From NCBI RefSeq assembly GCF_013155295.1, contig NZ_JABJXT010000028.1, positions 1 through 37,082 on the forward strand: a DNA stretch of 37,082 nucleotides, written 5' to 3'. Below, in pieces: positions 1 through 37,082 of the stretch. Source of the DNA: Pseudogemmobacter hezensis (lineage in GTDB: Bacteria > Pseudomonadota > Alphaproteobacteria > Rhodobacterales > Rhodobacteraceae). A program made the position numbers and the translations under genes. Numbering within the stretch: the stretch's first letter is position 1; every line of letters starts with the position of its first letter. A model generated the notes under the pieces. It was not told where the DNA came from, did not search any database, and saw only the letters and a list, made by a program, of their open reading frames with translations.

Positions 1-87
1 CTGCTTGAGCCGATCGGGAGCATCCCGCCAGCAGAGGCAGAAGCAAACTTCTACGCGGCTCTGGAAATTGAAGACATCGCCGCGTAA
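1..87 (+). CDS. IS3-family transposase OrfB, C-terminal end (partial)
   Basis: The first 28 codons read as the end of an IS3-family OrfB (DDE integrase-type transposase subunit): the segment LLEPIGSIPPAEAEANFYAAL matches the usual C-terminus that follows the last catalytic helix. The start and catalytic core lie outside the window. It stops 12 bases before a terminal inverted repeat at 100-126, so this is the right end of an IS element whose body lies to the left. Whether the element is intact cannot be judged from here. Confidence 0.85.
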   Translation: MLEPIGSIPPAEAEANFYAALEIEDIAA

Positions 88-99
88 CTAACCGTAATC

Positions 100-126
100 A
101 GCCTCCGGCAAACCCGGAGCGGTTCA
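100..126 (+). repeat. Right terminal inverted repeat of the IS3-family element
   Basis: These 27 bases are the reverse complement, with one mismatch (26 of 27), of the left end found at 36957-36983, and resemble the left ends at 13509 (minus strand) and 27197 (minus strand). They therefore mark the right boundary of the first IS copy. The next IS fragment begins directly after, with no ordinary sequence between. Confidence 0.8.
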
Positions 127-134
127 GATCGAGA

Positions 135-287
135 ATGGCAAGCAAGCGACCGAAGGCGGAAGAGATTGTCTCGAAGTTACGTCAGGTTGAGGTTCTGATG
201 GGACAAGGTCTGCCCCATCTGGACGTGATCCGGCGTATCGGCGTTGTCGAACAGACTTATTCCCGGATCAGGTCTCCTGGATCATAG
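135..287 (+). pseudogene. Truncated IS3-family OrfA (helix-turn-helix subunit)
   Basis: A 50-codon reading frame begins MASKRPKAEEIVSKLRQVEV and continues through the helix-turn-helix of an IS3-family OrfA of a different subgroup from the flanking copies. After the motif GVVEQTY, where family members continue with YRWRK, the frame runs into unrelated residues and a stop. OrfA is normally about 90-100 residues, so only the N-terminal half remains. A second degenerate copy of the same piece lies on the minus strand at 34741-34828. Not functional. Confidence 0.7.
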
Positions 288-528
288 AAGACGCGTCTCT
301 CAACCGCTAGACCCGTGGCAAATCCTATCTCAGATCATTCCCTTCAAGGGTCACGGCATAGCTTGGCATCCGATGAAGTTTCGTATCTGGAGCTCGGCCT
401 GCGAGGTGTGAGTCGGGTGCGGGTTCGCTTTCTTGGACGATGCGGCGAGATGGAACATGATGATATGGCCTTTCTGGGCTTCCGCGGCATTCAGGCGACG
501 CCGGAGAGGCTTGAGGGGCTGACACCTT
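288..528. other. Gene-free stretch between two IS remnants
   Basis: About 240 bases between the broken OrfA and the IS6 element. Short reading frames exist on both strands, but none shows a recognisable domain or a convincing ribosome binding site. It may be older IS or host DNA; I see nothing I can name. Confidence 0.5.
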
Positions 529-1342
529 AATACTGTCGCAAAATTTCGACTTTCTGCGCGCATGATATGTCAGCGTTGTCAGTGAGTCGGCAAAATTCGT
601 TTGGCGTGATCGAGTTCAAGTATGTGCACTCTCCGAAGTCCGTGATCCTGCACGCGGTTTTCTTCGACCTCCGCTACAGCGTCTCCTGCCTTGACCTGGA
701 GGAGATCATGGCAGAGCGCGGGGTGAAGATCGAGCACACTGCCCTGAACCGCTGGGTAGTAAAGTTCGCGCCGCTAATCGCGGCCCGGGCGCAAGCGAGG
801 AAGCGGCCGACCGCTGCATCCTGGCGGATGGATGAGACCTACATAAGGGTGAAGGGAAAGCGGACCTATCTTTACCGGGCCGTGGATCGCGCCGACCAAA
901 CCCTTGATTTCCTGCTTTCCGAACGCCGGGATCTGTCTGCTGCCCGGCGCTTCTTCAAGCGAGCGATCAGCACCAACGGCGTGCCGGACCGGATTGCAAT
1001 CGATAAAAGCAGTGCCAACCTGGCCGGCCTGCAGGCGGTTAATGTGATTCTGAAGTTCACCGGAAAAGGGCGCACAATCAAGGTGCGGCAAGTCAAATAT
1101 CCCAACAACATACTGGAACAAGACCACCGCTTCACCAAGCGGATCACAGCCCCGATGCCGGGCTTCAAGGCTTTCCACTCGGCGGCCGCGACTATCGCAG
1201 GCATCGAGACCGCCCACATGATCCGCAAAGGTCAAGTCGCGACCAACGGTGCCACCGCATTCCAGACCTTCACGAAGCTCGTAACATAAGACTGCCCGCA
1301 GATCAGACCATGCCGATACTCGGCAAAGTTTGCGACAGAACC
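529..1342 (+). mobile_element. IS6-family insertion sequence
   Basis: An approximately 814-bp unit around one DDE transposase gene, which is the normal size for IS6/IS26-type elements. The right end, read on the minus strand, begins GGTTCTGTCGCAAA (1342 to 1329). On the left, CTGTCGCAAA is conserved at 533-542 but the outermost four bases differ, so the left terminus looks degenerate. No clear 8-bp target duplication was found (528 side versus 1343 side). IS6 elements move by replicative co-integration and often sit at junctions of accessory DNA, as here. Confidence 0.75.
567..1289 (+). CDS. IS6-family transposase (DDE)
   Basis: A 240-residue protein, the usual length for the IS6 family. The N-terminal helix-turn-helix region (around LEEIMAERGVKIEHTALNRWV) is followed by the catalytic DDE domain: first Asp in WRMDETYIRVKG (near residue 90), second Asp in IDKSSAN (near 149), Glu in NNILEQDHRF (near 184), and the family-typical GKGRTIKVRQVKYPN and FHSAAATIAGIE segments. 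The first 25 or so residues match the family poorly and the left IR is altered, so the copy may be ageing, but the frame is open and all three catalytic residues are present. Confidence 0.9.
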   Translation: MSALSVSRQNSFGVIEFKYVHSPKSVILHAVFFDLRYSVSCLDLEEIMAERGVKIEHTALNRWVVKFAPLIAARAQARKRPTAASWRMDETYIRVKGKRTYLYRAVDRADQTLDFLLSERRDLSAARRFFKRAISTNGVPDRIAIDKSSANLAGLQAVNVILKFTGKGRTIKVRQVKYPNNILEQDHRFTKRITAPMPGFKAFHSAAATIAGIETAHMIRKGQVATNGATAFQTFTKLVT

Positions 1343-1343
1343 C

Positions 1344-1377
1344 CGCAAGTTCAGCCTCGAAAGAGGCGGAACTTGCG
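1344..1377 (-). terminator. Strong hairpin after the GntR gene, abutting the IS6 end
   Basis: Just past the GntR stop codon the minus strand can form a stem of CGCAAGTTC with GAACTTGCG (9 bp) plus an inner CCTC/GAGG stem with a TTTC loop. This has the shape of an intrinsic terminator for the minus-strand operon, but no T-run follows. The IS6 right end begins one base beyond the stem (1342), so a poly-T tail could have been displaced by the insertion. Confidence 0.5.
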
Positions 1378-1380
1378 CTC

Positions 1381-2133
1381 CTAGATCTCGGCTGCGGCCT
1401 TGCCTTCCACCCAGGTGGTGGGCAGATCCTCGGGGACCGGCTCGCCAAGCGTGGCATAGATCTTTCTTAGGATATGGCGCCCGTGCGAGACCAGATCCTT
1501 CCGGATCGCCTGCCGAGCCGCCTCGCCATCCCCGGCGCGGATGGCCGCGATCATGTCGTGATGGGGGTGCTTCAGGCCCAGTTTCGGCGCATCCTCGGTG
1601 TGCAGGAACCGCAGCGACGGGCCGCATTGCAGCCAGAGCGACCGCAGCAGCCCCTCCAGCACCGGCATGTTCGCCCGCCGGATCACCGCGAAATGGAATT
1701 GCTCGTTCAGTTCCAGCGCCAGATGGGTCTGGCCTTTCGAGCGTGCCTCCTCCAGCTGGGCATGCAGTTCAGACAGCTCGGGCGCGGCGGTGGCGTCGCC
1801 CGCCCGCGCGGCATGGGCCGCCGCGCGCCCCTCCAGTTCGATGCGCAAAGAGATGATCTCGATGAAGCGTGCCGGATCCTGCTGCGGCAGGGCGGCGGCC
1901 CCGCGTTCATCCATGACCAGGATCCCGTCCGAGATCAGCCGGTGCACCGCATCGCGCACCGGGGTCGGACTGACCCCCATCTCCTCGGCCAGAGTCCGGT
2001 AGATCAGCTTTTGCCCCGGCGCCAGCTGGCCGGTCATGATCGCGATGCGCAGCCGGCCATAAATCTTGTCCGCCAGGCTTTCGTGCTGGATGGCACCGAC
2101 AAGGGGGTCTGGACTGGAGCTTTCTTTCTGCAC
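1381..2133 (-). CDS. GntR-family transcriptional regulator, FCD subfamily
   Basis: A 250-residue regulator of the FadR/FCD branch. The N-terminal winged helix-turn-helix (about residues 15-80) contains the family pattern YRTLAEEMGVSPTPVRDAVHRL; the C-terminal all-helical FCD effector domain (about 90-225) carries the expected histidines (QFHFAV, HHDMI, SHGRHI) that usually bind a metal and a small carboxylate ligand. The start is GTG, with AGCAGG six bases upstream. It lies last in the minus-strand cassette, 102 bases after the amidohydrolase, and is the likely local regulator of the 2236-12177 genes. The palindrome at 12190-12225 is the best operator candidate. The ligand is unknown, but is probably the imported substrate or a metabolite of it. 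Confidence 0.88.
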   Translation of the reverse strand: MQKESSSPDPLVGAIQHESLADKIYGRLRIAIMTGQLAPGQKLIYRTLAEEMGVSPTPVRDAVHRLISDGILVMDERGAAALPQQDPARFIEIISLRIELEGRAAAHAARAGDATAAPELSELHAQLEEARSKGQTHLALELNEQFHFAVIRRANMPVLEGLLRSLWLQCGPSLRFLHTEDAPKLGLKHPHHDMIAAIRAGDGEAARQAIRKDLVSHGRHILRKIYATLGEPVPEDLPTTWVEGKAAAEI

Positions 2134-2213
2134 ACAAAACCTGCTTTTTGTCTTGGGATGACCCGAGCGTTAGACGCACGGGACGTGGACTTCAACCAAT
2201 ATAGCCGGGCGCA

Positions 2214-2229
2214 CGCGGGGAATCCCGCG
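2214..2229 (-). terminator. Short GC hairpin between amidohydrolase and GntR genes
   Basis: CGCGGG pairs with CCCGCG around a 4-base loop, seven bases after the amidohydrolase stop in the minus-strand sense. It has no T-run, so it may be an attenuating or mRNA-stabilising stem instead of a full terminator, and could lower expression of the regulator relative to the genes before it. Confidence 0.35.
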
Positions 2230-2235
2230 CGAAAC

Positions 2236-3306
2236 TCACAGCGCCAGCCGGTAGGTTTCCAGTGCCGTATCATGGAACAGCCAGCGGCGTTCGTCCACAG
2301 ATGCGCCGCCTGCCAGTTTTTGGAAGGCGTTCCAGCAGGTGGCGTAGGAATAGGCCCCCTTGTCCACCGGAAAGTTGCTCTCGAACATGCAGCGCCGCGC
2401 GCCCATCACCTCGATGGCGGTCTCGATCCAGGGCCGCCAGTCCCCGGCCAGTTGATCCGAGCCCGGAGGCCGGTCGCGCAGGTGATATCCGCCAAAGCCG
2501 ATCTTCATGCCCAGCCCCCCCAGCTTCAGCCGCACATTCGGCAGCCCGGCCAGCGGTACCAGCCCCTTGCGCCATTCGGCAAAGACCTCGTCGCGCCGGG
2601 TGGCATTCGGGCCTGCGCCAAGGATGCCGCCCAGATGGTCAAGCACCAGAACGGTATCCGGAAAGGCCCGGGCCAGATCGACGAATTCGTCCAGCTGGCT
2701 GTGGTAGATCCAGGCATCGAAGCTCAGCCCGAAACCCGCCAGTCGCGCAAAGCCGCGCCGGAACTGCGCATCGCCCAGCAATCCGCGCGGCGGCACGATG
2801 GAGGTGGTGCGGAAGGCGGGATCCGGATGCCAGACTGCGCTTTGTCGGATGCCCCGAAACCGTCCGCCGCCCCGTTCGACATGCAGCCGCAACAGCGCGT
2901 CGAGGCTGTCCGGCGGCAGGCGCAGATCGGCATGGCCGATGATGCCTGCCGCGATCCGGCAGGGGCCGAAATCACCGCTGTCCGACATGGCCGCCACTCC
3001 GGCCACGAATTCGGTCTCGCCTGCGGGCCGCAGCGCCTCGGGGCCGTGACCGCGCCACATAGAGCGGCATTCAGCAAAGACTGTGGCCACGATGTTGTGG
3101 CCCGCCGAGACATCGGCCAGGTAGTCGTCGAACATGTAGCGCCCGCGCGCCCCCTGCCAGAGGTGATGGTGGGGGTCGATGATCGGCTGGCTGGGATCAA
3201 GCGCCGTCTCCGGCTCCAGCGCCAGCCAGTTCGGGCGCACTGCGATATGTAATGCCGCCTGCTGTGCCGGGTCGATATGTCCGCCCTTGGTTTCGGGATC
3301 CGACAT
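2236..3306 (-). CDS. Amidohydrolase-family (COG3618) metal-dependent hydrolase
   Basis: About 356 residues from the ATG at 3306, one base after the upstream ATPase stop; a longer frame upstream is only overlap with that gene. The start of the TIM barrel shows PIIDPHHHLWQG (His cluster near residues 46-48) and later DHLGG and ESNFPVDKG, the pattern of the amidohydrolase-2 family that includes lactonases such as 2-pyrone-4,6-dicarboxylate hydrolase, L-fucono- and L-rhamnono-lactonases. It probably opens a lactone or cleaves a similar ester/amide in the cytoplasm (no signal peptide). Its place at the end of an importer operon suggests that it acts on the imported compound or a product of the ThDP and SDR enzymes. 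Exact reaction unknown. Confidence 0.85.
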   Translation of the reverse strand: MSDPETKGGHIDPAQQAALHIAVRPNWLALEPETALDPSQPIIDPHHHLWQGARGRYMFDDYLADVSAGHNIVATVFAECRSMWRGHGPEALRPAGETEFVAGVAAMSDSGDFGPCRIAAGIIGHADLRLPPDSLDALLRLHVERGGGRFRGIRQSAVWHPDPAFRTTSIVPPRGLLGDAQFRRGFARLAGFGLSFDAWIYHSQLDEFVDLARAFPDTVLVLDHLGGILGAGPNATRRDEVFAEWRKGLVPLAGLPNVRLKLGGLGMKIGFGGYHLRDRPPGSDQLAGDWRPWIETAIEVMGARRCMFESNFPVDKGAYSYATCWNAFQKLAGGASVDERRWLFHDTALETYRLAL

Positions 3307-3307
3307 C

Positions 3308-4015
3308 TCAGGCCACCTCCAGCCATTTGCGGCGGATATCGCCACGGTTTTCCATCTCCGCGGCCGGTCCGGCAAAGACGATGCTGCCATGGCCCATGAC
3401 CATCACATCGCTTGCGACGCGCATCGCCATACTCATTTTCTGCTCGACCAGCAGCACGCCCACGCCCCGGGTCTGGATGTCGCGGATCACCTCGGTCACC
3501 GTATCGACGATCTTGGGGGCAAGGCCCTCTGTCGGCTCGTCGATCAGGATGACCAGCGGATTGGTCAGCAGGCTGCGGCAGATGGTCAGCATCTGCTGCT
3601 CGCCCCCCGACATCAGCCCGGCCAGCTGGTTGCGGCGTTCCCGGAGGCGCGGAAAATAGCTGAACATGTCCTCGCGGGTCCAGCGGGCTGCGCCCGCCAC
3701 CCCGGGCTGGACGCCCATAGCGAGGTTCTCATCGACCGTCAGGTTGGAAAACACCTGGCGCTCCTCCGGCACATAGGCGAGGCCCGCGCGGCAGATCCGG
3801 TCGGCCTGCGCGCCGCCGATCTCGCGTCCGGCCAGCCGCACCGACCCGCGCGATCCGGGCAGAAGCCCCATCATCGCCTTGAGCAGCGTTGAGCGCCCCG
3901 AGCCGTTACGCCCCAGCAGCGCGGTTACCTTCGGCTCGGGCATGGTGAAATCGACGCCATGCAGGATATGGCTCTTGTCATAGAATGCGTGAAGCCCGCC
4001 GACTTGAAGCAGCAT
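3308..4015 (-). CDS. livF: HAAT-type ABC importer ATPase (LivF-like), Walker A Lys replaced by Arg
   Basis: A 235-residue ATPase whose start overlaps the LivG-like stop as ATGA. It has the LivF layout: Walker A at 36-43, Q-loop EERQVFSNLT, signature MSGGEQQML (135-143), Walker B VILIDEPTEGL (155-165) and LLVEQ where other ABC ATPases carry the H-switch. The Walker A reads GRNGSGRST: the phosphate-binding lysine is arginine (residue 41, codon CGC on the minus strand). The rest of the protein is intact, so this does not look like decay. Together with the altered signature in its partner it suggests one weak or non-hydrolytic ATP site. Substrate family (amino acid, urea, aromatic acid, other) is not determined. 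Confidence 0.9.
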   Translation of the reverse strand: MLLQVGGLHAFYDKSHILHGVDFTMPEPKVTALLGRNGSGRSTLLKAMMGLLPGSRGSVRLAGREIGGAQADRICRAGLAYVPEERQVFSNLTVDENLAMGVQPGVAGAARWTREDMFSYFPRLRERRNQLAGLMSGGEQQMLTICRSLLTNPLVILIDEPTEGLAPKIVDTVTEVIRDIQTRGVGVLLVEQKMSMAMRVASDVMVMGHGSIVFAGPAAEMENRGDIRRKWLEVA

Positions 4016-4773
4016 CAGACGACCCCCTCTCCCAGATAGGCGGTTTGAACATCGCGGTCGGCGCGCACCTCCTCGGGGGTGCCGGTCGCAAGAATGCGGC
4101 CATAGACCAGAACCGAAACCCGGTCGCAGATTCCGAAGACCACATCCATGTCATGTTCGACCATCAGAAGCGTGCGCCCCTCGGTCAGACGGCGGATCAG
4201 ATCGACCATATAGGCTGTCTCCTCTCGCGACATGCCCGCCGTCGGCTCGTCCAGCAGCACCACCGCCGGATCGGTGGCCAGCGTCATGACGATCTCAAGC
4301 GCGCGCAGCTCCGAATAGGCAAGATCGCCGGCGATGGACGCGCTGCGGTGGGTCAGCCGCACCGAGTCCAGCAGCGCCATGGCCTCGTCACGGATGCCCC
4401 GCATCCGGCCAACCGGCCGCCACAGGTTGAAGCGGATGCCATGGCGGGCCAGAATCCCCATCATCACATTGTCGAGCACCGTCTGGCGGGCAAAGACATT
4501 GGTGATCTGGAAGGATCGCGACAGGCCCATCCGGTTGATCACCGTGGGCGACAGTCCCGAGATGCGGCGGTCCTGCAACCGGATCTCGCCCTCGGTCGGC
4601 AGGAACGCCCCCGAGATCAGGTTGAACAGCGTCGATTTCCCCGCGCCATTCGGCCCGATCACCGCATGGCGCGAGCCTTGGGCAACCTCCAGATCGACGC
4701 CCTGGATGATCGAAAGGGCACCGAAGCTTTTCTTCACTCCGCGCAGGGACAGGATGCTTTGTGCGGCAGTCAT
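4015..4773 (-). CDS. livG: HAAT-type ABC importer ATPase (LivG-like)
   Basis: 252 residues from the ATG at 4773, which overlaps the LivM-like stop as ATGA; a longer frame upstream is only read-through of that gene. Walker A GPNGAGKST (40-48) is canonical, Q-loop at RSFQ (89), Walker B VVLLDEPTAGMS, and an H-switch LMVEHD. The ABC signature, usually L-S-Y/G-G-E/Q, here reads LAYSE (151-155), with Ser in place of the conserved Gly. It forms the ATPase pair with the LivF-like protein and is translationally coupled to it. Confidence 0.9.
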   Translation of the reverse strand: MTAAQSILSLRGVKKSFGALSIIQGVDLEVAQGSRHAVIGPNGAGKSTLFNLISGAFLPTEGEIRLQDRRISGLSPTVINRMGLSRSFQITNVFARQTVLDNVMMGILARHGIRFNLWRPVGRMRGIRDEAMALLDSVRLTHRSASIAGDLAYSELRALEIVMTLATDPAVVLLDEPTAGMSREETAYMVDLIRRLTEGRTLLMVEHDMDVVFGICDRVSVLVYGRILATGTPEEVRADRDVQTAYLGEGVV

Positions 4774-6032
4774 GCGGCTTCTCCCTCGGGCAGGATTTCG
4801 GTTGCGGCGGGACCGGCCCAGACGGCGCGGCTGGCCGCGACGGCATGGCGTAACAGTGCGATCCCGACCCCAAGCGCCAGCACCGGCAGGCCGATGGTCA
4901 CCACCGAAACCGGCGCCCAGCTCCGACCGAACATCTGGAACTCGGGCAGGGTCGCGGCGGAGGCGGCGGCCATCTTGTAGGATGGCGCGAAGAGGATCTC
5001 GACCGCATGGACGATGAACACTGTGCCACAGGTCACAATGGCCGCCCCCAGCAGGAATTGCGCATAGGGCAGTGCCAGCCGCTTCCAGTCCAGCCTGTGA
5101 CGGGCGCGATAATGGCTTTGCAGCACGCCCCCGATGCCGTTGGGCGCATAGAGGATGACCAGCACGAAGATCAGCCCCTGATAGAACATCCAGGCCGTCG
5201 TCGCGCTCGACACCCAATAGGCGAAAAGGGTGAAGACAACCGCCCCGACCGCCGGACCGAGGAAGATCGAGGTCCCGCCGACAAAGGCGTAAAGCACCGC
5301 CTGCGACGAGGTCTGCATCCCGAAGATGGTGAAGTTTGCGGTCTCGCTCGACATTGCCGACAGCCCGCCCGCAACCCCGGCAAAACCGGCCGAAAGGGCA
5401 AAGATCAGCACCTTGCTGCGCTCGGCATCATAGCCCATGAACCGCACCCGCTGTTCGCTGTCGCGGATCGCCAGCGTCAGCAGGCCAAAGGGCGTGCGGG
5501 TCAGGTAATAAAGCGCGCCCAGACACAACAGCACCCAGGCCAGCGTAAGGTAATAGACCTCGATCGTCGCGCCAAAGCTGAACCCCAGCGAGGGCATCCG
5601 CATCGAAGAGATCCCAGCCTCTCCACCGAACATCCCCGTCCAGCGCGGCGCGATTACATGCAAAAGCTCCGCCAGCGCCAGCGTGATCAGCGAGAAATAG
5701 GCCCCCGCCCGTTTGGTCGCGAAATAGCCGAAGGCAAGGCCGGTGATCAGCCCGACCAGCCCGCCAAAGGCCGGCAGCAGCACGGTGGGGACGCCCAGAC
5801 CCTCTTCGACCGCGCGCATCAGATGCAACGTGCCGAAGGCCCCCAACCCGAAGAAGGCGGCATGGCCGAAGGATAGCATCCCCGCCTGACCGGCCAGCAG
5901 GTTGAATGCCGTGGCAAACAATGCCGCCACCAGCGCGGTGATCAGGGTGAACTGCAACCCGAGGTTCAGGAACGGCGGCAGCGCGACCAGCAGGATCAGC
6001 ACCGCAGGAACAACCAGATAGGAAAGACGCAT
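4770..6032 (-). CDS. livM: HAAT-type ABC importer permease (LivM-like) with C-terminal extension
   Basis: A 420-residue inner-membrane permease with the LivM core: N-terminal membrane segments, FNLLAGQAGMLSFGHAAFFGLGAF, and the EAA-like loop around EQRVRFMGYDAERSKVLIFALSAGFAGVAGGL. The core ends at GLIFVLVILYAPNGIGG, near residue 305, where LivM proteins usually stop. About 110 further residues follow, with two more hydrophobic segments (around FLLGAAIVTCGTVFIV and VVTIGLPVLALGVGIALL). It lies three bases after the LivH-like stop. The extension is an in-frame part of the gene, not a frameshift product. Confidence 0.9.
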   Translation of the reverse strand: MRLSYLVVPAVLILLVALPPFLNLGLQFTLITALVAALFATAFNLLAGQAGMLSFGHAAFFGLGAFGTLHLMRAVEEGLGVPTVLLPAFGGLVGLITGLAFGYFATKRAGAYFSLITLALAELLHVIAPRWTGMFGGEAGISSMRMPSLGFSFGATIEVYYLTLAWVLLCLGALYYLTRTPFGLLTLAIRDSEQRVRFMGYDAERSKVLIFALSAGFAGVAGGLSAMSSETANFTIFGMQTSSQAVLYAFVGGTSIFLGPAVGAVVFTLFAYWVSSATTAWMFYQGLIFVLVILYAPNGIGGVLQSHYRARHRLDWKRLALPYAQFLLGAAIVTCGTVFIVHAVEILFAPSYKMAAASAATLPEFQMFGRSWAPVSVVTIGLPVLALGVGIALLRHAVAASRAVWAGPAATEILPEGEAA

Positions 6033-6035
6033 CGT

Positions 6036-6977
6036 TCAGTTCCTCACGCCCAGAATGCCCGCCGGACGGCTGAGCAGAATGATCAGCATCAGAAGGAAGG
6101 GCACCGCCCCCGAGATGACCGAAATCGGAACCGTCATCAGCCCGCCAACCCCGTTGGCCCAATCGCCCAGCCCGACCCGTGCCGCCAGATCCGCAAGGCG
6201 GAAATCCATCCCCACCGTCAGCGAGGTCAGCACCCCGATCCCCAGCGAGGCGATCAGCGACCCCGCAAGCGATCCCAGTCCCCCGACCACCACCACGACA
6301 AAGACAATCGCCCCCAGCTCCAGCGCCATGTTCGGGCTGGTCGGGTAGAAGGCCCCGGCGACCGCTCCGGCCAGACCGGCAAGCCCCGCACCCAGGCCGA
6401 ATACGCCGGTAAAGATCACCGGCACATTGTGGCCTAGCGCCTGGGCCATGGTCGGGGCCCGTTCCGCCGCCCGCACGATCAACCCGGTGCGGGTGTGTCT
6501 GAGCAGCAGGAACAGCAGCGTGAACATCGCCACCGCGACCAGCGCGATGAACAGCCGGTAAAACGGATAGCTCATCCCCGACAGAGTAAAGGCCGAGAAA
6601 TCCAGTGCGGGCGGCAGGGTGTAGTTCACCGGGAAATTGCCGAAGAACAGCTTGATCCCCTCTTCGATGACCAGTGCCAGCCCGAAGGTCAGCAGCAGTT
6701 CATGACCGTGACCAAAGCGGTGGACGCGGCGCAGCAGATAGCGCTCGATCAGCATGCCGAAGCAGGCGACCAGTATTGGTGCCGCGATCACTCCGGCCAG
6801 AAAGCCAAAGCGCCCCGAGATCGCATAGGCAAGATAGGCGCCCAGCATGTAAAACGAGGCATGGGCAAAGTTCAGCACCCCCATCATGCCGAAGATCAGG
6901 GTCAGCCCTGCCGAAATCATGAACAGCAACAGCCCGTAGACAATGCCGTTCATCAGGGAAACGAGCACGAAATCCAT
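6036..6977 (-). CDS. livH: HAAT-type ABC importer permease (LivH-like)
   Basis: A 313-residue polytopic membrane protein with the LivH landmarks: an N-terminal GIVYGLLLFMISAGLTLIFGMMGVLNFAHASFYMLGAY segment, the cytoplasmic loop RTGLIVRAAERAPTMAQALG, and a Gly-rich GAIVFVVVVVGGLGSLAGS segment. It pairs with the LivM-like permease to form the translocation path. It follows the Tat-exported binding protein by 72 bases and begins the tightly packed run permease-permease-ATPase-ATPase. Confidence 0.92.
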   Translation of the reverse strand: MDFVLVSLMNGIVYGLLLFMISAGLTLIFGMMGVLNFAHASFYMLGAYLAYAISGRFGFLAGVIAAPILVACFGMLIERYLLRRVHRFGHGHELLLTFGLALVIEEGIKLFFGNFPVNYTLPPALDFSAFTLSGMSYPFYRLFIALVAVAMFTLLFLLLRHTRTGLIVRAAERAPTMAQALGHNVPVIFTGVFGLGAGLAGLAGAVAGAFYPTSPNMALELGAIVFVVVVVGGLGSLAGSLIASLGIGVLTSLTVGMDFRLADLAARVGLGDWANGVGGLMTVPISVISGAVPFLLMLIILLSRPAGILGVRN

Positions 6978-7049
6978 GCGAGATACCTTTCGGATTGTGG
7001 TCCCACCCAGGGGTGCGCACGCGATGGCACCGCAGGGCAGGAAGGGGGG

Positions 7050-8318
7050 CTACGCCGGGCGCTGCATCACGCAGCTGGCCTGAACCGGATAGATCAGCTC
7101 TTCGGCCGGGACCCGTGCTACCGGCACAAACCCGAGGTCGGTGCCGTCCACCGGATATCTCGCCCCCCGTGCCACGCGCGAGACGACCAGCGGCGTGACG
7201 AACTGGTGATCCTCGGCGCGCAGAGATTGCAGGCCGTTGTCGGCCTCGATCCGGGTGGCCTCCATCGCCTTGCCGATGGCGTTCACATCCACCTTATCGC
7301 CCGCGGGCAGCGAGGCCAGCGCTGCCGCCAGAAAGCCCATTCCGACGGTCGATCCGGTCTCGTTGTAGACGGGATAATGGCCCATCTCCGCCTTGAAATC
7401 TTCGGCGAAATCCGGGTTCAGCTCGCAATTCGACAGGGTCGCGACATAATGGCCCTCGGCGGCAGCCCCGGCATTGCCGATATTGCCCGGCTGATCGAGA
7501 AAGCAGGTGGCAAAGCGCACCTGCAGCGCGGCATCGGCGCAGGCCTTCATCAGCAGCAGCAGATCGTTCGACCAGTTGCCGGTCATCACGGTGTGCGCGC
7601 CCGAAGCCTTGATCCGCGCCACGTAGGGGGCGAAATCCTGGATGCGGTTCACATCATGCAGGACTGCGCCCACGACCTCGAAGTCGCCCTTCGCGGCCTG
7701 CGCCTTGACGGCGGCCTCGAACTCCTGGCCCCAGCTGTAATCCTGGTTGATCGCAAAGACCTTGCCGCCAAGCGTGCCCTCGTCGCGCATCACCCGCGTC
7801 AGCGCCGCGACCGACATGGAGGCGATCGGGAACATGCGGAAATTGTGGAAATGGCAGCGTTCACCCGTCATCGCCAGCGCACCGCTGCCGACGTTCATCA
7901 GCATCATCGGCCGGTCGGGATTGCGCAGGTTGTGCTTGCGCGCATCCTCGGAGAGCTGCGCGACAATGGCCGAGGACGAGCCCATCACGATCATCTGGCA
8001 ACCGTCGGCGGCCGCCTGCTGGAACCGGCTGGAGGCGCCGCTGGAGGTGCCGCCGCTGTCATAGCTTATCAGCTCGACATCGCGGCCATTGAAGCCGCCC
8101 GCCTGGTTGATCTTGCGCCGCCCGTATTCAATGCCGCTTTGAAACAGCACCCCCGAAGAGGCCTGCGGCCCCGAAAGCGATTCAATGACGGCGATCCGCA
8201 ACGGCTCTGCCGATGGATCGGCATTGGCCTGTGTGACGGCAGTGCGCGTCACGGCGACCAGCGCGACCGACGCGCCCAGAAACCCCCGCCGCGACAGACC
8301 CGAACGAAGTCTGGTCAT
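7050..8318 (-). CDS. ABC importer substrate-binding protein, Tat signal (paralogue 2)
   Basis: About 422 residues from the ATG at 8318, preceded by GGGGAGGA; a longer in-frame extension has no better site. The N-terminus has a twin-arginine motif (LSRRGFLGAS) followed by a hydrophobic stretch, so export as a folded protein by Tat is likely. The mature part is a periplasmic binding protein of the leucine/amide type (Peripla_BP_6): LRIAVIESLSGPQASSG, DYSWGQEFE, HDVNRIQDFAPYVARIKASGA, TGNWSNDLLLLMKA. It is clearly a paralogue of the product of the next gene upstream, sharing many of these stretches and two conserved cysteines (GERCH and the C-terminal SC). Ligand unknown. Confidence 0.9.
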   Translation of the reverse strand: MTRLRSGLSRRGFLGASVALVAVTRTAVTQANADPSAEPLRIAVIESLSGPQASSGVLFQSGIEYGRRKINQAGGFNGRDVELISYDSGGTSSGASSRFQQAAADGCQMIVMGSSSAIVAQLSEDARKHNLRNPDRPMMLMNVGSGALAMTGERCHFHNFRMFPIASMSVAALTRVMRDEGTLGGKVFAINQDYSWGQEFEAAVKAQAAKGDFEVVGAVLHDVNRIQDFAPYVARIKASGAHTVMTGNWSNDLLLLMKACADAALQVRFATCFLDQPGNIGNAGAAAEGHYVATLSNCELNPDFAEDFKAEMGHYPVYNETGSTVGMGFLAAALASLPAGDKVDVNAIGKAMEATRIEADNGLQSLRAEDHQFVTPLVVSRVARGARYPVDGTDLGFVPVARVPAEELIYPVQASCVMQRPA

Positions 8319-8344
8319 CGTAGTCCTCCCCTTGTTTTTGTGGC

Positions 8345-8383
8345 CCGTCACCCGCGCAGCCTCCTGCTCCGCGCGGATGACGG
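8345..8383 (-). repeat. Intergenic stem-loop between the two binding-protein genes
   Basis: CCGTCA and CCGCGC on one side pair with GCGCGG and TGACGG on the other (one mismatched base between the two blocks), about 12 bp of stem. It lies between the stop of the first binding-protein gene and the ribosome binding site of the second. Such stems after binding-protein genes commonly protect the upstream mRNA from 3' decay or partly terminate, raising binding protein over permease. Confidence 0.55.
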
Positions 8384-8397
8384 GGTGGTGTCGCAGA

Positions 8398-9660
8398 TCA
8401 GGGCCGCTTCATTTTGCAGCTGTCCTGAACCGGGTAAAGCAGGGTTCCCGCCTCGACCGTGGCAATCGGAAGGAAACCCATATCGGTTCCGTCTGCCTTG
8501 TATTTCGCCTCCTTGTCCACTCGGCTGACAACCAGCGGCATCAGGAATTGGTGGTCCTCGGCGCGCACCGATTGCGGGCCATAGGCGCTGTCATAGGAGA
8601 AACCCTCCAGCGCGGCGACGATCTGATCGGGGGCGATGTCACCCTCGCCTGCGACCGATTGCAGCGCGCGCATGATGAATTCCATCGAGACCGAGGCGCT
8701 GATGTCGTTGTAGGCCGGATAGCGTCCATAGGCCGCACGATAGCCCTCGGCAAAGCTGTCGTCGCCGATTTCAGGGCTGCCCATCGAGACGTTGTAATGG
8801 CCAAGCGCCGCCAGCCCCGCATTGGCGAGGTTGCCCGGCTGGTCAAGGTTCGAGGTGGCGAACCTTACCGAAAGCCCGGCATCCTTTGAGGCCTTCATCA
8901 GCAAGAGCAGGTCGTTCGACCAGTTGCCGGTGATCACGGTGTCGGGGGTTGCGCTCTTGATCTTCGCCACATAGGGCGAGAAGTCCTGGATGCGGTTCAC
9001 GTCATGCAGGGTTTCGCCCACAAGCGTGTAGCCGCCCGCGCCCGCCAGATCCTCAGCCGCCTTCTGCCAGTCATGGCCCCAGCTGTAGTCCTGGTTGATC
9101 GCATAGACCCGCTCGCCCAGAACCCCGTCGCGCTTCATCGCATCGACCAGTGCGCCCGCCCACATCGAGGGCGTCGGATAGAAGCGGAAGGCGTGGAGGT
9201 GGCACCGCTCGCCCGTCAGCTCCATCGCGCCGGCACCGACGGTGATGAACACCATCTCCTTGCCGGGATTGCGCATGTTGAACTTGCGCACGTCATCGGT
9301 CAGCTGCCCGGCAATCGCCGAAGAGGCCCCCTGGATCACCAGATCCATATTGTCGGACACCGCTTCCTGAAAGCGTTGCGCCGCCCCCGTGGTGGTGCCC
9401 GCACTGTCATAGACCTTGAAGGTGATCGGCTCCCCCCGATACCCACCTTCGCGGTTGATGCGGTCGATCACATATTGCACGCCGCTGCGGAACATCTCGC
9501 CCGACGAGGCCTGCGGCCCCGACATGGTCTCGATCATCGCAATCCGCAGCTCTGCCTGCGCGGGCATGGCAAGGGCCAGCCCCGCCGGCACCATGCAGGC
9601 CGCCAGCCGCAGCGTCGAAATAATCGACCCGACTGTGCGGCCCTTGTTTGCGTTCGTCAT
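8398..9660 (-). CDS. ABC importer substrate-binding protein, Sec-type signal (paralogue 1)
   Basis: 420 residues from the ATG at 9660, chosen because GAGGGAGGA lies upstream at proper distance. The first 37 or so residues form a Sec-type signal peptide (Lys/Arg start, hydrophobic core, cleavage near AMPAQA-ELRI). The mature protein is a leucine/amide-type periplasmic binding protein and a paralogue of the one encoded at 7050-8318: both have ETMSGPQASSG or a close variant, AINQDYSWG, LHDVNRIQDF, TGNWSNDLLLLMKA and LRAEDHQF/VRAEDHQF. Only one permease pair is present, so both probably deliver to it. Confidence 0.9.
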   Translation of the reverse strand: MTNANKGRTVGSIISTLRLAACMVPAGLALAMPAQAELRIAMIETMSGPQASSGEMFRSGVQYVIDRINREGGYRGEPITFKVYDSAGTTTGAAQRFQEAVSDNMDLVIQGASSAIAGQLTDDVRKFNMRNPGKEMVFITVGAGAMELTGERCHLHAFRFYPTPSMWAGALVDAMKRDGVLGERVYAINQDYSWGHDWQKAAEDLAGAGGYTLVGETLHDVNRIQDFSPYVAKIKSATPDTVITGNWSNDLLLLMKASKDAGLSVRFATSNLDQPGNLANAGLAALGHYNVSMGSPEIGDDSFAEGYRAAYGRYPAYNDISASVSMEFIMRALQSVAGEGDIAPDQIVAALEGFSYDSAYGPQSVRAEDHQFLMPLVVSRVDKEAKYKADGTDMGFLPIATVEAGTLLYPVQDSCKMKRP

Positions 9661-9706
9661 TTCCTCGTCCTCCCTCAAGGTCATGGCATCGTTTTCGGCT
9701 GTCGTT

Positions 9707-10489
9707 CTAAAGGATCAGGCCCCCGTCGATAACAAGGGTTTGCCCCGTGACCATCGGGGCGCCGAAGCCCAGATAGACAATGGATTCCGCGATATCCTCG
9801 GGCGTGCAGCGCCGCCCCAGCGGCGTGCGCTGGATCGAGGCGCGGCGCTGCTCCTCGGTCCACTCGATCTGCCAGGTGCTGTCAACCGCACCCGGGGCCA
9901 CGGCATTGATCCGCACCTCGGGGGCCAGCGCCACGGCCAGATGCCGGGTCAGGGTGATGATCCCGGCCTTGCTGGCAGCATAGGCCATGCTCGATCCCCG
10001 CGAGGACAGCGCCGAGACCGAGGCGAGATTGACCACTGATCCCGCCGTCGCACGCAGATGCGGCCCGGCCGCCCGCGTCAGGCGGAAGAGCCCCACGAGG
10101 TTCACGTCCAGAACCTCCTGCCACATGGCATCGCTGATCGCGTCCAGATCGCCCGGGCTCAATGCCTTGCGCCCGCCGGGGGTGCCTGCGTTGTTCACCA
10201 GCAGATCGAGGCCACCCAGCAGATCGGCCGCCCCTTCGGCAAGCTGCGCCTCGGCCCCGTCGCCGATCGCATGGGCGATGGGCTGCACGTCATGGCCCTC
10301 GTCGCGCAGCCGTTGGGCCTGGGCAGGCCCCGCCCCGTCGCCAGGCAGATGGTTCAGTGCGACCCGGCACCCTGCCCGCGCCAGCCGTTCGACCGTCGCA
10401 AGCCCAATCCCCGAGGCGCTGCCCGTCACAAGCGCGCGCCGCCCCCGCAGGTCATAGTTCAACAAGCTCTGTTGCATGTGTTGTCCCAT
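9707..10489 (-). CDS. Short-chain dehydrogenase/reductase (SDR)
   Basis: About 260 residues from the ATG at 10489; a GTG at 10516 overlapping the upstream gene and an ATG at 10477 (with GGGA in front) are alternatives. The classical SDR pattern is complete: TGSASGIG nucleotide motif, NNAG, and the catalytic Ser and YxxxK in SVSALSSRGSSMAYAASK, ending with VTGQTLVIDGG. It is a cytoplasmic NAD(P)-dependent oxidoreductase of unknown substrate. Its position directly after the ThDP enzyme suggests that it reduces or oxidises an alcohol/ketone/aldehyde made by that enzyme. Confidence 0.88.
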   Translation of the reverse strand: MGQHMQQSLLNYDLRGRRALVTGSASGIGLATVERLARAGCRVALNHLPGDGAGPAQAQRLRDEGHDVQPIAHAIGDGAEAQLAEGAADLLGGLDLLVNNAGTPGGRKALSPGDLDAISDAMWQEVLDVNLVGLFRLTRAAGPHLRATAGSVVNLASVSALSSRGSSMAYAASKAGIITLTRHLAVALAPEVRINAVAPGAVDSTWQIEWTEEQRRASIQRTPLGRRCTPEDIAESIVYLGFGAPMVTGQTLVIDGGLIL

Positions 10490-10503
10490 CGGTTCGCCGC
10501 CGC

Positions 10504-12177
10504 TCAGGGTTTCCACGCGACGGGCGCGCGCGGCTCAATATCGGTGATCACGTCCAGAACCACCGGCCCCTTCGCCTTGAAGGCGGCAGCCAGCGCCGGA
10601 CGCAGATCCTCGGCCCGTTCGATGCGGTGGCCCTCGACGCCGAATTCCCGCGCAATCCGGGCAAAGTCGAGTGGTCCGAACAGGCCCAGCTCTTCCGGCG
10701 TGCCGGGGGTGCTGCCCTGGATGGTGCGGATGTTCTCGATGCTCTGGCCAAAGCCGCTGTTGTTGTTGATGACCAGCACCAGCGGGATGTTATAGCGCCG
10801 TGCGGTTTCCAGCTCGGGCAGGTGGTAATACAGGCCGCCGTCCCCGGTGAAGCAGACCACCCGGCGATTGGGAGCCGCGCATTGCGCGCCAAGTGCTGCC
10901 GGGAACGACCAGCCAAGCGATCCGGCGGCTCGCAGATAGGTCTGGCCTGCGCCGTTCAGCTCGATCCCGGTGCAGGTCCAGATCGAGGAAAAACCGGTAT
11001 CGGCGACCACGATCCCGGTCTCGGGCAGGGTTGCAGTGATGTCGTCGAGGATGGTCTCCACCCGGATCGGGCCGCTGCGGTCGGCGGCGCGTGCCGCAAA
11101 CTCCGTCCGCCATTCGGCCACCTGCGCGGCCGCCCAGTCGGCAAAGCCCGCGCCGCGTCCGTCCGGCACCCCCAGCAGCTCGATCAGCCGCCGCAGGCTG
11201 CGCTTGGGATCCCCGCAGATCCCAAGCGTGTCGGGATAGCTGCGGCCCAGCTCGGTCGGGTCGATGTCCAGCTGCACGATCGGCGTCGCGAGCCCTGGCA
11301 CCCGCCAGTCGAGCGTCACCTGATCCCCGGTGCGGCAACCGATGTAGAACACCACATCAGCCGCGCCCACGATCTCGTTCGCGGGCGGCGCGGAGTAGTT
11401 GCCGACTGTGCCTGCCGACAGTGGATGGCGCGTCGGGATGATACCGCGCGCGCCAAGCGAGGTGGCCACCGGCGCCTTCAGCGCCTCGGCCAGCTCGAGG
11501 ATCTCGGGGCCTGCATCCGATTGCGTGGCCCCGGTGCCCGCGACGATCACCACCCGCGCCGCGCCCGTCAGTCGCGCCAGCGCCGGTTCCAGTTCCGCAT
11601 CATCCGCCAGCAGTCGGCGCAGCGGCAGCGCCGACTGCGGCAGTCCGGCCGCGATTTCGGCATCGACCGTGCCCTTCTCGATCAGCTCGCCCATATGGCC
11701 AAGCACATCCAGATGGACCGGCCCGGGCGTGCCGGTCATAGCCGTGCGCCAGGCATGGGCCAGCAGCCGGGGCAAATCGGCGGAATCGTTCGCGTCGATG
11801 CTGGCCTTGGTCACTGCCTGGAACAGCGGGGCGTGGTCGACCTCCTGATAGGCATTGCGGTGCTGGTATTTCAGATGCTTGCGGCCTGTGAAGGCCAGCA
11901 CCGGTGTCTGGGCCAGCCAGGCGTCCTGCATCCCTGCCGCCAGATTGGCCGCGCCAACCGATTGCGAGAAACAGATACCTGGGGTGCCGCGCACGCGGGC
12001 ATAGCCATCGGCCATATAGGCCGCCGCCTTCTCGCTGTGCACCAGCACGCGGCGAATGCCTTCATGCTCCATCTCGACCAGTGAACGGCGCAGGATCGCG
12101 TCGATGAAAAAGACGTGGTCGACCCCCCGCGCCGCAAGGGATTTCGCGAGCCAGCTCGCGCCAGTGGTGTGATTCAT
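10504..12177 (-). CDS. Thiamine-diphosphate-dependent enzyme (acetolactate synthase / 2-oxoacid decarboxylase family)
   Basis: 557 residues with the three-domain ThDP-enzyme layout. The N-terminal pyrimidine-binding domain has the catalytic Glu in VHSEKAAAYMADGYAR (E49); the middle domain spans about 190-330; the C-terminal domain has the ThDP/Mg motif GDGGLYYHLPELETARRYNIPLVLVINNN split as GDG...NNN. The family includes acetolactate synthases, benzoylformate and oxalyl-CoA decarboxylases, so the actual substrate cannot be named. It is the first gene of the minus-strand cassette, with GGGAGGA before the ATG and the 36-bp palindrome immediately upstream, so it probably leads the operon. Confidence 0.88.
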   Translation of the reverse strand: MNHTTGASWLAKSLAARGVDHVFFIDAILRRSLVEMEHEGIRRVLVHSEKAAAYMADGYARVRGTPGICFSQSVGAANLAAGMQDAWLAQTPVLAFTGRKHLKYQHRNAYQEVDHAPLFQAVTKASIDANDSADLPRLLAHAWRTAMTGTPGPVHLDVLGHMGELIEKGTVDAEIAAGLPQSALPLRRLLADDAELEPALARLTGAARVVIVAGTGATQSDAGPEILELAEALKAPVATSLGARGIIPTRHPLSAGTVGNYSAPPANEIVGAADVVFYIGCRTGDQVTLDWRVPGLATPIVQLDIDPTELGRSYPDTLGICGDPKRSLRRLIELLGVPDGRGAGFADWAAAQVAEWRTEFAARAADRSGPIRVETILDDITATLPETGIVVADTGFSSIWTCTGIELNGAGQTYLRAAGSLGWSFPAALGAQCAAPNRRVVCFTGDGGLYYHLPELETARRYNIPLVLVINNNSGFGQSIENIRTIQGSTPGTPEELGLFGPLDFARIAREFGVEGHRIERAEDLRPALAAAFKAKGPVVLDVITDIEPRAPVAWKP

Positions 12178-12189
12178 GTCCGTCCTCCC

Positions 12190-12225
12190 GATATCTCATC
12201 TTTGATGTATCAAAGATGAGATATC
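12190..12225. promoter_or_regulatory. 36-bp palindrome upstream of the ThDP-enzyme operon
   Basis: Two 17-base arms, GATATCTCATCTTTGAT and its exact reverse complement, are separated by only GT. It ends 12 bases before the ATG and abuts the ribosome binding site. Its core TTGAT-GT-ATCAA resembles operators of GntR/FCD regulators, and such a regulator is encoded in the same cassette (1381-2133). As RNA it could also fold into a long hairpin next to the ribosome binding site. The symmetry is seen directly; the operator role is inferred. Confidence 0.75.
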
Positions 12226-12633
12226 AATACTGAAGTTTCTCATCGGCGTTGTTTGATCCTACGATTTGCTGGTACGATCCTTTCTCTGGAATGGAAGAAC
12301 GCCCTGGACGGGCGTTGTTACAGAAGTCGCGCTCGCCCGGGGTTCCCACGGCGAATCGATGAGGCCAGAGTCAGTAATTGGTCCAACCCTCGGGATCGGG
12401 TCCCAGCCGCTGCCAGCTGTGCGTTGCAGCCTCGCGACACTCCAGCGCGACAAGACAGATCTCGCAGCGCGAGCTGTCCTTTCGTCAACATCGCCTGGAT
12501 CCGGGCAAACTGTCGTCGCAACAGATGCCCGCAGGCTGTCTGGAACAGGCCATTAGGCTCCAGACGCATTAACCTTAGAGCCAGAAGAGGACGGTTGTGG
12601 CGAGTGCTATTGCTGAGAGGAAGACGATGGGGC
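12226..12633. other. Gene-free stretch with one small hairpin
   Basis: About 400 bases between the operon palindrome and the first IS fragment. Overlapping short frames occur on both strands, none with a recognisable domain. It must contain the promoter of the minus-strand operon, but I cannot place -35 and -10 boxes with confidence. A 7-bp stem AACGCCC/GGGCGTT with a 5-base loop lies at 12298-12316; it is followed by TGTTA, too little for a convincing terminator. Confidence 0.4.
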
Positions 12634-12717
12634 AGCCCGCTGAACCTGCTGGTCGACAGCACCGGGATCAAATTCCTTGGCGATGGAGAATGGCTTTCGC
12701 GCAAGCATGGCACGTGA
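12634..12717 (+). pseudogene. IS5-family transposase fragment
   Basis: About 27 codons, SPLNLLVDSTGIKFLGDGEW then LSRKHGT and a stop, match the conserved segment around the first catalytic Asp (LLVDSTG) of IS5-family transposases. Everything before and after that segment is missing: the preceding frame is unrelated and the stop comes just after the RKHG motif. The frame is a dead fragment. Confidence 0.7.
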
Positions 12718-12825
12718 ATAGCCCCTGAAAACTGGACCGTTTGAAGCTGGAGTTTTCGGCTAACCTTCTCTGGCTGAGAGTGGAGCTTAGAACGATGAAG
12801 GCACCCGCGTCACTTCGGCCGGGAC

Positions 12826-13127
12826 CGAACGGTTTACAATCCCTGGCATTATGTGCCTGTTCTGCGTTCGCAAACCCGTGGCGCGGCGAAACCGCGCACC
12901 GTTCAAGGACTGGGTTCTTCCCGGAGCGCTAGAACAGATCCGCAGTAAGCTGCAGGGCTCCCAGGATGGCGACCGCCGATGGTGAAGATCCGCGGCGCGG
13001 TGCTGACGGAAGGGATGCCTGCGGTACAAAAGGCATGCACCAAAGACCTCTCGCAAGGTGTCCATTCTGCCGATGTGATCCTCAATATCCTGTCGCGCAG
13101 GCGCGATCCGGAACAGCACGACCCGCA
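12826..13127 (+). pseudogene. Frameshifted IS21-family IstA fragment (C-terminal part)
   Basis: Pieces of an IS21 IstA transposase are found in sequence but in different frames: PWHYVPVL, then VRKPVARRNRAPFKDWVLPGAL and [16 protein letters not shown], then (from 12979) [20 protein letters not shown] and [20 protein letters not shown]. At least two single-base frameshifts separate them (near 12855 and near 12978). The last piece breaks off where the IS3 remnant starts at about 13130. No istB partner is present. Confidence 0.7.
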
Positions 13128-13130
13128 CCA

Positions 13131-13454
13131 TCACTTCGACCGGCGGTCGAGCTCCGCCATCGCAAAATACGCTGACGCCTTGCGACGAATCTCATTCGCC
13201 TGGCGCAGCTCGCGGTTCTCGCGTTCCAAAGCCTTCATACGCTTGGCCATCTCGGTCGGAATGCACGTACGCTCGCCGCTGTCCACCTCGGCCTTCTTAA
13301 CCCACTCGTTAAGCGTATGGGCAGAACAGCCAATCTTCGCGGCAATCGACACGATCGCCTGCCAGCGCGAGCCATGCTGACGCTCGTTGTCAAAAACCAG
13401 CCGCACCGCGCGTTCACGCACTTCGGGGGAGAACTTGTTCGTCGTCTTGCTAAT
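13131..13454 (-). pseudogene. IS3-family OrfA with ATT in place of ATG
   Basis: The frame [20 protein letters not shown] through [14 protein letters not shown] and [13 protein letters not shown] to [13 protein letters not shown] is a near-complete OrfA: an N-terminal helix-turn-helix and a C-terminal leucine-zipper-like segment. Compared with the copy at 37010, where it starts ATGAGCAAGACG, the equivalent start codon here is ATT and two extra bases precede it. It could only be translated from an upstream frame. With OrfB absent no transposase can be made, so it is a remnant. Confidence 0.75.
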
Positions 13455-13509
13455 GAGATGCTCAATCCTACGCCGGAGTTGGAACCTTCGGCAAACCCGG
13501 AGCGGTTTA
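13131..13509 (-). mobile_element. IS3-family remnant (left end plus OrfA)
   Basis: The minus strand begins with a left terminal repeat at 13509 (TAAACCGCTCCGGGTTTGCC), one or a few bases different from the end at 36957, followed by an OrfA frame. OrfB and the right end are missing; the element is cut at about 13130 against IS21 sequence. It is the closest relative in the window of the copy at 36957. Confidence 0.8.
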
Positions 13510-13633
13510 GTCCACAAAAGAGCGCAGCTGTCATCAGTCTTTGATTCGCGGCGGGACAGTTCAGTCTCGGCCTTCTCACAGAGAAGCCTATCTGCCATAG
13601 CTGTGCCCAAATCGGTCGTCGACAGGGGGCAGC

Positions 13634-14443
13634 GTGGACCAGGAGGGTGTGAGGGTTTGCTTCACCTTTGATGTGGACGGACTCAGTCTTCTGAGCGCGA
13701 AGAGGCGTGTCGGGATCCGTATCCCCATGGAAATGGAAGCACCTTTGCGCGACGACCAGGGGCATTTTTTCGATCTCGCTCTGGCTTTTCTGAACTCGGC
13801 AGGGTTGCGCCAGACGCTGTTCGTGACGGGAAAGGTTGCCGAGGACGAGCCGGAGCGCATCGAGGCCGCTTTGCAGGCGGGGCATGAGATCGGCTTTCAC
13901 GGCTACAGCCATCTGCCCCTCGCCTCATTGTCGGCAGAAGAAGAGCTGGCCGAATTTCTTCGGACACAGCGCTATTTTCACGACAGATTCGGCTATCAGC
14001 TGAAGGGAATGCGCGCACCCTCATACAGTTTCGGCCCCAGAACACCGGGGAATATGCGGCAGACTGGCATGACCTATGACAGCAGCCAGGCCGGATGCCA
14101 CCCGTTTTTCGAGGCAGATGGCGGCTATTGGGAGATCCCGGTGCTGCCCGAGATGGACGACTGGATGCATTGCATCCGCTTTCCCGAACTGGGCTTCAAC
14201 GACACTCCGAAAGACCCCAAAGAGGTCGCGCGCATCTACCGCGACTGCTTTGACTACTGCTACCGCGAAGGCGGGTGCTTCGTCACCGTCTGGCACCCCT
14301 TTGTCACCATGAGTGAGCGCTACCGCCCGGTGGCGACCGAATTGCTGGCCTATATCCGCAGCCATGCCCGCGTCACGTTCTGCACCATGAGCGAGATTGC
14401 CGGGGCCTGCGCTGCCGGGCGGATCACACAGGGCCGGATCTGA
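13634..14443 (+). CDS. Polysaccharide-deacetylase-fold metal hydrolase (NodB domain; possibly an amidase of cyclic compounds)
   Basis: 269 residues from GTG at 13634 (GGGGG upstream; start not certain). The NodB barrel shows the catalytic/metal Asp pair in TFDVDG (D13, D15), the metal HxxxH in FHGYSH (H89, H93) and the substrate-side motif RAPSYSFG. No signal peptide is seen, which argues against a cell-wall role. The cytoplasmic members of this fold include PuuE-type allantoinase and cyclic imide hydrolase, which open C-N bonds in rings. Given the carbamoylase and deiminase in the neighbouring operon, such an activity is a reasonable guess. It converges on the TetR gene with three bases between the stops. 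Confidence 0.8.
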
Positions 14444-14446
14444 TGC

Positions 14447-15076
14447 TCACCCCCTGGCCGGTGACATCGAGGATGCCAGCAAAACAGTCGCATAGGGCGG
14501 GATGAACTCCAAAAGTTCGTCCACCGTCATCGTGTCGTCCATCAGGAAGCGCGAGAAATAGGCGGTTCCGGCGATCACGGTCAGTTCGGCCAGCAGCGCG
14601 ATATCGGCATCCGCCCGCAGCCGCCCACGAGCGCGGTATGTGGCAAACATCTGCCGGTAATGCAGTGAGATGATCCATCCCAGCGTCCGACCGATCCGCT
14701 TCAGCCCCGATGGGGCATTCTCATAGCCCGCGCGAAACACTGCCCGCCAGGCTTTCTTGCCGATATGGCGCAAGGTTTGTTGCGCCAGCAGACGCTCGAA
14801 CGCGATGATTCCTTCAACCGGATCATCGGGAAGGTCGCGCAAAAGCCTGCGCCTCTCGGGCAGATTCAGGCGCAGATGGCGCAGCAATATAGCCGTTAAT
14901 AGCTTATTTTTACTGTCAAAATAATTGTATGCCGTGGCGGTGGCGGTTCCCGCTTCGGCGGCGATTTCCTCCATCTGGGTATCGTCGAACCCCTTCTCTT
15001 CAAAGAGCCTCGTGGCCGCCGCGATCAGCGCCTCATTCTTCATTCGCCTGTTCTTTGCGCGCAGTCCCATCGCCAT
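14447..15076 (-). CDS. TetR-family transcriptional regulator
   Basis: 209 residues from the ATG at 15076 (AAGG six bases upstream; a second in-frame ATG follows at 15070). The N-terminal helix-turn-helix, MEEIAAEAGTATATAYNYF, is typical of AcrR/TetR proteins (about residues 15-60); the C-terminal helical domain, which would bind an effector, has no recognised subfamily. It is divergent from the polyamine-type importer operon with 156 bases between, so it probably regulates that operon and itself. Confidence 0.88.
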   Translation of the reverse strand: MAMGLRAKNRRMKNEALIAAATRLFEEKGFDDTQMEEIAAEAGTATATAYNYFDSKNKLLTAILLRHLRLNLPERRRLLRDLPDDPVEGIIAFERLLAQQTLRHIGKKAWRAVFRAGYENAPSGLKRIGRTLGWIISLHYRQMFATYRARGRLRADADIALLAELTVIAGTAYFSRFLMDDTMTVDELLEFIPPYATVLLASSMSPARG

Positions 15077-15232
15077 CCCATACCTTGCTGCCCGAATTCT
15101 TAGCGCTTTACGGCGCCGATTACAAAAAATTTAAGATTCACCCCCAATTTTGTAGACATCTCTAAATTTGAAGATAACAGTAAATTTGTTCTTTCCCGCC
15201 AGGGCTGAGCAAATGAGACATGAGGACAACCG
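15077..15232. promoter_or_regulatory. Divergent AT-rich control region between TetR gene and importer operon
   Basis: This stretch is far more AT-rich than its surroundings. It contains an inverted repeat TACAAAA/TTTTGTA (15121-15127 and 15148-15154) and a direct repeat TAAATTTG twice, 18 bases apart (about 15162 and 15180). On the minus strand, TTGTAA and TAAGAA with 17 bases between could serve the TetR gene; on the plus strand, TTGTAG and GATAAC with 17 bases between could serve the importer. These box assignments are weak guesses; the repeats are plausible TetR binding sites. Confidence 0.4.
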
Positions 15233-16234
15233 ATGCACGCAAACCCCAACGACCAGACGCTGAGCGTGCAGGGCATCAATAAGCGCTATGGCACATTCCA
15301 GGCGCTTAACGACGTCGGGATTGATGTAAAACGCGGCGAGTTTCTGACGCTGCTCGGGCCTTCGGGCTCGGGGAAGACCACGCTTCTGATGTCGGTTGCC
15401 GGTTTCATCCAGCCCGATTCGGGGAGGATCATGCTTGGCGCGCAGGACATCACCTTCGCCGCGCCCGAAAAGCGAAATTTCGGCATGGTGTTCCAGGGCT
15501 ATGCGCTGTTTCCGCATCTGAAGGTGCGTGAGAATGTGGCCTTCCCGCTGAAGATGCGCGGCATCCGCGGTGCGGCTGCGACGAAAAGCGTGGCTGAGGC
15601 GCTGGAGCTGGTGGGCCTTGCCGACAAGGGCGAGCGCTACCCGCGCGAGCTGTCGGGCGGCCAGCAGCAGCGCGTGGCACTGGCGCGGGCCATTGTTTTC
15701 CAGCCGCATCTTCTGCTGCTGGACGAGCCTCTCAGTGCACTTGATACCCAGCTGCGCGGCCAGCTGCAGACCGAGCTGAAACGGCTGCATCGCGCCGTGG
15801 GCCTGACCTTCATCTATGTCACCCATGACCAGGGCGAGGCCCTGTCGATGTCAGATCGCATCGCGGTGATGAAAGACGGCAGGATCGTGCAGCTCGGCGC
15901 CCCCTCCGCGCTTTACAACCGCCCCGCCAACCGTTTCGTGGCCGAATTTCTGGGGGTCGAGAATTTTCTGCCCGAACGCCTGACCGGCAGGCAGGGTCTG
16001 CTGGCGGTGCGTGCCTCTGCGCTGTCGCTGGCGGGCAAGGCCGGGCGTATCAGCGCCAGGGTCAGCGATCTGGACTATCACGGCGCCGAGATCCGCTACA
16101 CCGCCCAGACCGAATGCGGCCTGTCGCTGCGGTTCAACCTCAGCCTGCGCGACGCAGCCCACGTGCCGCAGGAAAATGAAAACGTCACGCTGGACTGGCA
16201 GGAGAAAGACGCCCTGCCCTTCCCCGCAGCCTGA
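15233..16234 (+). CDS. potA: Polyamine-type ABC importer ATPase (PotA-like)
   Basis: 333 residues with AGGA seven bases upstream of the ATG. Walker A GPSGSGKTT (42-50), Q-loop GMVFQGYALFPH, signature LSGGQQQRVALARA, Walker B LLLLDEPLSALD and H-switch YVTHDQGEA are all canonical. After residue 240 follows a C-terminal TOBE-type regulatory domain, giving the usual PotA length and not the short form. It is the first gene of a run that ends with catabolic enzymes, so the ligand is more likely a cationic or amidated nutrient than a housekeeping polyamine. Confidence 0.92.
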   Translation: MHANPNDQTLSVQGINKRYGTFQALNDVGIDVKRGEFLTLLGPSGSGKTTLLMSVAGFIQPDSGRIMLGAQDITFAAPEKRNFGMVFQGYALFPHLKVRENVAFPLKMRGIRGAAATKSVAEALELVGLADKGERYPRELSGGQQQRVALARAIVFQPHLLLLDEPLSALDTQLRGQLQTELKRLHRAVGLTFIYVTHDQGEALSMSDRIAVMKDGRIVQLGAPSALYNRPANRFVAEFLGVENFLPERLTGRQGLLAVRASALSLAGKAGRISARVSDLDYHGAEIRYTAQTECGLSLRFNLSLRDAAHVPQENENVTLDWQEKDALPFPAA

Positions 16235-16289
16235 CAGTCCGGGCGTCAACCGATCAACAATAAATCCAAACCACAACAGGGAATTGAAA

Positions 16290-17390
16290 ATGGAGCAACA
16301 AAGCTTTGCCCAAGATTATGCTGAAATCATGCGCGAGCAAAGCGCACGCGGCATAAGCCGTCGCGCCATTCTGCGCTCGGCGCTGGCGATGGGGGTCGCG
16401 CCCCTTGCACTGGGTGCGGGCCGTGTTTTCGCTGAAACCCGCCCGGAGGTGGTGCTGGTCAACTGGGGCGGCCTTTCGGTCGAAGTCTTCCAGAAGGCCT
16501 TTGCCGATCCCTTCAACGCGGCGGGCGGCAATCTGGTGATCGACGGCTCGGGCCCGCTGAACGGCAAGATCCTGACCATGGTGCAGTCGAATGCCGTGAC
16601 CTGGGACATTTGCGATGCCGGCGTCACCACCATCGCCGATCTGGGGCCGAAAGGCGCGCTTGAACAGATTGACTATGAGATCGTCGACAAGTCGAAAGTC
16701 GTCGACGGCTTCGCCTATGACCTTGGCGTGGTGAACTATTTCTTCTCATCGGTCATGGCCTGGGATACCTCGAAGATCGAGGGCCAGCCCAGCCCGGCCG
16801 ATTTCTTCGATATCGAAAAGATCCCCGGCCGTCGCATGATCCGCAAGGACAGCCAGGCGATGCTGGAGCTGGCGCTGCTTGCCGATGGCGTGGCACCTGC
16901 CGATCTCTATCCGCTGGATGTCGAGCGGGCGCTGGCGAAATTCGAAAGCATCCGCGAGCATCTGCTGTTCTGGTCGTCGGGGGCGGAAAGCCAAAGCCTG
17001 CTGCGCGACGGCGAATGCGTCATGGGCTTCCTGTGGTCGACCCGCGCCAATATGCTGAAAGAAGAGACCGAAGGCCGCATCGACTATACCTTCGAGAAAG
17101 GCCTGCTGCAGCCTGGCATCTGGGTGGTGCCCAAGGGCAACCCGGCTGGCAAAGAGGCGTTCCACGCCATCGCCTCGATGCAAAGCGCGGCTGAGCAGAT
17201 CATCTTGCTTGAGCAGATGGGCAATGGCCCGGCGAACCCGGCAGGCTCGGATCTGGTGCCCGAGGCACTGAAAGCGGTCAACCCCTCTGACCCGGCCAAT
17301 ACCGCCGTCCAGGCCAAGGTCAGCGCCGAGTGGTATTTCGAGAACCACACCGCAGTCTATCAGGAATTCCTGGACCGGATCGCCTCCTGA
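16290..17390 (+). CDS. Polyamine-type ABC importer substrate-binding protein (PotD-like), Tat signal
   Basis: 366 residues from the ATG at 16290 (AGGGA seven bases upstream); the longer frame before it overlaps the ATPase gene. A twin-arginine signal, ISRRAILRSALAMG, then a hydrophobic stretch and GRVFAET point to Tat export. The mature part is an extracellular family-1 binding protein: VVLVNWGGLSVEVFQKAFADPF, SNAVTWDICDAG, GVVNYFFSSVMAWDTSK, MGFLWSTRAN. These match the PotD/PotF layout, but the ligand-contact residues cannot be assigned by eye. Substrate unknown; a compound with a cationic amine or guanidino group would suit the enzymes downstream. Confidence 0.9.
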   Translation: MEQQSFAQDYAEIMREQSARGISRRAILRSALAMGVAPLALGAGRVFAETRPEVVLVNWGGLSVEVFQKAFADPFNAAGGNLVIDGSGPLNGKILTMVQSNAVTWDICDAGVTTIADLGPKGALEQIDYEIVDKSKVVDGFAYDLGVVNYFFSSVMAWDTSKIEGQPSPADFFDIEKIPGRRMIRKDSQAMLELALLADGVAPADLYPLDVERALAKFESIREHLLFWSSGAESQSLLRDGECVMGFLWSTRANMLKEETEGRIDYTFEKGLLQPGIWVVPKGNPAGKEAFHAIASMQSAAEQIILLEQMGNGPANPAGSDLVPEALKAVNPSDPANTAVQAKVSAEWYFENHTAVYQEFLDRIAS

Positions 17391-17413
17391 GCCGGACCAC
17401 CATCTCTGGCTGA

Positions 17414-17476
17414 GGGCGGCCGCGCCGCCCCTGGCCTTACGCGTCACACCTGCCCCGCAAAGGGCCGGTGTGGCGC
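17414..17476 (+). repeat. Two intergenic stem-loops after the binding-protein gene
   Basis: First stem GGGCGGC/GCCGCCC with a CGC loop (17414-17430); second stem GCG-T-CACACC against GGTGTG-G-CGC with a 16-base loop (17441-17476). They fill the 128-base gap between binding protein and permease and probably stabilise the upstream mRNA or partly terminate, giving more binding protein than permease. The in-frame GTG at 17468 lies inside the second stem, which argues against its use as the permease start. Confidence 0.55.
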
Positions 17477-17518
17477 ACGCGCCCCTCTTTCCAACCGAGC
17501 AAGCTGGACCATAATTCC

Positions 17519-18361
17519 GTGCGCATTCTTGCCAATCCGATGCTTCGCTACTGGCTGCTGATCGCGCCCGCGCTTCTGGCGATGGCGGTCTTCTATTTCT
17601 ACCCGATCAGCCATGTCCTGTGGATGAGCGTCACGCTGCCCGAACCCGGGGTCTCGAATTTCGAAAGCCTCGCGGCCTCGCGTTCGGTGCAAAGGATGCT
17701 CTGGACGACCCTGCGCATCGCGGTTCTCTCGACGATGATCTCGCTGATCCTGGCCTATTTCGTGGCCTATGTGATCTCGACCGTCGATGAGCGCCGCCGT
17801 CGTCTGTTGTTCATGGGGGTGGTGATCTCGCTCTGGATTTCGGTGCTGGTGCGGGCCTTTGCCTGGTTCGCCCTGCTGCGAAATGACGGGCTGATCAACC
17901 AGGCGCTGATCGGCATGGGGCTGATCGACAGGCCGCTGCCGCTGATGTGGAACGAATTCGCGGTGCTGGTGGGCATGGTGCATTACATGCTGCCGCTGGC
18001 GATCCTGCCGCTTTACTCGGGGATGCAGTCGATCGATCCGCGCCTTGTCGCCGCCGCACGCGGGCTGGGGGCCAGCCGGATGACCGCCTTCTGGAAGATC
18101 TGGTTCCCGCTGACCCTGCCCGGCGTTTTCGCGGCCTCGATCCTTGTTTTCATCTATTCGCTGGGCTTCTACGTCACGCCCGCGCTGTTGGGTGGCGGCA
18201 AGAAGATGATGGTCGCCGAATATATCAAGGTCCAGATCCTTGAGGTGGTGAACTGGGGCCTCGGCTCGGCGCTTGCCACGCTCTTGCTGATCTTCGTCCT
18301 GGTGACGCTGGCGATTGTCAGCCGCGTCGTCGATCTGCGCAAAGTATTCGGAGCGGGCTGA
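17519..18361 (+). CDS. potB: Polyamine-type ABC importer permease (PotB-like)
   Basis: About 280 residues if translation starts at the GTG at 17519; a GTG at 17468 is in frame but sits in a hairpin, and an ATG at 17540 is a third option. There are six membrane segments, and the cytoplasmic EAA loop reads VAAARGLGASRMTAFWKIWFPLTLPG, as expected for the binding-protein-dependent permease family. It ends one base before the second permease start and forms the membrane channel with it. Confidence 0.88.
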   Translation: MRILANPMLRYWLLIAPALLAMAVFYFYPISHVLWMSVTLPEPGVSNFESLAASRSVQRMLWTTLRIAVLSTMISLILAYFVAYVISTVDERRRRLLFMGVVISLWISVLVRAFAWFALLRNDGLINQALIGMGLIDRPLPLMWNEFAVLVGMVHYMLPLAILPLYSGMQSIDPRLVAAARGLGASRMTAFWKIWFPLTLPGVFAASILVFIYSLGFYVTPALLGGGKKMMVAEYIKVQILEVVNWGLGSALATLLLIFVLVTLAIVSRVVDLRKVFGAG

Positions 18362-18362
18362 G

Positions 18363-19154
18363 ATGTCGGATACATTGCGCCAGGAACCCACAATCGTCAC
18401 CAAATCCCTTGCCTGGGCGGTGATCTGCTATCTCGTGCTGCCGATCACGGTGGTGGTCTCGGTCTCGCTGACCGACCGGCCCTATCTCTCGCTGCCCTCG
18501 GAAGGCGTGTCGCTGCAATATTACGAAAAGCTCTTCACCTCGTCGGAATGGCTGTCCTCGATCTGGCAGAGCTTTGTCATCGCCACCGTCTCGACCGCGA
18601 TCTGCGGCGTGCTGGGCACGCTTGCCGCTATTGGCTGCTGGCGGATCGGCTCGGGGCTGGCGAATGTGGTGCGGATGGCGATGCTGATCCCGCTGATGCT
18701 GCCCTCGATGATCTATGCGCTTGGCGCCTATCAGGTCTGGGCGGGGTTTGGCTGGGTCAATACCTATACCGGCATCATCATAGCCCATGCCATGACCGGC
18801 ATGCCCTATGTGGTGATCACCGTCTCGACCTCGCTTGCCGGGCTTGACCCAAAGCTGGAGCAGGCCGCGCGCAATCTGGGTGCCACCATGGGCCAGAGCC
18901 TGCGTCATGTGATCATCCCCAATATCAGGCCCGGCGTGATTTCGGGGCTGGTCTTCGCCTTCATCCATTCCTGGGATGAGCTGGTGATCGCCCTCTTCAT
19001 CGCGGGGCGCAATGTCTTCACTCTGCCGCGCCGGATGTGGGACGGGATCAACGAACATCTTGATCCGACCATGGCCGCCGTCGCCACCGTGCTGATCTTT
19101 CTGACCGTGATCCTGCTGGCCGCCGAATTCTTCCTGCGCGGCAAGAAACGCTGA
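18363..19154 (+). CDS. potC: Polyamine-type ABC importer permease (PotC-like)
   Basis: 263 residues from the ATG at 18363, one base after the PotB-like stop. Six membrane segments and an EAA loop, QAARNLGATMGQSLRHVIIPNIRPG, identify it as the second permease. The motif SWDELVIALFIAG near the C-terminus is typical of PotC. A longer frame upstream only overlaps the first permease. The next gene starts 32 bases later, so the enzymes downstream are probably co-transcribed. Confidence 0.9.
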   Translation: MSDTLRQEPTIVTKSLAWAVICYLVLPITVVVSVSLTDRPYLSLPSEGVSLQYYEKLFTSSEWLSSIWQSFVIATVSTAICGVLGTLAAIGCWRIGSGLANVVRMAMLIPLMLPSMIYALGAYQVWAGFGWVNTYTGIIIAHAMTGMPYVVITVSTSLAGLDPKLEQAARNLGATMGQSLRHVIIPNIRPGVISGLVFAFIHSWDELVIALFIAGRNVFTLPRRMWDGINEHLDPTMAAVATVLIFLTVILLAAEFFLRGKKR

Positions 19155-19186
19155 CCCCATCCCGCCCTTCCGGAGCACCAACTGCC

Positions 19187-20773
19187 ATGACCGTCTTCAA
19201 AGACGCCCCCCTCAAGCGCGACGCCATGTCCTGGATTGACGACAATCTGGGGCAGCTTTCGCAAGACCATATGACGATATGGAACTTCCACGAGCCGTCC
19301 TGGCGCGAATACCGCTCGGCTGCCTGGTATGTCGAACGGCTGCGCGCCGAGGGTTTCACCGTCGAAGAGCGTTCGGGCGGAATGGACACCGCCTTTTGCG
19401 CCACCTGGTCGAATGGCGACGGCCCGACCATCGGCGGCTATGCCGAATATGACGCGGTGCCAGGCCAGTCGCAGGCGCCAGTGCCCTACCGCGCGCCGCG
19501 CGAGGGCGTCTCGAAATATGCCGCGGGCCATACCGACCCGCATTCGGCGCTTGGGATAGGCTCGCTGACCGGGTTCCTTGCCGCCAAGGCGGTGATGGAG
19601 AAACACGGGATCAGGGGGCGGCTGAAATACCTGGGCGAGCCGGCCGAGAAGATGTGCGGATCAAAACCCGTCCATGCCGCGAAAGGCTATTACGACGATC
19701 TGGATGCGGCGATCAGCTTTCACCCGCACTCTTTCCCGGCGCTGACCAATGGCTGTTTCTGGGACACCCATTCCGCCCCCTACTGGAGCCGGATCTATAC
19801 CTTTGAATGCGACGAGCCCGAGACCTGGCAGCAGTCGAAGGCCATCTCGGGCGTCGCCCATACCCATTCCAGCGCCCGCGCGCCCGGCGCGATTGACGCG
19901 GTCTGCATGATGTATACCTCGGGCAAATATATGAAGGAAAGCATGCTGCCCCATCACGGCAGCTGGACGCTGAACGAATATATCCTGAAGGCGGGCCATG
20001 CGGCGGCGGACAATATCGCACCGGGGCTGGGGCAAATCCAGTATTCCTTCCGTGGCCCGACGCTTGACATGTGCGAGCGCGTCTTCGAGGTGCTTGACCG
20101 CAACGCCGATCATATCGCCGCGATGACCCATTGCCGCGTGACAAAGGCCTGGATCACCCGCTGCCGCCCCGGCCTTCCCAACCATGCCATGGCCGAAGTG
20201 ACCTTCCGCAATTTCGAGGAAATCGGCGCTCCGGTCTGGGGCGAGGCAGGTAAGGACTTCGCCCGCCAGATTATGACCGGCCTTGGCAGGGACGCGCTGG
20301 ACCAGCCTTTCGTCGACGGTCATGACCGCCTGACGCCGCCCTGGGAGGCCGAAAAGTCCTTCCGCGCAACGCTGCCCTCCTGGCAGAAGAACCTCGCGGC
20401 GGATGACTATGTCGAATACACATGGCACGCGCCGACAGTGCGGCTTTATGTGGCCCGTCCGACGCTGGCCTCGCCCGATGGCTATCGCTACGGCGAATGG
20501 ACCCGCAATGCGATGGGCGGCGTTCCGGCCTGTATCGACCCGATGTGGTCGACCGCGGGCCGCGTGGTCGCTGCAACGATCCTCGATCTTCTGACCGATG
20601 GTAAAAGCCTTGCGGCTGCACAGGCGGAATACCTTGAGCGCTCGGGCGGCGGGCGCGGTGCGCCCGGCTGGACCGCGCCGCTGCTGCCCGGAACCTTCGA
20701 GGCCCCCACCGACTATGGCTGGCCCGAATATATCACCACGCCGCGCGGCGATGGCTGGTCGCACCCCGGCTGA
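19187..20773 (+). CDS. M20-family amidohydrolase (AbgB/M20D-like) with altered metal ligand
   Basis: 528 residues, cytoplasmic. The family pattern of AbgB and related amidohydrolases is present: GGYAEYDAVPG (residues 83-93), then GHTDPHSALG (114-123), then LGEPAEK (149-155), DAAISFHPH and, near the end, a Gly-rich AMGGVPACIDPMWS. These enzymes cleave an acyl or aryl amide of an amino acid. In M20D enzymes the second motif normally reads GHxCGH, with Cys and His as metal ligands; here Asp-Pro-His replaces Cys-Gly-His. The protein is also longer than the usual 400-480. GGAG precedes the ATG. It probably removes an acyl group from the imported compound, but this is inference. Confidence 0.82.
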   Translation: MTVFKDAPLKRDAMSWIDDNLGQLSQDHMTIWNFHEPSWREYRSAAWYVERLRAEGFTVEERSGGMDTAFCATWSNGDGPTIGGYAEYDAVPGQSQAPVPYRAPREGVSKYAAGHTDPHSALGIGSLTGFLAAKAVMEKHGIRGRLKYLGEPAEKMCGSKPVHAAKGYYDDLDAAISFHPHSFPALTNGCFWDTHSAPYWSRIYTFECDEPETWQQSKAISGVAHTHSSARAPGAIDAVCMMYTSGKYMKESMLPHHGSWTLNEYILKAGHAAADNIAPGLGQIQYSFRGPTLDMCERVFEVLDRNADHIAAMTHCRVTKAWITRCRPGLPNHAMAEVTFRNFEEIGAPVWGEAGKDFARQIMTGLGRDALDQPFVDGHDRLTPPWEAEKSFRATLPSWQKNLAADDYVEYTWHAPTVRLYVARPTLASPDGYRYGEWTRNAMGGVPACIDPMWSTAGRVVAATILDLLTDGKSLAAAQAEYLERSGGGRGAPGWTAPLLPGTFEAPTDYGWPEYITTPRGDGWSHPG

Positions 20774-20829
20774 TCCAGCCGGTTTCACACCCCTTTTTAT
20801 ACCGATCCCGAAAGTCCCGGAGCAGATCC

Positions 20830-21837
20830 ATGTCCATCATCACTGAAGGCGAATATCGCTATAACCAGCTGATCAAGCAGTTCCCCTCACAGGCGGAACC
20901 GGCTTTTGAAAGCGCAGAACAACAAGAGCTGGTCTGGGGCCAGGTCTGGGGCTGCGACAATGATGTGGGCCAGATCCGCAAAGTCCTGATGCACCGCCCC
21001 GGCGATGAGCTGAACGTCGTTGATCCGACCAAGCGGATCCCCGGCATCAACGCCTTTGGCGAGGTAGACAAGGGCTGGTACTGGCGCGGCGATGTGATCC
21101 CGACGCTGGCCGGGATGCAGGCCCAGCATGACGCCTATGCCGCCGCCCTGCGCGAGGAAGGTGCCGAGGTCGTCTATGTCGACAAGGCCGCGCCGGGCAA
21201 GATGAAGCAGGTCTATACCCGTGACAGCGTGATCGCGGTCAAGGGTGGCGCCATTATCACCCGCCTCGGCCCGCCGATCCGGCGCGGCGAAGAGCTTCCC
21301 GTCACCCGCACCCTTGCCGCGATGGGCATGCCGATCCTGCGCACCATCTCTGGCATCGGCCTGATGGAGGGTGGCAGCTTTGCCTGGATCCGCCCCAATC
21401 TGGCGGTGGTCGGCCTCTCAAGCCGCGTCGACCGCGAGGGCGCGCGCCAGCTGGCCGAGGTGCTGGCGACCCAGGGCGTCGAACTTCTGATGGTCGAGCT
21501 GACGGGCTACCGCCTTCACATCGACGGCACCTTCGTAATGGTCGATGAAAACACCGCTTTCGTGAACCCGACCATCGTGCCCTTCTGGTTCCTTGAGAAA
21601 CTGAAATCACTGGGCATCCACGTGATCGAGGTGCATCACGAAGACAACAACTGGGTGGTCAACTGCCTTGCCGTGCGGCCAGGCCGGGTGCTGATGTCGA
21701 CCGGCCTTTCCGACCATACCGCCGAGCAATTCGACAAGGCCGGGATCTCGGTCCGATTTGTCGATTACGACAAGGTGGCGCTTGGCGGTGGCGGGCTGCA
21801 TTGCTCGACTGCGCCACTGGTGCGCGACAGCCTCTGA
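20830..21837 (+). CDS. Guanidino-group-modifying (pentein) enzyme: deiminase/dimethylargininase/amidinotransferase family
   Basis: 335 residues. The catalytic set of the pentein superfamily is complete: TRDS (130-133), EGG (180-182), His in RLHIDGTF (H230) and a C-terminal nucleophile Cys in GGGGLHCSTAPL (C325). This is the Cys-His-Glu/Asp machinery that attacks a guanidinium carbon, as in arginine deiminase, DDAH, agmatine deiminase and amidinotransferases. It is shorter than arginine deiminase (about 410) and longer than DDAH (about 255-285). Deimination would give a ureido compound plus ammonia (or citrulline plus amine), and the carbamoylase two genes later would be the natural next step. 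No signal peptide. Exact substrate unknown. Confidence 0.87.
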   Translation: MSIITEGEYRYNQLIKQFPSQAEPAFESAEQQELVWGQVWGCDNDVGQIRKVLMHRPGDELNVVDPTKRIPGINAFGEVDKGWYWRGDVIPTLAGMQAQHDAYAAALREEGAEVVYVDKAAPGKMKQVYTRDSVIAVKGGAIITRLGPPIRRGEELPVTRTLAAMGMPILRTISGIGLMEGGSFAWIRPNLAVVGLSSRVDREGARQLAEVLATQGVELLMVELTGYRLHIDGTFVMVDENTAFVNPTIVPFWFLEKLKSLGIHVIEVHHEDNNWVVNCLAVRPGRVLMSTGLSDHTAEQFDKAGISVRFVDYDKVALGGGGLHCSTAPLVRDSL

Positions 21838-21926
21838 TCATTGTGCTCCCGGCGGCAGCAATCCCCCGCCGGGGCCTCTCACATATCTCCCTACTCTCTC
21901 TCCCTGTCACTTGCCGGAGCCCAACC

Positions 21927-23555
21927 ATGTCTTCCCTGTCGCCGCTGACCGTTGCGGATTATATTTGCCAAAGCCTCAGCGCCAACGGGATCGACACCGT
22001 TTTCGGCATCCCCGGCGTGCATACGGTCGAGCTTTACCGCGCGCTCGCCGACAGCGCGCTGCGCCATGTCACGCCGCGCAACGAACAGGGCGCAGGCTTC
22101 ATGGCCGATGGCTATGCGCGCGCCTCAGGCAAGGTTGCGGCCTGTTTCACCATCACCGGGCCGGGGCTGACGAATATCGCCACCGCCATGGGCCAGGCCC
22201 TGGCCGATTGCGTGCCGATGCTGGTGATTTCCTCGGTCAACCCAACCGGGCGGATGGGATCGGGCCAGGGCTGGCTGCATGAGCTGCCCGACCAGCGTGC
22301 CTTTGCCGCCCAGGTCTCGGTCTTCAGCCATACGCTTCTTGACCCGGCAGAGCTGCCCCAGGTGCTGGCCCGCGCCTTTGCCACCTTCCATTCGACCCGG
22401 CCCGGCCCGGTTCATATCGAGATCCCGGTCAATCATTTTACAACCGATATGCCGGAAGGCTGCCCGGCTCCGGCGCGGATCCCGCTGCCTGGGCGGCCCA
22501 GCCCCGATTCAGCGCGTCTCGCAGACCTGACCGATCTGTGCCGCACAGCAAAACAGCCGGTGATCCTGGCCGGAGGCGGGGCTGCCGATGCCGCCGCCCT
22601 GCTGCAAAGCCTGGCGGAAAGGCTGGATGCGCCCATGGTGATGACCTGCAACGGGCGCGGCATCCTGCCTGACGGGCATGACCTGGCGGTGCCCTGCTCT
22701 CCGGCGCTGCCGCCGGTTCGCAGGCTGATCGAAGAGGCCGATCTGATCCTGGCCCTCGGCACCGAAATCGGCCCGGCGGAATATGACTTCTATAACAGTG
22801 GTGCAATGCAGCCAAAAGGACGCCTGGTGCGCGTCGACATCGACGCCGGCCGTATCATGCGCGGCGCGAAAGCCGACCTCGGGTTGGTCAGCGATACCGG
22901 GCTCGCGGTTCGGGCGCTGCTGGACATGCTGCCAGCAGACAATGCGGAAACGGGCGGCAAGTCGCGGGCAGCAGCCGCGCGCGAGGCTGTCAGCGCCGTC
23001 ACCTCGCCAATGTACCTCGCAGGCCAGAAGCTGCTGGCAACCATCCGCGACACGCTGCCTGAAGTGATCGTCGCAGGCGATTCCGCGCAGCCCGTCTATG
23101 CCGCGATGATGCATTTCGGCACCAACCGGCCCCGCACCTGGTTCTGCTCGGCCACGGGTTTCGGCACGCTTGGCTATGCGGTTTCGGCAGCAACCGGGGC
23201 CTGGCTTGCCACCGGACGCCCGGTCGTCGCACTGGTCGGCGACGGCGGCCTGCAGTTCAACCTGGGAGAGATCGCAACCGCACGAGAGATCGGTTGCCCG
23301 CTGATCATCGCCCTGTGGAACAACAAAGGCTATTTCGAAATCAAAAACTACATGGCGCGGCGCGACATTCCAACGCTCGGGGTGGATCTCTTCACCCCTG
23401 ATTTCGGCCTTCTGGCCACGGGGTTCGACTGCGCAACCGAAGCATTGGTGGCGCCGGAACAGCTGTCCGAGGCACTCATCGCTGCAGCGGGGCGGACGCG
23501 GCCAACGCTTCTCGATATCGACGAGGCGGGGTTCCTCGCCGCTGGAGAGAAGTAA
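21927..23555 (+). CDS. Thiamine-diphosphate-dependent 2-oxoacid decarboxylase / acetolactate synthase-like enzyme
   Basis: 542 residues from the ATG at 21927 (GGAG seven bases upstream); the in-frame extension to 21801 runs through the pentein gene. Catalytic Glu in TPRNEQGAGFMADGYAR (E53), ThDP/Mg motif GDGGLQFNLGEIATAREIGC then LWNNKGYFEIKNY. The family includes AruI, which decarboxylates 2-oxo-5-guanidinovalerate in the arginine transaminase route; with a guanidino-active enzyme upstream and a 2-hydroxyacid dehydrogenase downstream, an AruI-like role is attractive but unproven. It differs clearly from the ThDP enzyme at 10504-12177, which is not a recent duplicate. Confidence 0.88.
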   Translation: MSSLSPLTVADYICQSLSANGIDTVFGIPGVHTVELYRALADSALRHVTPRNEQGAGFMADGYARASGKVAACFTITGPGLTNIATAMGQALADCVPMLVISSVNPTGRMGSGQGWLHELPDQRAFAAQVSVFSHTLLDPAELPQVLARAFATFHSTRPGPVHIEIPVNHFTTDMPEGCPAPARIPLPGRPSPDSARLADLTDLCRTAKQPVILAGGGAADAAALLQSLAERLDAPMVMTCNGRGILPDGHDLAVPCSPALPPVRRLIEEADLILALGTEIGPAEYDFYNSGAMQPKGRLVRVDIDAGRIMRGAKADLGLVSDTGLAVRALLDMLPADNAETGGKSRAAAAREAVSAVTSPMYLAGQKLLATIRDTLPEVIVAGDSAQPVYAAMMHFGTNRPRTWFCSATGFGTLGYAVSAATGAWLATGRPVVALVGDGGLQFNLGEIATAREIGCPLIIALWNNKGYFEIKNYMARRDIPTLGVDLFTPDFGLLATGFDCATEALVAPEQLSEALIAAAGRTRPTLLDIDEAGFLAAGEK

Positions 23556-23556
23556 G

Positions 23557-24792
23557 ATGAACAATCTGCGCGTTAACGGCGGGCGTCTTTGGTCCAATCT
23601 GATGGACACCGCCCGCTTCGGTGGCACCGAGGCAGGCGGCGTGCGCCGACTGACCCTGTCGGAAGAAGACCGCAAGGTGCGCGCCTGGCTTGAAGCCCGT
23701 GCGCTTGCCGCCGGCTGCACCATCGCGCGCGACCGGCTGGGCAATATGTTCCTGCGTCGCGAGGGCCGCCGCACCGATCTGACGCCGATTGCCATGGGCA
23801 GCCATCTCGACACCCAGCCGACCGGCGGGAAGTTCGACGGTATCCTTGGCGTTCTGGCGGGGCTGGAGGTGATCGAAACCCTGAATGACGCCGGGATCAA
23901 GACCGAACATCCGCTTATGCTGGTAAACTGGACCAATGAAGAGGGCGCGCGCTTTGCGCCTGCGATGCTCTGTTCGGGCGCATGGGCCGGGGTCTTTTCC
24001 GAGGACTATGTGCGCGCGCGCCAGGATAGCGCCGGCACGAGCTTTGGCAGCGCGCTTGCGGGAATTGATGCGGCGGGCGATCAGCCCGTTGGCGCGCAGG
24101 ATTTCGCCGCCATGTTCGAGTTGCACATCGAACAGGGGCCGGTGCTGGAACGCGAAGAGCTGACCATCGGTGTCGTGACCGGCGTGCAGGGCATGCGCTG
24201 GTATGACCTCGAAATCACCGGGCGCGCAGCCCATGCCGGTTCAACCCCGATGGACGCGCGCGCCGATGCGCTTTTGGCAGCGGCCGGGCTGATCACGGGC
24301 GCCTCGCGCCTTGCGAAGGAACTGGGCGGCTATGCCACGGTGGGCGAGCTGACCATCGCCGAGCCCTCGCGCAATGTCGTGCCGGGTGCGGTGCGGCTGA
24401 CCTTCGATCTGCGCCATGGCGATGATGCGGGCCTTGAAGCCATGGAACAGGGGCTTCAGACACTCATCTCGGGCCTTGCGCCCGATCTGAGCGCGCAATT
24501 GCAACAGATCTGGTCCAGCCCGCCCGTCCATTTCGACGCCGATTGTCTGGCCTCGATCCGCGAGGCCTCGGCCAGCCACGGTCACAAAGACATGATTTCG
24601 GGCGCCGGCCACGATGCCGCCTATGTGGCGCGCAAAGTTCCGACCGCGATGATCTTTGTGCCCTGTGCGGGCGGGCTGAGCCACAATCCTGCCGAAAGCG
24701 CCACCGTCGAAGATTGCAGCACAGGGGCGCAGGTGCTGCTGGACAGCGTGCTGATCCATGATCGCAGACTCACGGCCAGAGCGGCAGAATGA
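23557..24792 (+). CDS. Zn-dependent N-carbamoyl-L-amino-acid hydrolase / beta-ureidopropionase family (M20)
   Basis: 411 residues, the family's normal length. The motifs are complete: GSHLDTQPTGGKFDGILGVL (81-100; metal His83 and Asp94), NWTNEEGARFAPAMLCSGAW (Glu near 128-129), FELHIEQGPVLE, RAAHAGSTPMD, and near the end GAGHDAAYVA and SHNPAE. This set is diagnostic for the carbamoylase/allantoate amidohydrolase/beta-ureidopropionase group, which remove the carbamoyl group (or a similar C-N bond) as CO2 and ammonia. The start is one base after the ThDP enzyme stop. Being next to a guanidino-active enzyme, it likely acts on a ureido product. Confidence 0.9.
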   Translation: MNNLRVNGGRLWSNLMDTARFGGTEAGGVRRLTLSEEDRKVRAWLEARALAAGCTIARDRLGNMFLRREGRRTDLTPIAMGSHLDTQPTGGKFDGILGVLAGLEVIETLNDAGIKTEHPLMLVNWTNEEGARFAPAMLCSGAWAGVFSEDYVRARQDSAGTSFGSALAGIDAAGDQPVGAQDFAAMFELHIEQGPVLEREELTIGVVTGVQGMRWYDLEITGRAAHAGSTPMDARADALLAAAGLITGASRLAKELGGYATVGELTIAEPSRNVVPGAVRLTFDLRHGDDAGLEAMEQGLQTLISGLAPDLSAQLQQIWSSPPVHFDADCLASIREASASHGHKDMISGAGHDAAYVARKVPTAMIFVPCAGGLSHNPAESATVEDCSTGAQVLLDSVLIHDRRLTARAAE

Positions 24793-26135
24793 CAAGCGCC
24801 CTGACAGAGCTTTCCGAGGTTCTGGGTCCGGCAGGCTTTACAGCTGCCAGCGATCTTGCAGGCGGATCCTCCCTTGATGACGCAAGCGGCGCCGGCACCG
24901 GAACGCTGCCCCTCGCGCTTTTGCGCCCGGCCTCTGTGGCGGAAATCCAGGCCGTAATGCGGATCTGCTTTCACCACGCGATCCCTGTTGTCCCCCAGGG
25001 CGGGCTGACCGGATTAAGCGGCGGCGCCCTGCCCCGCGCAGATGCAGTGGCCCTTTCGCTGGCGCGTTTCAGTGGCGTCGAAGAGGTGGATCCGCTGCAG
25101 GGCACGATGACTATGCGCGCGGGCACCGTGCTGCAAACCGCCCAGGATGCGGCAGGTGAAGCGGGCTTTTTGTTCCCCATTGATCTTGGCGCACGCGGAT
25201 CATGCCAGATTGGCGGCATCATCTCGACCAATGCCGGCGGCCCGCGGGTGATCCGCTACGGCATGACACGCGACAATCTGCTGGGCCTTGAAATGGTTCT
25301 GTCCGATGGGACGCTGCTCTCGCATCTGTCACAGGTCACCAAGGACAATACCGGCTATGATCTGCGGCATCTTTTTTGCGGCGCAGAGGGAACACTCGGC
25401 GTCATCACCAGGGCGGTGTTCCGTCTTGCCCCCGCGCCGCCGCCTGTGCAGACCGCACTTTGCGCCATCGAACGGTTCGACGCCATTCCGGCCCTGCTGC
25501 AAAAGGCAAAACGCGATCTGACCCTCTCGGCATTTGAGACGATGTGGCAGGATCACTTCCTGGTCGGTGGCGGTCGCGGGGTTTTCAGCCCGCTGCCGGA
25601 CTATGCCCTGCTGATTGAGGCCGAAAACGGCGATCTGACGGCCTGGCTGGAATGGGCCTTCGCCGAGGGCCTGATTTCCGATGCCGTGGTTGCCACTTCG
25701 GGGGCGGCCGCGCAAAAGTTCTGGGACATCCGCGAGAACGTGCGCCCCGAGCGCAGTCTCAAGGGGTTGCACAATCTCGATATCAGCCTGCCGCTGGCGA
25801 AGACCGAGGCCTTTGTAAGCGCCTGCCGCGAAGGGCTTTTGCAGCTTGATCCACTGGCGCAAAGCTGGTTCTTCGGGCACCTCGGCGATGGAAATCTGCA
25901 TGTGATCGTCGATTTGCCGGGGCTGGGACCGGAAGGGAAAAAGCAGGTCCAGGATCTTGTCTATCCCATGGTGGAGAAATCCGGCGGCTCGATTTCAGCC
26001 GAGCACGGTATCGGATCGCTCAAGCGCGACTGGCTGCACCATTCCCGAAGCTCCGCTGAAGTCGCCGCGATGCGGGCCATCCGCACCGCGCTGGACCCGC
26101 TGGGCCTTATGAACCCGGGTAAATCAGCAGCGTGA
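24789..26135 (+). CDS. FAD-linked 2-hydroxyacid dehydrogenase (GlcD / D-2-hydroxyglutarate dehydrogenase-like)
   Basis: 448 residues; the ATG overlaps the carbamoylase stop as ATGA. N-terminal FAD-binding (PCMH/VAO-type) domain with PQGGLTGLSGGA, GGIISTNAGGPRVIRYG and GAEGTLGVIT; C-terminal FAD-oxidase domain with the metal-binding GHLGDGNLHVIVD and SAEHGIGSLK, as in D-lactate and D-2-hydroxyglutarate dehydrogenases. It oxidises a D-2-hydroxyacid to a 2-oxoacid, passing electrons to a quinone or flavoprotein. With the ThDP enzyme it could form a hydroxyacid-to-oxoacid-to-aldehyde pair. Last gene of the operon. Confidence 0.88.
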   Translation: MTSALTELSEVLGPAGFTAASDLAGGSSLDDASGAGTGTLPLALLRPASVAEIQAVMRICFHHAIPVVPQGGLTGLSGGALPRADAVALSLARFSGVEEVDPLQGTMTMRAGTVLQTAQDAAGEAGFLFPIDLGARGSCQIGGIISTNAGGPRVIRYGMTRDNLLGLEMVLSDGTLLSHLSQVTKDNTGYDLRHLFCGAEGTLGVITRAVFRLAPAPPPVQTALCAIERFDAIPALLQKAKRDLTLSAFETMWQDHFLVGGGRGVFSPLPDYALLIEAENGDLTAWLEWAFAEGLISDAVVATSGAAAQKFWDIRENVRPERSLKGLHNLDISLPLAKTEAFVSACREGLLQLDPLAQSWFFGHLGDGNLHVIVDLPGLGPEGKKQVQDLVYPMVEKSGGSISAEHGIGSLKRDWLHHSRSSAEVAAMRAIRTALDPLGLMNPGKSAA

Positions 26136-26664
26136 CGATGAAGGGAGGCCCCGCGAACAAGGGCAGGAAGCGTCGCAAGATGCTTCTGACCTGTGTCCGG
26201 TCTGGCAATCCTTGCCTCCCTGGCCTGTGATCGAATCTGCCCGCTCCCTGTGCGGGTATGACCATTTCAGGCGGGTCAGCACGGCAAGGGCTGATCTGAC
26301 GAAAATTAGCTTTTCCAAAATCATAGCTGCCCGATCCCAGCCGAAGCCTTCGCGGAAGAGCCGAAGGATTCCGAGAAGGCTTCGGGTATCTGCGGCAAAT
26401 GAAATGGCCGAACGCCCACAAGGATCGGCGCTTTATGCCAGATTGTTAAGACATTATTCGCCGTAGCTGCCACTTAGCCACAATATCCAATAATTGCATT
26501 ATCGGTCGTCTTCGAATTTATTGCAGAAATGGGCCATCTGCCACATCAGGACGTCGGAAATTGTCGCGCCGCCCTCTGGCATTGGCCCATAGCAACCAGG
26601 ATCAGCCTGCGGCAATACCACTGCGCCAAAACCCGTCGGGGCAGCAGATGAGCAATGAGGCAGA
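26136..26664. other. Gene-free stretch with a long-arm hairpin
   Basis: About 530 bases after the last catabolic gene. No reading frame shows a domain or a good ribosome binding site, and the sequence becomes more AT-rich from about 26440. A perfect 11-bp inverted repeat, CCGAAGCCTTC/GAAGGCTTCGG, lies at 26341-26351 and 26375-26385 with a 23-base loop that contains a further CCGAAGGATTCC half-site. No T-run follows. I cannot assign the rest; it may be older IS debris. Confidence 0.45.
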
Positions 26665-26767
26665 CAGCGGCGTCCCGGCGTGCCCGAGCCGACAAGCGAC
26701 AAGGATCGGATCGCTTCGCCGGATGGTCAAAATAGAGGGACAGGGCAATCTGCAGCAGACTGCAGAT
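26665..26767 (-). pseudogene. Degenerate N-terminal piece of IS3-family OrfB
   Basis: On the minus strand ICSLLQIALSLYFDHPAKRS then DPCRLSARARRDAA aligns by eye with the conserved OrfB start (ICKVLPIAPSTYYDHLAKRADP then ARLSDRARRDAALR). The start codon side and everything after RRDAA are lost. This short piece shows that the remnant once continued into a full IS3 element. It is too short to encode anything. Confidence 0.55.
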
Positions 26768-26814
26768 CGGCTTTCGCCATGGTCTCCCGGACCAGTGGCG
26801 TTCCCATGGCTCAG

Positions 26815-27144
26815 CTATGCGTGCTTCGATCGGCGGTCGGGCTCCGTCATCGCAAAATACGCTGAGGCTTTGCGAAAGATCCCGTTGGCGTGCCGCAGCT
26901 CCCGGTTCTCACGTTCCAGGGCCGTCATCCGATCCGACATCTCATCGAAGAGGCCGGGCCACTTGCTGCTGGCGACTTCGGCCCTCCTGGCCCAATCGTT
27001 CAGGGTCTGGGCCGCACCGCCAATCTTCGCCGCGATCGAGATCACCGATTGCGAACACGCGCCATGCTGGCCTTCGTTGTCCGGAACCATCAGAACCGCG
27101 CGCACGCGAAATTCAGGGGAAAACCTCTTCGTTGCCTTGCTCAT
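26815..27144 (-). CDS. IS3-family OrfA (remnant element)
   Basis: 109 residues from the ATG at 27144: SKATKRFSPEFRVRAVLMV start, helix-turn-helix around IAAKIGGAAQTLNDW, then [20 protein letters not shown] leucine-zipper-like tail. The frame is open, but it is clearly diverged from the copy at 13131-13454 (for example PDNEGQHGACSQSV versus [14 protein letters not shown]), so this is an older IS of the same family. Without OrfB it cannot make a transposase, though the protein itself could be made. Confidence 0.7.
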   Translation of the reverse strand: MSKATKRFSPEFRVRAVLMVPDNEGQHGACSQSVISIAAKIGGAAQTLNDWARRAEVASSKWPGLFDEMSDRMTALERENRELRHANGIFRKASAYFAMTEPDRRSKHA

Positions 27145-27212
27145 GATGCTTCACCTTACGCAGGAGTAGCAGCCTCCGGCAAGTCCGGCGCGGCTCAGAT
27201 CAGCCCGGCAGG

Positions 27213-27926
27213 CTATCCCACGACAAAGCCTACCCGGTCCGCGCAAAAGGCAGAGCAACCGAAACTGACCAGGTGCCCCTCCGGATCGACGTCCTGCTTG
27301 ACGGCGACGATCAGCGGATGCGTTCGCGGCATGCCGAGAAGGCGAGCCTCTGCCACCGACGGCAGCCGGGACTGAAGCCTGGTCGTGACCCGGCGATAGT
27401 CGCGCACCCCGAAGGCCTGCAATGCCTCGGTTGGCGAGGTGGTCTGATGAAAAACCCGGTCAATGCCGGCAAATCGTGGTGTGGGGAAATGATCCGAAAC
27501 CAGACCGACCGGCCGGCCCTCGATCTCGATCAGGAGCCGGACCTGAACGCAATCGCCGCCCGGGGCCAGACCAAGGGTCCGCGCTGTCTCGCCATCCGCA
27601 GGCACGGTCTCGGCCGAGATAAGCCGCCGCGCGCCCGGCAATCCCAGCATGGTCAGATTGGCGGACAGCCTGGTGCGCGAGTCCAGCGAAAAGGCGATCA
27701 CCCGGTTGCGCACAAAGGTTCCGCGCCCCTGCTCGATCAGGACCACACCGGCAGCCTCAAGGCTGGCCAGCGCCTGGCGGACGGTAAAGCGGCTGACGCC
27801 ATGGTTGCGCGCCAGCTGGCTCTCGGGCGGCAATTGGTCTCCTGGCTGGTATTCTCCCGCCTCGATGGATGCTGCGATCAACTTTGAAACACCCCGCCAA
27901 AGCGGGTTGTCATTACACCTGACCAT
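27213..27926 (-). CDS. GntR-family regulator, HutC/UTRA subfamily (PhnF-like)
   Basis: 237 residues. The N-terminal winged helix-turn-helix has the classical LPPESQLARNHGVSRFTVRQALASLEAAGVVLIEQGRGTF pattern (about 30-70). The C-terminal part (about 90-235) is a UTRA ligand-binding domain. In the operon context UTRA regulators sense imported small molecules (histidine intermediates, phosphonates, amino sugars). It is divergent from the dipeptide-type importer operon with 174 bases between, so it is the likely repressor of that operon. PhnF-like is a resemblance, not an assignment. Confidence 0.87.
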   Translation of the reverse strand: MVRCNDNPLWRGVSKLIAASIEAGEYQPGDQLPPESQLARNHGVSRFTVRQALASLEAAGVVLIEQGRGTFVRNRVIAFSLDSRTRLSANLTMLGLPGARRLISAETVPADGETARTLGLAPGGDCVQVRLLIEIEGRPVGLVSDHFPTPRFAGIDRVFHQTTSPTEALQAFGVRDYRRVTTRLQSRLPSVAEARLLGMPRTHPLIVAVKQDVDPEGHLVSFGCSAFCADRVGFVVG

Positions 27927-28100
27927 TGTCGGCCCCGATTACGTTCCCTGAGCGAGCCTGACACAGTTTTGCGTCGCTGCCGTGACAGCAAGCCCCGGCA
28001 GCGGACCTTTGCGAAAATGGGTCTGTCATTGAGACGTTAGACAGTTCGGCCACTTAGGCGCCGAACCGGGCCGATGGCCCATGCACGTTCCGAGGATCCC
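27927..28100. promoter_or_regulatory. Divergent control region of the UTRA regulator and dipeptide-type importer
   Basis: A 174-base intergenic region that must hold both promoters. An inverted repeat CTGTC/GACAG lies at 28023-28027 and 28040-28044 with a 12-base spacer; a second GACAG occurs at about 27982. These could be UTRA operator half-sites, but the arms are short. The importer start has GAGG five bases before the ATG at 28101; an ATG at 28074 is in frame but has poorer spacing and would add residues ahead of the signal peptide. Confidence 0.3.
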
Positions 28101-29684
28101 ATGCTTCCGCTCAACCGTCGCAACTTTCTGTCAATTTCACTGGCCGCCGGCGCTTTGCCCGTCTTTGCGCCCGCCGCCTTTGCCCCCGCCGCCTTTGCCC
28201 AGTCAGCCGAGCGCCCTGAACTGCGCATCGCCGTTCAGGGGCTGCCGGTCAGCCTCGAGCCGGTCAACGCCATCGGCAATGTCGGCAACCGCATCACCAA
28301 CGCCATTTTTGACACGCTGATCCGCCGCGACTTCCTGGCGAACGACCAGGGCTCGGCCACCGATCTGGTGCCGGCCATCGCCGCATCCTGGGCACGCGAA
28401 GACGACCGCACGCTGCTGGTGACCATCGCCGAGGGGGTCAGGTTCCACAACGGCCGTGACGTCACCGCCCGGGATGTGGCCTTCAGCTTTTCGGCCGAGC
28501 GTATTTGGGGCGACAGCCCGATGGTGCCCCGCGGTCCGCTGTTCTCGGCGCAGTTCGAATCGGTCGAGGCCATTGACGATCGCACCGTGCGGATGCGCAC
28601 CACCGCCGCCGACTGGTCCCTGGAAAAGCGGCTGGCCTCCTGGATTGCCTGGGTGGTTCCCGAGAAGGAATACCGCGAGATGGGCCCCGAGGCCTTCGGT
28701 CTCGCCCCGATCGGCACCGGACCCTACAAATTCGTGGAATTCGTTCCCGGTGACCGCGTGGTTCTGGAAGCCTTCGACGACTATTACCTTGGCCGGCCGA
28801 CGGCCTCTCGCGTGACCTTCTCGGTCGTGCCGGAAATTGCCACCCGCGTCGCAGGCCTGATCAGCGGCGAATATGAGATGGCCTGTGCCCTGGGCCCCGA
28901 CAATATCCCGATGCTATCGGCCGAGCCTGAGGTCGAAGCGCGTGCCACCCAGATCGAGAACGTGCATCTTTACATTTTCCAATGTGATGCGCCGGTCGTG
29001 TCGGACAAGCGGGTGCGTCGCGCCCTGAACCTTGCCCTTGACCGCGACCTTCTCAACAAAGCGCTTTGGGGTGGTTTGGCAGGTATTCCGAACGGCTTCC
29101 AGATCCCGGCCTATGGCGCGGTCTATGATGCCAGCCGCCCAGGCTTTGCCCATGATCCCGAACTGGCGCGCAGCCTGCTGGCCGAGGCCGGTTACGCCGG
29201 CGAGCAGATCACCTTCCGGACGCTGAACGATTACTATGTCAATTCGGTCGCCGCGATCCAGATGATGATGGAGATGTGGAAGTCGGTCGGGTTGAACGTC
29301 GACATGCAGATCCTCGAGAACTGGAACCAGGTGCTGGAACCGGGTCTGCAGATGCGCAACTGGTCGAACGGCTTCCAGATGCCGGATGCCTCAACGCCGC
29401 TGACCTCGGACTGGGGTCCGACCGGCTCGGCCCAGACCCTGCACAAATGGCAGGCTCCGGTTGAATATAACGAGCTTGCCGCCAGGGTTGCCAGCCTGCC
29501 CGACGGCGAAGAACGGGCCGCAGCCTATGCGCGTCTGATGGATATCTGGGAAGATGAGGCCCCCGGCGCCGTGCTTTACCGCCCGGTCGAGGTCTATGGC
29601 GTTCGCCGCTCGATCAACTGGCGCCCGGTGACCTTCGAGTTCATGGACCTGCGCCCCTACAACCTGACCTTCGATCAAGCCTGA
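28101..29684 (+). CDS. ABC importer substrate-binding protein, family 5 (dipeptide/oligopeptide/opine type), Tat signal
   Basis: 527 residues. A twin-arginine start, LNRRNFLSISLAAG, is followed by a hydrophobic stretch that contains the repeat FAPAAFAPAAFA, caused by a 15-base tandem duplication near 28168-28197. The mature part is a family-5 binding protein (layout of DppA/OppA/NikA): SLEPVNAIGNVGNRITNAIFDTL, VRFHNGRDVTARDVAFSF, FAHDPELARSLLAEAGY, WEDEAPGAVLYRPVEVYG. These bind peptides, opines, nickel or phosphorylated compounds, so the ligand is open. It heads an operon containing a phosphodiesterase-type enzyme. Confidence 0.9.
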   Translation: MLPLNRRNFLSISLAAGALPVFAPAAFAPAAFAQSAERPELRIAVQGLPVSLEPVNAIGNVGNRITNAIFDTLIRRDFLANDQGSATDLVPAIAASWAREDDRTLLVTIAEGVRFHNGRDVTARDVAFSFSAERIWGDSPMVPRGPLFSAQFESVEAIDDRTVRMRTTAADWSLEKRLASWIAWVVPEKEYREMGPEAFGLAPIGTGPYKFVEFVPGDRVVLEAFDDYYLGRPTASRVTFSVVPEIATRVAGLISGEYEMACALGPDNIPMLSAEPEVEARATQIENVHLYIFQCDAPVVSDKRVRRALNLALDRDLLNKALWGGLAGIPNGFQIPAYGAVYDASRPGFAHDPELARSLLAEAGYAGEQITFRTLNDYYVNSVAAIQMMMEMWKSVGLNVDMQILENWNQVLEPGLQMRNWSNGFQMPDASTPLTSDWGPTGSAQTLHKWQAPVEYNELAARVASLPDGEERAAAYARLMDIWEDEAPGAVLYRPVEVYGVRRSINWRPVTFEFMDLRPYNLTFDQA

Positions 29685-29686
29685 GA

Positions 29687-30655
29687 ATGACCAGAACCGA
29701 ACCGGCCGCAGCGATGCTGCGGCCAACCGGAATATCCGAAGGCATCAGGGTCAGGGGTGTGACAGTCACCACCCGGAACCATGCCACTGTTCTGGTCGAG
29801 AACCTTGAGATCGACCTGCGCTCTGGCGAGATCCACGCGCTTGTCGGCGAAAGCGGATCGGGCAAAAGCCTGTCGGCACTGGCCATTCTTGGATTGCTGC
29901 CGCCCGCGCTGGAGATGACCGGCCAGATCACACCGGCCTTGCGGCCGGGCCGTGACGTGGCTCTGGTGATGCAGGACCCGGTCGCGGCGCTGGATCCGCG
30001 CTGGCGTGTCGGTCGTTTCCTGACCGGGCAGTTTGCACGGCTGGGCGACTTGCCCCTATCCGCAGCCAGAACCGCTGCGCGGGCCATGCTGGGGCGGTTG
30101 GGCCTGACCGATATCGACAGGGTGATGGCGGCCTATCCGCATCAGCTGTCGGGCGGCATGGCGCAGCGGGTGATGATCGGTGCGGCTCTGGCCGGCTCGC
30201 CTGCCTTTCTTCTGGCGGATGAACCCACGACCGCCCTTGATGTGACGACACAGGCGCAGATCCTGTCACTGCTGCAGGGGCTTTGTCGTGATCAGGGGCT
30301 TGGCATGCTGCTGATCACTCATGATCTTGGCGTGGTTGCCGAAACCGCCGCGCGAATGACGGTCCTTTATGGCGGTCAGGTGATGGAGCGCGGGCCCGCC
30401 AATGCCGTGCTGCCCCGGCCGGTTCATCCTTATACGCGGGCGCTGTTGCGGGCGATGCCGGATCTGGCCAGCGCGGCGCCGCCTGCGCCCATCGCGGGGC
30501 AACCTGGCCGCCCGTCGGGCCGGATCGGCTGTGCCTTTGCGCCGCGCTGCGCGCAGGCAGGTCCGCTTTGCACGGCCGCGCGGCCGCAGCTTCGCCCGCG
30601 CGGCGACGGCGCCGGGGACTTTGCCTGCCACCACCCCGAAGGGGATGCCGCATGA
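29687..30655 (+). CDS. dppD: Dipeptide-type ABC importer ATPase (DppD-like)
   Basis: 322 residues; starts two bases after the binding-protein stop (an internal ATG at 29714 is an alternative). Walker A GESGSGKS (about 61-68), Q-loop [12 protein letters not shown], signature [12 protein letters not shown], Walker [14 protein letters not shown]-switch LITHDLG. The C-terminal oligopeptide/dipeptide extension with cysteines ([14 protein letters not shown]) is present; in this family these often hold a 4Fe-4S cluster. It forms the ATPase pair with the next gene, whose start overlaps its stop. Confidence 0.9.
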
Positions 30656-31683
30656 CCCCGCTGATCCGCGCCGAGGCGCTGAGCCACAGCTACAAGACCC
30701 GCCGCTTTCTGCGGCCGAACCTGTCCCATATGGCGCTGGACGGCATTGATCTCTCACTGGCGGCGGGGGAGACGCTGGCGGTGGTGGGCGAAAGCGGCTC
30801 GGGGAAGTCGACGCTGGGCCGAATGCTGCTGGGCATCGAGCGTCCGACCGGGGGCAGGGTGTCTTATGAAGGCCGCGATCTGTCGTCCTTTGGCCCGGCC
30901 GAGGCGCTTAGACTGACCCAAGACCTGCAAATGGTGTTTCAGAACCCTTCGGCGGCGCTGGACCCCAGGCTTGCCGTCATCTCTCAGATCGCTGAGCCCC
31001 TGCTTATCCACAAGCTGGCAGGCCTGGCCGAGGCCCGCAGCAGGGCGGCCGAAATGATGGAGCGGGTGGGGCTGCCCCCGCCCCTGGCCAACCGGACACC
31101 AAAGTTGCTGTCCGGCGGGCAGCGGCAGCGGGTGGTAATCGCCCGTGCCCTGATGACAGGCCCGCGCTTTGTCGTCTTTGACGAGGCGGTCTCGGCACTG
31201 GACGTTTCTGTGCAGGCGCAGATCCTTGAGCTGATCCGCAGCCTGCGCCGGTCCGGTGGCTTCGCCAGTCTGTTCATTACCCATGATCTGCGGGTGGTGC
31301 GCCATGTCGCCGACCGGGTTGCGGTCCTGTATCTTGGCCGTCTGGTCGAAGAGGGGCCCGCCCGGCAGATCTTTGCCGCGCCGGGGCATCCCTACACGCG
31401 GGCTTTGCTGGCGGCCATTCCCGGCAGCCCGCTTCCCCGCGCCGCCCGGCTGCACGCGGGTGAGATCCGGCGCGAGGTCGGCCTGGGCTGCGCGCTTGTT
31501 TCCCGCTGTCCGGTGGCAAGCGCCCTTTGCGCGCAGCTGACACCACCGCTGGTCCGGCTGGCACCGGGCCGCCGTCTGACCTGCCATCACCCGCTGCCCC
31601 GGCCCGCCCCGCGTGCCCAGGGCGCTGAAGCGGCTACAGCCGGCCTGGTCCATTCTGTGGCCAGCCAGGAGGAATCAGCCTGA
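30652..31683 (+). CDS. dppF: Dipeptide-type ABC importer ATPase (DppF-like)
   Basis: 343 residues from the ATG at 30652 (ATGA overlap with the previous gene; a longer frame is shadow). Walker [11 protein letters not shown]-loop QMVFQNPSAALDP, signature LSGGQRQRVVIARA and H-switch FITHDL are standard. The Walker B reads FVVFDEAVSALD, with Ala where most ABC ATPases have Pro after the catalytic Glu; the Glu itself is present. The C-terminal extension shows CALVSRCPVASALC and an unusually long Pro/Ala tail. Works with the DppD-like subunit. Confidence 0.9.
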   Translation: MTPLIRAEALSHSYKTRRFLRPNLSHMALDGIDLSLAAGETLAVVGESGSGKSTLGRMLLGIERPTGGRVSYEGRDLSSFGPAEALRLTQDLQMVFQNPSAALDPRLAVISQIAEPLLIHKLAGLAEARSRAAEMMERVGLPPPLANRTPKLLSGGQRQRVVIARALMTGPRFVVFDEAVSALDVSVQAQILELIRSLRRSGGFASLFITHDLRVVRHVADRVAVLYLGRLVEEGPARQIFAAPGHPYTRALLAAIPGSPLPRAARLHAGEIRREVGLGCALVSRCPVASALCAQLTPPLVRLAPGRRLTCHHPLPRPAPRAQGAEAATAGLVHSVASQEESA

Positions 31684-32582
31684 TGAAACTCGTGAGCTAC
31701 AATATTCAATATGGCCAGGGCCGGGACGGGCGCATCGACACGGGCCGCACCGCAAAGGCCCTGATCGGCGCCGACATTGTCGCCTTGCAGGAAGTCGACC
31801 GTTTCTGGACCCGTTCGGGCGACCGCGACCAGCTGGACGATATCCGGGCCACTCTTGCCGCAGCAGGGCAGCCGATGTTCACCGGCATGGGCGCAACCTT
31901 CGATCTGCACAAGGTCCTCATCGCCCCGGATGGCACCGAAACCGTGGTCCGGCGCCAGTTCGGCAATGCCTTCCTGTCGCGCTGGCCGATCCTCAGCCTG
32001 CGGACCTGGCTTTTCCCGCAAAAGCTGACGCCCCTGAACGCCCATTCGATCCAGCGCGGCGTCAGCGAGGCCATCATCGACGCGCCCGGCGGCCAGCTGC
32101 GGGTCTATACCACCCATCTGTCGCATCTTGCCGACGACGAGCGCTGCGACCAGGCCAGGTTCATCCTCGATCTTTACCGGACGGCGGCGGTGAATGGCCC
32201 TGCCTGCAGCGGCGATCATGTCGATGCCGGCTGGACCGAGGGCGCCGAACTGACGGTTCCGGGCGACGCCGTGCTTCTTGGCGATCTGAATCTGTGCCCG
32301 GACGACGAGGCTTACCGGCTGCTGACCGGGCCGGCCCATCCCGGCTACGGCACCCTGCTCGATCCCTCCCGGTTTGCCGATCCCTGCCGGATCCTTGGCC
32401 AGGACGAGGCCGACAGCGCCACGCTCTACAGCGACTGGGAGACCCGCAGCGGCATCCGCATCGATTATGCGCTGGTCTCGTCCGGTCTTGCTGCGCGGGT
32501 CGGGGATTTGCAGGTTGACCGCGCCTCGCAGGCTTCGGACCACCAGCCGCTGATCCTGACGCTTGGCGCAGGCCGCCGATGA
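31683..32582 (+). CDS. Endonuclease/exonuclease/phosphatase (EEP)-fold enzyme, likely phosphodiesterase
   Basis: 299 residues. The EEP catalytic set is complete: YNIQYG (N7), LQEVD (E37), THLSH (H145), GDLNL (D201, N203), IDYALV (D261) and SDHQP (D286, H287). The family (DNase I, sphingomyelinase, AP endonuclease, inositol-phosphatase relatives) hydrolyses phosphate mono- or diesters with a divalent metal. No signal peptide, so it acts in the cytoplasm. Its ATG shares the last base of the previous stop and its own stop overlaps the next gene, so it is translated within an importer operon; this is unusual. It probably cleaves the imported molecule. The substrate is not known. Confidence 0.88.
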   Translation: MKLVSYNIQYGQGRDGRIDTGRTAKALIGADIVALQEVDRFWTRSGDRDQLDDIRATLAAAGQPMFTGMGATFDLHKVLIAPDGTETVVRRQFGNAFLSRWPILSLRTWLFPQKLTPLNAHSIQRGVSEAIIDAPGGQLRVYTTHLSHLADDERCDQARFILDLYRTAAVNGPACSGDHVDAGWTEGAELTVPGDAVLLGDLNLCPDDEAYRLLTGPAHPGYGTLLDPSRFADPCRILGQDEADSATLYSDWETRSGIRIDYALVSSGLAARVGDLQVDRASQASDHQPLILTLGAGRR

Positions 32583-33502
32583 CCGGGTTTGTGCTTGGCC
32601 GCGTGCTGCGGGCTGTCCTGACGCTGCTGGTCGTTCTCAGCCTGACCTTCGTCATGCTGCGAATGACCGGCGATCCTACCCGGATGCTTTTGCCCGATAC
32701 CGCCAGCGACGAGATGGTCGCCAGCTTTCGCGCGCATTGGGGCCTCGATCAGCCGATCCTGATGCAGTATCTTCACTATACAGGCAACCTGCTGAAGGGG
32801 GATGCCGGCCTTTCAATCGCAAACGGCCGGCCGGCACTGCTGGTGGCAACAGAAAGGCTTCCGGCGACACTGAAGCTTACCACCACGGCGCTGGTCCTGA
32901 TGCTGCTGATCGGGGTGCCGGCGGGTATCCTGGCGGCGCTGAAGCGCGGCAGCATCTGGGACCGGAGTGTGATGCTGCTGGCCACGCTGGGCTTCAGCCT
33001 GCCAGGGTTCGTGGTCTCGATCGGCCTTGTCTATCTCTTTGCCGTCTGGCTGCGCTGGCTGCCCAGTTCAGGAAGCGCGAGCCTTCGGCACATGGTCCTG
33101 CCGGTGCTGACCCTGGGCCTTGCCGGAGCGGCGGGCCTCGCGCGGTATATCCGTGTCGCGGTGCTGGACGTGATGGAGCGGCCTTTCATTCTGGCCGCGC
33201 GCGCCTCGGGCAAAGGCCGGGCGGCGATCCTGTGGCAGCATGTGCTTCCCAATGCGGCCATTTCTCTGGTGACGATCCTTGGCTTCATGGTGGCCGGGCT
33301 GTTTGGTGGTTCGATCATCATCGAGCAGGTGTTCGGCTGGCCGGGAATTGGCAGGCTGCTGCTGGAGACAGTGGGGATGCGCGATTTCGCCGTCGTGCAG
33401 ATGCTGGTCATCCTCTTCACCGCGATTGTCACTCTCTGCAACCTTACCGTGGATATTGCTTATGGCATTCTCAACCCGCGCATTCAGGCAACGGCCTGTT
33501 GA
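32579..33502 (+). CDS. dppB: Dipeptide-type ABC importer permease (DppB-like)
   Basis: 307 residues; ATGA overlap with the EEP gene. It has the DppB pattern: N-terminal membrane segment, RMTGDPTRMLLPDTAS periplasmic loop, DQPILMQYLHYTGNLLKGDAGLS, then a core with the EAA loop LAARASGKGRAAILWQHVLPNAAIS, and a GLFGGSIIIEQVFGWPGIGRLLLE segment. Six membrane segments are predicted by eye. It pairs with the next permease. Confidence 0.9.
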   Translation: MTGFVLGRVLRAVLTLLVVLSLTFVMLRMTGDPTRMLLPDTASDEMVASFRAHWGLDQPILMQYLHYTGNLLKGDAGLSIANGRPALLVATERLPATLKLTTTALVLMLLIGVPAGILAALKRGSIWDRSVMLLATLGFSLPGFVVSIGLVYLFAVWLRWLPSSGSASLRHMVLPVLTLGLAGAAGLARYIRVAVLDVMERPFILAARASGKGRAAILWQHVLPNAAISLVTILGFMVAGLFGGSIIIEQVFGWPGIGRLLLETVGMRDFAVVQMLVILFTAIVTLCNLTVDIAYGILNPRIQATAC

Positions 33503-34370
33503 TCCCAGCCGCGCCAGCGCCAAAGGGCAGGCAGGTCTGTGGCTTCGGGCAATGTTGCTGGGGCCGGTCACGGCCACGCTTGCAAAGCTGTGGCTGATTT
33601 CCGTGCTTGTCATCGCCATCGGCGCGCCCTGGCTTGCGCCCTGGGATTACACCTATCAGCAACCCTTGCTGCGGCTGTCACCCCCGGCGCTGTTTGGCGG
33701 TGACAGCCCGTTTTGGCTGGGCAGCGACCATTTGGGGCGAGATACCCTTAGCCGGTCCCTCTATGCGATGCGCTTTTCCCTGATCGTGGCCATAATCGGA
33801 ACGCTCACCGGCGCCGCCATCGGCATCCTGGCCGGGATGGTCGCGGCCCGGCGCCGCGGCGTCTTGGGCGAGGCGATCATGGCGGCGGTCGATATCCAGG
33901 CCTCGCTGCCGTTCCTGATCTTTGCCATCGTCGTCGTCGGGGTCTTTGGCAAGTCCTTCTGGCTGATCGTTCTGATCATCGGGATCGCCGGATGGGAAAG
34001 GTATGCCCGGCTGGTCCGCGGCCTCGTGCTGGATGCCGAGACGCATGGCTACGCCGGTGCGCTCAGGGTGGTCGGCGCAGGGACCGGACGCATCTATCTG
34101 CACCATGTTCTGCCGAACATCCTTGGCGTGCTGATGGTGCAAATGACGCTGAATTTCCCGGAAAGCATCCTGCTGGAGACCAGCCTCAGCTTTCTGGGCC
34201 TGGGCGTGCAGCCGCCGATGACATCGCTTGGGCTGATGATCAGCGAAAGCCGAAACTACATCGTAAACGCCCCCTGGATGGCCGCAGTGCCAAGCCTTTT
34301 GATCCTGCTGACCACCCTTGCCTTTGTCGTTCTGGGGGACAACATCCGCGACCGCGTCGCAAGGGACTGA
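33462..34370 (+). CDS. dppC: Dipeptide-type ABC importer permease (DppC-like)
   Basis: 302 residues from the ATG at 33462 (GGA seven bases upstream), overlapping the DppB-like gene by 41 bases; an ATG at 33552 would give a shorter protein lacking part of the N-terminus. The core is typical DppC: WLGSDHLGRDTLSRSLYAMR, SLPFLIFAIVVVGVFG, the EAA loop YAGALRVVGAGTGRIYLHHVLPNI, and ILLETSLSFLGLGVQPPMTSLG. It ends the operon; a strong hairpin follows 38 bases later. Confidence 0.88.
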   Translation: MAFSTRAFRQRPVDPSRASAKGQAGLWLRAMLLGPVTATLAKLWLISVLVIAIGAPWLAPWDYTYQQPLLRLSPPALFGGDSPFWLGSDHLGRDTLSRSLYAMRFSLIVAIIGTLTGAAIGILAGMVAARRRGVLGEAIMAAVDIQASLPFLIFAIVVVGVFGKSFWLIVLIIGIAGWERYARLVRGLVLDAETHGYAGALRVVGAGTGRIYLHHVLPNILGVLMVQMTLNFPESILLETSLSFLGLGVQPPMTSLGLMISESRNYIVNAPWMAAVPSLLILLTTLAFVVLGDNIRDRVARD

Positions 34371-34408
34371 TATTTGGTGCCGAAACGAAGCCCGCCGCGA
34401 AGCCTGCC

Positions 34409-34441
34409 GCATCACCCGCCGCGGAACCCGGCGGGTGATGC
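34409..34441 (+). terminator. 12-bp perfect stem after the dipeptide-type importer operon
   Basis: GCATCACCCGCC pairs perfectly with GGCGGGTGATGC around a 9-base loop, 38 bases after the last stop codon. Location and strength fit a terminator or 3' mRNA-protecting structure. No T-run follows, so true intrinsic termination is uncertain. Confidence 0.5.
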
Positions 34442-34614
34442 CGGGCGCTTGCGCGGGAAGCGAGGATTTTTGCCAGTTCCGGGGCGCATTTGCTCTGGCT
34501 GGCAGCGTAGCAGATGAACCCCTGGAGATATGACGCCCAAATCAGGCCGTGTTGACAAAAGGGATTCGCAGGGCGGTTTGATCGTAATTCAGTCTGGTAT
34601 CTGCGACAGAGACC

Positions 34615-34738
34615 AGCCTGGCACGAGACCTGATACCGGAAGAGGAATGGGCGCTTCATGCTGGCCGTCCGAGCGCCGAATGGGTGTTGGTCACTGAACC
34701 ACCGACTTGTTCCGGATGGGGCTTTCCCGGGAAATGGG
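34615..34738 (+). pseudogene. IS5-family (IS427-like) transposase N-terminal fragment, frameshifted
   Basis: ARDLIPEEEWA, then after a one-base frame change near 34655 MLAVRAPNGCWSLNHRLV and PDGAF, matches the usual start of IS427-type transposases (LIPEEEW, then AVRAPNGR, NHRLVLDGIFW). A likely terminal segment with GCCGTGTTGACAAAAGG lies at 34547-34563. The rest is missing, cut off by the IS3 fragment on the other strand. Dead fragment. Confidence 0.6.
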
Positions 34739-34740
34739 CG

Positions 34741-34828
34741 CCAGACGGGACAAACCTTGGCCCATCAAAACCTCAACCTGCCGCAACTTTGCGACGATAG
34801 TTTTCGCTCTCGGTCGCTTGTTTGCCAG
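34741..34828 (-). pseudogene. IS3-family OrfA fragment, same subgroup as 135-287
   Basis: Read on the minus strand from 34828: LANKRPRAKTIVAKLRQVEV then LMGQGLSRLAPI, which aligns with MASKRPKAEEIVSKLRQVEVLMGQGLPHLDVI at 135. The ATG is CTG here and the helix-turn-helix end is lost. The upstream base pattern (GATCGAGG before the start) also matches the other copy. It marks an old insertion, not a gene. Confidence 0.65.
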
Positions 34829-35071
34829 CCTCGATCCCCCGTTTCCTGAACATACCAGTGACCACTCAACCGGGAGAGGATCACTCTTTTCCCACCTGTG
34901 GTTACCCTCCATGACGCTTGCGCCCTATGCGCGCACCGATTGCCGGTCGCTTTGCCTCTTGCACCTTCTCTCATCAGCCATACTCCAATTTTGCTTAAAA
35001 CATGTGCTTTCAGCCGTGCACCTCATCTCTTCGTGCCATTCCCGGAGGGAAGGCTTGCGAGGTTTCCAGAT

Positions 35072-35093
35072 TTGCATGCGTAATTGCATGCAA
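35072..35093. promoter_or_regulatory. 22-bp palindrome upstream of the nitrate/sulfonate-type importer
   Basis: TTGCATGC and its reverse complement GCATGCAA are separated by six bases (GTAATT), 20 bases before the ATG at 35114. It also includes TTGCATGCAA as a shorter perfect palindrome at its right side (35084-35093). Symmetry and position suggest an operator for a dimeric regulator, but no regulator gene is adjacent within the window. Confidence 0.5.
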
Positions 35094-35113
35094 GTTGTAG
35101 AAGGATGGTCTGG

Positions 35114-35878
35114 ATGGCGGCTGAAATCATCAGCGGTGCGAATATTTCAAAGGTCTATGCAACGGCGACAGGGCCGCTTGTGGCCCTCGATGATGTGAGT
35201 TTCGGGATAGAGGAGGGCGAGTTCATCTCGCTGGTCGGCCCATCGGGCTGCGGCAAATCCACCCTTTTGTCGATCCTGGGCGGGTTGGAGGCGCGCAGCC
35301 TCGGCGGGCTCACCATCGCAGGAGAAAAGGCCGGAAAGCCCCGCTCCGATGTCGGCATGATGTTTCAAACCTCGGTCCTGTTTCCCTGGCGCACCATTCG
35401 TGAAAACGTCAGGCTGCCGGGGCAGGTTCTGGGCCTCGACAAGCGCCAGCAGGCGGCGCGAACCGAAGAACTGCTTGATATGGTCGGGCTTAATGGATTT
35501 GGCGACCGCTTCCCGGGCGAGCTGTCGGGAGGCATGCGCCAAAGGGTCGGCCTTGCCCGCCTCCTGGCCCATGACCCGCGCATCCTGATGATGGACGAGC
35601 CCTTCGGCGCGCTGGACGAATTCACCCGCGAGACCATGAACCTCGAGCTTCTGAACATCTGGGAGAAGACCAGGAAGACGGTGATCTTCGTCACTCACAA
35701 CATCGGCGAGGCGGTGTTCCTGTCCGACCGTGTCTTCGTGATGACCCCGCGCCCCGGGCGCCTTGAGGGCATCGTCGAGATCGATCTGCCCCGCCCGCGC
35801 ACGACCGAGGTGATGCGCGATCCCCGCTATTCCGAACTTGTATTCGAAATCCGCCGCATGCTCGGCGTCGATCATTGA
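35114..35878 (+). CDS. ABC importer ATPase (nitrate/sulfonate/taurine type, SsuB/TauB-like)
   Basis: 254 residues from the ATG at 35114 (AGAAGGA eight bases upstream); an ATG at 35105 lies too close to the ribosome binding site, and a longer frame upstream has none. Walker A GPSGCGKST (about 42-50), Q-loop MMFQTSVLFPWRT, signature LSGGMRQRVGLAR, Walker B ILMMDEPFGALDEFTRE and H-switch FVTHNIGEA are all in order; the LFPWRT and FGALDEFTRE forms are typical of the SsuB/TauB/ThiZ group. Ligand could be a sulfonate, pyrimidine or riboflavin/thiamine precursor. It is followed after 12 bases by the permease. Confidence 0.9.
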   Translation: MAAEIISGANISKVYATATGPLVALDDVSFGIEEGEFISLVGPSGCGKSTLLSILGGLEARSLGGLTIAGEKAGKPRSDVGMMFQTSVLFPWRTIRENVRLPGQVLGLDKRQQAARTEELLDMVGLNGFGDRFPGELSGGMRQRVGLARLLAHDPRILMMDEPFGALDEFTRETMNLELLNIWEKTRKTVIFVTHNIGEAVFLSDRVFVMTPRPGRLEGIVEIDLPRPRTTEVMRDPRYSELVFEIRRMLGVDH

Positions 35879-35890
35879 GGGCCGCGTAAG

Positions 35891-36745
35891 ATGACCATGA
35901 CCGATACCGCCCATTCGATTCCGCTCTCCTCCGGCCGGCAAGGCGACGCGATCTCGCGCTTTGTTGAGGGCGAACGCCGACGGGCAAGGCGCGAAATGAT
36001 CACCAACCGGCTGCTGGCGCTTGGCTTTGGCCTGTTTGTCATCGCGGTTTGGGCGATTGCAACCCATGGCGGCTTTGTCCATGCGCTGATCATCCCCACA
36101 CCGCTTGCCACTCTTGAGGCGACGGGGCGCGTCATGTCCGCGTCTTACTTCTGGCCCAACGTCTGGGTGACGGCGCAAGAGATCTTCTGGGGCTTTATGA
36201 TCGGCATGGCGACCGGCGCGATCTTCGGGATCCTGGTGGCGATGTTTCCGGCGGTCAGGGCCACCCTATACCCCTATCTGGTCGCGCTGCAGGCCCCGCC
36301 AAAGATCGTCCTGGCGCCGATTTTCGTGACCTGGTTCGGCTTTGACATGGAATCAAAAATCGCCATTTCGGTGGTGATGTGCTTTTTCCCGATGTTTCTC
36401 AATACGTTGACGGGCCTCTCCTCGGTTGACCCGAATGCGGTCAAGCTGATGCGCTCGCTGACCGCCAGCCGCTGGCAGACCTTCCGCTATCTGCTGTTGC
36501 CCAATGCGCTGCCGATCATGATGGCGGGGGTAAAGCTGTGCTGGACGCTCGCGGTGCTGGGCGTGATCGTTGGCGAATTCGTCGGCGCTTCGGCGGGGAT
36601 CGGCTATCTGATCTACGCGATGAATTTCCAGCTCGATATCGCAGGGGTGTTTTGCCTGATCATCCTGCTCTCGCTTTTCACGCTGGTGATCTACCAGCTG
36701 ATCGAATGGCTGGAGAACCGGGTCGTCTTCTGGAAGGCGCTTTGA
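35891..36745 (+). CDS. ABC importer permease (nitrate/sulfonate/taurine type, SsuC-like)
   Basis: 284 residues with an N-terminal cytoplasmic part of about 40 residues and six membrane segments. The EAA loop VKLMRSLTASRWQTFRYLLLPNALP and the signature APPKIVLAPIFVTWFGF (about 136-152) identify the SsuC/TauC/ThiX type. GAGG lies nine bases upstream of the ATG. With the ATPase it forms two of three importer parts; the third gene is interrupted downstream. Confidence 0.9.
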   Translation: MTMTDTAHSIPLSSGRQGDAISRFVEGERRRARREMITNRLLALGFGLFVIAVWAIATHGGFVHALIIPTPLATLEATGRVMSASYFWPNVWVTAQEIFWGFMIGMATGAIFGILVAMFPAVRATLYPYLVALQAPPKIVLAPIFVTWFGFDMESKIAISVVMCFFPMFLNTLTGLSSVDPNAVKLMRSLTASRWQTFRYLLLPNALPIMMAGVKLCWTLAVLGVIVGEFVGASAGIGYLIYAMNFQLDIAGVFCLIILLSLFTLVIYQLIEWLENRVVFWKAL

Positions 36746-36823
36746 TGATCCCCGGTCCGGCCGGGCATCCCGGGCGGAAACGAAACGACCAAAACAACAA
36801 ACAAAACAACAGTGGAGACTGAT

Positions 36824-36956
36824 ATGGCCATCCTGTTTTCAGGGATTTCGGGCGGCATGCGCGGCCTTGCGGTGATGGGCGCGCTTGCCCTGGGCGCGGC
36901 CCAGGCGCAGGCGCAGGATCTGGTGACCTTCAACGGTGTCACCGCCCAGGGCGGGC
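36824..36956 (+). pseudogene. Binding-protein gene of the same importer, cut by the IS3 element
   Basis: From the ATG at 36824 (GGAG six bases upstream) a Sec signal peptide can be read: charged start with Arg, GLAVMGALALGAAQAQAQ, then mature DLVTFNGVTAQGG. At 36957 the IS3 left end begins and the frame runs 12 codons into it to a stop at 36992-36994. Only about 44 residues remain of a protein that should be around 320-340. The missing part may lie on the other side of the IS beyond the window. Without it the importer cannot capture ligand unless another binding protein substitutes. Confidence 0.72.
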
Positions 36957-37082
36957 TGAACCGCACCGGGTTTGCCGGAGGCTCCAACTCCTGAGTAGGA
37001 TGGAGCATCATGAGCAAGACGACGAACAAGTTTTCCGCTGAGGTTCGCGAGCGCGCTGTGCGCTTGGTTCTCGACAATGAAG
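36957..37082 (+). mobile_element. Left end of an IS3-family element (runs off the window)
   Basis: The left terminal repeat TGAACCGCACCGGGTTTGCC starts at 36957 and matches the reverse complement of the right end at 100-126. It is in the same orientation as the copy whose right end opens the window, so the two form a direct repeat around the whole 36.8-kb region. Confidence 0.82.
37010..37082 (+). CDS. IS3-family transposase OrfA, N-terminal start (partial)
   Basis: The frame starts ATG AGC AAG ACG and reads [20 protein letters not shown] then LDNE before the window ends. It is nearly identical to the OrfA remnant at 13131-13454 but has a normal ATG. GGATGGAGC precedes it. The element could be active; the rest is not visible. 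Confidence 0.82.
   Translation, partial: MSKTTNKFSAEVRERAVRLVLDNE

Follow-up and report, generated by a model that had tools for sequence, protein, structure and literature searches.

A putative operon for the catabolism of an amide-linked guanidino acid in Pseudogemmobacter hezensis

Nine genes on one strand of Pseudogemmobacter hezensis DNA (positions 15233–26135 of the 37,082-nucleotide stretch analysed here, the window) may form an operon that breaks down a guanidino acid derived from arginine, held in amide linkage and lacking a free alpha-amino group – a reading that we hold tentatively, at rather less than even chance, and in which the enzyme functions, the substrate and the order of steps are those that we infer. 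The simplest substrate would be a 2-hydroxy acid of the argininic-acid type in amide linkage, a 2-oxo acid being the other option. An ABC importer would take up the compound, an M20 enzyme would cleave the amide, and a pentein would convert the guanidino to a ureido group with release of ammonia; removal of the carbamoyl group by a carbamoylase would then give the primary amine 5-amino-2-hydroxypentanoate, whose 2-hydroxyl an FAD enzyme would oxidise. The resulting 2-oxo acid would be decarboxylated by a ThDP enzyme to 4-aminobutanal, which would pass into GABA metabolism.

The gene run is as a sequence-only reading of the window had described it: all nine genes are present, spaced by -4 to 89 bp. 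Upstream we add a polysaccharide-deacetylase-family gene and a divergently oriented TetR-family regulator (14447..15076, minus strand), homologues of which stand at the same place in locus L029 and near the M20 gene in L231, L232 and L233. For the ThDP gene, the ATG at 21927, preceded by GGAG, is a likelier start than the mechanically called TTG at 21801.

The entity on which the argument turns is the pentein (20830..21837, plus strand), which we predict to be a deiminase. Its Pfam matches are PF02274 (79 bits, cut-off 22.8) and PF19420 only, and its structure model is confident (pLDDT 92, pTM 0.88). Residues D132, E180, H230, D232, C325 and R151 occur in all 37 aligned relatives and R199 in 35 of the 37; the intact Cys-His-Glu/Asp set proposed earlier is thus confirmed. 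The corresponding positions in arginine deiminase (ADI) and dimethylargininase (DDAH) – a pair of Asp residues gripping the guanidino group, two Args for the carboxylate, and an amine contact – are described in PMC11659421, where the amine contact of ADI is worded as Asp. By comparison with ADI, D132 and D232 appear to be placed for a guanidino group, and R151 and R199 for a carboxylate. The amine-contact position is Lys126 in 37 of 37 aligned relatives; elsewhere it is Asn (in ADI: S. meliloti, L238) or Asp (a DDAH-like row). Since the guanidino and carboxylate residues are kept and the amine contact is Lys, the pocket would suit a guanidino acid that lacks a free alpha-amine; alternatively, K126 might contact an N-acyl group or another alpha-substituent. 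The same residues seem to disfavour plain arginine and N-methylated arginines, and this narrows the list of substrates first put forward. A pocket fitted to a non-guanidino substrate, named at the outset as a finding that would undo the interpretation, was considered; what we found is a guanidino pocket. The lysine also allows a sharp and cheap test.

The enzymes encoded beyond the pentein bear on what would follow deimination. The ThDP-dependent 2-oxoacid decarboxylase (21927..23555, plus strand) passes the 5-guanidino-2-oxopentanoate decarboxylase subfamily model (PRK07524/NF005712; 688 bits, cut-off 500), its activity being a prediction. The carbamoylase-family amidohydrolase (23557..24792, plus strand) passes the hydantoinase/carbamoylase model TIGR01879 (415 bits, cut-off 204) and two 'allantoate amidohydrolase' subfamilies (NF006769, its best NCBIfam name, 545 bits against 452; NF006771, 406 against 399), with equivalogs such as TIGR03176 under cut-off. 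Among solved structures its top matches, 5thw and 5i4m, have names that carry no tested function; the N-carbamoyl-L-amino acid and N-carbamoyl-beta-alanine hydrolases 8apz and 8c46 score 372–374 bits and allantoate amidohydrolase 1z2l scores 185. The last gene (24789..26135, plus strand) encodes a member of the FAD-dependent D-2-hydroxyacid dehydrogenase family (PF01565, PF02913), matched in the PDB by a putative oxidoreductase (3pm9, 298 bits) and D-2-hydroxyglutarate dehydrogenase (6lpn, 254 bits).

Seen against the arginine transaminase route (AruH-AruI and guanidinobutyrase; CATCH-N of S. meliloti, as given in PMC7268258), the operon shares the ThDP subfamily, an arginine-derived 2-oxo acid and the exit to GABA. 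It differs in having neither transaminase nor ureohydrolase – no transaminase or guanidinobutyrase family was found among the ten proteins scanned between 13634 and 26135 – and in adding an FAD 2-hydroxyacid dehydrogenase and an M20 amidase; pentein and carbamoylase could together replace the ureohydrolase. A different order of events is unlikely in our view but the strongest of the alternatives: oxidation and ThDP decarboxylation would come first (2-ketoarginine to 4-guanidinobutanal to 4-guanidinobutyrate), and pentein and carbamoylase would then yield GABA in place of guanidinobutyrase. The name of the ThDP subfamily, for a guanidino 2-oxo acid, speaks for this order, as do K126, given that the alpha-amino group would already be gone when the pentein acts, and the resemblance of the binding protein to a GABA-type receptor. 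Against it, the operon contains no aldehyde dehydrogenase, the pentein gene precedes the ThDP gene (a weak point), and the AruI homologue IlvB1 is described in PMC7268258 as better on 5-amino-oxopentanoate.

Amide cleavage is assigned to the product of 19187..20773 (plus strand), which falls below the family cut-offs (PF01546, 19.8 bits of 24.6; TIGR01891, 104.9 of 153.75) and which we therefore class as a divergent M20 amidohydrolase: the family likeness first noted holds, but not at the level of Pfam or NCBIfam membership. The motifs EYD, GHTDPH and GEPAE, together with H179, are kept in at least 95% of 75 aligned rows; GHTDPH, GEPAE and H179 align with HmrA, and may supply metal-ligand-like positions and the catalytic Glu. 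The structure model (pLDDT 32) was unusable. In a profile search the enzyme touched HmrA (3ram) at 63 bits and Xaa-Arg dipeptidase (7yh4) at 34 bits.

The importer comprises an ATPase (15233..16234; PF00005, PF08402), a solute-binding protein (16290..17390; PF13416, 94.5 bits) and two permeases (17468..18361 and 18363..19154; both PF00528), all on the plus strand. ATPase and permeases resemble the PotA, PotB and PotC models in profile searches, each under cut-off (167 bits against 348 for the PotB-like NF007044, 140 against 326 for the PotC-like NF007047), and the ATPase is also PhnT2-like, again under cut-off. The polyamine likeness on which the importer had been called polyamine-type ends there. 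The binding protein, which matches no NCBIfam family, has as its nearest solved relatives 4eq7 (162 bits) and the agropine permease protein 6hly (161 bits), and scores only 59 bits with the spermidine/putrescine protein 8jv1. Although 4eq7 was deposited under a polyamine-binding label, we take it to be Atu4243, a GABA receptor whose ligand contacts are presumably Arg203 and Asp226; in an alignment read by eye, an Arg lies opposite Arg203 and Gly276 opposite Asp226. By score, the binding protein is nearer to the GABA/opine-receptor type than to the polyamine type.

Such receptors raise the possibility, which we consider improbable, that the substrate is an N-alpha-acyl arginine or an opine-like, alpha-N-substituted arginine. 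The arginine succinyltransferase route, in which guanidino chemistry takes place on acylated arginine, offers a model: pentein and carbamoylase would act on the acylated form, the M20 enzyme would deacylate it, and the FAD and ThDP enzymes would process the acyl part or have some different purpose. The resemblance of the binding protein to agropine and mannopine receptors fits, and so do the M20 profile matches to HmrA and, weakly, Xaa-Arg dipeptidase, the ArgE/DapE-like deacylase genes (under cut-off) near L132 and L137, and the prospect that K126 pairs with an acid on the alpha-nitrogen. What this proposal leaves without a clear job is the pair of FAD and ThDP enzymes, which are associated with penteins even where this M20 type is missing (L276).

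That the pentein is simply a drifted ADI or DDAH in ordinary arginine or methylarginine catabolism seems very improbable. Among characterised guanidino enzymes, DDAH and ADI come closest to it in sequence, DDAH being the best match among solved ones, and with ADI it shares the fold, the H-x-D motif and the guanidino- and carboxylate-contact residues, both Args included. Yet it lies far under the cut-offs of the ADI families (NF002381, 85.5 bits of 414; TIGR01078, 81.9 of 489) and of the dimethylargininase family (72.5 of 340); the residue two after the catalytic His is Asp232 where DDAH has Lys, which speaks against a pocket of the DDAH kind; the amine-contact residue has been replaced; and a profile scan of the operon found neither ornithine carbamoyltransferase nor carbamate kinase, the ArcB/ArcC-type partners of ADI.

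Fold comparison brings in other enzymes of the pentein type. Foldseek placed the 2-nitroimidazole nitrohydrolase NnhA first (9.3e-20, 20% identity), along with ADI and DDAH, and ranked the amidinotransferases GATM, SxtG and HsvA below NnhA and ADI; NnhA also matches the pentein profile over one long stretch (25–330). We nonetheless give little credence to action on a ring or nitro compound, or to amidino transfer, in place of guanidino hydrolysis. The fold match stands at 20% identity, and NnhA, according to PMC11659421, has Trp instead of the second Asp and no carboxylate Args; the pentein keeps D132, R151 and R199. At several loci a carbamoylase neighbours the pentein, which agrees with a ureido product.

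Evidence that M20 and pentein genes belong together came from other genomes. Of 79 M20 places found, 66 were examined with wide flanks; a pentein lies within 8.5 kb in 22 of these, nearly always next door, where a rough calculation (no permutation) predicts fewer than one by chance. The pairing exceeds chance and is not accidental. Lack of co-occurrence elsewhere was the other finding named at the outset that would undo the interpretation, and it is not what these genomes showed. A pentein is also present at four of five further M20 places seen with 1.5-kb flanks, and among 60 loci fetched for M20, 15 of 16 penteins stand no more than 90 bp from it, an independent tblastn over the same loci recovering the same 16. 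Both main parts of the M20 tree show the link, and the pentein type mostly differs between the two; the tree statistic rests on labels that count L030 and L196 as pentein-free though both bear penteins, and the partner counts below treat both as pentein-bearing.

The remaining enzymes are optional partners. With kinship ignored, FAD genes accompany 8 of 28 M20 loci with a pentein and none of 47 others, which favours the 2-hydroxy/2-oxo acid end earlier proposed; ThDP genes are near 7 of 28 against 3 of 47, and carbamoylase genes near 4 of 28 against 2 of 47, a weak link. Carbamoylase genes adjoin penteins in L093, L107 and L108, and the distance between the two is about 1 kb in L103 and about 4 kb in L232; this supports the suggested conversion of guanidino through ureido to amine. 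The gene that would make the 2-oxo acid is swapped between loci: FAD here, a PLP aminotransferase in L231 and L233, and an NAD-type D-2-hydroxyacid dehydrogenase family member in L237. In L137 a ureohydrolase-family gene follows the pentein. These gene strings come from a crude caller that misses genes, and serve as a guide only.

Several observations count against the amide-linked guanidino acid reading. No pentein was found at 44 of the 66 examined M20 places, and most of the relatives retrieved for the pentein stand without partner genes. The exact set was seen once, the operon has no aldehyde dehydrogenase, and the name that NCBIfam gives the carbamoylase, allantoate amidohydrolase, also tells against the reading. 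Loci L231 and L233 have M20, ThDP and carbamoylase genes with no pentein in their 19.6 kb, an arrangement unexpected under a guanidino pathway. Locus L276 speaks for the reading in that, lacking an M20 gene of this type, it combines pentein, ThDP and FAD genes with the same type of importer in 18.5 kb; the sugar-type genes between these parts speak against it. Also in favour, relatives of the ThDP gene stand beside DDAH-like and aminotransferase-like genes in L282, L286 and L287, near a Lys/Arg/Orn-type importer (all sub-cut-off); against this, among 20 ThDP neighbourhoods, 11 are without an aminotransferase cluster and 17 without a DDAH-like gene next to ThDP. The patchiness of each partner would be explained if there were no single pathway, and neighbours dealing with different compounds merely shared a regulon or transporter. 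We regard this as highly improbable given the tight gaps, the repetition of M20–pentein adjacency across M20 clades and on plasmid DNA, and the presence in this genome of a further, divergent locus with M20, pentein, importer and ThDP genes.

On balance the interpretation of the sequence-only reading gains from the co-occurrence of M20, pentein and partners in other genomes and from the guanidino pocket, and loses its polyamine-type importer and any conservation of the exact five-enzyme set, which was seen here only; the nearest relative, L029, lacks the carbamoylase.

A broader claim, which we think possible but well short of even chance, is that the locus represents an undescribed route by which alpha-deaminated analogues of arginine in amide linkage are degraded. 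Guanidinobutyrase would here be replaced by a carbamoylase together with a new pentein deiminase, one specific for hydroxy- or oxo-acids that carry a guanidino group. Rhodobacteraceae, rhizobia and other Alphaproteobacteria would have the route in two parallel versions – two M20 tree parts with mostly two pentein types – and it would be partly plasmid-borne. In open-access full text we found no description of the gene set, as had been surmised, of the pathway or of the relative in S. meliloti, an absence that weighs little; PMC5596199 and PMC9870897 yielded nothing on the locus. Were the claim true, it would provide a function for two families whose present names reflect resemblance only: 'arginine deiminase family protein' or 'dimethylarginine dimethylaminohydrolase family protein' for one, 'amidohydrolase' for the other. 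It would also suggest that bacteria draw nitrogen from a pool of guanidino acids.

Agmatine deiminase and N-carbamoylputrescine amidohydrolase together turn a guanidino into a ureido group and then an amine, a logic that the operon shares. Agmatine conjugates (amidase, deiminase, carbamoylputrescine step) were set aside as substrates: the pentein has no match to the Pfam agmatine deiminase domain and keeps the carboxylate-binding Args. Glycolate/glyoxylate chemistry (a GlcD-like enzyme with a glyoxylate carboligase-like one) was also set aside, the ThDP enzyme scoring 688 bits with NF005712 against about 168 with a glyoxylate carboligase model. Hydantoin logic, with the deacetylase family as hydantoinase alongside the carbamoylase, may apply, but the deacetylase scores only 29 bits (of 425) with the PuuE model; the operon's carbamoylase, though of the hydantoinase/N-carbamoyl amino acid amidohydrolase group, is coupled to a pentein and not to a hydantoinase.

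The deacetylase-family gene itself (13634..14443, plus strand; PF01522, 67 bits) has no part in the proposed scheme. It encodes a weakly PuuE-like hydrolase whose nearest solved relative is 3rxz (76 bits), and is a probable member of the locus; the family also occurs near the M20 gene in L029, L188, L231, L232 and L233.

The nine same-strand genes that the sequence-only reading had grouped as one operon (15233-26135) are borne out, with gaps of -4 to 89 bp between them; upstream of them come a TetR gene that faces the other way (14447-15076) and, farther out, a gene of the deacetylase family (13634-14443). Profile searches place the ThDP enzyme (21927-23555) in NF005712 (688 bits, cut-off 500), the carbamoylase (23557-24792) in TIGR01879 (415 bits, cut-off 204) and in the NF006769 subfamily 'allantoate amidohydrolase' (545 bits, cut-off 452), the pentein (20830-21837) in PF02274 (79 bits, cut-off 22.8), and the FAD enzyme (24789-26135) in PF01565 plus PF02913. 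The M20 enzyme (19187-20773) scores under both its family cut-offs; its profile matches HmrA with 63 bits and Xaa-Arg dipeptidase with a weak 34.

A critical issue is the substrate of the pentein. Its structure model (pLDDT 92.2, pTM 0.88) retrieved with Foldseek, in order, NnhA (9.3e-20), arginine deiminase (ADI) with arginine (2.8e-19), DDAH (1.5e-17) and then amidinotransferases. According to PMC11659421, the residue that holds the guanidino group in ADI corresponds to D262 in NnhA and to Lys in DDAH; in both ADI and DDAH a second Asp, replaced by W149 in NnhA, grips the group from the opposite side; the carboxyl group is held by two Args, whose NnhA counterparts are S216 and M168; and the amine-contact position is occupied in NnhA by G143. 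In the alignment, the window pentein carries D232 and D132 at the guanidino positions and R151 and R199 at the carboxylate positions, where the pairing of R151 and R199 with the carboxyl Args of that paper is our own. K126 precedes D132 by six residues, as G143 precedes W149, and so falls at the amine position. The window pentein differs from NnhA in having D132 and two Args in place of W149, S216 and M168, and from DDAH in having D232 in place of Lys; S. meliloti ADI has Asn at the amine position, whereas the window pentein has Lys. K126, D132, R151, E180, H230, D232 and C325 are kept in 37/37 aligned relatives and R199 in 35/37; among 40 penteins, a set that overlaps this alignment, 20 have K at the amine position, 14 have M, 3 have R, 2 have Y and one, a DDAH-like row, has D. 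Given the residues kept at the guanidino and carboxylate positions, and K126 at the amine position, the substrate expected from alignment is a guanidino acid: a guanidino group and a carboxylate with no free alpha-amine.

Searches with the M20 enzyme gave matches in 48/394 family, 19/385 class and 13/398 phylum genomes: 79 distinct places by count of the tables (one split gene is listed twice). Wide flanks were viewed for 66 of these – 60 fetched, plus the window and loci L098, L100, L104, L106 and L109 – and 1.5-kb flanks only for five; the pair counts that follow cover these two groups. The gene set proposed from sequence recurs in part: the M20-pentein pair, at a distance of at most 8.5 kb, is found in 22 of the 66 (16 of the 60 fetched and all six others), absence being uncertain for some where a contig border is near M20, but the near-complete set at L029 is without the carbamoylase. 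Fifteen of the 16 fetched penteins lie within 90 bp of M20 and one at 3.8 kb; among the narrow-flank loci the pentein is present in four of five (L157, L159, L180 and L184; L174 without). Fewer than one chance neighbour is expected, an estimate assuming about two or fewer penteins per 4-Mb genome, and many loci with a pentein are closely related to one another. M20 relatives without a pentein occur at many of L190-L225, in common Rhodobacteraceae gene neighbourhoods, which suggests a different role for part of the M20 family.

Extending the tally to 75 M20 loci, by three that were picked because they have a pentein and by six on plasmids, gives 28 with a pentein. Kinship among loci ignored, the binding protein is nearby in 23/28 loci with the pentein versus 3/47 without, the FAD enzyme in 8/28 versus 0/47, the ThDP enzyme in 7/28 versus 3/47 and the carbamoylase in 4/28 versus 2/47. 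Both main parts of the M20 tree include pentein neighbours, and the pentein label changes 11 times versus about 22 when shuffled (two labels are wrong).

From the pentein side, a single scan of the genome collection gave 69 loci. The pentein of L029 is 81% identical, and TetR, deacetylase, importer, M20, ThDP and FAD genes accompany it, with no carbamoylase within its 21 kb. L030 has M20 and pentein with a binding protein and permeases; in L031-L036 the importer and the pentein are present and M20 is not. The other 61 loci (about 49-60% identity), many of them truncated by contig ends, are mostly without any enzyme partner; the pentein family is thus broader than the operon. Relatives at about 50-54% identity in L051-L092 (e.g. 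L055, L063, L067, L072), where the operon partners are absent, share a common gene neighbourhood in several Rhodobacter-like genomes.

The same genome holds a second version of the locus (contig C23, 348570-357909; L098 with L099), which has diverged from that of the window. Its genes encode a pentein, M20, a LysR-type regulator, an importer and another ThDP enzyme that falls in NF005712 (718 bits). Identity to the window proteins is 54% for M20, 52% for ThDP and only 31% for the pentein, which has Met at the position of Lys126. The layout is found also in L106, L197, L207 and L223 – all four with FAD close behind the pentein – and in others, and on plasmids from Phyllobacterium sp. T1018 and from Roseovarius sp. 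Pro17, whose annotations name the pair 'amidohydrolase' and 'dimethylarginine dimethylaminohydrolase family protein'. The match between pentein type and M20 clade is imperfect: by its M20, L141 belongs to the same main part of the tree as the window, yet its pentein, whose amine-position residue is Tyr, is closer to the second type.

Other loci combine these genes with other partners. At the plasmid loci L231 (S. meliloti Rm41) and L233 (Shinella sp. PSBB067), M20 and TetR genes are accompanied by genes for a deacetylase-family protein, a carbamoylase, an NF005712 ThDP enzyme, a class II aldolase, a PLP aminotransferase and an importer of amino-acid type; neither locus has a pentein within the 19.6 kb read, and their carbamoylases are of a different subfamily (L231, 471 bits to NF009529). 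L232 (Kozakia baliensis) combines pentein and M20 with an aldolase gene, a TetR gene, a carbamoylase-family gene and two genes of the deacetylase family. M20 and pentein stand with ThDP, aldolase and deacetylase-family genes in L188, with ureohydrolase-family and ArgE/DapE-like genes in L137, and with ThDP and an isochorismatase-family gene in L141. An Arthrobacter plasmid (L237), from which the pentein is absent, carries M20, a gene of the NAD-type D-2-hydroxyacid dehydrogenase family, a ThDP gene slightly below cut-off (454/500 bits) and a gene annotated succinate-semialdehyde dehydrogenase. L276 has two penteins, ThDP, FAD and importer, interspersed with sugar-type genes and regulators, and none of this M20. 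Where M20 is absent, the carbamoylase adjoins the pentein in L093, L107 and L108; in L103 about 1 kb separates the two. The penteins of L107 and L108 are of a third type, with Arg at the amine-contact position and ABC importer genes near.

The ThDP search matched 31/248 family genomes, and of the 30 listed places that belong to genomes other than the window's, 20 neighbourhoods were fetched. An aminotransferase-like cluster is near in 9/20, with no such partner in the remaining 11; a DDAH-like gene adjoins ThDP in three (L282, L286 and L287), with aminotransferase-like and importer genes. Genes chosen to represent these last clusters are PLP aminotransferase-like (at most 244 bits, short of all cut-offs), dimethylargininase-like (205 bits, cut-off 450) and a Lys/Arg/Orn-type binding protein (219 bits, cut-off 256). 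These neighbourhoods speak to some degree for 2-oxo acids of arginine type as substrates of the ThDP subfamily. In PMC7268258, on the S. meliloti CATCH-N network, the AruI homologue IlvB1 is reported to perform better with 5-amino-oxopentanoate. L282, L286 and L287 look like a methylarginine or arginine 2-oxo-acid route.

The nearest solved relatives of the importer binding protein are 4eq7 (162 bits) and the agropine permease 6hly (161 bits); a GABA-sensor construct scores 152 bits and the spermidine/putrescine protein 8jv1 only 59. Though deposited as a polyamine-binding protein, 4eq7 is presumably the GABA receptor Atu4243, whose Arg203 and Asp226 we take to be GABA contacts; Arg203 is kept as an Arg in the window protein, and Gly276 occupies the Asp226 position.

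All five enzymes would be employed, and the pentein pocket would fit, were the cargo a guanidino 2-hydroxy acid held in an amide. The M20 enzyme would cleave the amide, the pentein and then the carbamoylase would turn guanidino into amine, and the FAD enzyme would yield a 2-oxo acid for the ThDP enzyme to decarboxylate. Rival schemes differ from this proposal by step order or by the alpha-position substituent. Each enzyme is within a known family or at its fringe; the open-access literature searched held no description of the assembled route, and we file the operon as a probable form of guanidino-acid catabolism assembled in a new combination. Its interest lies in its recurrence, its two versions and a specificity residue open to test.

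The window is the entire contig C21 of the assembly (37,082 bases) and has an IS240-type transposase (567-1289) near its left end; a mobile or plasmid origin is therefore possible. A second catabolic-looking cluster occupies the minus strand (1381-12177), with a GntR/FCD regulator (1381-2133), another ThDP enzyme (10504-12177; NF005712 261 bits, under cut-off), amidohydrolase_2, an SDR dehydrogenase and a branched-chain-type ABC importer with two Peripla_BP_6 binding proteins. To the right (27213-36745), a GntR/UTRA regulator is divergent from a dipeptide-type ABC importer, among whose genes lies an Exo_endo_phos-family gene (31683-32582); further ABC importer genes follow (35084-36745).
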